Below are positions 1-64,000 of a stretch of 64,000 nucleotides of DNA, in pieces. The stretch spans positions 53,206 to 117,205 of the forward strand of contig JAFCMP010000176.1 of NCBI GenBank assembly GCA_017506865.1. The letters are read 5' to 3'. The position numbers and the translations under genes were made by a program. The stretch is from Tribonema minus (Eukaryota > Sar > Xanthophyceae > Tribonematales > Tribonemataceae). Within the stretch, counting starts at the first letter, position 1, and every line of letters begins with the position of its first letter. Below the pieces are notes generated by a model. It was given only the letters and a program-made list of their open reading frames with translations, ran no database searches and was not told the origin of the DNA.

Positions 1-1531
1 TCGGTGCATGTGTAACCTCGCCGCCAGTGCCATCGGGTGCCCTCTGCGCTTATGTCTTGGGCCTGTGAACGCAACTTGCAATCAGTCGGACTCTTGTTGT
101 AGACTGTAACCGCCTCTGTGAATGTGCACCTTCGAGCCGTAGCAAACGCCCACCCCTAGCAAACGCCCGCCCCTTCGCAAACGTAATCCCCCTTGTAAAC
201 GCTCATGGAGATGCTTGTCAACCCTCAGCGCGCAGCAACGCCCCTTCACCTCTTGCCCTTCTCCCTCACAACTGCGCTCCAGTAGCCAGACTGAGTGTGA
301 AAATCATGATGCGTTGGCGCGCTGCTTTTGATTGCCGTGGTGCTGTTCAGGAGGCTGCGCTATGCAGCAGTCCTAAAAATTTGCTTCAGCACCAGCGCCG
401 CATTCCCGTCAGCACTGCTACCACCGTCACCATTGGTACTGACACGCACCCATGTGCGCCTGTGGCCACTGGTCCTCTTATACTGTAGTAGTCTCTCCGC
501 CAACCAGGAAAAAGTGTAGCGCACGGTGCTTCGCAGTGAGAGGAACCAATTGGATAAAAGCGACCGAGTCAGACGAAGAGCGACCGAGCAGTTCGTCCTA
601 AGTGAGGTCATGGAAGATGGCCGAACCATGGAAAATGGAGGCCACCCCACTCGTAGCCCTCGTCAGTCCGCACATGAACATCTTTTTCATTTTTTGAACG
701 GGCATCATGGTGCTCAGCAACCCTCCATGACGTGCAACAACTTGTTTGGAAACGTTCGCTCCTGTAATCGATGGGGGCCTAAACAGGGGGCTGGGGGTTG
801 CTTCGGGGGGATAGATATTGACCCGAAACGGCTGATGGTTCGGGACAACTCACTTGGTCCCATGTGACATCTGATGCGCTGACCAACCGCTATCCTACGA
901 TACAACTCTTGAAGTTCACCTCCTTGATGTGTTGAAGTTGAGGTTTGGGGCTGAAGTTGATTCGGCCGTTTTGAAAATCGGTTTTCGGCATAACTCCTGA
1001 CCAATCAGTTCAAATTCGGTCACTAACAGATATCGGTTCCGGGGGTTTTCGGGTCCGCTCTTTCCGCCCGTACGTGCCAAAAGACCATAGGATGCCATGG
1101 TAGCCCCCCCTGTCCTTCAAGTTGTGCCAGTCCAGATGTGGCAGCTTAGCTCTCCCGCACTCCTGCACCGGCAGATGCCCCCACCCCCCGTTGTAGATGC
1201 CCATGGGCGTGCTGTGCACGGTCTCAGATTCGCACACTCCCTTGGGCGTTTACAGGGGCATCTACGGTGTAACTCCGAATCATTCAGCTGTAGATCAACT
1301 CTTGGCGTGCTGCGTTTGCGGCTACTGGTCTCACTTATGCCACACACAAACCCAATGGCATGCCCGTTTTGAGTTACGGCAGGCAAGGCTGTGCATACGT
1401 CTCCGGAAGTTGAATATATTCACGTGCTGTCCGTACTACATATTGGTGCCACCTTTACCATGCGTTTTTCTCCTGTAGTGAACATTACTGTTGCATCGCT
1501 TCATCCGCCTGTCTTTTGCAAAAGAATACAG

Positions 1532-1626
1532 CAACGGAGCAGCAATTAATGTGCAAGCGGAGCGTGGGCAGTACCCACCGCAACCAGCACTACAGGTCAA
1601 CAGCTCCATCTTCGCCAGCAACGTCG
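1532..1626 (+). CDS. Pmp-like gene copy A, beta-helix exon
   Basis: The acceptor is an ACAG at 1,528-1,531 and the donor is a strong GTACGT at 1,627. The translation opens with NGAAINVQ and ends with SSIFASN, the GGAI-like and FxxN signatures of chlamydial-type Pmp repeats. It enters in phase 2 and leaves in phase 1. The same exon is present at 63,133-63,227. It is too short to stand out as an ORF. Confidence 0.7.
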
Positions 1627-4600
1627 GTACGTGCATATGAAAGACAGATCATGCTCTTTTCAGTCTGATTGTGGGTCATGCAGCAGTTGTAGCTGGGGGG
1701 GTAACATAATTTGTTTGATGAGTACGCTTAGAGCACCACCAGTGGTTCACGCTATCGCGCCCTCCCACGATATATGCGACCTCACACATGCAATGCGGCT
1801 TTGGACCAAATTGGCACACGCAAAACAGTGCACCTGTCAATGATTGCGTGTGCCGGCTTGGTATTGCGTGTGCGGGGCCGCATATATCACGGGACGGCGC
1901 AATTGTGGAAATGTTTGCACTAACTACTGGTGGTGCTCATATAGGATTGAACTGCGAAAAACGGGACCTGAATTGGCAAAACGGGACCCAGCATCAAACC
2001 ACTTTGGCGAAGTCTGGTTGAACCCTGCCAGCGTTCGATGCTCAATTTCAACATGATGTTGAGGTTGATAGGTGAAGTGCCCAGTGTTGAAGTTGGTTAG
2101 GATTCGATGATGAGCACTGAGAACCTTTCAAACTTCAATTTGGAGTTGAACTTCCGTACTTAGCCAGAGTTCACAGTTGAGGTTAAAGTTAAAGTCTAAG
2201 TTCAACATGGAATATCTTAAGATCCTGAGCGTTTAAAAAAATTCTATTTGGTTATTACTTATTTCTGGGGATGACTGTTACACCCACATCATCACAGTTG
2301 ACAAAAGTCCTTTTGCAGACTTCACCACTGTGGGTCCCGTTTTGAATACAGGTCCCGTTTTTGGCAATTCAAACCTTTATGCTGCAGCGGAAGCACCTTA
2401 AATCATCCCTTTCTTTGCGGTGATGTTTCATTGCTCTCGAGCCGCCCTCGTATGCGCAGGGTGACAATTGTCACAAACATGATGATAGTGCAGAGTGAGA
2501 CACCTGGTTTGCCTCGTTACTGTCAAACAGCTGAGCGGCACAAGATGCCGTGTGGCAAGTGAATGCTGGACCAGGTGTTGAATGTCGCTGACAGCGGTTT
2601 ACGTATATATGTTATCATTGACGGGTCATCGGTCATAGCGTATTATTATTTGGGGCAATCCCCGGATACTAAAAGGCACCACAGGACATTTACTCAATAG
2701 TCGAGTTGCAGATTGCACAATCATTTGACCGAACATCAACAGTTCGCTTCAGCTCGCTCTGCGGACGATGATGCATCTTCAAACTTCACATTGGACAAAG
2801 TTGACTCGAGATGCTACTGTGATTGAAGTATAACTTCAAGTTGAAGTTTAACATCACGCTCAATATCGACCATCATCTTCAATTTGAAGTTTGACGGTTG
2901 CACCATCGTCCGCACAGCGACCTGAAGCGAACTGCTGATGTTCAGTTAAATGATTGTGCAATCTTCAACTCGATCACTGAATTAATGTCCTGTGGTGCCT
3001 TTTAGTATCCGGGGATTGCTCCAAATAATTACCTGCATGACATGCAGGTTTGTGCTTCCAGACAAGAGGGAAGACTCACAAACGCTAACGAGGTAGACTT
3101 TGTTGAAGGTAGCTATAGTATACAGTAACTGAGTGTGTATCCATGTATCGCTCCCTTGACACTGCATGAAGTGTTTGCTGTCGCGCTGCACCACATCGCG
3201 CAACGCACGCAGACACATAGATGTTCTTCCTGCACAGCAGCAATCTGTTTGCTGGCTCATTCGTAGCGAGTTGCCAGCATCAGCATCTGCACCACACGTT
3301 TGTGCCAGCCAACAGTTACAGGTTAAAACCATTGCAACCGTTGAACAAATGCCTGTCTGGCATGCCCTAAAATCCACCACATTGTAGAGATCTGCAAATT
3401 GTAGGAAGCGCCACAACTGCCACGATGGCCGCTGCAATGATTCCGCAGTTGCAGTTTTAATTCGTTCACTTCATCAGCTGTGTTGTTTCCAGCCAAAAGC
3501 GTGAAAGCTTGAGAGCTATCTCCCCATGCTCAGCACTTTGGGATCAATTGACAACACTTGAATGATAGTATCGCCTCACAATATCGCCTCACAAGGGTGA
3601 TTGCTTCCTGCTGTTCGAGTCTCACCAGTCTGTGCCATCTTGGTGCATACCCGAGTTCGCGTTTACCCTCAGCTACCATTCCACCCTTTTGCAATGGCAT
3701 GTGCACGCTTTTTCATCGTCGCAGTGTGGGGATTCGCAGCAGACGATGGCGGCTTGGGAGGTTCAGCTATTTATTTGCCAGAATATATTGGTGGAGGGCT
3801 GCCGCAGTCGATGATCATATCGGACAGTCGCTTCTATGACAATCATCTGGTTCAGGGCAGCGGAACAGTGCTGATTGGCGAGGAGGCCATCATCCACCGA
3901 TGCGTGTTCTCTGGCAACAAAGGTGCAGTGTATTGCATGCATGCCTGCGAGTCTGCTGCCTTGACTTTTGCTATCAGCCGCTGCAGACTGTCATCATCGT
4001 AGGTGCAATGTGGTCTGTAAATAGCGAGGCTGTTTCAAGGCTTTTCAACACACTTTATGACTGGCACTCTCACTACGCTCAGCACCAGCAGCCAGTTGAT
4101 TCGGCTTCTGGCAGCAGGAATTTGATTTGACAGCCTGAGCCTGCAGCTGCGGGTGACAACCTATGTGCTGAGCATTGCACCTGATTGTTGCATACACTGC
4201 AGGTGCAACAGTGGCCGCAAAGCTCAGTGACACTCCCCTTCCCGTTACTGCCGCTGTTACATCTTGTGTTTCCTTTTTGTTGACACCAAATTCCGTCTCT
4301 GCAGTGGAAGCTGGTGCTGGTGGTGCCCTGTACTTCAGCACAAGCGGTTTTGGCAAGGTGCTGGATTCGGTTTTTGATGGGAACGCTGCTTCAACAGAAG
4401 GTGGCTGCATCGCATTCAAGGCCAGTAAGAATCTCGACATTCGGAATTCCACTTTCACACGCTGCACCTCTGCTGCTGGCGGCGGTGCTGTCTACTCAGA
4501 GGGCAACACCACCATGGACAGGGTTAACGTGACTGATTGTACAGCACTGTTTGGGGGCGCAGTCCACATTCAAGATGATCCCTGGGAGTCATCGTCCACG

Positions 4601-7600
4601 TCCTGGACGCAAATAGACCACTTCGACAGCGGCCTTTCAGTGACAAGCTCGATCTTCACTGGCAACACTGCCTCGGCAGGAGGCGGCGCTCTCTATGTCG
4701 ACAACACCATCGCCTGCACCGTATCTGGCAGTTCATTCTCTGGCAACACAGCACGGGATGGCGGAGCTGTTTCGTGGGTGTACGACCCTGTGGGCATGCT
4801 CCTTCGGGTTGTGAGGCCAATCCTTACAGTGAGCGACAGCCATTTCGTCGCCAATACTGCGCTCGTCGCTGGAGGCGCTATGCTGCTGGACTTGCAGCTG
4901 GCTGAGGACATGATCAATATCACAGCTGTGTCATTTGCCAGCAACACTGCAGCTAAAGGAGCGGGCATACTTGCGACAGTGCCATTCAAATTCGGTGAGT
5001 CGTCTGACATTCATCAACACTGCGGTACTTGATTATGCCACAACTTTGTGGATGTAGGCCACAGAGCAGGTGTTAAGTGAGGATTGCGCGTCCTTTAGCC
5101 CTGTGTGCAGTGCGCACTGACGCAAGTAGTAACAGCAATGACGTCATACGATGCCATTGCTTTCTGCACCGATAAGCATTGCCTTCTGCTACCGTCTTTT
5201 CCTTGGCGCGCACATGGCGGCATTGAACTTGCAGCACCAAATTAAATGTCACAGTGCACGCAAAGCACACCAATCTTGCGACCCACTGCCTGACCTACAT
5301 GCGGGCATCAAATATGATTGCCCACAAACTCGTGATTTTTACGTTACATGATATTAGTATTGTACCTTCTGCGTGCTGCTGCTGTCATCCAGACAGTAGC
5401 ATGTATAGCACCTGGACCTTCGCCGACAATTCTGCCTCGAGCTGCTATGTCCGTGGCTTCGGCTCGTCCGAGGAGTGGCTACTGGCTGGCAACACCTGCG
5501 CGGATGTTGACGTCGTCTCAGCTGCGCAAGCTCTTGACTACGCTCCCGCCATTGGCAACGCGTACTTCAACACCGGGTCGGACTTGGAGGCAGAACGCAG
5601 TTGCTGTGGAGCAGGCTTTGTTGCGCTGAAGAGCTCCAGCAGCGGCGATTGGCACTGCACCGTCTGCGATCGGACGGCATTTACCTGTCCGCAGGCCGGC
5701 ACCGTGGTGGAGACAGTAACACTGGAGCAGGGCTATTGGCGCGGCAATGCGACGTTTCAGCTGCGCGGGTCAGAGGAGTACGTGGTGGTGCACAAGTGCT
5801 TACGAGAGTCGGCGTGCGAGGGTGGGCGCGTCTACGTTGCAGCTGGCGCGGACAGCGCGAATGCTGCCAATGGATACTGCAAGGATGGGTACTCTGGGCC
5901 ATGTGAGTGACCTGCAGCAGCGGTGCGCGTGTCAGTGAAGACAACATGAACAGAATTATGATCATTGTTGAGCTAGCCTTCGGTGTCACCACGCTCTGGT
6001 TGACTGGCATTGAACTTGCGACAATAGATCTCGAAGAACCATAACAAACCACCATCGCTCTCAGCAGTGTAGCACGCCAGTGTGACGACCAACTTTCATC
6101 TTTGCTGTTCGTGTATGATGGAACCATGCGATGCTACACGCCCTACAGGGCACAAACACTAGATGACGTTGCGCTCAGAGACGGGCCATCAATCCAGGCG
6201 ATTGCAGATGTGGTCTACAATCATGGACGAGACATCTGCTGGGCGCTGCTGTCGCTCATGTGTGTTACACACATGTTTTGTTGGAGCCAGAAATCAGTAT
6301 TAAAACTACTGTTACCATTTTGATAAGAGACAAGTATGCTTTTGCTGCTCAAACAAACAGCAGAGACTGCGGGTTGTAGAATATTCCAGTGTGTCAGCAC
6401 GCAGATGCACTTGTCTATCCGAGAGTCAGCAGTTGTGGCCTAACCTCTACTAGACTGGTTGGCCATGGCAATCTCTCGGTACCCACTGAAGTGGAGGGAT
6501 TGACGCTTTTTGACCAATTGCCCGATGAGATTTTCACAGTTTGGACGCATACACCATGTTCAATGCGTCACTAAAACAAGCTGGATGTGCGGCATTGCAT
6601 TAGCCCTTCACCTCTTTCGAATGCGCTGCGCGGTCCACTTCAAAGGGCTCAAGGGCTCAAGGGAAAGGGGGGCAAGCAGTGACCCCCTCCTGTGGTTGGT
6701 CTGTTGCGCAAGCTTTTTGCACATGTACAGGGAAGCTGTGATGTGACATACTTCCTCCGTCCCATAAGTATGTTGACCATTCTATTGACAATCATTAACA
6801 TTTCAGCATCAAAGAGGTGTGCAGACTGTCCTTTAATAAACATTGTTAGCTATGTCCAGGACTGCACTCTCTCAGATCCTGAGCTCCCAACTCCTCGATT
6901 TGGCCGTGTGACGGCCAATACCGTAGAGGTGCACACGACCGCATGGCAACCACGTTGCAGGCATTGTCTGCTGCCAACACTATTTTGGAACCCCATTTGC
7001 TGCAGGGTTGTTTTAGGTACATCAGGTCAAGAAAGTTGGTCAATTATTGGGTCACAATACCATGTATAGCTGCATGGCGGTGCATAACGGTACTGTCACT
7101 TGAGGTTGGTGTAAGCACGCTGTGGCCTTCTGAAGGACTATGTGGCTAGCTGATGGTGCAGACGCCCATGCAGCACACTAACTGGTAAACCCAAAGCTAT
7201 ACCAATGCTTGAGCTTTGCAACAAATGCTGGTGGCTGAATGCATCAGCAAACCACTATAGCACCTGCCGGTTGCAGGGCATACTGACAGGTCATCCGATG
7301 CTAGGTACGACCGGCAAGAAGCCTTCAAGGCTGCTGTGAGAACACCGGCCTATGCAAGTGCCTGAAACCATGCAATAATAGCATGCTCTCAGACACAAGC
7401 ACTCCACAGCATCATTGAAGCAGTCTAGCCCACAATGTGGCTGATCAGTTTTCACGCTGTCGCGTTAGCAGCAACACCAGGGACCTGCTGTGCAGCATGT
7501 GTACAGCGTACCTACCGGCGATACGGCCTCGCTGCACGATGTGTGCTGCACAAGAAAGCGTTAGCATGCACTTGATGCATGCTGGGCCATCGGGCCAGCG

Positions 7601-10600
7601 AGATGTACCCACTCGCCTGTCACCCAGCTCCAATCATGATCCCCCACCACAACCCCGGCTTGCTGCCCACCGGCGCCTTCTCGCCGCACGGTGTGCGTAT
7701 CAATTCCAAACATAAAGTCATCATCAATAGCTGTGCGAGCTCCCTTCAGTTATGGTGGTATGTGTGGTGTGCACTGTGCATGTGCCGCGATGGTGTGTTC
7801 AAACGCAAAACTGCAACTCTTGTCAGTTCAAAGGTTTTTGCCGCCAAACCGCAGCTCGAAACCGGTTTCGGCGGCTTTGCCGATTTCTTTCGCGGTATAA
7901 ATCTGGTAACTGTCAACATGTGAGGGTATCGGCTGAAGCGTGACACTGTCAGCTTTCAGATGGGCATGGTTTTATGTCATATCATTGAAATTTGCAAAAG
8001 TTAGCTTTGACGTCACTTTTCGGTCAACATATTTATGGGACAGAGGAAGTACTTCGTGTGTCTCACATTTAATTTATCGCAGAGCTGAAAGTCAACATTG
8101 GGTTTGCACTGCAGGTGATGACGGCCTCTGCAGCATCATACTCCAGCTTGAATTTGGTTGCAACTATTGCAAGCTCGCCCAGTCAAGTAGATTTTTGGAT
8201 TGACCCATTTGTCAGGCAATTGTTGAGGTTCTTACGAGAGACGTTCTCTGAACTGGCAAACGCAAACATAACAACAGCACGTACACAGGCAATGGGCACT
8301 GAGCACGGTGCCAGCCTCAAGAAGAAATGTGCAGCAACAGTAGAGCTACCTGCACTGCAGCGGGCAGAGGCAGGCCCATCGTGGAGTGCTGGTAGCAGTG
8401 ATGCAGCAGCATCAACCCTTTTCGAGGCCTTAGCGCCATGCCACAGCCGCTCCGATGCAGCAATGACAGCATGGCAAGTTGTTGTGCGGCAGCATGCGCG
8501 CGCAGCCGCGACTTTGGCGCTACTGTCTTGAAGCCACACTAGAGGCTGCTTTGGTCAGGCAAGAATGGTCGTGACCGTGACTATTGACAACTTCATCAAG
8601 GCCACTTTAAAAGGTTCGAAAGTTGCTTCTGGCAGTCTGAGATAAAAAGCGTCCATTGTCTTCTCAAACCCAAGAATCACGTATCAAATGAGAGGCTGAT
8701 GACTGTCACAGAGTGCTGCATGCAGCAATGCCCAAGCAGCGAAGTGTAGGCGGATTTCGCTCAACACGCTCATCAGCGTGTCATCTGCGTGCAACTCGGC
8801 CCACTTTGGAGGTCCAACATTGCCCGCACGCAGAGTTGCCCTAAAGCTGCAGCAGTGAGGTTTGGGAGTCATATTGCCCTATTTCTGTCGTGCTGGTTGT
8901 TATCTTTTGTTAATATCTTTGGTTCTGCTGTCTTCTTTGGCCACAATATGTCTAATCAGTTTTCGATTGTATAATCATATTAAACTGCTGTAGAGGAAGC
9001 GTTATCACCCAAACCTAGAGGAAGTGTTATCACCCAAACCTCCACACAACACGTCTAATCAATTTTCGATTGTATAATCATATGAAACTGTTATAGAGGA
9101 GGTACAATCACCCAAAGCCTCCATACAACGCTAAGCCTGTGCCATCTTTGACAGAGTGCGTAGCACATGGTGATCTTACATTGAACCCATGCACTGAATT
9201 AGTTTCATGGAGACCTTGAGCTTACTACAACGAAACTCAAATGCGGGCGCTTAACACCTGCATATATGCAGCAAGTCCTTCACAGCTCACTCTGCATGCA
9301 CAGATGCACCTGTGGCACAGGTTCATACTCATGTGCGGACGACCATCGCAGAACCGATGCAATGCCACAGGGAAAACGTGTATCGGTGTGTGCATGTTGA
9401 GCTTGGCCATGGGCATTCTTCGATGAAGAGCACTGTAAATTACAGGTTATCCATGCAAAGTGTCGGCTTTACCGGATGCAACGGGATATCAAACACCGGG
9501 ATCAAGCAAGCGAAATCTGAGTGTAAAGCGTCGCCATCTGATCTGGTACAGCCTCGAGCCGAACTGTTACATCCCTGAGACCTCTTTATTAGAATGCGTC
9601 TTGCTTGGCCTTGTCACGGGCTGAAAGGGGGGAGGGGCAAAAGGTGCAATACTTGAGTCGATGGCAGCCAGTTGACAATTCTTGAGCTTGTGGCCATTCA
9701 ATGGACGTGATGCACTGTGATCTGGCTGCACAACTACCCAAATGGCACGCATGAAAGTGGTCATATAATATGGTGCTGTGTAACAAAGAATGCTCATGGC
9801 ACTGCAATTTGCACCCATGATCTTGAAGATTATCAAAGGAAGGCCGCAAGCCTGGCCTTGTGTGTTAGGACAATAGAGGTTGTGTCGGCGATTGGTGCTG
9901 TATAAGGCTCGCCGTGTCCCAGAAGGTCAAACATTGGGGTTGTACGCAGCCAAGTTGTCCTGCCCCCTCACATATGCATTGACATGCTCAGCAAGTTCCT
10001 GTGCTAGCGAGGTGTGCTCAAGGCGGAGAGAATGTGCTTTTTTGCCGCTATGGTTTGCGGCAAGTCTGGCCTGCAGGCCCCTCTGAGCATGGGGCCGAGT
10101 GCCCCGCGATGTTGTTTACGACCTGCAGTGTCTGAGCCGCTAACCTCTTTTACAGCTCTTGCACGAAAAGTACGAGCATACTGCTCAGTGCGCTGTTGTG
10201 GAAGACAATCTGCTTGATCTGCCCCACCGCCGCAGTGTGACCGTCTGTGTTGGCAATGGCCCTGCCCGTCAGATACTTGAGGGCTGTAGACGCACCACCG
10301 TTGTGTTGAGGACGACGCCTTTCCTCATGTAGACCTCGCTGAAGTGCAGGCTGCCAGGGACGATAAACGTGTCGGCACGGTAGCCGGGCTGCTTGGAGAT
10401 GCTGGCGTCCTTGTTTGTTCACTGACACGTTACCCTTACCGAAACCAGTATCGTGGTGCGCCAGCTATGCTCGATCGAGGCCAGTCATAATTGCCAATGG
10501 AGAGCCAATCTCACGTCAAACCCTCATCTCAAATCTCATTGCATTGTGGCACACCAGAAATTGTTGCAAACATATGTACACTTGTATTGATAACCTTATA

Positions 10601-13600
10601 GGCGCAGATTGGGCTTCATGCACCTCTGGTGCGATCTATAAATGCATGCAACCTTTTATCTTCATGTAGGAGGCAAGCAAAGAACTCACATACATCATCG
10701 TTCTCACAACACTGTACCTGGTTCCGCAATGGCACGGACGGCGCACTTCCTCACAACTGACATAACTGTCAAAGTTTTCGGCGCAGAATCGTGCTCGTTA
10801 AGAGCAGCACAGTAGATAGCTGTTATAACACCGCAAGCCCCACTCTTCATGACTGTTGCAGCTACTACGCCACTTGTACTGTATTCACTTCTGCTTGAGG
10901 GAGCGGAAAGCCTGTGAAACATGTGGTCATGGCATACGTAAACCACGTATGATGTACATCGCATGTAAAGCTAGGCAAGGCTCAGGTGCAGGGGAGATGC
11001 ATGCTGCTGCAAACATGTAATTCAGACCTCAATACAGATGCCCCCCTGGTTTGGCGTCATCTACCATGTCAGGCACCAAACACCCCCATCTTCAATACCC
11101 CCGCGGACTTGGGCGCAGACAGATAGGGCATCACCCTCTGTGAAAACCCCATCTGCATTGCTGTAGATAGCGCACCCCTAATCTGTCCTATCGCCAGTGC
11201 CTTAAGGGCCTTTGTGCTGGTCCGAACTCGCTCCCCTCGCGGGCCGCAAACTCCTCTGCCATGGCGCCACTTTGCCGCTAAAGCAACACGACAGCTGATC
11301 TTACACACAGTGACTGAATCCTTATGCCTGCTGCCCGCAGACTGCGCTGTGTGCGCCGATGGGTTTGTTTCTACAGGATTATACGAGTGCCAGCAGTGTT
11401 CAGCCTCAAGCACCGCCGGCGCCTACACTGCTCTGCTCATTGCATTTCTGGCAGCAGCTGCCGCAGCACTGTATGTGCTTCCGAACTACGAAGTCAACGG
11501 CCACCGCGGTGCCTTGGCGGCATGGGGTTCCTTGCCGCAACTTTCAAGGCCACGACCATCGTGCTGCTCCAAGCTGCGCTTCCGGTTCCTGCGCATTCCC
11601 ATCATTGTGGTCCAGGTGGGCACCTGGTATAAGCGCTTCCGTCGCACACACCCTATCTGCTTGCTGACTGCCGAACTTTGTCTGTTTGTTCATGAGGTAG
11701 ATCAGTTTGCGCCATGTTTCAGTCACAAGCAGTGTCTCAGCTTCTGTGAGGTCCCTCAGGCTCTGTGCAAGTAGACGTGCGCCGCAGCGCAGATTAGTGC
11801 AAATGCCCTGTGTTCAACATTCCTCTCTGGGTCCCGGAAACTCTATTCTTGAACACTTCAAGAGCGCAAGTATTCATAGGCAAGGGATGTCGTGCCGGCC
11901 GCCCGCGCGGCCCCCGAGCTTGGTAACTGGTGGGCGCGCGGCGCCAGGCTTCGCCTAATGTGACCCACTCTCGGGTAGTCAGGGCATAATAGGCGATGCC
12001 TATGTCTTCAACTCTTTGAACCTCTGGACACCTAGCTAGCCTCGACCATCTGCCTTTGTCCGAAGGCGTGTTCCTCGTCTTCTCCTCAGGGCGACCTGTC
12101 TGCACTTGAACGCCAGACATGCCATGTGATTTGTATTGCAACATCAATGAGAAACCAGCAACAAGGCTGTGCAGCACTTGCTGCATCAAAAGCACATGAC
12201 GGCGAACATTCATACACAGTTTTGAGAGGATTGTGGACCGTACAGAGTACGACCTTGTGGAATTTATGCGCAGGTAGTGCCAAGGACAGTAAATGGTGCC
12301 GGCCAGCGGCGCACGTGTGACACACCTTTTGCAAATACAGTACCATTCTTGCACCCCAATCAGCACACATGAAGCTATTATAGATGTATAATCGCTTGTT
12401 AGTGTTCGGTTTGCACTGCCCCTGATCGGCACTGTTAGTCGTCAGGGTCTGGGAGAGACGGCCGTTTGCCTATCTGTCCTGGCAAAGCAAGAGATAACGG
12501 TTACTGAGGCAAACTTATCTGGAAACGTAATGTTGCCAGGTAGTTGGTAATAATAACCAATAACGCAAAAATCTAAATATCCACCATGACCACCGCCGAC
12601 GGTATGAGGTCTTGTCGCAGACAACAAGCTCGCTACCTACAGCTTAGAGCAATTTGAAAATGCAGTGATCACTCGAGCTGTCACAGTGTAGTGTGTGAGG
12701 GCGCGGGCAGGAATGAATGCATCATGTGTAGGATACAAACGCGCATAACTGGACCACCAAACCTTGTCTGGGCGGAGACGCCCTTCTCAGTTGCCATCTC
12801 CTCAGGCATTTTCCGCACACTTTGCCTCATGGCTCTACAACCTTCATTTTACTCACGCCAAGTCAGCAGACACCATACCAGCAGCACAAAGAGCTCACAT
12901 TCAGGGATGGTACTCTCTGTTGGTGCTGCTGTGTACTGCTCAAACCTGCGGACCATAATGCATAGTCACAGCTGCTTCACCTGCTTTGGTGCCACTGCAA
13001 GGTGGTTGCGAGCGTACTCGAGTAGTGCAACATGAACTTCAGCACATTCTACACTCACATGTAATTGTACCTAGTCCTCACCGGTTTGGCACGTGTTTTT
13101 CTTGCACACTCGCCACCACATGCTGGGCCATGGTCAGATTTGCTTACTGCTCAAACGCGCTGCGTTCTTTTGGTCGATTGCAGCTTGTGTCGGGATTTAT
13201 GTCCATCAGCGGGCTCGAGCTGGCTGAGCCCTTCCAGTCCTTCATGATGCGGCTGTCCATCCTGCCCAGCTTCAGCGTCGTCTTCGGCTGCATATACGAT
13301 GCCAGCTTCTACACGAGGCTGCTCTTCATGACCCTGGCACCGCTTGTGCCGATTGCCTTCCTGGGGTGCTCGTGGCTGTTTGCCTGCGCGCGCGTGGGAC
13401 AGCTGCGGAGGGCGAACGCCCATGCCGCAGCGCAGTGCGCGCGCTCTGACGCGCTGCGTCGGCACTGGACAGCCTTCCTCGCGTGGACCTTCCTCATATT
13501 CGGTACCGTCAGCAGCACCATCTTCCAGGCCTTCGCGTGCGATGAGCTGCCTGAACTGGGCCAATGGCGCTTGCGAGCAGACTACGCAGTGCAGTGCTAC

Positions 13601-14065
13601 GTCGATGGCTACTGGGGGTACTTCGGATACGCGATGGCCATGCTGGTTGTATACCCTATCGGCATCACCGCTCTGTACGCCTATCTGCTCTACCTCAAGC
13701 GCCAGTCTGACCGGAAGCTAGATGTACTTGCCCCGGTAGAGGCGGCAACTGGACTGCGCTCGACTTCCAACAGTGCTCAGCCTGCTGGGGCAGCGATCGC
13801 CATGTATGCCGGTGCGCAACCCAACTCAGCTACCGACTTGAGCGTACGCAGCATCCAGGGCAGTGCAGCGGCTCAGCTAAGCTTGCGCAGCGCAACGGCT
13901 CTGGGTGAGCGGCAGTCGGCGGCCGTGAGCCAGTCTCCACCCGGCATAGTCGGTGCCTCGTCCTTCGTGTGGGACCAGTACCACAGCAAGGCGCAAGCGT
14001 GGGCTGAGCTGATGGCCGATCGGGGCCTCTGGTGGTATGCTGATTTTCATGCAGTCATAATATAG
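1532..14065 (+). CDS. Pmp-like parallel beta-helix, multi-pass membrane protein, copy A (5' end missing)
   Basis: Joined exons: 1,532-1,626, 3,725-3,922, 4,305-4,994 (alternative start 4,203), 5,393-5,902, 11,341-11,615 and 13,184-14,065. Every junction is GT-AG and phase-compatible (1, 1, 1, 1, 0). The N-terminal half has repeated FxxN and GGA[ILVM] motifs of polymorphic-membrane-protein beta-helix repeats. A cysteine-rich region follows, with a GYC-GYSGP-C-CAVCADGF pattern, then a first hydrophobic helix and about three or four more helices. By family architecture it is probably a secreted or plasma-membrane surface protein of unknown ligand. The first exons lie left of the window and can be inferred from copy B at 60.7-61.6 kb. 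The 3' end is uncertain: the last exon may stop at 14,065 or splice further on. Introns of 5.4 kb and 2.1 kb carry repeats. Confidence 0.8.
1943..2376. mobile_element. MITE-like TIR element, family 1, copy 1
   Basis: About 434 bp with terminal inverted repeats of roughly 45 bp. The left arm reads AGGATTGAACTGC, then AACGGGACCT and AAACGGGACCC. The right arm ends GGCAATTCAAACCT, the reverse complement. The interior is rich in GAAGTT/AACTTC runs and has no ORF. It lies in an intron of the Pmp-like gene. A related copy is at 58,533-58,967, and the duplicated copy is at 63,544-63,977. Confidence 0.75.
2646..3028. mobile_element. Foldback / MITE element with about 150-bp inverted arms
   Basis: The left arm begins TTATTTGGGGCAATCCCCGG, and the right arm ends with its near-perfect reverse complement. 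The arms pair over about 150 bp. The flanking trinucleotide TTA (2,643-2,645 and 3,029-3,031) fits a TWA target-site duplication, as known for PIF/Harbinger-type elements. No ORF is present. It lies in the same intron as the family 1 element. Confidence 0.7.
3725..3922 (+). CDS. Pmp-like gene copy A, beta-helix exon
   Basis: The acceptor follows a pyrimidine-rich TTTTTCATCGTCGCAG. The exon encodes a GGLGGSAIYL turn, FYDN and CVFSGN, which are beta-helix repeat motifs. The donor GTGCAG at 3,923 leaves phase 1. An acceptor a few codons downstream, at 3,741, is also possible but would change the phase. Confidence 0.7.
4305..4994 (+). CDS. Pmp-like gene copy A, main beta-helix exon
   Basis: About 230 codons with at least six GGA turns (GGALYFS, GGAVYS, GGAVHI, GGALYV, GGAVSW, GGAMLL) and FxxN/FxGN motifs (FDGN, FTGN, FSGN, FASN). 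The acceptor at 4,304 follows a CT-rich tract. The CAG at 4,202 is an equally in-phase alternative that adds 34 residues. The donor is a consensus GTGAGT at 4,995. This is the clearest coding exon of the gene. Confidence 0.88.
5393..5902 (+). CDS. Pmp-like gene copy A, cysteine-rich exon
   Basis: Starts after a CCAG acceptor in phase 1, reading DSSMYSTWTFADN, and ends at a consensus GTGAGT donor at 5,903 in phase 1. It encodes about 170 residues with paired cysteines (SCCGAGF, CTVC, FTCPQ, CLRESACEGG, YCKDGYSGP). In algal Pmp-like proteins this module sits between the beta-helix and the membrane region. Confidence 0.82.
8945..9122. repeat. Imperfect tandem duplication of about 105 bp
   Basis: The block with GTCTAATCA and TTTTCGATTGTATAATCATAT followed by ATCACCCAAA occurs at 8,945 and again at 9,051. 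A shorter third repeat of AGAGGAAG and GTTATCACCCAAACC lies between them. It is intronic and not coding. Confidence 0.8.
10150..11260 (-). pseudogene. Antisense coding-like fragments inside the intron, family unknown
   Basis: Three stretches on the - strand look like protein rather than noise: 11,230-11,075 (GERVRTSTKALKALAIGQIR), 10,964-10,720 (GVITAIYCAALNEHDSAPKT) and 10,428-10,160. In the last, two frames alternate: KQPGYRADTFIVPGSLHFSE, then ALKYLTGRAIANTDG. They could be exons of a nested gene or a decayed element. I recognise no family. Confidence 0.3.
11341..11615 (+). CDS. Pmp-like gene copy A, CxxC plus first membrane helix exon
   Basis: Begins after CCCGCAG. The split codon joins the previous exon to read GP-Y-CAVCADGF and then CQQC. 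A hydrophobic segment (TALLIAFLAAAAAALYVL) follows, then a basic loop ending in IPIIVVQ at a GTGGGC donor in phase 0. The intron before it is 5,438 bp, unusually long beside the 0.4-kb introns upstream. Confidence 0.82.
11616..13183 (+). other. Intron of the Pmp-like gene, no clear content
   Basis: Bounded by GTGGGC and TGCAG in phase 0. A - strand frame at about 12,110-11,880 is open and GC-rich, but no motif was recognised. Confidence 0.5.
13184..14065 (+). CDS. Pmp-like gene copy A, multi-pass membrane exon and C-terminal tail
   Basis: The acceptor GATTGCAG at 13,176-13,183 joins in phase 0, giving IIVVQ-LVSGFMS. Hydrophobic segments include LLFMTLAPLVPIAFLGCSWL, WTFLIFGTVSSTIF and GYFGYAMAMLVVYPIGITAL. 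A Ser/Ala-rich cytoplasmic-type tail follows. The frame stops at 14,063-14,065. A GTATGC a few codons earlier could be a donor, so the true C terminus is uncertain. Confidence 0.82.
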   Translation, partial: LVSGFMSISGLELAEPFQSFMMRLSILPSFSVVFGCIYDASFYTRLLFMTLAPLVPIAFLGCSWLFACARVGQLRRANAHAAAQCARSDALRRHWTAFLAWTFLIFGTVSSTIFQAFACDELPELGQWRLRADYAVQCYVDGYWGYFGYAMAMLVVYPIGITALYAYLLYLKRQSDRKLDVLAPVEAATGLRSTSNSAQPAGAAIAMYAGAQPNSATDLSVRSIQGSAAAQLSLRSATALGERQSAAVSQSPPGIVGASSFVWDQYHSKAQAWAELMADRGLWWYADFHAVII

Positions 14066-14224
14066 CCCTGCGGGCGCGGGAAGAGTCCTACGGACGCGTG
14101 CCAGTCGAGTGCACTATGATCACACATGCATCAAGAGATTTGTGTCCTGCTCACACACTGTGGAAATTTCACATCACAGGGTGTTGTATTGCAACATGTC
14201 GGAAAGCTGGCCATACAGACAGAC

Positions 14225-14345
14225 CCACTAATGTCACTGCACAGCAGCAGAGGAAGCAGCGGGCACTGGAGGCCCAGTGAACCTGTGTGCAAAAGAGAGC
14301 AGTACATCAATGACACTTACAAATGCACAGAAGGTGGTTGCGGAA
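14225..14345. repeat. Dispersed repeat shared with 31,510-31,600
   Basis: The blocks GTCACTGCACAGCA, GGAAGCAG, GGGCACT and CTGTGTGCAAAAGAGAG occur in the same order and spacing at both places. No ORF is shared. The element boundaries are not visible. Confidence 0.55.
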
Positions 14346-14710
14346 CACCTGGGAGTATATTATCCTTCCGCAAAACGTGACAGTATTCTGAGCCAAAACG
14401 TCACACATCTTGGTATCTGGAGAGCAGCGTTGTATTGACAACACCTGGGCACAAAGTAAGAGCAAGCTTTGCTGACAAGAACAAATAAGTTGTGCTTTCT
14501 GAGAGCCCCGTACACTAATTCCGGCGATTCCTTGGGCGGTTTCGAGCTTTCACAGCTTCGCGTGTGTTGGACTGTAGCGTTATCTTACAGATTGAATAAT
14601 ACTACAATTACTGATGCGGCTCTCTGCTGCGTCTACTCTGGCTGCTGCTGCTCCTGTTGCTGCTGATAGTCACCCACACAGCCAGGCGAAGCCTCCAGGG
14701 TTTAGGCTGA

Positions 14711-15570
14711 ACGAGGCCGGTGCCCTATATCCGGCGTTTTCTTGCCGGTTTCCGCGAGCGCGCGCGCGCACTTTCGAACCAAATGCTATTGATTTGCGCC
14801 AAAGAAATCAACTCATCACAGCTGAGGAGTTAGCTATAGGTTGTTCAACAAGAACTCATGTATTCACGCAGGGCTACAAAAGTATGTACCGTTCGGGCTA
14901 AAGAGCTCACCATCTCACGAACGGGTCAAAAACAGAAATCAAAAATCAGTCCTTCCTAAGCTAACACCAAGATGGCCATGGCGTTAGGCCAAACCCATAC
15001 ATACTTTCATTAAGTGCAGCAGGGGGCTATCCATCAAGCCATCAGCGCCGCAAACCATGATGTTGCAGGGGAGTTGATAAGTTTTCAGAGTGCGCGACAT
15101 TTTTAGTTTTCTTGAGAAAGTGATCATGGCGCGCGCTGTACGACACAGCGGCGACGCGGGGCCAGGCAGTAGCTAGCATGAATGTACTTTGTCGGCGCCA
15201 TAGCGGTAGCAACGCAGCGCACCGCCTCTAGCAGGAGTGGTGTGCATTAACGCTGCTGTGGAACCCGAGAGGTCCCAACACGAAAAGGTGTTTCTTAGCC
15301 GCTAGCACCCACATTGGGGAGGCATGCGCGTCCGCCAGAGCAAGCTGCGTAATGTCCACCAAACACGAGGGCAATGTACTCAGCAATAGCGTTCGGTAGG
15401 CAAGAACGCAAGTATCTAAGGCGACTGGGACATGTCTCGCTGCCTCCTGCCGTGGAGTACATCACGCGTCAGCGCCGTAGACCAACATGCCTAGGGCTAG
15501 GGTTAGCGCCAAATCAAAGCGACCCCAGTTGGTCGGGAGAAACGCCGGAATCAGGGTACCGGCCTCTTAA
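14711..15570. mobile_element. TTAA-type non-autonomous TIR element, copy A
   Basis: About 860 bp, closely similar to 21,313-22,193. The right end is TTAA (15,567-15,570) preceded by a TIR whose outward reading is TTAAGAGGCCGGTACCC then ATTCCGGCG. The left end mirrors it (GAGGCCGGTGCCC then ATCCGGCG) but lacks an intact TTAA. There is no transposase ORF. TTAA target sites are known for piggyBac and Kolobok superfamilies. Confidence 0.75.
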
Positions 15571-17440
15571 ATTAATCCTTAACCCTAAGCCCTGGCCCCT
15601 GACCCCTAAACGCTCACTTTACACCCTACACGCCGCCATGACCTCGTACTACTACATTTGCTCTTTTTGGACAAGGACATGCTGCACTCACCGGTAGTGG
15701 TGGCAGCTGCCTGCTTGTTGACCGCGTCGAGCAGGCGCTGCTGCTGCAGCTGCACTTGTCGCAACTGCCGTTATATCTCTGTTGCATCCATCCAGGTCTC
15801 TGACATATAGGCACAATGGAAATGATTTAGAGAGGCAGCAGCAGCGCAAGAGGAGGCGGACAGGAACAACATGAAAGCAGCGGCAGAGACGGGCATCACT
15901 CACGAGGTCTGCAGGACATCATCTAACTATCCTGCATGCACAGGGTTGTGTCGAGCATACCACGATATATAGTATACTTCAGTGACACATGTACTAGTAT
16001 GTACACTCATGACCAAAAATGCCGGCATGCTGTGTACGCTTGGCATTGTGGCAAATTGGCCGTCTTGGCATATTCTTAACAGCGCACGGCATGCAGCTCG
16101 TGGTCCTTGCAGTTTGACAGACAGGGTTTGCTTCTGAAACTTTTCTCCAGGATTTTAATTGAACCAGCGTTCGGTGATTGTAGGAAAACCATTGTCATCT
16201 ACTGCTGCTCAGCAGGTGCTATGAGGGACAACTCCACTTGTAACTGGTGTTTGTGCTTGTAGTCGTCATCAAAGCCCCTTCTGGTGCTAGTCATGCAATG
16301 CCTGCAATTGCAGCTGTGATGCTTACCGAATCAGTTGTTTCGAAGAGGTGATCCGCATATATATAGTATACATTCGCATATGCATTACTTGTACATTACT
16401 TGTAACATAGCAAGGATATGTTGTACGTTGTATACTTCGCCTGCTATGCTACTGCTCGTAGGTGAGGAAAGGAGAACGCTACGGATAGCTCGTGCTAAAC
16501 AACCTGGATCCTCCATGTCGCCGCTCGGATGGTTCAGAACCCGCTTATCACCTTCTGCACTACGCGCATTCAAGAGCGCTGTCACTAGCTGCTGAACCTC
16601 TGTGTTGTGCCGCTGGCTGGAGCTGGCCTACCGAACACGTGAGACCTGTCCATACAGAACACCCATGCCTCGAACGCTAAAGCTTGCACACAGAAGTCTC
16701 TTTTTGTCTACTGTGGTTATGGTGGCACTGTTTGACTCGTGGCCAACGACTGCAGCAGCGGCGACCACGGTTATTGGTGGAAGGCACTCGCGGCTAGCCA
16801 TCCCTTGCCACCTAGAGCTCAACGATCTTTTTGATCCGTTTTGCATTCAGTATAGTTTAGTTTTCTTCGTGATACGTTGGCGCATATCTATGCATACGCA
16901 AGTGGCATGACATCACAGGCATAATACGCATGGTGCATAGCCAGTACGCTGCATGCGACGTGCGAGTTACGCGGACTATGTACAGTGTATGTTCGAGTGA
17001 CGTGGCATGAGAATGATGCCTATATGCACTGCCGATCGGTTCCCTCCTGGAGCATAATGAGAGACAGAGGGCACCAGCAGCCCGCGCGAAGAGCAGGAAG
17101 AGCAGTTGATGATCTCGCAACTGCTTACATATCGTGTGATACTGCATGCACAGGTGCTGAAGTAGACGCGTATTGCACACCAGGAGCTGCCAGCGGGCGC
17201 GCAGTCACTTGGGTGTAATATCTATATCACCAGGTTTTTGCCTGATGTCTAGAGACAACGCAGCATCACCTCGGAAGTAATCGACAACAGCACAATCATC
17301 GACATGCTCACCTTCAGAAGTCGCTTTCTCCTCGCTTTCTCCTCATTTGAAGCGTCAACAGGGCTACCACTCGCCACACCCGCAGAGCTATCTGCAATTG
17401 AGAAACGGAAGGAGGACAAATAAGACTTGTGCATCAATGT
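15571..17440. other. No recognisable gene
   Basis: Contains CCCTAA-like degenerate telomere-type words at about 15,490-15,610, CTG/GCA-rich low complexity at 15,700-15,870 and short AT-rich stretches (TATATAGTATAC). Frames are short and unsupported. Confidence 0.4.
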
Positions 17441-17448
17441 TGCTGTTC

Positions 17449-17492
17449 ACACCGAGAGGTCACAACGCGAAAAATGGTTTCGTAACCGCTAG
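17449..17492. repeat. Fragment of the TTAA-type element
   Basis: CCGAGAGGTC, CAACGCGAAAAATGGTTT and CCGCTAG match the late interior of copies A and B (about 15,268 and 21,970). It joins directly to the short dispersed repeat at 17,493. Confidence 0.5.
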
Positions 17493-17546
17493 TGTTGCCA
17501 CAGTGCTCAACATGCATTTTTGCACACTTCAGCCTACCGCTGCCAC
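17493..17546. repeat. Short dispersed repeat, copy 1
   Basis: GTTGCCACAGTGCTCAACAT then TTTTTGCACACTTCAGCCTA and CGCTGCCAC. Close copies lie at 20,835-20,888 and 30,793-30,845. All have the same orientation and no ORF. Confidence 0.7.
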
Positions 17547-17589
17547 ATACAGTCGAAGCGGTGCTAAGCCATGCACTCACCCCATACTC

Positions 17590-18510
17590 CCTACCATGGC
17601 CATTGTGACCTAGAGGATTCCACACAGACACGTGGTCGTCGGCGTGCAGAAGCGGTTGAGACGCCGACTCTCCGTAGTCAATGACTTGTACAATGCGCGG
17701 CTTCGGTTTCTCGCCGTCAGAGCTGCGCGAGTACATGAGCGTGAGCTCGCCAAGCTGTGGCGAGAATGGCGCAAGGAGCCCCTGATGAAAGCCCATATCC
17801 GCCTCAATAGCCTCCAGCTGACGGTCTGGCCGTACTCGTCCCTGGGCAGTACTGCCACCACCCCGCGTAAGTGTTATTTGCCCATCGTCATGACAGTCGC
17901 GAAATGTCCATACGACAAGTTCAAGGCCGTTGTGATCTTCGATCACTGTGCTTTCCGCGACGCCCAGCTCAAAAGCATCGCCGGACGCCTCGTTGCGTGG
18001 TTTTAACATCGCCAACATGGTGCCACCCACCAAGCAGCCAGTACCGTATGCACGAAAGTCTGGCAAGTCAGTAGGAAACCCGCCAGGCCGCATGAACGGC
18101 GTGCCAGCGCGCATGTCTGCTAGCTGCTGACGAACTGCAGGATGCTGGCCAGCCAGTGCCGCGCCTCGCGACCACGGCTGTAGGCGACCACGGCTGTAGA
18201 ACGAGACGACGTGAGACAGGCTGATCGTGTGCAAGCAATCCCATATCAGTCGTTGCGGCTGAGTTTGTTGTGCCCGATGGCACCCTTGACGCACCTCTCG
18301 CCGATACACCAGACTGCTGCGGCAGCGAAGTCACCGCTGTCGTCGGGCCTGATGCAAAATCCCCTAGATTTGAGGCAGCCTCCCGAAGGCTGCGCAGAGT
18401 GTGTTTTGCCCCAAGCTGACGCGAATCCATGCCGTCAGCTAACAGGAAAAAATTCCTGATTGACATCACACCCTATGTGAGCTGCACGAAACTGAGAGCT
18501 GTGCAGCCCG

Positions 18511-18549
<39 letters not shown>

Positions 18550-18640
18550 AGCGTCAAGCAGGCGATGGAGGGTTGCACAGCGAGCCAAGAGGATGTCAAT
18601 CAACTGTCAATCACCAGCACCCACCGAAAATAGGAGAGTG
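17590..18640 (-). pseudogene. Broken member of an unrecognised gene family (copy 1)
   Basis: Homologous, in opposite orientation, to 33,255-34,290. The frame reads LGAKHTLRSLREAASNLGDF at 18,430, then MRAGTPFMRPGGFPTDLPDF, GLELVVWTFRDCHDDGQI and VQVIDYGESASQPLLHADDH near 17,650. A 16-bp tandem duplication (CTACAGCCGTGGTCGC, about 18,165-18,197) shifts the frame between the first and second parts. Upstream, the copy carries a 39-base C run. I do not recognise the protein, and the competing frame near 18,309-18,180 is also open, so the true frame is not certain. Confidence 0.5.
18511..18549. repeat. Homopolymer run of 39 C
   Basis: An uninterrupted C tract flanked by GCAGCCCG and AGCGTC. The homologous position in the inverted copy (about 33,346) has only about 13 G, so the tract is unstable in length. 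Confidence 0.95.
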
Positions 18641-18649
18641 CAGGAGATA

Positions 18650-19388
18650 CTGTGTGAATTCCGCAGTTATGTTAGAAGTCAAACAGAGCTAGTACCACGG
18701 CGGCGTGGTGCTTGAAGTTGACAATGCCGTCTGGATAAACCACTGCATGGGCCACAACGTCTCCGCCTTGCGCTCTGGCACAGCGTTGCTGCTACACTTC
18801 ATACGCCTACCTTGCAGGGAGGGCTTGAGCATGAATCCAGGGAGCCACTGCTTGTGGATGAGCGATCGCGACCTGACTTCTGTCCTCGCCGTACTCTAAG
18901 CTGTCTGCGCTCCGCTTTGCGTCCCCTGCAAACACTGTTCATAAATGAATGCGTGGTGTGAGTGCATGCAGGACAAAATTGAAACTTAAGGTACGCACAC
19001 GTCATCAAGCACAGCGTGCCATTATCATAGTGCTGCGAATTGAGCATGCAGGGTGTCGTGGGGCGGTAGCTGTGATACTCTCGGCCCATTTGGCCGCTCA
19101 CATTGAATGTTGAAGACAAGCTTCATGCATCAGATTCTTGCTGCTGCAGTAGTTCAATGCAGCTTTGAAGTCTGCGCATGTTACTCTGCGCTCACCGCAT
19201 GGGGTCAAGCAGGCCAGAAATCGGGGCATGATCAAAGGATCAGCGGAAGTTGAGCGCAACGTGTTGTGTTACTGCGCTTGCTACACACTGCGCATAATCG
19301 GGCCCCGTGAAGGTTAATTGTGACCATACGTATCAGTTCACACCGTGATTTACCATGCTGACATTGGGCAAGCCACGCGCAACCGGCA
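18650..19388. other. No recognisable gene
   Basis: Only short frames without motifs. Confidence 0.4.
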
Positions 19389-20810
19389 TCAGAGGCATGT
19401 TGTCAGCTGCGCTCCCTCCAGAGTAAGCATTGGTTGCCGACGCGCAGAAGCATCCGCACTCTTTGACACGTAGGCTTTGTTTTCTGCGGCGGCGGCAGCA
19501 GTGCTCCCATCATACCAGTTGCCGCCTCCAAAGCAGTCGTCGTCTGCCGCCACAGAGGCAGCAGAGCGGCCTCCAAGGTAGCCATTGGTCACTGTCGTGG
19601 GGGCAGCGGCTTTGTCCCCAAAGCATCCACCATCAGCTGAGTGGTGCTTGAACTGCTGAGGATGGGTGTGATGTTGTACATGCGGTCGCCGTGCACCATC
19701 AGCTGCTTGCTTCAGTGTCGCGCCCGCGCTGTTGTGCTGCATCGGCTCATGGGCACTTTGATGCTGCATCGGTGGCGCTGATGCTGGTGCTGCACCTGCG
19801 GCCAGGGCCGTTAGCGCTCCCCGACTTTGATCAAGCAGCGACTGCGACATAACAAGCAGTGGTGGAATTAATTTGTCGCGCTTTTCAGCTTTGCGGGTGC
19901 AGCAGTAATGGCCGCGGACCAAGTGATGCAACCTCAGAAATACCATTGACACCTGCAGATGTAGAAACTGCGAATACATACCTTCACGCTTGTTTAAAGA
20001 TAAATCTGGCAGCCTCTCACGCCCACTTGCGCTCCGCACACGCCCACTTGCGCTCCGCACAGTTGAACAAGCATGTCTGGTGTAAAGTCGGTTATAGATT
20101 GTCACATCGTTTGTGGTGCATTGCAGGCTGAAGAAAAATAAACTATGGGCAACAATTGCCAGTGGTCATGTGCCCCCAAGTGCTAATGAAATTGCACATG
20201 TTGCCAGCTGGTACTGCATGAGGGTTCACGCAAGCCAACCTGCCCCTTCTGCTTTGCGTCCATCTCCTGCTACTTTGCTGCATCTTGCGCAATCTTTGCA
20301 GACTCACGTGCGGCACTCTCAGCTTGCTGTCTCTCCTGGCCACCTGCAAACATCAGCACGACGGCACACACATCATGCTATTAGGCAGTGTGCAGAAACA
20401 TCATGACAAGACACGCACTCAAAGCAGATTTATTTCCGCAGCACACGTGCAGGAAGTTCACTTTACCAACGATTGAATTGAGGGCCGCCTACAAAATTGT
20501 CATCTGGCTTTAGCAACTGTCACAACCTACTAGTCCAAATGACTCGGTGCTAATTCAACATCACAAGATGATATACCAGTGTCCCAGATGTAACCTGCAG
20601 TCCTTGTGCTTGCAGCTGCTGGGAATTGCGCCTCAAGAATGACAGAATTGCTTGCGCAATAGCTGCCTGCAGCGCAGGTGACAGGGGTGGTGGTTGACCA
20701 GCCTGCTGTTTTTTTCTAGTGATCTTGTTGGCAATCATCCATTGAATCAAATTGCCCTTTCTGTCACTTTTCTTGTCGTTGGTTTTCTTCGCTGCCTTGA
20801 ACCAGGCAGC
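19389..20810 (-). CDS. Probable small multi-exon gene, Gln- and Gly-rich protein of unknown function
   Basis: Three coding-looking pieces on the - strand. (1) About 20,805-20,597: a basic start (KKTNDKKSDRKGNLIQW), then a Gln-rich helix (FLRRNSQQLQAQGLQ) ending at CTGCAG-GTTACA, a possible donor. (2) About 20,345-20,275: a charged Ala/Gln helix (QQAESAARESAKIAQDAAK) before GTAGCA. (3) About 19,900-19,389: SQSLLDQSRGALTALAAG followed by His/Gln-rich and repeated CFG/YLGG turns (GGCFGDKAA, GYLGGRSA, DCFGGGNWYDG). The stop is at 19,389-19,391. Splice sites are inferred, not proven. No family was recognised. Confidence 0.45.
20019..20061. repeat. 21-bp tandem duplication
   Basis: CGCCCACTTGCGCTCCGCACA occurs twice in succession. 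It lies in a probable intron of the - strand gene. Confidence 0.9.
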
Positions 20811-20834
20811 TTACAATTAAAGTTCAAATTCAAC

Positions 20835-20888
20835 TGTTGCCTCAGTGCTTAACATGAATTTTTCACACTTCAGCCTACCTCTGCCACA
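20835..20888. repeat. Short dispersed repeat, copy 2
   Basis: Diverged copy of the 17,493 repeat, with CTCAGTGCTTAACATGAATT in place of CACAGTGCTCAACATGCATT. Confidence 0.65.
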
Positions 20889-21312
20889 GCACCTTTTAGC
20901 GGCACGGTTGCAAGCATTATTCACGTATTTTCGTGATCCCCTTCACTCTAGGTGCGAAAGCACCACCCGAAGAAACTACTGCACAGCCACATCGTCGTGA
21001 AGTCGTTATGTGGTCGGGCGAAAACATACCACACACACCATCACCAACTCACCAGTTAGATAGCAGGCGGAGGCAAGAAGGATGGATGCAGAGTGCGAAG
21101 GACCACAGCTCAGATGATAGTTTTGCAGTGGTAACACTCAACAACACAACGCAGTTTCCAATCTCATGATGCTGTCATTCTATGCGAGCCACTTTTCCGC
21201 TTACGTTTCAAACACTACGCGCACCTTCCATGCACATTATACAAATCACTTGTAAGAGTACATCTCTGATGCACCTACGCGTGCCTTTCATGCATGTTGT
21301 AGAAAACACGTT

Positions 21313-22193
21313 TTAAGAGACCCTAGCCCTACATCCGGCGTTTTTCCTGCGGTTCCGCGAGCGCGCTTACGCTTTCTGTTTGAACCAAATGATATTGAAG
21401 TGCGCCAAAGAAATCAACTCATCACGAGTTAGCTATATGTTTCTTAACAGGAACTCATGGATTCACGCAGGGCTACAAAAGTATGCACCGATCGGGCTAA
21501 AGAGCTCACCATCTCACGAACGGGTCAAAAACAGAAATCAAAAATCAATTCTTCCTAAGCTAACACCAAGATGACGATGGCGTTAGGCCAAACCCATACA
21601 TACTTTCATTAAGTGCAGCAGGGGGCTATCCATCAAGCCATCAGCGCCGCAAACCATGATGTTGCAGAGGAGTTGATAAGTTTTCAGAGTGCGCGACTTT
21701 TTTAGTTTTCTTGACTAGTGATCATGGCGCGCGCTGTACGACACAGCGGCGACGCGGGGCCAGGCAGTAGCTAGCATGAATGTATTTTGTCGGCGCCATA
21801 GCGGTTTTCTTGAAGAAATCATTTTATTTGATCAAGGCGCACGCTGTCAGACACAGCGACGACGCGGGGCCAGGCGGTAGCCAGCATGAATGTATATTGT
21901 CGGCACCATAGTGGTAGCACCGCAGCGCACCACCTCTAGCAGGCGTTGTGCATCAACGCTGCTGTCAAACCCGAGAGGTCTCAACACGAAAAATGGTTCT
22001 TAGCCGCTAGCGCCCAGTTGCGGTGGAGCGCTCGGTAGGCAAGCACGACTGTATATCAGGCGACTGGCACGCGTCTCGCTGTCACCTGCTGTGGAGTACA
22101 GCGCGCTATTCCATGCAAGCCAGGGTTTGGAGCTAATTGAAACCGACTAGTGTAAGCCTCCAAAACGCCGGAATGGGGGTCACGGTCTCTTAA
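21313..22193. mobile_element. TTAA-type non-autonomous TIR element, copy B
   Basis: About 880 bp bounded by TTAA on both sides (21,313-21,316 and 22,190-22,193). The inverted ends are GAGACC and ATCCGGCGTTTT / ATTCCGGCGTTTT. The interior matches copy A for about 700 bp. It also carries an internal tandem duplication of about 110 bp (about 21,700-21,930) around GACGCGGGGCCAGGC. There is no ORF of note. Confidence 0.8.
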
Positions 22194-23440
22194 GATCAAA
22201 GTTTTCGGCAATTTTAGCACAAATGGAGCCAAAAACCAGGAACCAGCAGGGGGCGCAGAGGAGGAGGAAGGCCGATGGTGCGGGCGCCTAGGTCCCACGC
22301 AGCACAGTCTCAGCCGGAGACAGACATGCAGCAATCAGCAGACCAACGTGACCCCCAGGTGGCACGTGGGGCTTGCAGCTGCTTAGGCAGAGATCGATCA
22401 GCGGCCATGCGTTCCCCGTGATGATAGTTTTCCCCCCACCATATCTGTCAGTTTCTAAGCTGTCTTTTGCACTTGTGTGCGATGCTCCACAGTGCTCATG
22501 CAGCGTCGATTCTGTGCGCCTTGCATCGCATTCCGTCGATTTCCGTTTTTGACCCGTTCGTAAGGTGGTCAGCTTTTTGGGCACACCCGATACGTAGCAT
22601 TGTAGCCCTTGGTGCATATGTGGTGACTGGGTGGTGTCCCAGCTCACAGTGTTGACTCTTCAGGAGTGAGGAACTGCTCCATTGCTCCAGTTACAGCCTA
22701 AAGCCTGCGAATGTTGCCTTGAGAAAGCAGCGGCGCTTGCAACTACTCTCTCCAGATACCAAGTGCCATGGCGCCGGTAAACGTGGCGGTGCAAAAGCAG
22801 ACAAAAGCCTTCCTTAAAGCATGTAGATCGGTTTCTGATCATTAGGCGAACACAAGCACAAATGCAGCTGAGCGCTGCTGCCATTCAACTTGAGGTGACT
22901 GTTGACAAATACGGGCACAACTCTCCAATTGAGCCCTGGCCACCTCAAGGCGTGCTACGTGCTGCCAACACACATCTATCATCCTAATGCACGCTAATGG
23001 CGGCCGCTTCACGACATACGCCCCCATCCATGACGTCATCGACCGTCTGGATCAAATAACAGTGAAGCGTGCAAGGAGCTACTGCAAGCCCGGCCTACCG
23101 CAAATAAGCAATGCAAATCCTCAGCAGATACAGCACGCCTGGCACCACTTTACTGCGCGCCAAGTGTTGTCGATGCGATTGCAACACCTGATTGCGCATC
23201 ACAAGCAGATACTACCCCTCTAGGCGGCGGCTGCGGCTACACGGTGGCGGCGACACCGGCAGCGGCAGAGCAGCACCATATGTTGACGTCATGGTACTGA
23301 AATAACAGAGGGGAGTACTGCCAGTGTGTGGCTATATGCCTCTAATGCTGCACCCGTCAAAGAGGCTGCACCACTTACATACGCCCCGGTAATTGCCTAC
23401 ACTAGCAAACAAACGCACAACTTGCGATGCAAACCAGCAC
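22194..23440. other. No recognisable gene
   Basis: Short frames on both strands with no motif. No repeat structure was noticed. Confidence 0.4.
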
Positions 23441-23442
23441 TC

Positions 23443-23522
23443 CACACTACTGCGCCCCCGCTTGAGGCACTCACGCAACCCCCACACTACTGTGCTCCCG
23501 CTTGAGGCACTCGCGCAACCCC
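23443..23522. repeat. 40-bp tandem duplication
   Basis: CACACTACTG followed by GCTTGAGGCACTC and CGCAACCC occurs at 23,443 and 23,483 with a few substitutions. Confidence 0.85.
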
Positions 23523-23849
23523 CCACTACACCCCGTGTCATGCACGCCCTGTTATAGGGATATAACCCCTCCCCAACCCCTAAAAAGTCACCATAACGTA
23601 GGCGGTGCCTTAAGGTGCGCGCTGGTAGACGCGACTATGCACCTGCTGGAGAAAACGATACACCTGGCGCCTACTCTCCCCGCGTTTCCTTGAACGTTAC
23701 AGGAAAGAGGCTGGAAGTTCGGCTGCGGTCAGTCTCATGGCATACGGCCCGAGTTCCCGCGCGCTACCAACCAGGCTGACGACCCATCCCCCCATGACGC
23801 CCCCCCCCCCAGTCGGCGGCTACGATGGCCACGTCCCCTGTTCCAAGCC

Positions 23850-24170
23850 GTAGCAGTGCTCAGCAACGTGAGGAGCACCGCACACTCCGCGCGGCGCAGC
23901 AGCTCGCATGCGCGCCCGTCCTGACTCCCGCAGTACGCCCCCAAGCGCTTGGCACTGCTCAGCAACTTGCTTTGCACGACGTAGCTAGGCCATACTATGC
24001 AACGCTAGTCCGCCCAGGCCCGTTAAGTTGACAGCGCTCAGCAGCTCGCATGAGTGCGTCCCAAATAGCTTAATCCCCAATCCGCCTCCGGGCCTGGGGC
24101 AGCGCTCAGCGACTGATTGAGGCTGCCCTTGCCTTGGCAGTGCTCAGCAACTCGCTGGAGCACGCACTGC
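23850..24170. repeat. Irregular repeats of GCTCAGCA-type units
   Basis: Variants of GCAGTGCTCAGCAACT(C/T)GC occur at about 23,850, 23,955, 24,032 and 24,137, spaced roughly 80-105 bp apart with diverged DNA between. This looks like an old tandem array next to the Gypsy element. Confidence 0.5.
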
Positions 24171-24275
24171 GCCGTGTGGTAACTCACTCACACTTGCGCT
24201 AGGCCAATAGCTGAAGTTGAAGCGCCCTTGCTGAAGTTGAGCTGGTGGTTGAAGTTGAAAGGTGCTTCGCTTGAA

Positions 24276-24395
24276 AATCTCGTCACCGGTAGATGCGCAT
24301 GTAGAACGCCCGCCGCTGCGCGCCAAGACGGAGTTGAATATCTCGTCACCGGTAGATGCGCATGTAGAACGCCCGCCGCTGCGCGCCAAGACTCC
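24276..24395. repeat. 63-bp tandem duplication
   Basis: CTCGTCACCGGTAGATGCGC then TAGAACGCCCGCCGCTGCGC occurs twice at a 63-bp period. A GAAGTTGAAG tract precedes it. Confidence 0.9.
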
Positions 24396-24485
24396 GTCTT
24401 CACCTCATATGACACTCCTCCTGAAACATGCGGCACGCAAGGCGCGGGGTAGGGAACGCTGCCAAACAACAAGACTTGGATATTT

Positions 24486-27400
24486 CTAATTGACATATAC
24501 TATGGTATTGCAGAACCGAACCGCTGGTGCTGTTGCAAGGGGCTGCCAGAAACTGCCAGTGCGCTCGCCAAGGAACGGTGACGAATGATGCAGTGTATAG
24601 ATGAGACGTGCCAGATGCTTGTCGCCTTTAGTCGCATGACCTTTATAGCGGTTTGCAAATGAGGGCAGCTGAGCCGTCAACTCATCCGGCTCTGCTGCAT
24701 CAATCGGGCATATGAATTCCACCGTGCCATTGGAAGCAATGTGTACCACATAGCCATCACAACTATCATCAGAGCCATCTACCCATGCAGCCAATGAAAC
24801 TCTTATGATGTCACCTTTAGCATATGGGCATTTTTCACGTGGTGCTGGTGCTGCAGCCGCTGATGGCCTGTCAGCCGGGTCACGGGGCACATGCTGTTGA
24901 TCACGCGTAGGCAAGTGTACATCTGGTGGAGGCGGCACCGCTACTTCAAGTTGTCGCTCAGTAGCCAGCTTCAGCCTACTACAGTGGATGTACTTCAACA
25001 TGACTTGCCCTGCATGCGTCGCCCGCAAAACATATGTGTCTAGCCCAGGTATTCGCCTTTCTACTACAAATGGACCCAACCAGCGTTCTGCTTTCAATTT
25101 CTTACTCAGCCCCTTACGAACGGGCGGATAGTGTACAAGAACATGATCTCCAGGTTCAAAGCGACGAGCAAACCCTTTCTCCTGCGCTGCCGCCGCCCGT
25201 AGCCTCTCCTCCTGCTCTTGTAGTGACACCTGTACCAGCCTGTGTCCTTCCTTGATGAGCTCATGAATTACGTGCAGGTGCTCAGCTGCTGACTTCCACC
25301 TGCGCGACAGCTCAGGTGCACGAAGATCTCCCAACATTGCCTCGAACGGCAGCAGGGGCTCACGCCCATATAACATGCGAAACGGTGACATGCCATACGT
25401 CGTGTTTGTGCAAGCTCTGTGGTTGAAAAGAGCCATGGGTAAGACTGAGTCCCAATTCTTCTGATTGTCTTCTACCATCATTGCCAGAAGGTTGACAAGC
25501 GTGCCGTTGGTGCGCTCAGTGAGACCATTGCATGCAGGGTGGTAAGGGGATGTGAAGCGCTGCTCAATGCCCACTAACCTAGTTAGCTCTTTCATCAGCA
25601 ACCCCCTGAACTCCTTAGCATTGTCACAGAGGAACATTTGAGGGCACCCGTGCCTTGGTATGATCTCACTGACTATGACACGCGCAACAGTGACTGCTGA
25701 TTTGTCAGGTATCGCAAAGGCCTCCGGCCACCTAGTCAGGTAATCCGTGAAGACCAAAATGAAAGTGTTGCCCCTGGCAGTCTTGGGCAGCGGTCCCACA
25801 ATATCGAAGCCTACCAATTGAAACGCATGCTGTAGATCTACATCTCCAAATCCATGCACACGCACACGCATATCGCGCTTGGACTTGCGCTTTTGGCATG
25901 CCAGGCAAGTCAGCACCCACTTGAAAACATCAGAATACATGCCAGGCCAGAAGTACCTGCGCCTCACTTTGTCATATGTGCGAGCAAAGCCACTGTGACC
26001 TCCACCAATCGCACCATCATGACATTCCTCAAACACGCGCTCTCTTAGTGACTTCGGTACCACTAGCAAGTCTGTGCCTGTCTTGTGGGACCTGCCACCA
26101 GCAGCAAAATGCATTCTCCCATTGCGCATGTAGTAGCCAGCGCGCTCAAATGCGCGAGCATCCTCAACTTCTCTAGGTGAGAGGCCATGTGGGGGACCAC
26201 CTGCTCTTAGACTAGTAGTCAAGTACTTCGCTACTTTCCCCAATACCGCATCCTTGCTCAGCGAAGATACCAAGTCGCCCGCTTCAAACACGGCGCGATG
26301 TCGTTGCCTATTACCATCTACTTTGCCACCTGTATCCTTGTTGTTGATGTCTTCATGGCCATCCTCCAATTCAGCCTCAAGGTCCATGTTCTCGTCGCCA
26401 TCTTCTGGGAACAGCTGAGCCACCCTGCTTGCTGTGATGTTGATTGACACTATCTTCACTCCAGCTGCATCGTCACATTCACAAGCGGCAGGCAAAACAA
26501 CAGACGAAAAATTTCCCGGAACAGGTGCTGGCCGCTGTATCCCCCCATGCTGCGAGGTCGTCGCTGCATCATTAGAAAAGGCCACACCTGCAGACACTGT
26601 GACGAAAGTGCCATCCCTGATACGCGAGAGGGCGTCAGCATTACCATTCTCTCTACCAGGCCTGTGCACAATGTCCATGTTGTATTCTTGCAGTTCTGAT
26701 ATGTAACGTTCCTGCCGCTTGGTGCGCGGTTCTGAGCCACCCATCAAGTGCGCTAATGCAGAGTGGTCAGTTTGTAGGATAAACGTGTTACCATTGTGCA
26801 AAAACTGTCTGAAGTAGTGAACTCCTTCCATTGCTGCTAGCGCTTCCCTATCATAAGTACCATAATTGCGTTCAGCACTTTTCAAAGTACGACTATAGTA
26901 TCCTATCGGGTGCTCTCCGTTGGTGGGGCATATCTGCGTTAACACCGCTCCCAGTCCATAGTCAGAAGCATCAGTCTGCAAAACCAACTTGACTGAGCCA
27001 TTGAGGATGCCTTTCAAATCGGGATGTGCTAAAACAGGGGATGTCTTCAAGGCCTCCTTGAGCACCTGCCACGCAGCAATGCAATCATCCGAGAGCTCAA
27101 ACGGTACACCTTTGCGAGTAAGGTTGACCAGGGGCTCCGTGATTGTTGAAAAATGGGAGATATACTGCCTGTAGTACGCTGCCACACACAAAAAGGAACG
27201 CACATCATGAAGGTCAGAGGGCAAAGGTATCTTCTCAATTGCCTCTACTTTTGATGGATCAACGCGCTTGCCCTGGGCATCTACGACATGACCCAGAAAT
27301 TTGACCTCCCGCATGGCGAAGTGACACTTGGACGGCTTCAGCTTTATGCCTACTGAGAGCAGTCGGCTCAACACTATCTCCAAGTGCTTCATGTGCTCTT

Positions 27401-28004
27401 TGAAGGTTTTGCTAAAAACCAGAATATCGTCAATGTACACCAGGGCGTACACCCACAGCGCATCATGCCCCATAGCAAGCTGCATTAGACGGTGAAAAGT
27501 AGATGGCATGTTCATAAGCCCCATAGGTCCCACCTTCCATTGATAGCACCCCCATTTGGTTTGAAAAGCCGTTATTGGTCTGGATTCTCTGTCCAATTCA
27601 ACATGCCAAAATCCAGCAACCGCGTCCATAGAGCTAAACCACTCAGAGCCATTCAACACTGAGTGCACCTCATCTATGCGCGGCAGCGGAAACCCATCCT
27701 GACCGCCACCACGCTCTTTCACTGCTTGATTAACCGCCCTCAAATCCTGCACAACTCTCATACCACCGTCTGGCTTTGGTATTATCATGAGAGGAGAGTT
27801 CCAGGGTGAATTTGACGGCTCAATCACGCCCTTCTTCAACAAGAAGTCAATTTCCTTCCATAAAACTTCAAGTTCTTTCAGACTATACTTTCGCAATCTG
27901 GAACGCACAGGCCTAGCATCTCCAACATCAATATGGTGGCGGACCAACGACACTTTTCCTGGCCTGTGCTGCCGCCAGTACCGCCGTGCCCGCCGCTGCC
28001 GCAC
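24486..28004 (-). CDS. pol: Ty3/Gypsy-type Pol polyprotein: RT, RNase H, integrase
   Basis: An intact frame of 1,172 codons. It begins almost at the RT domain (HHIDVGDARPVRSRLRKYS, residues about 22-40). The RT active site is VYIDDILVFSKTF at about residue 189. RNase H starts with LQTDASDYGLGAVL at about residue 345, with an NYGTYDREALAAM helix. The integrase has an HHCC finger (ECHDGAIGGGHSGF and CLACQKRKS, about 660-700), then DDE positions in GFDIVGPLP, FLCDNAKEF and NGLTERTNGTL. A GPF/Y-type module (RWLGPFVVERRIPGLDTYVL) and an extra Pro-rich tail follow. It lies in the -1 frame relative to the upstream Gag-like ORF, overlapping by about 127 bp. No protease domain lies between Gag and RT. 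LTRs were not found. Confidence 0.93.
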   Translation of the reverse strand: MRQRRARRYWRQHRPGKVSLVRHHIDVGDARPVRSRLRKYSLKELEVLWKEIDFLLKKGVIEPSNSPWNSPLMIIPKPDGGMRVVQDLRAVNQAVKERGGGQDGFPLPRIDEVHSVLNGSEWFSSMDAVAGFWHVELDRESRPITAFQTKWGCYQWKVGPMGLMNMPSTFHRLMQLAMGHDALWVYALVYIDDILVFSKTFKEHMKHLEIVLSRLLSVGIKLKPSKCHFAMREVKFLGHVVDAQGKRVDPSKVEAIEKIPLPSDLHDVRSFLCVAAYYRQYISHFSTITEPLVNLTRKGVPFELSDDCIAAWQVLKEALKTSPVLAHPDLKGILNGSVKLVLQTDASDYGLGAVLTQICPTNGEHPIGYYSRTLKSAERNYGTYDREALAAMEGVHYFRQFLHNGNTFILQTDHSALAHLMGGSEPRTKRQERYISELQEYNMDIVHRPGRENGNADALSRIRDGTFVTVSAGVAFSNDAATTSQHGGIQRPAPVPGNFSSVVLPAACECDDAAGVKIVSINITASRVAQLFPEDGDENMDLEAELEDGHEDINNKDTGGKVDGNRQRHRAVFEAGDLVSSLSKDAVLGKVAKYLTTSLRAGGPPHGLSPREVEDARAFERAGYYMRNGRMHFAAGGRSHKTGTDLLVVPKSLRERVFEECHDGAIGGGHSGFARTYDKVRRRYFWPGMYSDVFKWVLTCLACQKRKSKRDMRVRVHGFGDVDLQHAFQLVGFDIVGPLPKTARGNTFILVFTDYLTRWPEAFAIPDKSAVTVARVIVSEIIPRHGCPQMFLCDNAKEFRGLLMKELTRLVGIEQRFTSPYHPACNGLTERTNGTLVNLLAMMVEDNQKNWDSVLPMALFNHRACTNTTYGMSPFRMLYGREPLLPFEAMLGDLRAPELSRRWKSAAEHLHVIHELIKEGHRLVQVSLQEQEERLRAAAAQEKGFARRFEPGDHVLVHYPPVRKGLSKKLKAERWLGPFVVERRIPGLDTYVLRATHAGQVMLKYIHCSRLKLATERQLEVAVPPPPDVHLPTRDQQHVPRDPADRPSAAAAPAPREKCPYAKGDIIRVSLAAWVDGSDDSCDGYVVHIASNGTVEFICPIDAAEPDELTAQLPSFANRYKGHATKGDKHLARLIYTLHHSSPFLGERTGSFWQPLATAPAVRFCNTIVYVN

Positions 28005-29323
28005 ACGCTTCCGCCGCTAGCACCGCTGCCGTGTGCATCGCCGCGCGCGTCGTTGCAGCGAGCATCGCTGTGGCTGCTATTGCTGCGCGCGCCGTCGCTG
28101 CTGTTGCATGAGCCGCTGCTGCTGGGAGTGTCGCCGCTGCCCCCGCACATGACTGATGTAAGCGCCGCCATGGGCGCTAATGTTAGCGCCGCCGTGGGCG
28201 CTGATGTTGCAGCGATATCAACACCGCTGATAGCATCTCCACCGTTAGCACCCGTGTTTGTGGGCACACGCGCTGCCGCAGCGGCCGCCTGCGCACAAGC
28301 AAGCTGCTCACGCAACGCCGCGCTCGCACGCGCTCCCGCATCGCACACCATGTGTAGGTGCACGCTTTGAGCGTCAGCTGCAGCAAGCCGCTGCTGCAGA
28401 CCTTCCGCAAACGCTCTGCTGCTAGCAGCATCCTGCTGCAGCTCCGACACCCGCCTCCGCATTTGCGAAAGCAATGCTGAATCGTCAGCTGCTGCACCCT
28501 GTTGCTCACGCTGACGAGCGGGTGCTGGGATGCTGCTGGCCGCTGGTGTCACGGTGCTGGCTGATGAAGTGGTAAGCGACGCAGCCTGCACTGCAGCACG
28601 CAGGCCAGCATTCTGCGCTTCCAAACGCTGAACCTGCTGCTGCAGCTCCACTGCAAGCATAGCTGCTGCAGACGACTCCAGCTCCAGCACTCGCGCCTCC
28701 AGCGTACCTCGACGCGCTGAGCCCTCTGCTAGCTCCTGCTCCAAGTGCGCTTCCCCCTGCTCTAGCGCCTTGATTCGAGCCCACAGTCGGCCCTCTCGCC
28801 CGTCCGCCTCCTCCATCTGCTGCTCTAGGCGCTCGTTTACGCCTGTAAGCTGCTGCTGCAGTTGTTGCTGTTGCTGCTGGTGTAACTGCTGCTGTTGCTG
28901 TAGCCGCTCTTGCATCTGCTGCTGCATGTGTAGCTCCGCCAGCCTTGCCGCTACCGCTGCCTCCTGGCTGCTCACTGTACGATCTTGCAGCTGCAATACC
29001 CTCAGGTTTTCCTCAGCGACCCTTTCTTCTGTCTCCGCTAGACGCGTTTTGAGTCGTCGCTGAACACCAATTAGGCGCTCGCTGTCTGTATAGAAGTGCT
29101 CCAATGCATCGCATACACTCCAGAACTGCGGCTCAATCTGCGATCCCTTCATTTCCTCCATTCGCTGCCAGCTGCTGTATGGATTTCGTCCAACTGTGAC
29201 AAGCCAGTTGTGAATTTCCAATGCCTCCTCACGACTTATAGCAGCACGTTCCTCCCCCCACACCATTTTGCTGCAAGCAAGATGGCGTGCACGTGCTGTT
29301 GTTGAACCGATGCCGGCGTGCAC
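27878..29323 (-). CDS. gag: Gag-like coiled-coil ORF of the Gypsy element (lacks NC and protease)
   Basis: 481 codons. After an N-terminal segment with HNWLVTVGRNPYSSWQRM comes a long Gln-rich coiled coil (about residues 90-250, runs of QQQQLHQQQQQQLQQQL). A second coiled coil and a low-complexity Ser/Gly/Asp tail follow. No CCHC knuckle or retropepsin motif is visible. The last about 30 residues read the RT start in the wrong frame. Expression of Pol would need -1 frameshifting or an internal start. An internal deletion of capsid, nucleocapsid and protease is the simplest reading. The assignment as Gag is by position and style, not by a diagnostic motif. Confidence 0.6.
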   Translation of the reverse strand: MHAGIGSTTARARHLACSKMVWGEERAAISREEALEIHNWLVTVGRNPYSSWQRMEEMKGSQIEPQFWSVCDALEHFYTDSERLIGVQRRLKTRLAETEERVAEENLRVLQLQDRTVSSQEAAVAARLAELHMQQQMQERLQQQQQLHQQQQQQLQQQLTGVNERLEQQMEEADGREGRLWARIKALEQGEAHLEQELAEGSARRGTLEARVLELESSAAAMLAVELQQQVQRLEAQNAGLRAAVQAASLTTSSASTVTPAASSIPAPARQREQQGAAADDSALLSQMRRRVSELQQDAASSRAFAEGLQQRLAAADAQSVHLHMVCDAGARASAALREQLACAQAAAAAARVPTNTGANGGDAISGVDIAATSAPTAALTLAPMAALTSVMCGGSGDTPSSSGSCNSSDGARSNSSHSDARCNDARGDAHGSGASGGSVCGSGGHGGTGGSTGQEKCRWSATILMLEMLGLCVPDCESIV

Positions 29324-30290
29324 CTACGGTTAGGCACGTCGCTGCACGCCAAAGCAGCGTTGCTGCTGCTGTTGCTGAACTGAAGGTGGCGCAGTAGTGT
29401 CGCTGTAGCTCGCCACAACTAGCACACGCCCCCAGCTGTTGAAATCCCGAAGCTCCGCCGACTGCCCCTGCTTGATGCTGCAGCACGAGCTCAACGGAGC
29501 TTGGCGCCGCGTACTGCTGCGCTAAGCCTTCCCAGCGTGTCTCCTGGCTGGCTAAAGACTGCCGAGATCTGCAATCATAAGCATGAGTTGCCTCACTGCT
29601 GTGTTTATGAACTACGTTAGAAACTACACACCTTACGACTCCTGAGACCTCAGTTCCACATGCCCATGTGCTGTGTGCAAACCCATATCAAATGAGAGCA
29701 TAGCCAGCGGCCAAAGGCAGTGGAGAGAAGTCCTGTCAGGAAGTCATGGTGTTGGGTATCTTGTATAGAGCACAAAAGGCATGTCGTGTACCAAGCGGTT
29801 ACACAACCCTACTTCAACAACGGCTCCACCTAGGGTCGCCTCACCACACACGCCCCCTGCATGGCTCTTCTGCTCCGCAAGTGGAAAGACATGCACACAT
29901 GTGAGGTGCCCTAGGTGCTACACACTCAGTATCTCTACGAATGCAAGAACAGCAGCCCTCCGCTACCGCCGAAACTCTCGAAGAGAACGCGGGCGTCTGG
30001 CATATACCACTAACCCTCCGCTACCACCAAGTCTCAGAAAGACTGCAGCGCGTCTGGCCGGAGTAGTACCTGCGTTGCTGCAAACAATACAATCTTACTG
30101 CTGCAGCACAAAAACAAGTTTGAGCAAGCAACTTGCTCCGCTGCTATATGCGCCCCCGACATGTTGGCACTGCGCAATCAACGCAAGCAAACATAACACA
30201 CCACCATTCTACTTCAACGTACGCCCCCGACATGTTGGCACTGCGCACTAATCCCCCCCCCCCGCACAAGTGTCGACAACACCTGGACGC
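29324..30290. other. Flank of the Gypsy element, no gene seen
   Basis: GCTGCTG-rich near 29,340, then repeats. No direct repeat matching the other flank (24.2-24.5 kb) was found by eye, so LTRs are unconfirmed. Confidence 0.4.
30147..30252. repeat. Tandem duplication, period about 75 bp
   Basis: CGCCCCCGACATGTTGGCAC followed by TGCGCA occurs at 30,149 and 30,224. The second copy runs into a C tract at 30,246. Confidence 0.8.
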
Positions 30291-30295
30291 ACACA

Positions 30296-30450
30296 TACAT
30301 GAGTTCTTGTTAAAAAACCTTCAGCTAACTCATCAGCTGTGATGAGTTGATGCCTTTGGCGCAAATTAATAGCATTTGGTTCACAAGGACGCGCGAGCGC
30401 TCGCGGAAACCGGCGAATCAAACCCCAGAATTTGGGCACCGGCTTCTTAA
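30296..30450. mobile_element. TTAA-type element, truncated inverted copy C
   Basis: The reverse complement matches the first 150 bp of copies A and B (TTAAGAAGCCGGTGCCC, then CCAAATGCTATTAATTTGCG and AACAAGAACTCATG). The TTAA is at 30,447-30,450. The other end is missing. Confidence 0.7.
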
Positions 30451-30792
30451 GTAAAAATACACATGGTGCTCCCACCAGTAAAGCTGACGCTAAAGAGGCC
30501 GTCCTTCCCGGGTCGCTCTGTGGCCTTGGGCACTAGAAGTGGGCTGTCAAGTCATGACAGCGATCCAAGCAAGCTTCGTGGCTGAACAAGAAGAAGTCTT
30601 CCTTCCATGATGTTGGGTGTTCAGTGATTATTATCCATATGACATGCATGCAGCATTGCTCAGCGCGTCCCGCTGAGCATCCACTCCAGATCAGTCTCAT
30701 TCTCAACTAGGAGTGTGCTGAAAATTTCACAACCGCAACTTCAACCCTTGTCAAACTTCAAATTCAACTTGAAGTTCAACTTCAATGTCAAC

Positions 30793-30845
30793 TGTTGCCA
30801 CAGTGCTCAACCTGCATTTTTGCACACTTCAGCCTACCGCTGCCG
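30793..30845. repeat. Short dispersed repeat, copy 3
   Basis: Nearly identical to the 17,493 copy. It is preceded here by a CTTCAA/TTGAAG-rich tract, as at 20,820. Confidence 0.7.
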
Positions 30846-31316
30846 CAGCTCGCCCCCCTTCTTTGAGGAGGGGGGTGCTTTCTTGTAAAATATTGGCAGT
30901 ACTCCTACAATACGTGTTCAACGCTTTGAGCGAAGCTTGCCCTTACTAGCCTCATCTACTCTAATGATATGGGTCCCTCGCCCCCTACGTCCGGAGGTAT
31001 AAGCGAGAGCCTTCCTTAATTGTAGGCAAGGGACCCTTCAGGCCGCGAGTCTCCAAGAAGTTCTTGGACGCGCGCTCGCGCGATTCGCTCTACAGATGCA
31101 CATGGATGATGCCACGCCTGCTGATTTTTGCGGTGTGGGTATGCGCACGTGCGTATTGCTGCAACCTTTCATCAATCAGCGCGCTGCAACTCAGGCGCAG
31201 ACCATGCTGGCACAGCAGGAGGTGATAGCAACGCTTCTGTTAGTGCCTTCATGATGAAACCTGTAAAAACTAACACTTAGTACATTCCTCTGGACGGTGT
31301 ATGCGCTGGACGCTAC

Positions 31317-31412
31317 ATGAAGTGGTGCCGACAACAGTGTGTGCACCATGCTGAACTCTTACTTTGCCATGCTTGCCAACCTATAAATTGATTGCTAGGG
31401 GAGAACACCATG
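31317..31412. repeat. Direct repeat unit 1 (pair with 31,905-32,001)
   Basis: Shares GCACCATGCTGAACTCTT, CTTTGCCATGCTTGCCAACC and TGCTAGG with the second unit about 590 bp away. The first unit lies inside the 470-bp TIR element. Confidence 0.7.
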
Positions 31413-31509
31413 GAAGGCGCAGTGCAGACTAGGCTGCTGCGTTGAAGCAAACTTTTTGATTGCATAGGCAACCCGGCCTCCCTTGGGCCTGTATAAATAC
31501 AAGTCCACA

Positions 31510-31600
31510 AGTACAACAGTGTCACTGCACAGCAACAAAGGAAGCAGGGGGCACTCAAGGCGGCACGAGTGACACTGTGTGCAAAAGAGAGAAGTCACAA
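31510..31600. repeat. Dispersed repeat shared with 14,225-14,345
   Basis: GTCACTGCACAGCAACAAAG, GGGGGCACT and CTGTGTGCAAAAGAGAG match the other copy in order and orientation. Confidence 0.55.
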
Positions 31601-31904
31601 GTAAATTGTGCTTTCTGAAGCAACGGTCACATCAGAAAGCCAAGAACAAGTGCTTCCAAGAGCACTTCAGGAAAGTTTTGAACCGCTTTTTATGGTATAC
31701 TGTCCTAGCATAAGCGCGTACGCCGTCCAGAGGAATGTACTAAGGCTTACTCTATGCAGGTTTCATGTCACTGTCAGAAGTGTGCTACCACGTCCTGCTG
31801 TGCCAGCACGGTCTGCGCCTGAGCTCCTCTCACACCACATGATGCTGTTGTTGACACCAGTCACCAGTGCTCTTGTGGTTTCATTATAGTGGGGTCGCCT
31901 CGTC

Positions 31905-32001
31905 AAGAAGTTATACCAACAAGCATGTGCGCACCATGCTGAACTCTTGCTTTGCCATGCTTGCCAACCTACAAATCGAATGCTAGGACAGTATACCATG
32001 T
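31905..32001. repeat. Direct repeat unit 2 (pair with 31,317-31,412)
   Basis: Same blocks as unit 1 with about ten substitutions. It lies outside the TIR element. Confidence 0.7.
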
Positions 32002-33254
32002 AAAGGGTTCAACAGTTTCCTGGTGTGGCAGCGGCGCATGCAGAGGTGCAAGTGCGACAGCACATGTGTAGCGGTTGATGAGACGCACAACTCTGCATGC
32101 ATTTGTTGAAGTTGTAAATTTGACTTCAAGTTGAGGTTGATGTTCAAATTGAAGTTGAAGTAGGGTTGCTCCGCATGTTGGATTAGGGTTAGCGTCATGC
32201 GCTGAGCAATGCTGCGCTGCTTGCAACTGCTAATAAAATCACTGGACACCTTGAAACAAGCTGGAAGCTGACCTCTCATGGATCTGGTCATTGTACATAT
32301 GGCCCTCGCCCTGGAAATGAGTAGTTGGTAGACACATCAAGGCCGCTAGGCCACATCTGGTGACCGGAGTGCTCGAGCCGACACCTTCGCCTTTTCGAGC
32401 CAGCGAACGGAGAGCTCTGGACTGCTGTACCGGCAAGTGCCGCGAGCGGACCATCTCCCTGTCAACTTAGAGCGCGCTGCCTTCAGCGCCAGCCCTGCCT
32501 CCGTCTCTTTGTTGGCGCTTACGTGTATACGGGGCGCTCGCAGCTGATCTATCGGGCCGGGAAACCAAGCAGCAACTGATAGAGCTGTTTTTCAGCAGGA
32601 CTTTGGCGGCATATCGGAGTGCAACGACGTCAACTGGCCACCAGTTGTCGCGTCACGGTTGCGTCCGAGACCTGTGCTGGATTAGCGTCTACCACGGTCT
32701 GGCGGGCTCTGCGTACGGAAGAAGGCGACTTCAACTTGCGCGTGAAGTCCATCAGTGCAGGGGCGTGAGTGTCTACCACCGCGAGGGCCTGCAGTGAGAA
32801 TCTTGGGGTTATATGGGGGTTATTGCTGCTGGAGGAGTGGCCGGAGTGATTGGCAGCTCGGATTTGCTTGGCGTGGCGTGCGCTGAGCTCAGCGTTTTCG
32901 GATTGAGTTTTGCGTGGGGGTGGCGATTGGCGGGAGTATTTGCGGCTGCAATTGGGTGAGTGGCTTGCGCTGCTACCCAGTAGTCATTTTGGCACGCTGG
33001 CGCTAGCTCGCCGGCTGTTCATTCAGTGCCCTGTCGCGATCACTACTGCCGTGTTTTCAAAGGCTCGCGTATTGCGTCGTTCATCAGCTTGCGGCCTGGC
33101 GGCAAACTGGCGGTGTATGCAGTGTCAGTGACCCTATCAACGATTTATTGGCACGCTACATCCACCGGAGGGTGATGCTTTGAAGGACTTCGGGTTTAGT
33201 CCTCGGGGTTTGCTGCACACGCGTTTTGTCGGAGGGGGTCGCCTGTATCTCCTG
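32002..33254. other. No gene assigned
   Basis: A GAAGTTGAAGT-rich tract at 32,104-32,162. GC-richer sequence from 32,470 has frames open for 60-70 codons (for example 32,603-32,797) but no motif. It may hold 5' exons of the family copy at 33.4 kb; I cannot show it. Confidence 0.35.
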
Positions 33255-34290
33255 CACTATCCTATTTTGGGTGGGTGCTGGTGATTGACAGTTGATTGGC
33301 ATCCTCTTGGCTCGCTGTGCAACCCTTCATCGCCTGCTTGGCGCTGGGGGGGGGGGGGTGGCTGCACAGCTCTCAATTTCGTGCAGCACAGATAGGGTGT
33401 GATATCAATCAGGATTTTTTGTGGCAGCTGTCAACATGGATTTGCGTCAGCTTGGGGCAAAACACACTCTGCGCAGCCTTCGGGAGGTTGCCTCAAATCT
33501 TTGGGACTTTTCATCAGGCCTGGAGGCAGCGGGTACTTCGCTGCCGCAGCAGTCTGGTGTATCGGCGAGAGGTGCGTCAAGGGTGCCATCGGGCACAACA
33601 AGCTCAGCCGCAACGACTGATATGGGATTGCTTGCACACGATCAGCCTGTCTCACGTCGTCTTGTTCTACAGCCGTGGTCGCGAGGCGCGGCACTGGCTG
33701 GCCAGCATCCTGCAGTTCGTCAGCAGCTAGCAGACATGCGCGCTGGCACGCCGTTCATTCGGCCTGGCGGGTTTCCTACTGACTTGCCAGACTTTCGTGC
33801 ATACGGCACCGGCTGCTTGGTGGGTGGCACCATGGCTGCGACGTTAGAACCACGCAACGAGGCATCCGGCGATGTTTTTGAGCTGGGCGCCGCGGAAAGC
33901 ACCGTGATCGAAGATTATAATGGCCTCGAAATTGTCGTATGGACAGTTCGTGACTGTCATAACGATAGGCTAATATAATAACATTGACGCGGGGTGGTGG
34001 CAGCACTGCTAAGGGACACCTACGGCCAGACCGTCAGCTGGAGGCTGTTGATGTGGATATGAGCTTTCATCATGGGCTCCTTGCGCCATTCTCCCCACAG
34101 CTTGGCGAGCTCACGCTCATGTACTCGTGCAGCTCTGACGGCGAGAAACCGACGCCGCGCATTGTACAAGTCATTGACTACGGAGAGTCGGCGTCTCAAC
34201 CGCTTCTGCACGCCGACGACCACGTGTCTGTGTGGAATCCTCTTGGTCACACTGGCCATGGTAGTGAGTATTGTGACGTGGGGTGGTTAT
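33255..34290 (+). pseudogene. Broken member of an unrecognised gene family (copy 2)
   Basis: Inverted copy of 17,590-18,640. The frame opens at 33,421 and runs through GFPTDLPDFRAYGTGC and GLEIVVWTVRDCHNDR. It hits a stop near 33,975, where a few extra bases (TAATATAATAA region) replace the GQITLTR of copy 1. It resumes at 33,984 (TRGGGSTAKGHLRPDRQ) and continues to VSVWNPLGHTGHG. A G run of 13 at about 33,346-33,358 stands where copy 1 has its long C run. No known domain was recognised. Confidence 0.5.
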
Positions 34291-36170
34291 AGTTGAGACT
34301 GTGCTTACTTGGGGGAGCCATTTGGTCTGTTGGGCTAGTATCAGGGCCAGCTTCCGTGCTTGTCTCTCAGTCTCCAAGGCTCCAGTACTGCTGTGATCAG
34401 AACAACTGAACTTCATCAGGCCCCAAGTTCAAACCCCTATGGGAGGTCTTGAACTTGTTCCCTGTGGAACCTCACGCCATGGCTAACTGCTGCTTTCTGA
34501 ACTCTTGAGTATGGATACCGGAAACTGCTCATCATATACCGCGAAGTGATGCATTGTACAGAATACATATATCAAACCGTGTCAACTCCCCCTTCTCGAG
34601 TTTTTCTCTGTCTCCAGAGAATTGTCAAGACCGAATGGGATCGGCGCAACTAACCATCACGGTGAGATACATGCACACTGCGCATCCTCACTTCTGCCCT
34701 CAACCCGCTGTGCCCGTGAAAACCTTCGACGTAATGTGCGCCGTATACGTTTCATCACAATGATCACCTGGGTACTAGAATGGTATGCATCCGGTTAAAG
34801 CACCGTACCACCTAGCGTACAAGCACTGTCTCAACAAACCACTGTTCGTCTTGACGTGCAATGCAAATCTCATCATCTCATTCGCTCAAGTCTTCTGCTG
34901 CTCTTTAATCTTCTATCTCTGTCACCTCATCGGCGCTAGTCGTCTCGTGACCCCCTACGGTGGTCAGCAACAGATTCCAGCTCGACATATAGGCAGCTCT
35001 CGGCCTCTTCTGCGGTAACCGCGGTGACATGGTAGTCAGGCCGCAACCTAACAGCAGTCAGGCGCTTTGCGGGGTGACCATGTACAGCGCGCGAAACGTA
35101 AACTTGCTGGAGCATGTGCTCTTTGAGTACGCCGCGGCTCCAACCAGTGACGTCACGGGTTCCTCACTCACACAATTTGACCCACAAAGGTCTCACCAAA
35201 TTGCACCACTGTGATGAGCATGTCTTTGTTCTTGATTGGCATGAGCCAACAGAACCCAGAACGCGCTTCAATCTCTGAGTAATCAATGAGCCCTTCGCTG
35301 GACGTCAGCGAGGTCGAAGTGATCAGCGTGCGCTCGCTGAACATGCGAGTTAGCGACATCATCATCAACATCAACTTGGCCTTGCGGTCGCTTTCTACAC
35401 TGCTATGCAGCTGGTTACATGGGTGCGCACATCATTGCCCATCTGAGGCAGTGCGAGCACTCAAAGATGCGCAAATGATCAGCGCCAACCCCGGCGTGCC
35501 CTGCAGTGGCATTGTCAAGCGCAAGCCCTATAGTAGATCACCAGCGCGCAAAGTGCTGTTGGTACATACCGTTGGCGCAGCACAGTCCCGCGTTTGGGAT
35601 GGCTGGAGGCCAGATGCACTAGCACACCGGCTTTCGCTAGGTTATACCAGTCTATGTTCATCATCAGGGGGAACGCTACTACAGTATCTCACCGTCCTGG
35701 GCAAAGTCCCAGCTCTCAGCGCGCGCGCTCTTGACGAAATCTCTCTGTTGTAACGCTATGATATTCAACGCCTCACGGCCGAGTGTTGCAGGCGTGAGGG
35801 GGTGCCCCTCAGCGCGCTGTGAGATCAGTCCGCGGCTCTGCTCGTTGAGTGTGCAGTTTGCTAACAACCTCAGGCGACTCATCGGCGCGCGACGGAGGGA
35901 TGGCGCCCCCAGGCTGCAACTCGATGGTGCTGGCTGCAAATCTCGCTCTCTTCCATGCTCTCTCTTCTGCCTTGCTAAGGGCAGGCAGGCCCCAATCGGC
36001 CTCTGTTGCCTCAGCCATGCATGCGTTGGCATACACATGAAGAGTTTTTAGAGTTAGTCTTTGAAAATAACCCAGCACTACTTCCATTTCCTCCCTCCCA
36101 TTTACTGTGCGCCTGCGGCCTGCCGCAGGTGCAGCCTCTTTATTGCGTCCGTATGCCACACGTAGCCGTT
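34291..36170. other. No confident gene; possible degraded retroelement remains
   Basis: Two - strand stretches have protein-like composition: 36,110-35,815 (NACMAEATEADWGLPALSKA) and 35,374-35,170 (EIEARSGFCWLMPIKNKDML). They lie downstream of the RT remnant on the same strand and may be part of the same element. Confidence 0.35.
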
Positions 36171-36176
36171 TGCAAG

Positions 36177-36670
36177 GCGTCTGTGTGCATTGCGAACGGC
36201 AAGTTGAAGTCAGCGTGTGATACCACTGGTAACTTCGCCGAGCACATGTCATTTTTCAGTGCCGCAAAGGCGTCGTCAGAGCGGCAAAGGTGTCCTGTCT
36301 TTGTCATGATGCATCTGCATCTGTCTTCGTCATCTCCACTTGTAGTAATGGTGCAGCCAGCTTGGCGAAGTCCTGCACATAACGCTGCCAGTGGTAGTAC
36401 TTAAAGCAGCCAAGCACAGTGCGCATGAGGCTCTTGTCAACTCTACAGTTCCAAAGAAGTTCTGGTGAAGTGGGGCGCTCATGTCTGCCATAGCCTTCAC
36501 CCTGCCAGGGTCAGGGCGTATGCCACCTGAGCCCGCAAATCAGAAATGTGATTTCAGTTTAAAACCATCAGCGCTCATGTCTAGACATGCTCAGTCCAGC
36601 CTTTTCAATCCTTGACAGCACATCTTTTGTTACGGATTGTACATTGTGGTATCCGTGTCTGATGATGTCA
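36177..36670 (-). pseudogene. Decayed Gypsy-type RT/RNase H fragment
   Basis: Read on the - strand in alternating frames. VLSRIEKAGLSMS and GFKLKS match the post-palm RT region. GIRPDPGRVKAMADM matches the GIRxDPxKV block, and YYHWQRYVQDFAKLAAPLL matches the YYRxFIxDFAxIAxPL block. AFAALKNDMCSAKLPVVSH followed by FAMHTDA matches the start of RNase H. Several frameshifts and stops are present, and no catalytic YxDD part remains. By strand and order it could be the displaced pol end of the - strand DNMT element at 42.8-47 kb. Confidence 0.75.
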
Positions 36671-36824
36671 TTATTAGGGCATACCCCTGGTATGTCGAGT
36701 GATGATGCAGGGTTTCATACAAGTTACTCCTGAATCAGATCCCCTGAATTGTGCCGAGGGTCCAATTGCAACTTGCCAAAAAGGCAGCTGCACAATCACT
36801 CCCAATCTCTCCCTCCTGGCACAA

Positions 36825-37075
36825 GACAGCTATAGCTGAGGACACCCCCACCTCCACAGGTCTCCACCAACAACAAGGTAAGTTAGCATGCTGTAGCACA
36901 CTGCTGAGCTCTCCTAAAACAGTGGCAACCAAGACAGCTATAGCTGAGGAAAACAGTGGCAACCAAGACAGCTATAGCTGAGGACACCCCCACCTCCACA
37001 GGTCTCCACCAACAACAAGGTAAGTTAGCATGCTGTAGCACACTGCTGAGCTCTCCTAAGACAGTGGCAACCAAG
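36825..37075. repeat. Nested tandem duplication (about 140-bp and 35-bp units)
   Basis: GACAGCTATAGCTGAGGA occurs at 36,826, 36,933 and 36,968. The larger unit, from there through CTCCACCAACAACAAGGTAA and GCTGAGCTCTCCTAA, occurs at 36,826 and 36,968. A short extra unit with AAACAGTGGCAACCAA lies between. Confidence 0.9.
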
Positions 37076-37932
37076 AGACAGGCGCTTTGTGTGTCTTCCG
37101 CTTAATCGCGAGGCCTCGCTACGCGATACCTATAACGTAGATTAGTGTCGTGAGTGTCCTCTGCCTTAACTGCGGAGCCACGCTAAGCTCGACCACCCTC
37201 CGTAGGCTTCCAGGGTAGCACAGCGTAGTGTAGCACAGCGTAGCGTAGCACAGCTTGAACGTACACATCGTGGCCGCCTCTCGTGGCCAGCTAACGGCAA
37301 TTAACCGTACACATTCGTGCCGCCTGCCGTGGCCAGCTAACCTCAAGTAGGACGCTCCGCCTTCGAAGCAGAGTGGCAGTTGCGATGTGTTTGTGTGTGT
37401 GTTACAAGTGTGCACGCGACAGCAATTGCCGAGCTCGCGTAGCTCCTTAGCTACGAAGTCTCCTGTGCTGCTCACACAGGCACGCGTGTAGTGCATCACA
37501 TGGCCAGCATTGACAGCACCACGTCGTGTTGCGTGCTGCGGGCTGAGGCAATTGCTAGAGCAAGCAGTCAGTAGGGCATCATCATTATTCGTAAGTCTGC
37601 GCGCCGTGTGTCAGCACGGCACTGCCCTCTCTTTACGCTCATATTGCGTTAACGCACGTGTTGGTGCGCACCCACGTTGCATGTCGTGACGTCTCCCATA
37701 GCCATGGTGGTAGGGCTGTGGGGTGCACATGCCCCTTTCCTTTTCGCTCCTGAGCGTCCCCAGCATCACCTTTGACAGGGGGGAGGATTGGGTTACAACA
37801 GCATAGTGCATCTGATGCTGTGCCCGCTGTTTTCGTTGGTTAATGACCACAGACGCAGAGCACAAATCCACCACTGACTGCTTGCCACAGATCATCCTGG
37901 GCTCATCTCTTTTCTGCTTTGCCGCGTAGCAG
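37076..37932. other. Leader side of the + strand DNMT element, no gene
   Basis: Contains TAGCACAGCGTAG repeats near 37,215-37,255 and a purine tract (AGGGGGGAGGA) near 37,777-37,788. The tract resembles a polypurine tract, but no LTR could be delimited. Confidence 0.35.
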
Positions 37933-40440
37933 ATGACTGACAACGGTGCCGGGAACGCTGCTGGAACCCAAGGGCCCAGGCGCACCTCCAAGTCTGGCGG
38001 GTCGCGCCGCGACGCCCAAGCAGCTGCGGACACAAGCGTCGCCGATCGCCCCTCTCGCCGCGCCAACGCCCAGGCCGCTGCTGAGGCTGCAGCCAAGGCG
38101 GCGGAGGAGCCCCCACCTCGCCAAGGACGCGCATGCTCCCGCTCTGGCGCGGAGGACACCTCTAACTCGGAGGACGGCGCAGGCGGACAGCACCGCAATG
38201 GCGACGCCCCGGCGAGCCCAAACCGTGATGATCCCCCTGAGCGTCGCGCAGTGTCTCGTGCACAGGATGCTGCCGTGCAAGACCTTTTTCGTGCTTCCAA
38301 GACCATAGCTCTCGTGCCTGAACCCCCGGCTGACGCGCCCGAGGAGTTCAAAGAGCTGCTTGCCGCCTTCCGTGCGGAGCACGCGCAACTTGCCAGCTGA
38401 CGCTTGTCGTTCTTCTGAGGCTGTCTCACGCCTCAAAGCCGCTCTGATCGTGGCCGACTCCGACATCGACCGGACTAAGCGGGCCTTGCTCAAAGTCAAC
38501 GACCAACATGAGCGCAGTGAGCTTGAACGTAAGCTTGTGGCTTTCTCCTGTGACAAGTCTGAGGTTGAGGCAGCTCTCCAGACTTTCCGCCTTTCCTGCG
38601 AGGAGAACGTTGCCCAGTGCACACTGGTGCGCGAGCTGGCCGTCCATGCCATCAACCTCTACAAAGCTGGCGCAACTTATGACGACATCCTCGCCGCTGT
38701 CGACGCCAAACGCAACCCACATGCAGGTGTGACTAACACCTCCCCCACTTGCACTGTCTCGCATGATGCTCGTGACCCTGGCAAAGAGCGTGTTGCTCAG
38801 CTCAACATCATCGCAAAGCTCCCTTCTCAGCTCTCGTTAGAACCTATGCTATCGAGTCATCCATTGCTGCTCGCGAAAGGCTCTGAAATGAGATGGGTGT
38901 GAAGCAGGAGTACTGGGCGGTTGCTCTTGACCAAGCCATTCCTTCGGACAAGCGTTCTGAAGTGAATGGGCTCTCAGCCATTATCAACGGTGTCACCACC
39001 GGGTGGGACACACTAACCTACCCTCAGCGCGTCGCAGCCCAACCGCCAAGTATGATGATTGGACTGCGCTGCACACCGTTCGCGATGAGTGGTCTCGCCT
39101 CACTTACAATTGGCGCGCTGAATCTCCCCGTGACTTCTTTGACAAGCTTGATGTCTTTGGTCGCCGGGTGGAGGGAGGCTCTAGTGTGGCCACGCGGCGC
39201 GAGAAGTTCTACAACTGCATGCCAGACTTTGTCAAATGCGAGCTTGACAGGCGTGACAACTTTTGGGATGACCCGCTCCCTGTTAGCATGAACCACGCCT
39301 CAGCTGTGTGGCGCACGCATCTGCAGCAGAATGGGATTCCTCTCCCAGACTCGTCTCCCAGCGACCTCTCTGCTGCTTCTTCCCTCTCCACCCCCGCCAA
39401 AGGCTCTGCGGCGCAGGTGCCAGACCTCAGCAGTCTTCCGCGCCGCAAGGCGATGAGGGAAGAGAAGAACCAGGAGCGAGTGCAGGCGGAAAGACGGGTT
39501 CAAGTCCCGTAAGAGACAAGGAGGCGCTCAAGGCTGACGACTCCAAGGCCGCCTACGCCCAGCTCCACGCCATTTACGGGCAGTCCCTGCCGGCCGCGCC
39601 CCAGGGCGGCGGCAAGGGCAACGGCAAGCGGAAGCACCCCGCAATTGGCGAGCCGGCGTCGAACCCCAAGCCTGGCCTGCCTTATGCTCCCCACAACAAC
39701 TGGGAGTGCAACCGCTGTGGCGCCATCGTCACCACCGGCGAGCGCTATGCCGACCACCACAACTCGGCGGAGTGCAGAGACAACAGGCGCCCCGGCAACG
39801 GCCGCAGCCGCGACCGCCAGCGCGACCGGCGCGACAGGGCCCCTACTCCAGCGCCTGCGCCGGCGCCCGTCTTCGCCGTGCAAGCAGCGCCCATGTACAC
39901 TGTGCCTCAGCCGGTGGCTCCTCAGCTCGCCGCCGTCCAGACCACCGCGCCGCCCACGGCGTGGCACACCACATACCAGATGCCAGCAGCCGCGGCGCCA
40001 GCGCCGGCGCCAGCGCCCGCCCCAGCCGCAGCGCCGACCGCCGCCGCCGCCGCCGTGCAGCCCTGGCCTGACATGAACGCGGCCTTCGCCGCCTTCCTGG
40101 CTCAGCACGCTGCTGGCACCAACAACAACAGTGAGTACATTTCCTCAAAGCGACTGCGCACCTCTGCCACTCGTAGCCAGTCTGCTTTGCTCGCCACGTT
40201 GGGCGTCATCGCGTCCACCCCAACTGCACCTCAGTACGCGCCGAGCGCTGCTGCAGCAGCTGCGTCTGCACCCACGCCTGTTGCAAGTACCCCTGTTGCG
40301 TCTGCGACATTGCATGCTGCGCGCGCTGCATCTGCATCTACGCCTGTTGCAAGTGCCCTGCTGCACCTGCAACACCGCATGCTGTGCGTGCTCCTGCTGC
40401 AACTGCACCTGCTGACACTGGCATGACTGCACCGCCGGCA
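37933..40440 (+). pseudogene. Gag region of DNMT retroelement 1 (frameshifted), with a zinc-finger-like motif
   Basis: Consecutive frames continue one another. 37,933-38,400 is a charged Ala-rich N terminus ending EEFKELLAAFRAEHAQ. Then come 38,400-38,880 (coiled coil, DIDRTKRALLKVNDQHE), about 38,890-39,050 and 39,050-39,510 (capsid-like helices, RREKFYNCMPDFVKC). Last is 39,520-40,440 with CNRCGAIVTTGERYADHH followed by NSAEC, a C-x2-C...H-x4-C type finger, and a Pro/Ala-rich linker. At least four single-base-type shifts separate the pieces. No CCHC knuckle of standard spacing is present. The assignment as Gag is by position before DNMT and protease. Confidence 0.6.
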
Positions 40441-40549
40441 CCCTTCCATGCACGCCCTCACGTGGCTGTTCCCCCTCCCCCTGCTGCTGCGACCCCTGCC
40501 GCGCCTCAGACGAGTGAGCGCGCTAGGGAGCAGGCAACGGAGCGCCATC

Positions 40550-41445
40550 TCACGCACGCGTCGCTGTGCTGTGGGATTGGCGGTTGGGAGGAAGGGTTTG
40601 CGCAGGCAAGTAAACTTGGCTTGCATGTCAGCACAGTGGTTGGGAGGAAGGGTTTGCGCAGGCAAGTAAACTTGGCTTGCATGTCAGCACAGTGCTCGCT
40701 GTTGACAACTGCGCAAAGACGTGTGACGCGTATAGGGAGACTCACCCTACGTCTGCCGCGCCCCAGTGCATGTCATTTGATGATCCCCGCATCATCCACC
40801 AACTGCGCAAGCTGCGCCCTCACCTCACCACCGCCTCTACCCCTTGCACAGATTTTGCAAACGGGGAGGGAGTGGAGGGAGAGGCAGCGGAGCTGACATA
40901 CAAGCTGGCCAAGGTGGTTACGGAGGCAGAACTTGAGTTGGTGTTGTCAGAGAACGTCCCGCAGATGCTCAAGTCGCAAGCATGGGGTAGGGGGGAGGCC
41001 CACCTGTTGGCCAACGGGTACGCAGTTTTAGAGACGGTCATCAAGGCATCGGAGCTTGACACCTGCTGCAGGCGTACGCGCGCGCTCGTCCTCATTGTGC
41101 GCAACCGCCTTGGTGTCAAGGCCGCGCTCCAGCGCCTTTGCGCAGTCCTCAATGCCATGTGCAATAATGGAATTCCACTTTCCATGAGACATGTTCTGAA
41201 GGTTCCACGCCGTGTTCGCGGTTGCTTCTTGCGCCCTCGCGTGCGTTCCTCCAAAGGCGTGCATGACCTTGATGGACTGTTTGGCAGCCCCACGCGTCGC
41301 TGGCCTGGCTTGCCTCCTGTGAACCCTGCTCACTACATCCCATCCCCCGATGACGCATGTGATGTACGTGATGCTATGACTGTCACCCCCCACGACATGG
41401 CGCTCATGCTGACATACAGGTCTGACTTTGCCAGCTGGCAGCCAA
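40550..41445 (+). pseudogene. Cytosine-5 DNA methyltransferase domain in retroelement 1, broken by a 56-bp duplication
   Basis: C5-methyltransferase motifs in order: motif I SLCCGIGGWEEGFAQA (about 40,560), motif IV TASTPCTDFANGEG with the catalytic Cys after Pro (about 40,835), motif VI LVLSENVPQMLKS (about 40,945) and a motif VIII-like TCCRRTRALVLIVRN (about 41,070). The enzyme family transfers methyl from SAM to cytosine C5 in DNA. A perfect 56-bp tandem duplication (40,583-40,694) right after motif I shifts the frame, so this copy cannot make the whole domain. A clear motif X was not found. The frame also shifts near 41,445. It is flanked by Gag upstream and protease downstream, so it is part of the element, not a host gene. 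Confidence 0.85.
40583..40694. repeat. Perfect 56-bp tandem duplication inside the DNMT
   Basis: The unit from GTTGGGAGGAAGG to CATGTCAGCACAGTG is repeated exactly at a 56-base period. 56 is not a multiple of three. Confidence 0.97.
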
Positions 41446-41792
41446 GAGCAGTTGCAGCTTTGGCTGGCCAACCTTGTCATGCCTGATGTCGCCCACGCAT
41501 TCTTGCTTGCTGCATGGTGCAGTGGCATCTTTGACATGCAAGAGTCCAGCCCCTCTGATGATGGCTTTGCAATGTCATTGGATCGCAACGTGCCCACACC
41601 TGAGTGGCTCGCTGACAGCACTGCCGCGCTTGAGCACACAGACGGCACGGCCTCACGAGAGACGCAACACACGCTCGTGCAACGCTGCATCAACGCTGTC
41701 CAACGCATCTCCCGCGACAGCGAAAGCACAGCACGTGCCAAGCTGTCTGCAGCGAAAGCACAGCACGTGCCAAGCTGTCTGCAGTCGACTTA
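41430..41792 (+). pseudogene. Linker region between DNMT and protease of retroelement 1
   Basis: The open frame with LWLANLVMPDVAHAFLLAAW appears to continue the DNMT reading after a shift near 41,445. It ends at a 32-bp perfect tandem duplication (41,720-41,783, unit AGCGAAAGCACAGC to GTCTGC) that moves translation into the protease frame. No domain was recognised. Confidence 0.5.
41720..41783. repeat. Perfect 32-bp tandem duplication
   Basis: Two exact units carrying CACAGCACGTGCCAAGCTGT. 32 is not a multiple of three, and the duplication coincides with a change of reading frame. Confidence 0.97.
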
Positions 41793-42890
41793 GTGCCAGA
41801 CAACACTGGTGAGCAGGAGAGCGACACAGACGCGGTCGCGCCCAGCTTTCTCAGAGATGCAGCACCTGACCCAGTCTCTGCAGACGCTGACTCTGACACT
41901 GAGCCCATGGACTGCTCAAAAGAAGGGGGAGAACTCCAACAACCCCAACTTCAACTTCAACAACAGCCCCTTGCAAACCTCGCAGCGCTTAGCTCTTCTC
42001 ACGTGCCTGTGCAGCCAGGCGAGAAGGTGGCCTACGCCACAGGCAGCCCCAGCGCACAACGGTTCATCAGCCTCATCACACGCATGCCCCACCAGCGAGA
42101 CATCAAAGAGCTGAACATGGAGCGCATGCTGGACAACGGAGCCACGGCAAGCTTGCTGAGCATACAGCAGAGCAGACGGCTCCCAGAGGGTAGCGTACAA
42201 CCGCTGCGACAGGGTGACTTCACCGCCATCGAACTTGCAGAGAGCAAAACGCGCATCCCTATCACCGGCGCGGTGCAAATGACTCTGCGGTTCAGGAAGA
42301 CCCTCGTTCGTCATCGGTTTTATGTGACCGACATACCCATGCCTGCCATCATCGGCGGCGAGCTTGGGAGCTTTGGCAGTAGCTTGTCGTACTCTACGAT
42401 GGAGTTCTTCCCCACGCCAGACTCCAGCGTTGCCATCCCCATGCGGCACAAGCGAGACGACAAGGCATCGAAGCTGTGCAACTTCAAGGGCCTCGTGGAC
42501 AGAGTCGTCGCAGCCCCTGCTCCCACGCCCACTGCCAAGCGCAGTGCACGCCTCCTAGAGGAGGTTGTGATGTCACCATTCTCAGAGCAAGTGGTCGAAC
42601 TCGCACTGTTCCCGCCTCCCAAGGACACGCCAGAGCACACTGCGTTGATTCACGCAAGCCATGACCAGGTGATGGAGAGCCTAGCTGCGCAGGGCCTTCG
42701 CGTAGCCTTCACTGCGGTCACAGTCGCACCCAACAACCCTGTCATGGTCAAGCTTATCAACACTGGCTCCTTGCCTGTCCTCATCCGCAATAACACCTTT
42801 GTGGGCACAGCCATTCCTGCCACGGCGCCGCTTTGTAGGCAGGCCGCACTCGTTGCCACTGATGACGTTGTGGCTGTGGTCGAACCCTAA
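41793..42890 (+). CDS. Retropepsin-like aspartic protease region of retroelement 1, truncated at its C end
   Basis: 365 codons. MLDNGATASLLS (about residue 112) fits the D-[ST]-G-A active-site loop with Asn in place of Thr/Ser. IPMPAIIGGELG (about 180-192) fits the hydrophobic I-[IL]-G strand. Later, VELALFPPP and VLIRNNTFVGTAIPA resemble the spacer that precedes RT in Gypsy-type Pol. The sequence leaves the family near 42,820; the last 20 or so codons are antisense to the DNMT of retroelement 2. RT, RNase H and integrase are absent. The D-N-G variation makes activity doubtful. Confidence 0.65.
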   Translation: MPDNTGEQESDTDAVAPSFLRDAAPDPVSADADSDTEPMDCSKEGGELQQPQLQLQQQPLANLAALSSSHVPVQPGEKVAYATGSPSAQRFISLITRMPHQRDIKELNMERMLDNGATASLLSIQQSRRLPEGSVQPLRQGDFTAIELAESKTRIPITGAVQMTLRFRKTLVRHRFYVTDIPMPAIIGGELGSFGSSLSYSTMEFFPTPDSSVAIPMRHKRDDKASKLCNFKGLVDRVVAAPAPTPTAKRSARLLEEVVMSPFSEQVVELALFPPPKDTPEHTALIHASHDQVMESLAAQGLRVAFTAVTVAPNNPVMVKLINTGSLPVLIRNNTFVGTAIPATAPLCRQAALVATDDVVAVVEP

Positions 42891-43430
42891 GCCCTGAGCT
42901 AGGTCTAGAGTCTGCTGGAACTCAGGTGTGCTCAGGAATCCCACCACGTTCTCCAATAGCACCATGCGCACTGTGCTGATTGCCGCTGAGACCTGCAGCT
43001 TGCTGATGATGCACTGTATGCCCTTCTGAGAGCACCGTTTGCCTGACATGCTGAAGTCAGTGCATGGGGGTCCACCGCTAGAGACCTCAACCCCCAGTCG
43101 GCATGCCTCCGCTATGATGTGCAGTTGAGCGCTGCGGTGACCGTCGTTGATGTTAGCAGGCATTACTGTAGTGCCGCAGTGGTTGCTGGCAAACAGTTTG
43201 CACGCCCGCTCGCAGATGTCTGACGCCAGCACTGTGTCCACAAACGGTTTTGCGCCCTCGCTAAGCCCCTCTGCACCACAGAAGAGTTCCATGGCTTTGG
43301 GCTTGCGGACTCCGAGGTTGCTGAGCAGTGGACTGCCGAACTCGTTGCAGCTGCGCTCAGAAATCGGCGAGTCCTCCATCGCGAGCGCACGGCCAATGGA
43401 GTGGCCGGGATCTGCTTCCCCAGGGTCGGG
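42822..43430 (-). pseudogene. Cytosine-5 DNA methyltransferase domain in retroelement 2, truncated within motif VIII
   Basis: Motifs in order on the - strand: motif I KAMELFCGAEGLSEGAKPF (about 43,290), a SAM-pocket-like VLASDICERACKLF, motif IV SSGGPPCTDFSMSGKR with the PC catalytic pair (about 43,065), motif VI MVLLENVVGFL (about 42,955) and motif VIII CGLPTKRRR (about 42,840). The frame runs past this into antisense of the protease ORF of retroelement 1, so the rest of the domain (target recognition, motifs IX-X) is missing. It is the same frame as the upstream CCHC ORF, separated from it by one UAG. The sequence differs strongly from the DNMT at 40.5 kb. Confidence 0.85.
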
Positions 43431-43451
43431 ACAATCCCCTGGGTGGCACCC

Positions 43452-43770
43452 CTATGGGTCCATCGTTCGAAGTTTCTCATTAATCCAAGCTGTGACATGG
43501 CGCGGCCTAGTGTTTTTGTCCATTGCATTCCACTCCTTCTTCAACTTCTGAGTGTTGTTAAAGTGGACGAGATTCTTAGCGCCTTGGCCCCCCTTACTCC
43601 TGGACGTGTCATTGTTGGTGGCATTGTACGCTTTCGGGCAGTCACGCCAGGTGTGGCCGAGAACTGTGCAATTGGCGCATACAAATTCAGGCTTGCCACC
43701 TGGCTGTACTTGATGCATTTTTAGACCCTTGCCCTGATCCTTGTCTCTCTTGGGGGCTAAATGTCGCTGT
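43452..43770 (-). CDS. CCHC zinc knuckle (nucleocapsid) of retroelement 2
   Basis: FVCANCTVLGHTWRDCPKA is a C-x2-C-x4-H-x4-C knuckle, the retroelement nucleocapsid signature for RNA packaging. It is followed by a basic linker. The frame continues upstream without a stop to about 43,790 (APKRDKDQGKGLK). The ORF ends with UAG at 43,452-43,454, and the DNMT continues in the same frame behind it. The context is UAG-GGG. Confidence 0.8.
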
Positions 43771-43791
43771 GAGTCAGGGAAGGGATGCCAC

Positions 43792-45072
43792 CTAACGGCC
43801 TGATGGTTGGTAGCATGCTTCGAAGCTTCGTCTTATCCCGTACTTCATTGACAATGTCAAGTGCTTGCATGCGGCCTTGTGCGTAGGCGTCACTGCTCGA
43901 GATGTTTTCCATGAGTTGAAGTAGACCTTGGAAAGTGTTCGAGAAAACTTGACTGCGAAGAAGGGCCGCATTTGACGGTACGGGTCGTTCTCAGAAGTGA
44001 ATGCCTCAGCGATGTTGACTGCGCTAGCATATTGGCTGATGGCATCCTCCAGGCTCGTGCCTTCGGGGACTGTGAACTGCTCCAATGCTTGTGAGTACTG
44101 GTCAGGGTTCCCCTTGTGCAATACCTCTGCAATTTCAACTTCAACTTTCTTTAGCAGAATTGAGTCAGGCATGCCACCTGTCTCCTCCTTGACGCGCCGA
44201 TCTATCATGCCATCGATGTGGTTCGCCAGGCGCTCTGCACTGGCTAGCCCTACTTTCTTGTTGATGCACTCTTTGACGAGCAACAAGTAGGTACGCACCC
44301 AGTCACACTGATAGTTGAAGTCAGAGTGGCGCAGGTGCTCAATGTGGCGCAACCCGCGGGGTTCATTCCGCCTGCTTACATCTCTAGTGCATGCAGTGGT
44401 CACAGCATCACGCAGTTTCTTCAGCACGTCTGGAAGCCACTTGGCGTTGGTCAGGTAATCATTGGGTGGTATTGACAGCCCTACTGGCTTTTTGATCTCG
44501 GGTTTGGCGCGCTCACCTCTTCCATCATGGCGGTCCGATGCTGAGAATGATGTGCTGGTGGAGTGCGCTACTGATCCCGCCATACTGCGGGTATCACCGC
44601 TGTCTCCCCCGCCGCCGCCTCCGCCGCCACCACCGCTGCCGCCACCGCCGCCGCTGCCGCCGCCGCCGCCACCACCATTTCTGCCACCGCTGCCCCCGCA
44701 GCCTCCGCCCCCAGGACCCCCGGCGCCGCCCAACCCCCTGCCGCCGCCGCCAAGATCGCCGCCACTGCTGCTGTCATCTCCTCCACCGCCGCCGCCGCCA
44801 CCAGCGCCGCTGCAGGCCGGAGGGGTGAAGCTGGGCGACTGCGATCCGCGCATGGCGTGCTCATCACGTTGTACCATGGCGTCCGCCTGGTCCGCTGTCA
44901 GGGCTGCTACAATCGTGGGGCCAGTGGTGCGCCACAGTCGCAGTGTCTCCAGCACACCGTTGTGCCAAAGCATTATCTGCTCCAGCGCGCCATCAGGTAC
45001 TGGCTGTCCCCTCGACATGTCGCCATACAGTCCTGCGATGGACATGCGCATGTCTGCTATGTCGCGTTCCAT
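43792..45072 (-). CDS. gag: Gag capsid-like region of retroelement 2
   Basis: 426 codons. The N-terminal helix segment is MERDIADMRMSIAGLYGDMS. A Gly-rich spacer of about 80 residues follows (44,570-44,810 is GGN/GGA-coded). Then comes an alpha-helical region (WLPDVLKKLRDAVTTACTRD, YQCDWVRTYLLLVKECINKK) that fits a retroelement capsid. After about 43,985 a different frame is more protein-like (DAYAQGRMQALDIVNEVRDK near 43,880). The last 60 codons of this ORF are therefore probably out of frame because of a one-base shift. It overlaps the upstream coiled-coil ORF by 16 bases. Confidence 0.65.
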   Translation of the reverse strand: MERDIADMRMSIAGLYGDMSRGQPVPDGALEQIMLWHNGVLETLRLWRTTGPTIVAALTADQADAMVQRDEHAMRGSQSPSFTPPACSGAGGGGGGGGDDSSSGGDLGGGGRGLGGAGGPGGGGCGGSGGRNGGGGGGGSGGGGGSGGGGGGGGGGDSGDTRSMAGSVAHSTSTSFSASDRHDGRGERAKPEIKKPVGLSIPPNDYLTNAKWLPDVLKKLRDAVTTACTRDVSRRNEPRGLRHIEHLRHSDFNYQCDWVRTYLLLVKECINKKVGLASAERLANHIDGMIDRRVKEETGGMPDSILLKKVEVEIAEVLHKGNPDQYSQALEQFTVPEGTSLEDAISQYASAVNIAEAFTSENDPYRQMRPFFAVKFSRTLSKVYFNSWKTSRAVTPTHKAACKHLTLSMKYGIRRSFEACYQPSGR

Positions 45073-46973
45073 GCGTGTGACGTGGGCATAATCGCGCGAA
45101 GGTGCATGCCTGAGAGGGTGAGACCGATCTGGCCATCGTTCGTGGCGGCTCGCTGCGGCCGCGCGCCCTGCGCCGCCGCTGCCGCGGCGGCCGCTGCCGT
45201 TGTTGCCGCTGCTGCTGCAGTGGCCGTTGACTCTGCCGCCGCCGCTGCTGCAGCTGCCGTTGCTGCTGCTTTGTCTGCTGCTTTCTGGTCCAACATCTGC
45301 TCCAGCTGTCGGACGGACCGTACTGCACCTGCTGCCGATGCAGGAGCCGTTGTTGCTTGAGCGTTGGCAATCCGCTGCTCTAAGCCCGTGGTAGCTTGCC
45401 GCACCTTTGTTGCTTCGAGCTTGGGTGCCTTGAGCTCGAGCTGCCGGTTGCGCGCCTCGCAGCGTGCAATGCTCTCACGCAGTTTGCTGGCACTCGACGT
45501 GAGCGCTGCTGCTGCGAGGGAAGAGCATGATGGGGTGCTGGGCGCAGCGCCATCCGATTCGTCGTCGCTGTCGCCGTCGTCGTAGAACTCGTCGCTGTCT
45601 CCCAAGAAGGCGTCGTCTTCAAGAAGTTCAAGGTGAGGTGGTGTCGGCGGTGGCGATTTGTTGGCTGCAGCGGCGGGAGATAGCAGTCCACCGCCGCGTG
45701 CTGCTGATGCGTTGCTGACTGCCGCTGCGCGTGTACCGCCGCGCGCTGCCGGTGCGTTGTTGGCTGCGGCGGCGGTAGGCAGTGCTCCGCCGCGTGCTGC
45801 CGGTGCGTTGTTGGCTGCAGCGGTGGTAGGCAGTGCTTCGCCGCGTGCTGCCGGTGCGTTGTTGGCTGCGGCTGCGGTAGGCAGTGCTCCGCCGCGTGCT
45901 GCCGGCATGTCGTCATTGGCGTTCGAGTTGACGGCCGGTTCAGGGCTAGGTGAACCCCGCAGTACCTCGAACCTTGAGTTGCTTGGCGGTGCGGCGCCGT
46001 CGCTCAGGCTGCTGCCGCGAGTCGTGGTTCGGCCTCTGGCGGAGCGCTGCTGCCCCTGTACCATGAAGCCTGCGTTAGGGTCGATAGCAGGAGTCTCTGC
46101 CGTGGAGCGCTGCTGCCAGAGAGTGAGCTCCGCAATCTGCACCTGCTGAGCCATGATGGTGTCGTTGAGCAGGACGCTACTCGCTTCCGCTGCTACCGCT
46201 TGGCTCCTCTGCTGGTCTAGCAGTCCTTGCTGAAACTGTTTCATGCTCGCAGAGAGGCTGGCTATTGCATCCATCTTGACATCCAGCTTGGCCGCCGTGG
46301 CCTCTGCTAGTTCCTGGGCGCGTTGCTCAGCTTTAGCAGCCCTGGCCACCATCTCCCCATGAGACGTGTTGAGGCTGTTGCGCGCCGCGTTCCTGTCCTT
46401 GAGTCGAGCGGACGCAGCGTGTTGCTCCGCCGCTGCTGCCGCTGCCAATGCGCGCTGCTCAGATGCCTGCAGTGTCTCCGCCGCATTTCGGACTGCTGCT
46501 ATGTGGGCTGCAGCAGTAGTCAGTGCAGTGAGCTCCTCCATGCTCTGCGAGAAGCGTAAGTTGTACGCTGCCACCTGCTGTGTGAGCACGACGCTTTGAC
46601 CAGCTATGGTGACGTGAATGCCCTGCAGTTGAGCACTGATGTCTGCCAGCTGATCATCCTGCTTGTCCGCGCGCTCCTCCAGCGCCACCGCCGAGTCAGC
46701 CAGTATAGCCGTTGTGTCCTGTAGCTGGGAAAATACAGGCGACTCTGTGACTTTGCGGGCCGTGTAGCGGATGAGCTGCTGTTTGAGGCTCTCAGTGTGC
46801 CTGTCGTCGTCCGTCGCGGCGATGTCCTCTGCCGATGCTGCCACAAGAGCCGTCTGCTCCATGCTGAGTGCGTTGGGTGCCGCTGTCCTTGCGGTACCTT
46901 CAGTCTGCTGAGTGGGGGTTCTCGTTGTTGCTGCCGCCTCGGCAGCATTGTCCATGGGAGCCATCTGCTCCAT
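45057..46973 (-). CDS. N-terminal coiled-coil Gag-like ORF of retroelement 2
   Basis: 638 codons. Ala/Gln/Glu-rich coiled coils occupy about residues 60-290. A linker contains four to five near-identical repeats of NNAPAARGGALPTAAAA type (about 45,700-45,910). An acidic stretch (DDAFLGDSDEFYDDGDSDDE) and another Ala/Gln coiled coil follow. Its style and position match the N-terminal ORF of the Gypsy element at 29.3 kb. No nucleic-acid-binding motif is present in this part. The next Gag ORF starts 16 bases before its stop, so frameshifting or reinitiation would be needed. Confidence 0.6.
   Translation of the reverse strand: MEQMAPMDNAAEAAATTRTPTQQTEGTARTAAPNALSMEQTALVAASAEDIAATDDDRHTESLKQQLIRYTARKVTESPVFSQLQDTTAILADSAVALEERADKQDDQLADISAQLQGIHVTIAGQSVVLTQQVAAYNLRFSQSMEELTALTTAAAHIAAVRNAAETLQASEQRALAAAAAAEQHAASARLKDRNAARNSLNTSHGEMVARAAKAEQRAQELAEATAAKLDVKMDAIASLSASMKQFQQGLLDQQRSQAVAAEASSVLLNDTIMAQQVQIAELTLWQQRSTAETPAIDPNAGFMVQGQQRSARGRTTTRGSSLSDGAAPPSNSRFEVLRGSPSPEPAVNSNANDDMPAARGGALPTAAAANNAPAARGEALPTTAAANNAPAARGGALPTAAAANNAPAARGGTRAAAVSNASAARGGGLLSPAAAANKSPPPTPPHLELLEDDAFLGDSDEFYDDGDSDDESDGAAPSTPSCSSLAAAALTSSASKLRESIARCEARNRQLELKAPKLEATKVRQATTGLEQRIANAQATTAPASAAGAVRSVRQLEQMLDQKAADKAAATAAAAAAAAESTATAAAAATTAAAAAAAAAQGARPQRAATNDGQIGLTLSGMHLRAIMPTSHAWNAT
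45700..45910. repeat. In-frame repeats of 60 bp within the Gag-like ORF
   Basis: GCCGGTGCGTTGTTGGCTGC then GGTAGGCAGTGCT and CCGCGTGCT recur every 60 bases. The period is a multiple of three, so the frame is kept. Confidence 0.9.
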
Positions 46974-47152
46974 GTTTGATGTTGAGGCCGTTGTGTTGGC
47001 CCTGACATCTTATTCCCCTATTAAGACTTGCCCCTTGTTGGGGGGTTTACAAGTGTTCGTGGTCATGAGATCTGCAGGAGCACACAACTGAGAGCTTGAG
47101 CAACAAGACCAAGTAGAGGCACAGTGACTGAAGCCACCCAACAACATCCACT

Positions 47153-47467
47153 ATGGCTCCCCCAGCAGCAGCAGCATCATCAGCACCAGCAGCAGCCCCG
47201 GCTGCAGAGACAAGTAAGCCATGCATGCCACAGATCTTTACAACCACACACCTACATAGTTGCTTGTTAGAAAATCAGTACCCACAGCAGACTAGCATGT
47301 TTGTCTCTCGCATATTTTGGACAGGACCTGGTGCAGACCCGCGCCAGTTCGTGCAAGTTCAAAAGCAGCTTGCATCTACTGGACTGCTGCTTGGCGCATT
47401 CGTTTTTTTCTTGGCATGCTGCTCCCCTTTTAAGGCATCACCAACTTCCAAGACGCGCAGCCCCTGA
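47153..47467 (+). CDS. Small ORF with an Ala-rich start and one membrane segment, possibly two exons
   Basis: ATG at 47,153 starts an Ala/Pro-rich segment (APPAAAASSAPAAAPAAET) that reaches a GTAAGC donor at 47,214. A CAG at 47,324 would close a 111-bp intron in phase. The remainder reads GADPRQFVQVQKQLASTG, then a hydrophobic LLLGAFVFFLACC. The frame is open either way. It lies divergently about 180 bp from the Gag start of retroelement 2. No family was recognised. Confidence 0.4.
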   Translation: MAPPAAAASSAPAAAPAAETSKPCMPQIFTTTHLHSCLLENQYPQQTSMFVSRIFWTGPGADPRQFVQVQKQLASTGLLLGAFVFFLACCSPFKASPTSKTRSP

Positions 47468-48435
47468 CGCTTCTATCGCCATGCTTTCAAGGTCTGCCAG
47501 ATGCAAAAGTCCACCGGTGTTCAACGGCAGTGAGGAAGATTGGAATGTCTGCTTTGTCAGAGGGCACGATGCGGCTGAAGGCCAAGGCAGCTGTGTCCTG
47601 AATATATTTGATAGCGTGTTACACTGGTGCTCAACTTACAATCTAGAAGTGGTCTGGCCTGTCCACTCAAGTGGCGATTTAACAGCCAGGATCAGTGGCC
47701 GGCTCGTCCACCTCACTCTGGTTTCAGTGCGCACGTAGCCGGCTGTTTGCAAAACTTCTGCTTAGTCGGTGCCGCATCACCATCATGCCTGCAAATCACA
47801 GCAGCACGATGGCAAAGAGGCAACAGCAGCAAGGCAGCAGTTGCTAGCTACAGCAGCTACAGTAGAGGCACATCGGCATGCAAGCGACAGCAATCATATA
47901 CCAGCAGCAGTAGCAGCAGCCCCAAATAGCAGATCATGCAGGGGCAGCGTGACATAAGAGCATGCACGAAAAAGACTTGCCAATCAATTGTTATAAGGGA
48001 ATGCTGAATGAACAGCAGAGAGCTCTTGCGAGAGCAGACGCCTCAACTACCAACCTTTGCTGGAAATGGCGACGCCCTTTTGGTACTCAACTGGTACTTT
48101 CGTACTTCTTGGTGTGTGACCCAGGACAACATTTTGCTGCCTCAGTGATGGCTCGCATCGCCCTGAGATCTGGCAGCACACAGTGCCGATTGCGGCGGTA
48201 TAGCGTTGTGCTGCCGCCTGCCCGCCTGCATACACAAATGTAGTGATGTATACTGCTTCAAGTTCTACTTGGTAACGGACATGAGGACTACGGTAACCCC
48301 AGTGTCTAGTGCTTCTGCAACAGTGGCTGGTGCAATGTACTGCTGCACGAACCCCCCGTGCCTCAGGCGCCTCTCCCCCCCGTATCCTCCCCCCCCCCGG
48401 CCGTATAACCTTGGTGTCGCGGTCGATGTTAGCAA
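47468..48435. other. No gene assigned
   Basis: GCAGCA-rich stretch at 47,770-47,930. Frames are short and unsupported. Confidence 0.35.
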
Positions 48436-48439
48436 CCCC

Positions 48440-48520
48440 TACAGAAATCGGGAGCGTGTCGTACCCCACCCTTGTTGCTTCTGCTCTATGCAAACTAAGT
48501 TCGGACAAAAGATTCGGGGA
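48440..48520. repeat. Inverted diverged copy of the 121-bp repeat family
   Basis: The reverse complement contains CCCGAATCTTTTGTC, AGAGCAGAAGCAA and CCCGATTTCTG in the order found in the tandem array at 51,442-51,760. Confidence 0.6.
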
Positions 48521-48940
48521 TTGACATGGCAGCTTTGAGTCACATGCTGTAATTCGGATACTCTGCCGCCTTTGCGGAGTACAGGGCAACAACAGCAGCG
48601 GCAGCAAAATCCGATGTCAAATGCTGCTGCATGCGGAGAATGGCCGACTATGGAAAGTACATACATGGCGTATGTCGATCTTAAGACTTTGCCGTGTCCG
48701 TGTCAAAGGGCGCTTCCAATGTGCGACCGTATCGCCACGTTTTCAGAAACATGTTGAGAAAGGTCAACGGCTCTGCCTACTCGGCGAGATCTGTTAAGTA
48801 ATGACCCGAACGTCAAACGCTCGACCCACGAGGGGCTGGGGGTACGGTTTATCTAATAATGCTGATTGGCAATGCAAGTGCAGTGCCGAGAATATAGCGG
48901 CTGAATTGATTGCAGTCTTTGATCGAGTCAATTGGCGATG

Positions 48941-49370
48941 GCGCAGGCGGCTGCTCTGCAGCTGCTGCTAAGGAGGGCGACGTATCGCTGAGGTCAGCCC
49001 TGCACTCGCCCTGTTAAGCTGTATCTCCACGCGAAAGATGTTAATACGCATGCCTACTCAACGTTGCTCATTGCGTATAGCAAGTCTGATGCGCAGGCGG
49101 CTGCTCTGCAGCTGCTGCTAAGGAGGGCGATGTATCGCTGAGGTCAGCCCTGCACTCGCCCTGTTAAGCTGTATCTCCACGCGAAAGATGTTAATACGCA
49201 TGCCTACTCAACGTTGCTCATTGCGTATAGCAAGTCTGATGCAGCTGAAGGAGGGCAAGGTATCGCTGAGGTGGGCCCTGCACTCGCCCTGTTAAGCTGT
49301 ATCTTCAAGCGAAAGATGTTAATACACAATTCATACTCAACGTTGCTGATTGCAATGTAGCAAGTCTGAT
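48941..49370. repeat. Three tandem units (150, 150 and about 128 bp) with degenerate ankyrin-like coding
   Basis: The unit GCGCAGGCGGCTGCTCTGCA ... AAGGAGGGCGA ... CCTGCACTCGCCCTGTTAAG starts at 48,941 and 49,091; a shorter unit aligns from 49,241. One frame of each unit reads AAKEGDVSL, and another reads AKDVNTHAYSTLLIA. These resemble the start and the helix of an ankyrin repeat but carry stops and shifts, so this is at most a decayed repeat gene. Related words occur at 54,120-54,470. Confidence 0.6.
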
Positions 49371-50696
49371 GCGCAGCAGCAGCTCTACACGTACGACGGC
49401 GTCAAATTGCATGTGCACAATCTGGTCTGGGCAGCGTGGTCCGTATTTGCTGCAGAGCGTATCGTCCAACAGCTACGCTTGTGGGCCGGTAGTCATTCAT
49501 CAATTGCGAGTTATTTGCATGCGTTGGCCGGCACAATCGTTTCCGCTTTATCACATCGCGTCATGTCGTGGTTTTTTCCGTGTCTGTCGCAGGTGCTGTT
49601 GTCGCTACAGTTGGTGTGGGGGCGGCCCCCGCCGTGTTCTTCTCCATGCACCAACCTCCGCCTTGGCAGCTAAGCAGAGTCAGTGGAGCAGAGGTGAGCT
49701 CTGTGACATTGAAAATAATTTGCAGGCACGCGCTGCTGCTCTGCACACCTGGCCACCACCATGAGTTGATACGCTTGATGAGGTTGATTGCAACACAGCC
49801 ATACAATGTGGGACACAGCGTGCTGACGGCCATGAATGATAGGCGCTCGTGTTATGACATACTGCAGAAGTACATGCATACTCTCAACACACGTAGCGAA
49901 TGGAGCGCTTGAGGCAATGGTCACTTTGTGCGGCACCCACCAATTGTACTGGCGCACACAAGCACTTCACGTCCGCCTGGAGGCAATTAGGGACATATCG
50001 TGATCATGTCTGTTGTATGTATAGATGGCCCTGTATGCATTAGCCGCTGTCGCTGCTCGGGCAGGCACGTTGCAGGGATTGTGGCGTGGTGCGCTTGTAC
50101 ACTTAAGGCCGTGGCACACTTCCACTACGCCGACGAAGACCTGCGGACGCATATGAAAGTGAATGGAGGGACACTGACGACGATTGTTACAAGCCCGGAT
50201 ACGGACCCGACCCGTACATGTAACCCACCCCCCTCGGATGTCGCAGCCCGAATCATCTGCAAGGCTTGAATCATCATTGCAGTCCATGTCATCATCTGGC
50301 GATTCGCCGTCGGGGGGCAACATGACCGGCACATGGCGGTGGCCTGCACAGTAGTACTAATCAGCACGCACCCTGCCGAACTTGTAAACACTTTGGTTTC
50401 TCAGTTTTGGTTCTACGACGCTCTTTCGCCCTTTCCTTTGCCCTTGCTCTAGTTTTTGCTTGCATAGCTTCTCTGCGCCTCACCATGAAAGCCTGGTATT
50501 CACTGTCCTCCATTTGTGTAGGCTAACACACCAACATAATGTTCAATGGCGACAACACTTGCACGCTGAGCTTGCACCACACTACCATAAGACAGCCATT
50601 CATGGCCTGAAGTCAACCTCATATTTGTAGTTCGTGTGGCGTCTATCCACGAATCTTTTGTCCCATAATGCCCCAATGGCGTCAAATTAAGGAAAA

Positions 50697-51464
50697 ATGA
50701 ATTGCGTTACTTCACAATGTACATATGGCTCAATTGGAAGAGTTCTTCGTTTCACTGAAAAGGAATCGGGTTCAAATCCCACTGATGACAGTGATTCTGT
50801 TGTAATGCCCGTTACGGGTGTACAGAGTCCAGACCACGTAGGTTACTACTGGTCTTCATCAATATTCACGCCTACCTACGGGCAGGTTCAAATTAGGCTT
50901 CGGCTTAAGTTGACAACGGTGATAATGCCCAATGGCGTCAACTTAAGGAAAAATGAATTGCGTTACTTCACAATGTACATATGGCTCAATTGGAAGAGTT
51001 CTTCCTTTCACTGAAAAGGAATCGGGTTCAAATCCCACTGATGACAGTGATTCTGTTGTAATGCCCGTTACGGGTGTACAGAGTCCAGACCACGTAGGTT
51101 ACTACTGGTCTTCATCAATATTCACGCCTACCTACAGGCAGGTTCAAATTAGGCTTCGGCTTAAGTTGACAACGGTGATAATGCCCAATGGCGTCAACTT
51201 AAGGAAAAATGAATTGCGTTACTTCACAATGTACATATGGCTCAATTGGAAGAGTTCTTCCTTTCACTGAAAAGGAATCGGGTTCATATCCCACTGATGA
51301 CAGTGATTCTGTTGTAATGCCCGTTACGGGTGTACAGAGTCCAGACCACGTAGGTTACTACTGGTCTTCATCAATATTCACGCCTACCTACGGGCAGGTT
51401 CAATTTAGCCTTCGGCTTAAGTTGACAACGGTGATAATGCCAAAAGCAAAATGGGCAAGGGACG
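50697..51464. repeat. Three tandem 256-bp repeats with tRNA-like Pol III boxes
   Basis: Units start at 50,697, 50,953 and 51,209 and are nearly identical. Each holds TGGCTCAATTGG (box A-like, 50,726 in unit 1) and GGGTTCAAATCCC (box B-like, 50,768) about 42 bp apart, with a D-arm-like stem and a TTCCTTTCACTGAAAAGGAA hairpin in units 2 and 3. Box B is changed to GGGTTCATATCCC in unit 3. The acceptor stem does not pair well, so this is a tRNA-derived repeat rather than a functional tRNA. Each unit also keeps a 61-codon-plus open frame, probably by chance. Confidence 0.85.
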
Positions 51465-51760
51465 ACGCTCTCCTAATTTCTGCAATCGCCAGAAATATTC
51501 AACTTCAATATTGAGCTTTAGTCGTTTCCCGAATCTTTTGTCGGGAATAGTTTCCACAGAGCAAAAGCAAAATAGGCGAGGGACGACGCTCTCCTGATTT
51601 CTGCAATTGCCAGAAATATTCAACTTCGATATTGAGCTTTAGTCATTTCCCGAATCTTTTGTCGGAAATAGTTTCCACAGAGCAAAAGCAAAATGGGCGA
51701 GGGACGACGCTCTCCTGATTTCTGCAATTGCCAGAAATATTCAACTTCAAATTTGATGAT
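51440..51760. repeat. Tandem array, period about 121 bp
   Basis: CAAAAGCAAAATGGGC, GGGACGACGCTCTCCT, GATTTCTGCAATTGCCAGAA and TCCCGAATCTTTTGTCGG recur from 51,442, 51,562 and 51,683. It directly follows the 256-bp array. An isolated copy is at 52,258-52,400, and an inverted relative is at 48,440. Confidence 0.85.
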
Positions 51761-52257
51761 TGTGTCAAGGATGCTTCAAATGTGGAGTGTTGTTTGACAG
51801 AGACTCTCAAATCACTAAGGTGAGAACTTGTTCAGCATTGTGCCGTGAGAGCGCGTGCAAATTATATCTGCGTACACCACAATTGTAGCATGTGGAGTGT
51901 TGACGCTGTCAATGAGGTGTACAAGTACCTCGCACCAAAATTTTATTCGTTATGCAATTGCGACGACTAATAGCAAGACACACGAGGTGATTCAAGCCTG
52001 GGCAATCAGTAGGGTGAATGATGCAGTCAGCGTGGTTATACGGAAGCCGAGGTACAAGGCACCACCCTGGCGCGATGGGTCATATGAGGAGGTGCACGCC
52101 CTTTGGACTATCTCTCTTGTTGAGGCATTGGAGGCAAAGGCCAAATCCTATCGGCGAATCACATTCTTGTAGACTCAGCCTAGCATTTGCGCAGGTCCTC
52201 TCGAATGTTTGGTAACCTTCAAATGGTATAATCACTATTGCTCCCGAATGTTATGGT

Positions 52258-52400
52258 GTCCACGAATCTTTTGTCAAAAATAGTTTCCACAGAGCAAAAG
52301 TAAAGATGGCGAGGGACGACGCTCTCCTGATTTCTGCAATTGCCAAAATTATTCATCTTCAAGTGTGAGGTTCGGCCATTCCACGAATCTTTCGGCGCGC
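52258..52400. repeat. Isolated copy of the 121-bp repeat
   Basis: CACGAATCTTTTGTCAAAAA, TAGTTTCCACAGAGCAAAAG and GATTTCTGCAATTGCC, as in the 51.4-kb array, then a second CCACGAATCTTTCG. Confidence 0.8.
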
Positions 52401-52407
52401 GTGCCCA

Positions 52408-52953
52408 GTGCACAGGTGGCAATGCACATCAAGCCTCATTTATTTTGTGCATGGTGGAGCAACTACGGCGATGGTGATGGCTCCGATGACTTTGTTCGGG
52501 AGCCAGCTGATTGAGGCATGGCTGAATGTGACAGACGCACTACGCCAAGGACACCCACCTGCCACCTACATGTCCGCACTGGCAATTGAGCTACAGTCAA
52601 TGGACTACGTCGTGCACTGCCAACGCGAGGCGCCCGTCATGTACAAGCAGACGCAGATAGGAACGGTAGTGCCGGACATGACTGTTGAGCACGACGGCGA
52701 GGTGTCTTTGGTGGGCGTTGAAAGTGACGACGTGGAGTATAGTTGTCAGCTACAGCGGATGCGCGCCATGGCAAGGTGTGTGGCCGGGTGCGAACACGCA
52801 TATATGCTGAACATCTATGATGAAGCGATGACATCTGTCAACGCACATAACGCTATGTACGAATATCGTTCCAGCGTCGCCGTCCAAGCCAACCGATGGT
52901 GCAACCTTGAGATACATGAGGACATAAGGGCTCTGCAGCCCATGTCGATTTAA
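52408..52953 (+). CDS. GxxExxY / PDDEXK_3-like protein
   Basis: 181 codons. The central part follows the family layout: YMSALAIELQSMDYVVHCQR corresponds to the YxEALAxELxxxGxxVxxQ helix, then VMYKQTQIGTVVPDMTVE to the YKGxxIGxxRxDLxVE strands. The family (PF13366, PDDEXK_3) has a nuclease-like fold of unsettled function. The expected VELKA after the second strand reads LVGVESDD here, so the catalytic Lys is missing. The N-terminal Glu of GxxExxY is also not conserved. The start at 52,408 is the first Met, but 52,471 (MVMAPMTLFG) is as good. No partner gene was seen. Confidence 0.5.
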   Translation: MHRWQCTSSLIYFVHGGATTAMVMAPMTLFGSQLIEAWLNVTDALRQGHPPATYMSALAIELQSMDYVVHCQREAPVMYKQTQIGTVVPDMTVEHDGEVSLVGVESDDVEYSCQLQRMRAMARCVAGCEHAYMLNIYDEAMTSVNAHNAMYEYRSSVAVQANRWCNLEIHEDIRALQPMSI

Positions 52954-52962
52954 GACGCCACA

Positions 52963-53290
52963 TCAGTACGTCACGCTCTCCAGGCCGTCGCATTCTGTCT
53001 TCCTCCAGTTCACAAATCGGGGCACGCGTGCTATCGACAGCTTGCTGTAGGGCCCGCTGGCGCAATGCAGGCCATACCTTACGTAGTCAGACACATCATC
53101 GTAAATGTCAAGGGCGCATCGGTCATGCTTGTTTGGTGCCGCATCTGTCAACTTGAAAGATTCGAATGCTTCTGTATCGGCACCTGCCACGTACTTTCCA
53201 AACTTGGCCATGCAACAGTTAACGCGGGCTCCCGCTGGTCAAGCGGGAGAGTATCCAAGGCCGCCGTAACACGCATTGTACAAGACGTGC
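52963..53290 (-). pseudogene. Protein-like - strand fragment, family unknown
   Basis: 53,211-52,963 reads MAKFGKYVAGADTEAFESFK, then DIYDDVSDYVRYGLHC and ARVPRFVNW. The same frame continues upstream past one UGA (VYNACYGGLGYSPA). It looks coding in composition but matches no family I know. It lies immediately 3' of the PDDEXK-like ORF, convergent to it. Confidence 0.3.
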
Positions 53291-54060
53291 TCAAACTCAA
53301 GCACCTTGGCCAGCTGCTGAGTGATGGCCTTGTGCAACTGGCGCATGTGTACTCATCTTCGACAATGTTCTCACCGCTTGCGCCACTGTTGCATGCGTGT
53401 TGATTGGTGCGTAGCGGCTTACAAAATAGCGGCTTCACAATTGCAGCATGTCGTCGCAGCTGGCTCAAAGCTGTGGTGTCAGCAGAGCAACAAAGAGGAC
53501 ACGTACGCCGCTGCAATCACAGTTGCAAAAAATAAGGCTAGAATGTGGTAACTTCCATTACAGGTCTTCGCCGATGCAGCGTGTCAGACGTGTGGAGAGA
53601 ATGTGCAACATGTATTGCCTGAAATGGGCAAGTCGCGCTGTGTGAAAACTTCTTCTGCTGGATGTGGCACCACGCGTTTGCGCACACAAATACACCACAG
53701 TCCTTTGTGCTTGTCTGCTGACATGTTGCCGCTGCTAAGAATGGCTCTCGTGTGCTCGTGACTGTTACGACCATACTCAGAAGCAGCCCTTACTCACATC
53801 TGTCGCCACCCGCTCTCCTCACAGTGTCCGCGTCCATGACTGGCGTGTGCCTTGATACACCCTGAGAGAAGGCGGGCGTGGAAACAAAGGCCGGCAATAA
53901 GTTAAGTTTATCAGATGCAGACACCTGTAAGTGCGGCAGGTGGCAGGCGCTACTCATGGTGCTGATATTGCATTGTTGCATTGGTTACCTTATTGCTTCA
54001 GGCACCAAAAGGCGTACGTACTGGTGCTGCTTGCAAAGTTCAAGTGTGTTTATGCCAAGA
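53291..54060. other. No gene assigned
   Basis: Short frames only. Confidence 0.35.
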
Positions 54061-54061
54061 G

Positions 54062-54111
54062 TTGAAGTACGACGCTTGTGCTCTCTTGAAGTACGACGCT
54101 TGTGCTTTCTG
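54062..54111. repeat. 25-bp tandem duplication
   Basis: TTGAAGTACGACGCTTGTGCT occurs at 54,062 and 54,087. Confidence 0.9.
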
Positions 54112-54119
54112 GGGTAGGC

Positions 54120-54470
54120 TGCTGCGCTGAGAGGGTTTGCTGACTAAGCTGCTGCCTGGGGAGGGCGCACTGCAGCCGGCGGCTGGAAGGAGTGCACTGC
54201 AGGTGAGTCTTGAGCTCACCCCGTGACAAAGTGTCAGATGTGGCGATTTGGCAAGCCGCGGGTGGGAAGCGCTGCTTTCTGCTGCTGTTAAGGAGAGCTG
54301 CTGTCCTGCACTCGCACCGTTAAACATGACAGCAAGCGATACGTCCCCTCCTGGCAACGTTATCACCATGTCGATAAAGTTGACGCCCGTGGCACACTGC
54401 TGCTGCTGTCGCTAAGGAGGCAGTTCACCACAAAGGAGCCACCTACGCTCGCCCCGTTATCTCTATCACC
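54120..54470. repeat. Degenerate relatives of the 49-kb ankyrin-like units
   Basis: GCTGCTGTTAAGGAG, CCTGCACTCGCACCGTTAA, GCTGTCGCTAAGGAGG and CTCGCCCCGTTATCTC echo the 150-bp unit of 48,941-49,370 at irregular spacing. Confidence 0.4.
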
Positions 54471-54774
54471 AATGCTGATACAGTCAATACGTGGTCCTGC
54501 TCAAGGCATGTGATTGAGCAGCGGCAGCGGCACTGATGGCCTCTGACCAGGCCGGATCACTCTGCAGTGCAAGTCCTGTGTTCGCCTCCTCAACTGTATC
54601 AACAAGTTGATACGATCCGATACGCTGACCTACTGTGAGATTTGGTACATGTCCCGCTGATTTGGATGGCATGCGAGCAGTGCGGTGCCGCGCAGCACAT
54701 GTCATGCGCGCTGCACGTGCCCATGCCGTGACAGTCATCATCACCTACCACTTACATATACATAATTCTATTTG

Positions 54775-55500
54775 ATGTACTCACGCGCAGGCATGCAGGA
54801 GCAAGTGGACGCACTCTACTCCACACTGCTGAAGCAGTGGGTTTAGAGTCAGGGATCTTCAATTAGCTAGGTCATACTTGCCTTGAACATTTTCAAAACA
54901 TTGACCGTCAGGGTTCGGGTTATGAGGATAGGATTACGCTAGCTCTAACTCGAAGTGTAATTAGTGGGCACTCAATGTGTGGCAAACGCCAAAAGTGGCC
55001 AAGACAGTAAAGCAGGGAAAGGCGTTGTTGAATGCCGGCGACTGTTCAAGTGGTAGTCACTTTGGGACCAGATCAGGAGGTTGAGCACTGATCTTGCCAT
55101 ATAGAGTAGGGTGATGCTCAGGCCTCATGCAATTTTTAGACTTGCGCCGCATTCGTGGTCTGTACTTCAAGTAGTGAAATACCCATTTGGTAGAGGGTGG
55201 AGGTGGCGTGCAGGTCCATCGCCTCAAGATCAGTCCAGATCCGGCCTACATCGAGACCGTGTTTCACCAGTGTAGTGCAGCCTAACTCTGCACTCTCATT
55301 CACACGGCATTGCATCAGAGTCACCAGTTCAGTGCAGCCCAACTTTACGCTCTCATAGTGCAAACCCCTCCTTCTGTGGTTAACCCTACAGGTAGGGTTG
55401 GAACCCTAGTAGTAGGTCTTGAGGTTAGGGCCAAGGGGTGTGCTGACCACTACTTTGCGTGCCGTTAAAGGCATCGTTGAATCAGCGAAGATGAGACAGG
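54775..55500. other. No gene assigned
   Basis: Contains telomere-like GGGTT words (54,911, 55,386) and imperfect CCAG-GTGCAGCC-AACT repeats at 55,268-55,345. No supported ORF. Confidence 0.35.
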
Positions 55501-55522
55501 TCACACAAGCACGCATGCACGA

Positions 55523-55557
55523 CTTAGGGTTAGGGTCAGGGTTAGGGTTAGGGTTAG
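55523..55557. repeat. Interstitial telomere-type repeat, TTAGGG
   Basis: About five consecutive TTAGGG units, one with TCAGGG. The block is framed by a duplicated CAAGCACGCATGCACG on both sides (55,506 and 55,563). Confidence 0.9.
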
Positions 55558-56027
55558 TCACGCAAGCACGCATGCACGTCTCGGCATGGCTTCGCTTGCA
55601 CCCTGAGTCAGTGGCGACACAGCTTTGCTAGGGCTTGCTCAGGTTTTAACATGCTTCAGACACATTCTGACCAGAGGTCACCGCAGGAGCTTTCGTCTTG
55701 AATCCACATTGGTCACTGCAGTGCTCTGACAATGACTGGATGTATTCAGTCATGGCCTGCACAATGGATTACACATGTTGACCTTAACCCTAACCTCAAG
55801 TATATGTTCTTTGAACCCTGACCCGAAGTATGTGTATACTTTAGATTCAAATAACAGATGTGCCTACATCTTGGCGCAACAGATCAATCGCCACTCAAAG
55901 CGCAAACGTCATGCACACAATGTGCAACAATCACACATGTCCTTTCCACTCTGCTTCGTTCAGAATTAAAGCAAGCTTGGCCAAGCTCTGTTCAGAGAGT
56001 TTGCCAAGTGGTTGCTGCTGTGCACAC

Positions 56028-56060
56028 TAACTCTAACCCTAACCCTAACCCTACCCCTAA
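56028..56060. repeat. Interstitial telomere-type repeat, CCCTAA
   Basis: CTAACTCTAACCCTAACCCT then AACCCTACCCCTAA: the opposite orientation to the block at 55,523. The two face each other about 500 bp apart. Confidence 0.9.
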
Positions 56061-56099
56061 GGTCATTTGCCACTTGTGCATGTACTGCTTTGTCCGTGA

Positions 56100-57600
56100 T
56101 ACGCAGGCTCCGCATCGCAGCTGCAACATGCGCCGATGGTAGTTCGTGTGCAAACATGTGCTTTTACTTCTACTGCTCAAGAGCACCTGTTTGCCATATG
56201 AAACGATAGATGTCACAGACATAGAATCTGGTGTCAGAAGCAGGCTGAACATTCACATTCAATGTAGAAGTACTTCAAATTACATGGTTACATACACATT
56301 TTGTGGCTCGTGGATGGTGATGTTGCCGCCCATAGTTTGCATCCTCACCCCGCCTTTCACAGATGCTGCTTTCACTACTTGTAATGTGTACGTTCAGAGC
56401 TAGCTGTGATAGCTGATTGGTGTTTGTGCACTTGCCAACGCGCGCCTTGCTTACAGGGTACCAGCAGCATGCGTGCAACAAGTGTTCGACAGCAGCACAA
56501 GCGGTGTACAAGGCAGGCAAGTGCTGCAGCAGCAGCCTCCATGGATCTGAGGCACAGTGCGCGCACGAAGGGGGTAGGGGATGGAGGGAGACATACTGGT
56601 TGAGCTGCCACGGTGACAGGCATGGACGCAATGCAACGCAAATGCGCATGCTCCTTGGGGACCACGATATCCTTCGAAGTATGTTAATTGGTATGATGTG
56701 AGTACACTATAGGTAGCTAGCTGGTGGGGGGGGTGGGGGGGGGCGCTGCAGATAGTACCTCTAGAAGTACTTCAAGTATCTGTTACACATGTTGATGTAT
56801 ACACTGTAGATGCCATGTATGCAGATGCACGACATGTATATGAGCGACTATCGCACGATCGCATGTGCAGCACAGCAGAGCAGCGCTGACATCACCACAG
56901 TACACCAAATATACATGGCATCGTGTGTGAATTCTTCATGGCATTTATGGCGTGTATGCGAGCGTGCATACTCTCAACGCGTGCGCGCGTTCTCATATAT
57001 ATTTATGCTTGATGCTGCACATAAGCATGCACTGCGCGGCCCGCATTCGTCATGCTACCTGGTCTCCTCTGCCTTGCCTGCACGCGCAAACGAGCCTGTG
57101 CGGCATTTCACACGGTGTCGTGCTGTATCCTTTGCATGTTTGTATGCCTTGCTCAATGTGCTCCTGGCTATAGCCCTTCCAAAAGGCGTACACCACGCTC
57201 AAGGCGTGGCTTCAACACACTTGTTCAATGTATACGCCCTCCAGAAGGTCTTCCATGGCGGGCCCTCTGAAACGGTTACCCTGGCCTTGCAGACCCCCCT
57301 AAATCATGTACCCGAGGTGACCCTATGCAGGGTCTGTCAGGGTGTTCCCTCCCAACCTTGCACTATGACCCTGTAACCCCTCCCCCGTGCCCACCTGTGA
57401 AGCGCAAGAATCTGATGCAGGTATAGTCCCCTGCAGGCTACTTGTACCATACTAGTACTTTTATTAATTTCGCTTCGCAAGGGGCGCGAAAAGCCCTCTC
57501 TTTGGATGTGCACTCAATGCAACATTCCTTCTCCGAAGAGAGACTCAAACGCAAACAGGCTTCCCCCTCTTCACACTACCACCAACACCCCACAACCAAA
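56100..57600. other. No gene assigned
   Basis: A short G tract at 56,727-56,743; otherwise no structured content was noticed. Confidence 0.35.
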
Positions 57601-57639
57601 CCCTACTTAGGATTGCCCAGCCGTGAGGCACACTTGTCC

Positions 57640-58060
57640 CGTCTTGAAAAAGATTTATGCAGGCCTGGGTCGCCTTTGACAGCGCCCAGAATAGAGGACC
57701 ATGCTGACACGTCTGAATCACGCCTCTAGGCAAAATGATCACTGGGCACCAGGCACTGGTGCTAAGGGTATCAATGCTGTTGCTACGAAGAGTCCAACCC
57801 AACCCCATCAAACCCCACCCGAACCCCGATCGGTCCCCACTATCATGCTGCACCCAAGTGCCTAAGCTACTGCCTCTACACGACCAGACCCACTTTGAGG
57901 TTTCCCGTGTCTCTGCCAAAATGCTCCTAACCGTGAACAGCTTTGTGCAGGCCTGGGCTACTGGTAGCAGCGCCCAGAACTGAGGACAATGGTCATGGAT
58001 CACTAAGTGCCAGGCACTGATGCTGCAAAGGCTGATGCTGTCACTCCAGCAAGCATATCT
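57640..58060. repeat. Two diverged tandem units of about 270 bp
   Basis: GCAGGCCTGGG then CAGCGCCCAGAA, GAGGAC-ATG, and GCCAGGCACTGATGCT / ACCAGGCACTGGTGCTAAG recur at 57,658-57,770 and 57,948-58,040. The antisense frame therefore shows a repeated ALxxATQACINLF-like motif, which is a by-product of the DNA repeat. Confidence 0.6.
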
Positions 58061-58532
58061 ACTAAAACCCGCCCTTCTATTTGCTAGTGTTACCCCCCCC
58101 GGTGTCCCCGGCCGCACACTGGAACCCCTGCTGCGAACTCCTTCCTCCTGCTGCTCCTGCTCCTGCTCCTCCGCGCCGCTCCCGCCAAGCAGCTGCCGCC
58201 GCCTGCCCCGTCGCCGCGCACAGGCGCCGCTCTCTAACCACATGCCTTGGACAACACTCCGCAGAGTTGTATGACTAACAATCAAGGGTGCCGCGAGGCC
58301 CCAAGATAGTGTCCTTGTGTCGGTTGTGGGTTGAAGGCGTGCGCCATCGCCGGCGGCAGGGACGGCGGCGGATAGGCTCCGGTCTTCGACGGTGTGGTTG
58401 CAGGTGTTGGTGTTCGCGTTGATGATCTTGGCGCAGCAGGCAGCAGGCTTGACACTCGGTCGCTGCTAGTACTACTAGACTACTAGGCTTGTTGACCTGA
58501 TAAATATGGCATGTATAGGTTCACACTCTGCA

Positions 58533-58967
58533 AGAATTGAATTGCAAGAAACGGGACTTGACTTGGGAAAACGGGACCCAGCATCAAACCACTTTGGCGA
58601 AGTCTGGTTGAACCCTGCCAGCATTTGCTACTGAATTTCAACATGATGTTGAGGTTATGAGGTAAAGGGAACCAGTGTTGAAGTTGTTTAGGATGCCATG
58701 ATGAGCACTGAGCGCTTTCAAAACTTCAATTTGGAGTTGAACTTCCTCACTTAGCCAAAGTTCACAGTTGAGGTTTATGTTCAAGTCCAAGTTCAACATG
58801 GTATATCTCAAGATTCTCAACGCAGAAAAAAAATCTTTTCGCCCATTTTTTATGTTTAGGCATGACTATTACACCCACGTCATCACAATTGAGAGAAGTC
58901 AATTTGCAGAGTTCACGCCGGTGGGTCCCATTTTGAATTCAGGTCCTGTTTTTCGCAATTCAAACCT
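58533..58967. mobile_element. MITE-like TIR element, family 1, diverged copy
   Basis: Same length and TIR pattern as the element at 1,943-2,376, with many substitutions in the ACGGGAC motif region and interior. It is an independent insertion, because its flanks are unrelated. The flanks CTGCAAG and CTTGCAG extend the inverted symmetry by several bases. Confidence 0.75.
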
Positions 58968-58969
58968 TG

Positions 58970-59540
58970 CAGGCCTATTGAACGAGGTTCACTGTGACCG
59001 CATTGCCAAGCTATTGCACACTGATCAGGCTGAGCTTGACGACGTTGAGCTGCCACTTAAAATTTTGACTGCAATTATTCACATTGCATTGAACTGTCAC
59101 AGCTCAGCCTGCCACTGAGTGGCCTGCGCCAAAGTCTGTACAGTTTCAAACATAACAATATCTATAACTATTATATTATTTATATACTGTCAGTGTAACC
59201 TTCATGAACAAGCCGTGGCTGCTGGTCGAACACTGTCAGATTGCCAGCAGTACAAGCCTTAGGTCACAGTCACAGTGACTGTACAATGTCATGCCAAAAA
59301 CCGTATCGGGTAGTACCAGCCTGAGGCTAAGCTGGTTTGGACTCATACTGCTGTACGAGCCAAAGGGCATGCCTGCATCATGATGACATTTGGTCTTCGT
59401 TAAAGAATGCCTGCAGATGGTCCAGGAGTGGCAACACTCAAAGGCCTAAGGCTTGAAGCTATTGTAGTATACTATATCCTCAGGTTGCAACCATGGTACA
59501 GTCTTAACTCACACTCAGGCGTATCTTGGCGGCGCACTTC
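58970..59540. other. No gene assigned
   Basis: AT-richer DNA with short frames only. Confidence 0.35.
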
Positions 59541-59542
59541 AG

Positions 59543-59935
59543 CTAGCTATAGATATATCTGCCGCGATAGCCCCTTCTGAAGCACTGTGATCTCCTTTGA
59601 CACCTGCTCGTGTACACGTCGCGTTTCTTGTAATCGCTGAAGAGGTTTGCAAGCGCTGACCGCTTTAAAACAATTGTTGACATGTTGGATTTGGACAGCT
59701 GCCCAGCATCCTTCACCTCCATCAGCCATGCCACGAAGTCCTCCGCTGTCAGCCTGTCCCAGTGGACGGGGATCCGGTCCAATCCCGCCCGCAACCCGTA
59801 TGCCTGGCAGAGCTTTGCGATCGACGGAAGGCACTATGTCCGCGTTGCCTAGTAGTACGCCAATCTCGGCAGCCTCGTGCTGAAACTGTGCCTTGTACTC
59901 GTCAGTCAGCAGCTGAGGCTTCTTGGTTCACAAAG
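59543..59935 (-). pseudogene. Possible tyrosine-recombinase (Crypton-like) N-terminal fragment
   Basis: On the - strand the frames combine as DEYKAQFQHEAAEIGVLLGN (about 59,915-59,850), then RIPVHWDRLTAEDFVAWLME, STIVLKRSALANLFSDYKK and VSKEITVLQKGLSRQ. The pattern of a helix, a TxxxxRSALxxLFxDYK helix and a KGLxR end resembles the SAM-like core-binding domain of eukaryotic tyrosine recombinases. No catalytic domain is present. Two frame changes mark it as a remnant. The family assignment is tentative. Confidence 0.35.
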
Positions 59936-60723
59936 TACTACTGTAACAGTATAGTACCTAAAAAAATCCGCAGTGGGACGAGCATGTGTGCCTCTGGTCC
60001 CTTGGCCACGCGCATTGTGCGAAGCACTTGCAATATAGCTGCTGCATTAGCGGCCTCCTCCCCCACTCCATTACCCTCAGCCCCCGCGTCAGCGCCTGGC
60101 ATGGTTGTTTACGTTGCTTATACTATAGTACTGGCTATAGCGTCTGCCGGGAATGTACATGGGGAATGTCGTCACCGACGGTCGCCGCCCGACGTGTACA
60201 CCCAGGCGCGTTACAACGTGTTGCTCGTGAGAGTGTGCGACACGTTGCGTCAACCTCGTGCTGTTCTGCACTGTCGACGGCGCTGTGCTGATGACGGGTA
60301 ATAGCGCGCAGTGTTCCGGCACTAATCAGACCCACAATGTCTGCTGCGTGTCAGCGTGCTGGCGCTGGGGCTTTCAATGGCCAAGCTTAAGGTCGGTTGT
60401 GCCGGCGTCTCACTTCCAAGTCCTACCGTTTCGTTTCAATTTGCAAAACCACTCGGAAAGCAACATACATGGAGACCGCGTTGATGGCAACAGGGGCCAT
60501 ACCGGCCTATTGCAACCCCCTATGAGGGTACCACCGTACGATCGCAGAGAATTTTACTGGGTTTGGCAAATCTGACGATATTCGGGGCCCAACAAGGGAC
60601 CTGAACGGCTCAGTGCGCGCTGCAGACCGGAGCAATATTTGCAATCTGAACAGATTTCATGATCATTGGTCGCACTGTTGGTCACACCTGCTGGCGGCTG
60701 CGCAGCTGGGGATCACGCACAGT

Positions 60724-61318
60724 ATGGCCTGGAGAGGACGCGCCCGGTCAGCAGCGGCGCTGCTATTGCAGCATTTGCTATTTTCGACACACACTACTAG
60801 AACTGCTGCAGCCCCAGTGTCGTGTGCCAACCCGGGTGATTTGAGCCCCATCATCAAGACACAGGAGGACCTAGCGGCACTTGCGGCTACCGCGGCCCTC
60901 AGCTGCCCAGGGGGGCTGGAAGTTGCCGCCACAGCAGCATGGACTGGTGAAATGGTAGTCAACGAAACAATCAATGTGGGGGCTGGCACCAAGCTCACCT
61001 TCGCCAGCAGCACATGGGCTCCAGGGGCTCCTCAGCCCTCTCTGGACGACGCCATGCCGACCATTGCCGCTCGACCGTATCGCGGCTCCGGCGACTTGGG
61101 CAACGGCTTTTTGTTTAGCAACACACCTTACTTCTTGGTGGGGCCCGTGTCGGAGCCAATCGAATTTGATGACGACCAACCTGCAGCTACGCTGGTGCTG
61201 CGGGGTCTCAAACTGATGGACTATGGCGACGACATCGACGTTTCGTCGTTTCGTGCGGGAGTTCGCTCGGAGGTTGGCGTCTTGGAGGTGTCTGGCTGTG
61301 TGTTCCTCGGACTTTACG
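60724..61318 (+). CDS. Pmp-like gene copy B, first exon
   Basis: A signal-peptide-like N terminus, then a mature region with few cysteines and beta-strand-like repeats (LEVSGCVFLGLYG). The donor is GTGAGG at 61,319 in phase 1. The corresponding exon of copy A must lie left of the window. Confidence 0.75.
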
Positions 61319-63227
61319 GTGAGGCTCTGAGCCCTGAGGCCGCGCATGACTGCGGGAAGTGTGCGTAGCATATGTATTCCTCTGCAAGCACAGACAATAG
61401 TCTGCCTGAGACGAGGATCAGGCTTGTCTGCAGGCAATTTGAGCAATTCGAATTTGAACCAGAGCACACGGACGTACTGTTGAGGGTCTGTGTCCTCTTA
61501 AGCGAATTCTCTCCTTGTGCTCACGTCTCAGGTCTCTTGAAGATGCCTACGGCATGTGATCCTGCCGTGACGGTCATACATTCCGAAGCTGACAGCCTAC
61601 TGTCGGTGCATGTGTAACCTCGCCGCCAGTGCCATCGGGTGCCCTCTGCGCTTATGTCTTGGGCCTGTGAACGCAACTTGCAATCAGTCGGACTCTTGTT
61701 GTAGACTGTAACCGCCTCTGTGAATGTGCACCTTCGAGCCGTAGCAAACGCCCACCCCTAGCAAACGCCCGCCCCTTCGCAAACGTAATCCCCCTTGTAA
61801 ACGCTCATGGAGATGCTTGTCAACCCTCAGCGCGCAGCAACGCCCCTTCACCTCTTGCCCTTCTCCCTCACAACTGCGCTCCAGTAGCCAGACTGAGTGT
61901 GAAAATCATGATGCGTTGGCGCGCTGCTTTTGATTGCCGTGGTGCTGTTCAGGAGGCTGCGCTATGCAGCAGTCCTAAAAATTTGCTTCAGCACCAGCGC
62001 CGCATTCCCGTCAGCACTGCTACCACCGTCACCATTGGTACTGACACGCACCCATGTGCGCCTGTGGCCACTGGTCCTCTTATACTGTAGTAGTCTCTCC
62101 GCCAACCAGGAAAAAGTGTAGCGCACGGTGCTTCGCAGTGAGAGGAACCAATTGGATAAAAGCGACCGAGTCAGACGAAGAGCGACCGAGCAGTTCGTCC
62201 TAAGTGAGGTCATGGAAGATGGCCGAACCATGGAAAATGGAGGCCACCCCACTCGTAGCCCTCGTCAGTCCGCACATGAACATCTTTTTCATTTTTTGAA
62301 CGGGCATCATGGTGCTCAGCAACCCTCCATGACGTGCAACAACTTGTTTGGAAACGTTCGCTCCTGTAATCGATGGGGCCTAAACAGGGGGCTGGGGGTT
62401 GCTTCGGGGGGATAGATATTGACCCGAAACGGCTGATGGTTCGGGACAACTCACTTGGTCCCATGTGACATCTGATGCGCTGACCAACCGCTATCCTACG
62501 ATACAACTCTTGAAGTTCACCTCCTTGATGTGTTGAAGTTGAGGTTTGGGGCTGAAGTTGATTCGGCCGTTTTGAAAATCGGTTTTCGGCATAACTCCTG
62601 ACCAATCAGTTCAAATTCGGTCACTAACAGATATCGGTTCCGGGGGTTTTCGGGTCCGCTCTTTCCGCCCGTACGTGCCAAAAGACCATAGGATGCCATG
62701 GTAGCCCCCCCTGTCCTTCAAGTTGTGCCAGTCCAGATGTGGCAGCTTAGCTCTCCCGCACTCCTGCACCGGCAGATGCCCCCACCCCCCGTTGTAGATG
62801 CCCATGGGCGTGCTGTGCACGGTCTCAGATTCGCACACTCCCTTGGGCGTTTACAGGGGCATCTACGGTGTAACTCCGAATCATTCAGCTGTAGATCAAC
62901 TCTTGGCGTGCTGCGTTTGCGGCTACTGGTCTCACTTATGCCACACACAAACCCAATGGCATGCCCGTTTTGAGTTACGGCAGGCAAGGCTGTGCATACG
63001 TCTCCGGAAGTTGAATATATTCACGTGCTGTCCGTACTACATATTGGTGCCACCTTTACCATGCGTTTTTCTCCTGTAGTGAACATTACTGTTGCATCGC
63101 TTCATCCGCCTGTCTTTTGCAAAAGAATACAGCAACGGAGCAGCAATTAATGTGCAAGCGGAGCGTGGGCAGTACCCACCGCAACCAGCACTACAGGTCA
63201 ACAGCTCCATCTTCGCCAGCAACGTCG
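60724..63227 (+). CDS. Pmp-like beta-helix membrane protein, copy B (5' end; 3' part beyond window)
   Basis: Exons 60,724-61,318, 61,532-61,601 and 63,133-63,227, joined in phases 1 and 2. The start at 60,724 is chosen because it opens a signal-peptide-like segment (basic MAWRGRARS, hydrophobic AAALLLQHLLF, then Ala-rich). In-frame Mets upstream (60,613) would bury it. Exon 1 holds TQEDLAALAATAALSCPGGL and ends VFLGLYG, typical of the N-terminal cap of such proteins. Exon 3 is identical to copy A exon 1,532-1,626. The rest should continue past the window and mirror copy A. Confidence 0.7.
61532..61601 (+). CDS. Pmp-like gene copy B, 70-bp exon
   Basis: The acceptor GTCTCAG enters in phase 1, giving LLKMPTACDPAVTVIHSEAD. 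The donor GTCGGT at 61,602 is non-ideal but leaves phase 2, which fits the NGAAINVQ exon at 63,133. The exon ends one base before the first base aligned to the window start. Confidence 0.55.
63133..63227 (+). CDS. Pmp-like gene copy B, beta-helix exon
   Basis: Duplicate of 1,532-1,626 with the same ACAG acceptor and GTACGT donor. Encodes NGAAINVQ to SSIFASN. Confidence 0.7.
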
Positions 63228-63543
63228 GTACGTGCATATGAAAGACAGATCATGCTCTTTTCAGTCTGATTGTGGGTCATGCAGCAGTTGTAGCTGGGGG
63301 GGTAACATAATTTGTTTGATGAGTACGCTTAGAGCACCACCAGTGGTTCACGCTATCGCGCCCTCCCACGATATATGCGACCTCACACATGCAATGCGGC
63401 TTTGGACCAAATTGGCACACGCAAAACAGTGCACCTGTCAATGATTGCGTGTGCCGGCTTGGTATTGCGTGTGCGGGGCCGCATATATCACGGGACGGCG
63501 CAATTGTGGAAATGTTTGCACTAACTACTGGTGGTGCTCATAT

Positions 63544-63977
63544 AGGATTGAACTGCGAAAAACGGGACCTGAATTGGCAAAACGGGACCCAGCATCAAAC
63601 CACTTTGGCGAAGTCTGGTTGAACCCTGCCAGCGTTCGATGCTCAATTTCAACATGATGTTGAGGTTGATAGGTGAAGTGCCCAGTGTTGAAGTTGGTTA
63701 GGATTCGATGATGAGCACTGAGAACCTTTCAAACTTCAATTTGGAGTTGAACTTCCGTACTTAGCCAGAGTTCACAGTTGAGGTTAAAGTTAAAGTCTAA
63801 GTTCAACATGGAATATCTTAAGATCCTGAGCGTTTAAAAAAATTCTATTTGGTTATTACTTATTTCTGGGGATGACTGTTACACCCACATCATCACAGTT
63901 GACAAAAGTCCTTTTGCAGACTTCACCACTGTGGGTCCCGTTTTGAATACAGGTCCCGTTTTTGGCAATTCAAACCT
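63544..63977. mobile_element. MITE-like TIR element, family 1, duplicated copy
   Basis: Identical by inspection to 1,943-2,376. It was carried along by the 61.6-kb duplication rather than inserted separately. Confidence 0.75.
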
Positions 63978-64000
63978 TTATGCTGCAGCGGAAGCACCTT

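Follow-up and report, generated by a model that had tools for sequence, protein, structure and literature searches.

How two dissimilar DNA methyltransferase (DNMT) domains came to face each other in retroelement sequence of Tribonema minus, and whether the elements that carry them acquired the enzyme once or several times, are the questions raised by the window analyzed here, a stretch of 64,000 nucleotides. A sequence-only reading had described two distinct DNMT-bearing retroelements meeting tail to tail, and this is confirmed by two Pfam DNA_methylase matches on opposite strands; that the two lineages lie within 3 kb of each other is also borne out. The two domains indeed differ, with 25% identity (BLASTP) between L051 and L007, better-preserved relatives that serve as proxies for the DNMTs of the + strand element (A) and the - strand element (B). 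The range originally given, 40,550 to 43,430, falls inside the locus but understates it, as BLASTN blocks and sequence comparison place its true extent at about 36,628-47,018. A DNMT-less element is also present within the 64-kb window.

Sequence comparison indicates that the locus is composed of two Ty3/gypsy-type LTR retrotransposons of separate families, both dead and truncated, which are joined tail to tail. In both families a C5-cytosine methyltransferase forms part of the polyprotein. The account that we favor on balance couples this joining of dead elements with two or more, probably three, independent acquisitions of a DNMT by Ty3/gypsy polyproteins in one algal lineage, followed by purifying selection and module exchange.

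The composite locus and its join

Element A begins with part of a 5' LTR and the leader (36,628-37,076, + strand), which matches both LTRs of C290 at about 92.7% identity; the LTR part itself covers 36,628-36,927, and within an internal direct repeat (36,822-36,934 and 36,964-37,076) the partial repeat begins at 36,964. The broken Gag region that follows (37,351-40,250, +), with ORFs in several frames, lies on an alternative backbone, A', whose identity to the C290 copy is 0.50-0.77 in all 19 bins across 37,351-40,200 and whose identity to the C446 copy L039, compared from 39,045 downstream, is 97% over 39,114-40,250. A C2HC-like zinc finger can be read by eye at about 39,707-39,775.

The DNMT domain of A (40,531-41,532, +; PF00145 E=3.6e-10 on ORF 40614-41486) contains motifs I, IV (TPCTDF), VI (SENVP), and VIII, as had been noticed, but not in one frame: the domain is spread across ORFs 40177-40896, 40614-41486, and 41413-41793, with motif I in the first, the other motifs elsewhere, and its last part in the third frame. 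Repeat comparison reveals a 56-nt perfect tandem duplication in the motif I region (40,582-40,693, +), which coincides with the frame break and whose exact 56-mer is absent from L039 and L051, and a 32-nt perfect tandem duplication 3' of the DNMT (41,718-41,781, +), whose exact 32-mer occurs once in L039 and is absent from L051. The window copy of the A DNMT is to all appearances non-functional. The protease (PR) region of A (MLDNGATAS ... AIIGG; 41,634-42,823, +; ORF 41634-42890) is cut at the junction; it has no Pfam protease match, and its motifs likewise lie 3' of the DNMT in L051 and L039. The order Gag, DNMT, protease proposed for this strand can be retained as a Gag-like region, a DNMT, and a protease motif, with no Pfam match in the Gag region of either A or B.

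The two elements meet at 42,821-42,823 (no strand assigned), where BLASTN blocks end and start at 42,823 and 42,821, and the PR of A is joined to the DNMT of B. This join is best read as illegitimate, with a 3-nt microhomology (CAC), and sequence comparison at the junction finds no LTR. This position, within the A protease on one side and the B DNMT on the other and with no LTR beside it, rules out that one element was inserted into the other. Both window copies end before the RT; RT, RNase H (RH), and integrase (INT) are known from their relatives.

On the - strand, the DNMT domain of B (42,822-43,295, -; PF00145 E=3.9e-16, ORF 43451-42681) is cut after motif VIII. Close copies match this ORF up to residue 210 only, and residues 210-256 are antisense sequence of the + element. 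The motifs reported for this domain are present through VIII, with motif I altered to FCGAEG in the window versus FCGAGG in 3/3 fetched close copies. A deletion scar at 43,409 (-) corresponds to 2.94 kb of the C550 copy: BLASTN blocks align window 42,821-43,409 with L053 6260-6836 and window 43,409-47,018 with L054 2777-6370, and the segment taken out contained the protease and a repeat-rich region of B. On its far side are the CCHC zinc knuckle of B Gag (43,632-43,682, -; zf-CCHC E=0.021, under the Pfam gathering score) and the Gag region (43,683-47,018, -; 94.8% identical to L054), which is cut at 47,018, where window B and L054 diverge. Gag, knuckle, and DNMT are thus all present, as first reported, but their apparent order is a result of protease loss, since it is the internal deletion at 43,409 that leaves window B without a protease and makes it resemble a Gag-knuckle-DNMT element.

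Genomic copies and the position of the DNMT domain

Genome-wide, 123 scored PF00145 matches are listed above the curated cut-off among 378 candidates. Relatives of the A DNMT occur at 16 other loci (93-96% protein identity, best piece) and those of the B DNMT at 9 (82-95%, best piece), and 29 of the 135 matches of the A DNMT lie in frames that stay open for 3,000 codons or more. The search finds both families as dispersed copies flanked by gag/pol, as the retroelement interpretation predicted; of the RT and LTRs also expected, RT is found in relatives of both A and B, and LTRs are shown only in C290, the A copy examined, where they are direct, 862 bp or more in length, and 100% identical. Five A loci are at least 99.97% identical across 3.8 kb, and family A evidently includes nearly identical, presumably young, copies.

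That the window DNMTs are host genes or pseudogenes lying beside retroelement debris seems to us scarcely credible. The host probably owns DNMTs, for example a DNMT2-like exon at C523, and the passages on T. minus in PMC10538959 report a DNMT5, both of which could be taken to favor such a reading; those passages describe an alga without DNMT1 that keeps the maintenance-type DNMT5 with HELLS and CDCA7. Yet both window DNMTs are members of families that are scattered through the genome and whose copies have gag, a PR motif, RT, and integrase as neighbors, and host single-copy DNMT genes are rejected on this ground.

The retroelement families differ in where the domain is placed. From domain and motif order, the DNMT appears in Gag-DNMT-PR-RT-RH-INT in A (slot 1), in Gag-PR-DNMT-RT-RH-INT in B (slot 2), and in RT-RH-DNMT-INT in a third family, on C509 (slot 3). 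Pfam matches exemplify each order, with the DNMT at 512-660 and gag-asp_proteas at 1076-1159 in L019 (slot 1); gag-asp_proteas at 366-457, the DNMT at 628-809, and RVT_1 at 1333-1490 in L058 (slot 2); and RVT_1 at 262-423, RNaseH at 515-631, and the DNMT at 688-850 in L068 (slot 3), followed in the next, in-phase frame by Integrase_H2C2 (E=1.9e-18) and rve (E=2.6e-16). A JGI metagenome protein, P0131, likewise joins RNaseH to a DNMT. Across 19 loci mapped for motifs, those of the PR lie 3' of the DNMT in 9/10 slot-1 loci and 5' of it in 7/8 slot-2 loci; no PR motif was found after the DNMT of K (L006). D.G[AC]-type and IIG/ILG protease motifs occur in most families, and the protease calls rest on these together with weak Pfam scores, gag-asp_proteas reaching E=9.9e-5 (L019), 5.7e-4 (L058), and 0.053 (L029), all under the Pfam cut-off; several families, B among them, are without a Pfam protease match, as are L010, L018, L055, L056, and L054.

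The Pol regions of relatives of A and of B each match RVT_1, RT_RNaseH, Integrase_H2C2, and rve in Pfam, and the RT-RNaseH of L068 is best matched by Ty3 RT (4ol8, E=2e-47). The RT-RNaseH-rve integrase order of Ty3/gypsy elements is found in relatives of A, in relatives of B, and in L068, and the long terminal direct repeats of this group in C290.

One capture or several

The DNMT slot between nucleocapsid and protease had been thought to be common to both window elements. It is not, as the DNMT of A precedes the protease and that of B follows it, ahead of the RT; because the slots differ, the choice between one capture that diverged and two captures that chose the same slot does not apply. 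Three different DNMT positions instead suggest that the enzyme was acquired more than once, and independent captures are probably the simplest reading of the slots.

In a 40-row DNMT tree, from which a 45%-identity cull left out 96 of 109 eligible database proteins and which also omits the Tribonema protein P0109, P0001-P0004, P0012, and P0131-P0133 (partial or near-duplicate), the slot-1 clade is supported at 97/86 and the slot-2 clade at 100/99, such that DNMT clades track slots in the rows tested. The slot-3 DNMT, on a long branch, groups weakly with slot 1 (84/72). The backbone lacks resolution: the AU test does not reject trees in which slots 1 and 2 are constrained together (p-AU 0.371), nor those uniting slots 1, 2, and 3 with the L014/L017 rows (p-AU 0.357), and a 7-row RT tree is likewise without resolution (p-AU 0.18).

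As these joint-origin trees are not rejected, it is conceivable that a Ty3/gypsy ancestor captured a DNMT once and that module recombination later moved the domain among the three slots. We regard this as possible, though rather less than probable. The p-AU values of 0.36-0.37 for element DNMTs kept together, the weak grouping of slot 3 with slot 1, and the 35-36% RT identity of A to the slot-2 members I and J could all be accommodated by a single capture, but measured against the RT of A, slot 2 (B at 27%, I and J at 35-36%) comes no closer than the window's DNMT-less element (35%), and the agreement of DNMT clades with slots also speaks against it.

Module exchange does occur, and its form bears on the same question. 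Among the 9 A loci, of the 16 other loci, included in a mosaic comparison, the Gag of the window is common to one (L039, 97%), whereas the C290-type Gag, 66-67% identical to the window, is found in 8, C290 included; the DNMT region is 96-98% identical to the window in all 9. The A DNMT-PR module sits on two Gag backbones. In 50-nt identity bins, the window compared with L051 gives 0.50-0.78 at 40,001-40,250 and 0.80-1.00 downstream, and compared with L039 gives 0.92-1.00 on both sides, which places a breakpoint at about 40,250 (+), with A' Gag upstream and the common DNMT-PR module downstream. Such exchange of a DNMT-PR cassette would lend some plausibility to movement after a single capture, but the recombination observed replaces the upstream Gag and leaves the DNMT slot unchanged, in keeping with the separate captures that we favor.

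Relatives, possible function, and significance

All 9 slot-1 rows have the Cys of motif IV, the EN of motif VI, and the RxR of motif VIII, and all 5 slot-2 rows have Cys, ENV, and RxR; motif IV of G reads SSC, that of L068 SNC. For the closest pair measured, I and J, dN/dS is 0.07 for the DNMT, 0.05 for the RT, and 0.05 for the PR; the DNMT is under purifying selection in the pairs measured. Mean pLDDT of predicted models is 68.0 for P0001 and 79.9 for P0011.

DNMT2 tRNA methyltransferases are the top solved relatives of the slot-1 profile A1 (E=1.5e-13), and one is also the top match of the slot-2 profile A2 (E=4.3e-13). PDB matches of the two profiles comprise DNMT2, DNMT1, M.HhaI, and M.HaeIII, and for A1 also 7r76 (E=0.0074). 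The PDB holds DNMT3 chains; no chain of this name is found among the 46 PDB matches of slot 1, the 42 of slot 2, or the 3 of slot 3. Scans of viral contigs gave 51 pattern matches to A2, of which none was confirmed, and no match to the standalone DNMT of L002; as these scans were pattern-based, a viral source is still conceivable.

We propose that the DNMT is made as part of the polyprotein, would be packaged in the particle and released by the protease, and would then methylate nascent cDNA (or RNA) ahead of integration, with some benefit to the element. After the captures, purifying selection would have set in, and the DNMT-PR module would have passed from one Gag backbone to another. An action on RNA, either genomic RNA or primer tRNA, and not on cDNA, would fit the DNMT2 tRNA methyltransferases as top solved relatives of slots 1 and 2, and also the sequence TGGCACTCGAACC that follows the C290 LTR, a putative site at which the 3' end of a tRNA primer would pair. 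Most fetched DNMT loci have a CpG observed/expected ratio of about 0.8-1.1 (the lowest are L064, 0.61, and L065, 0.75), and the surrounding window has 0.78-0.79. The fetched loci do not show the general CpG depletion that self-methylation at CG might cause, which counts against the favored account and is in line with an RNA substrate. We nonetheless consider this substrate unlikely, as M.HhaI (slot 1) and DNMT1 (slot 2) come close to DNMT2 in score, the 3 PDB matches of slot 3 include no DNMT2 chain, and DNMT2 stands apart in the tree on a long, fully supported branch.

Retrotransposon-captured DNMTs, mentioned in the sequence-only reading for dinoflagellates and charophytes, are described for both in PMC5890265. 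Like KnitGypsy-Dnmt3 of the charophyte Klebsormidium nitens, the T. minus elements have a DNMT within a Gypsy-type polyprotein ORF and several intronless copies with the DNMT under purifying selection. KnitGypsy-Dnmt3 is, however, DNMT3-related, has DIRS-like repeats, and is the one element type described there, whereas the PDB matches of slots 1-3 include no DNMT3-named chain, C290, the one copy examined, has direct LTRs, and three DNMT positions occur in T. minus. Many retrotransposon DNMT copies are also found in Symbiodinium (SymbioDIRS-Dnmt3 and SymbioLINE-Dnmt), and domain order varies there too, in that two SymbioDIRS structures differ; for SymbioDIRS DNMTs, de novo CG methylation is shown in PMC5890265. 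SymbioDIRS-Dnmt3 uses a tyrosine recombinase, in contrast to the rve integrase of the three elements scanned, and SymbioLINE-Dnmt is a LINE, unlike A, B, and L068 with integrase and C290 with LTRs.

Further parallels come from what is described in the relevant parts of PMC9289625 and PMC12477816. Orchid Ty3/gypsy elements also captured a nucleic-acid-modifying enzyme, but this is an m6A RNA demethylase with an ORF of its own (PMC9289625), unlike the polyprotein-fused DNMTs of T. minus. Gypsy elements of Ectocarpus carry chromodomain, Tudor, or NADAR domains, with a Tudor-bearing homologue reported from T. minus, and similarly point to repeated accessory-domain capture in stramenopile Gypsy elements; they differ in bearing chromatin readers and NADAR, the relevant parts of that source describing no retroelement cytosine DNMT (PMC12477816).

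Known DNMT capture, in dinoflagellates and one charophyte, would be extended to a stramenopile host whose Ty3/gypsy-type elements carry DNMTs that match no solved DNMT3, occupy three polyprotein positions, and in family A occur in nearly identical, presumably young, copies. The differing slots offer an anatomical handle on the number of captures, beyond sequence trees. It is just thinkable, although we hold it to be doubtful, that in T. minus, reported to be without DNMT1 but with DNMT5, HELLS, and CDCA7 (PMC10538959), de novo cytosine methylation stems chiefly from three independently captured retroelement DNMTs, with host machinery propagating the marks. If so, the Ty3/gypsy elements of this genome would have written part of its methylome. 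In any case the genome offers a natural setting in which to ask whether retroelement DNMTs work for the element, by methylating cDNA or RNA, or leave their stamp on the methylome of the host.

Two truncated DNMT elements and their join

The window corresponds to C176:53206-117205. The Pfam scan of the window places a DNA_methylase domain in the + strand ORF 40614-41486 (element A, E=3.6e-10) and another in the - strand ORF 43451-42681 (element B, E=3.9e-16). The sequence-only reading took these to be clearly different proteins, which agrees with the 25% identity between their better-preserved relatives, L051 for A and L007 for B. The DNMT of element A is split over three frames (ORFs 40177-40896, 40614-41486, and 41413-41793), with a perfect 56-nt tandem duplication (40,582-40,693) at the first frame break; this 56-mer is absent from the copies L039 and L051. 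The DNMT of element B carries motif I as FCGAEG and stops past motif VIII, and comparison of matches identifies residues 210-256 of its ORF as antisense of A-family copies rather than DNMT. A whole DNMT cannot come from either window copy.

Element boundaries were mapped by BLASTN against copies of families A and B. Element A (+ strand) starts with part of an LTR at 36,628 and ends in the protease region at 42,823, with leader, Gag, and DNMT in between. Element B (- strand) comprises two blocks, 42,821-43,409 and 43,409-47,018, matching L053 6260-6836 and L054 2777-6370 in a family B copy on contig C550; there, 2,940 bases lie between the blocks, and the protease motif is inside this missing piece. 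Elements A and B share three nucleotides of microhomology (CAC) where they join and, because this join falls within the protease region of A and the DNMT of B, an insertion boundary is ruled out. The join came about by illegitimate rearrangement or by aberrant reverse transcription, or it may instead have arisen in the assembly.

A Ty3-like element with RVT_1, RNaseH, H2C2, and rve occupies 24486-29323 (-); no DNMT domain was found in its two ORFs, and it serves as a DNMT-less comparison. An ORF at 4172-5032 (+) matches the Chlam_PMP repeat and a right-handed beta-helix. Elsewhere, fragments of the RuBisCO large subunit lie at C334:714136-714324 and C112:516888-517037, both on large contigs and each with one TGA. 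The C334 fragment presumably resembles red-lineage RuBisCO and, given its stop codon, is probably a nuclear insert of plastid DNA, as is probably the C112 fragment.

Genomic relatives and three DNMT positions

Across the genome (158.18 Mb, 554 contigs), 123 of the 378 candidates for PF00145 were scored as matches, listed above the curated cut-off. The DNMT of element A recurs at 16 other loci (93-96% identity, best piece) and that of element B at 9 (82-95%, best piece). Stop-free frames that reach 3,000 codons or more, counted by frame length alone, contain 29 of the 135 scored matches of the A DNMT. That the DNMTs belong to retroelements is borne out by the search for full-length elements with RT and LTRs, as the family A copy on C290 has one frame from Gag to rve with LTRs at both ends. 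This frame of 3,129 codons, read as two adjoining stretches of 2,432 and 696 codons, contains a Gag-like region, zinc finger, DNMT, protease motif, RVT_1, RNaseH, H2C2, and rve. The two LTRs show 100% identity over at least 862 bp and four further A loci match C290 at 99.97% or better across 3.8 kb, which points to recent insertions. The LTR is followed by TGGCACTCGAACC, which we take to resemble a primer-binding site. The polyprotein frame runs on past the start of the 3' LTR for at least about 360 bp (L052:1727-2090).

Three DNMT positions, or slots, were identified in the Ty3/gypsy polyprotein. Slot 1 has the order Gag-DNMT-protease (PR)-RT-RNaseH (RH)-integrase (INT), complete in family A, and DNMT-PR order is also seen in C, D, E, F, G, M, and N. 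Slot 2 is PR-DNMT-RT in B, I, and J, with PR-DNMT order in O, Q, and H, and slot 3 is RT-RH-DNMT-INT at a single locus (L068, C509). The motif map covers 19 loci, some closely related (A and L039; two B; two H; I and J). PR motifs lie downstream of DNMT in 9 of 10 slot-1 loci, in family C through an ILG motif alone; in the tenth, L006, none was found within 2 kb past motif I. They lie upstream in 7 of 8 slot-2 loci, the eighth (L005) having a degenerate motif, and in L068 the DNMT is downstream of RT. Each order is backed by one Pfam example (L019, L058, and L068 for slots 1 to 3), with Pfam protease scores under the Pfam cut-offs where present and several families without any. The slot-2 profile also found P0109, named as a Tribonema minus hypothetical protein (85% identity across 24% of the query), in which PR likewise appears by eye to stand ahead of the DNMT. 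As DNMT precedes PR in slot 1 and follows it in slot 2, the impression of a single slot between nucleocapsid and protease, gained from the sequence alone, was created by the deletion that element B carries.

At L068, the DNMT frame ends at a stop codon, and Integrase_H2C2 (E=1.9e-18) and rve (E=2.6e-16) follow in the next frame, which is in phase with it. Slot 3 could be an accident of assembly, which is unlikely because a JGI metagenome protein of 285 aa (P0131) joins RNaseH and DNMT domains.

Origin, exchange, and maintenance of the DNMTs

The maximum-likelihood tree of 40 DNMT rows, built on 164 columns from motif I to motif VIII, has separate clades for slot 1 (97/86) and slot 2 (100/99), with other DNMTs, mostly database rows, M.HhaI, and DNMT1, drawn between them on an unresolved backbone. 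The slot-3 DNMT is a long branch weakly placed with slot 1 (84/72). The differing slots and DNMT clades lead us to favour separate captures. It is possible that a single capture was followed by moves between slots, as AU tests on this tree do not reject constraining slots 1 and 2 together (p-AU 0.371), or all three slots with the L014/L017 rows (p-AU 0.357). The RT of A matches that of the DNMT-less window element at 35%, those of I and J at 35-36%, and that of B at 27%; B and I share 66%, and L068 shares 23.5-26% with all others compared. The RT tree (7 rows) is unresolved (p-AU 0.18).

Profile A1 (slot 1) matches PDB chains of DNMT2, M.HhaI, M.HaeIII, and DNMT1. Profile A2 (slot 2) hits DNMT2 and DNMT1 together with bacterial enzymes, and all three chains matched by L068 are of bacterial type. 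No chain named DNMT3 occurs among the 46, 42, and 3 respective matches, and by these comparisons the retroelement DNMTs do not look DNMT3-like. Both family G copies read (L057, L066) have SSC rather than PPC in motif IV, retaining the Cys, and family G frames reach about 3,180 codons.

Standalone DNMTs of 367-390 codons were also observed (L001, L002, and L003 on C223 and C181; L002 and L003 are near copies). L001 and L002 cluster with M.HhaI (95/93), apart from the retroelement DNMTs. The three are possibly of viral or bacterial origin; L002 had no match in a pattern-based scan of viral_contigs. A further dispersed family (L014, L016, and L017 on C212 and C312) has frames of 553-1204 codons; L014 and L017 are 92% alike (dN/dS 0.23 at dS 0.15), and inspection of the 3.5-kb loci by eye showed neither RT nor protease.

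Module exchange is visible among the 9 A loci compared, out of 16 others. The Gag backbone of the window is common to one, L039 (97% over 39,114-40,250), and the other 8, C290 included, carry the C290 backbone (66-67% identity to the window). Identity across the DNMT region is 96-98% for all 9. The breakpoint is near 40,250, some 300 bp before motif I; thus two Gag backbones carry one DNMT-PR module. By Nei-Gojobori, the I-J pair gives a DNMT dN/dS of 0.07 at dS 0.41, with 0.05 for both RT and PR, and selection therefore keeps the DNMT about as strongly as RT in this single close retroelement pair. Wider pairs, all near saturation (dS at least 1.5), give 0.10 (O-Q), 0.19-0.22 (CD, FG, BO, HI, CE), and 0.31 (AC); for BQ and two B-I comparisons dS is infinite and the ratio unusable.

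Possible role of the enzyme

Tribonema minus is a xanthophyte in which, according to part of PMC10538959, DNMT1 is missing and DNMT5, HELLS, and CDCA7 are present. In the portions of open-licence PMC literature considered, DNMT retroelements appear only in dinoflagellates and streptophyte algae (PMC5890265, PMC12344493), the latter source giving Copia and DIRS elements "as previously reported"; none was found described there in Xanthophyceae or in three slots.

According to the sections of De Mendoza et al. (PMC5890265) considered, SymbioDIRS DNMTs perform de novo CG methylation in yeast, and cDNA methylation is proposed. Here, most of the DNMT loci read have a CpG observed/expected ratio of about 0.8-1.1 (lowest in L064, 0.61, and L065, 0.75) against 0.78-0.79 in the surrounding window, so the elements are not generally CpG-depleted, much as SymbioDIRS showed no significant CpG difference in that source. 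These figures would count against heavy CG self-methylation. That retroelement DNMTs use an RNA substrate stays a live alternative, because, among solved structures, DNMT2 comes closest to both slot-1 and slot-2 enzymes. Location within the polyprotein implies that the DNMT would be made together with Gag and Pol; packaging into the particle could then bring it into contact with cDNA, genomic RNA, or primer tRNA.
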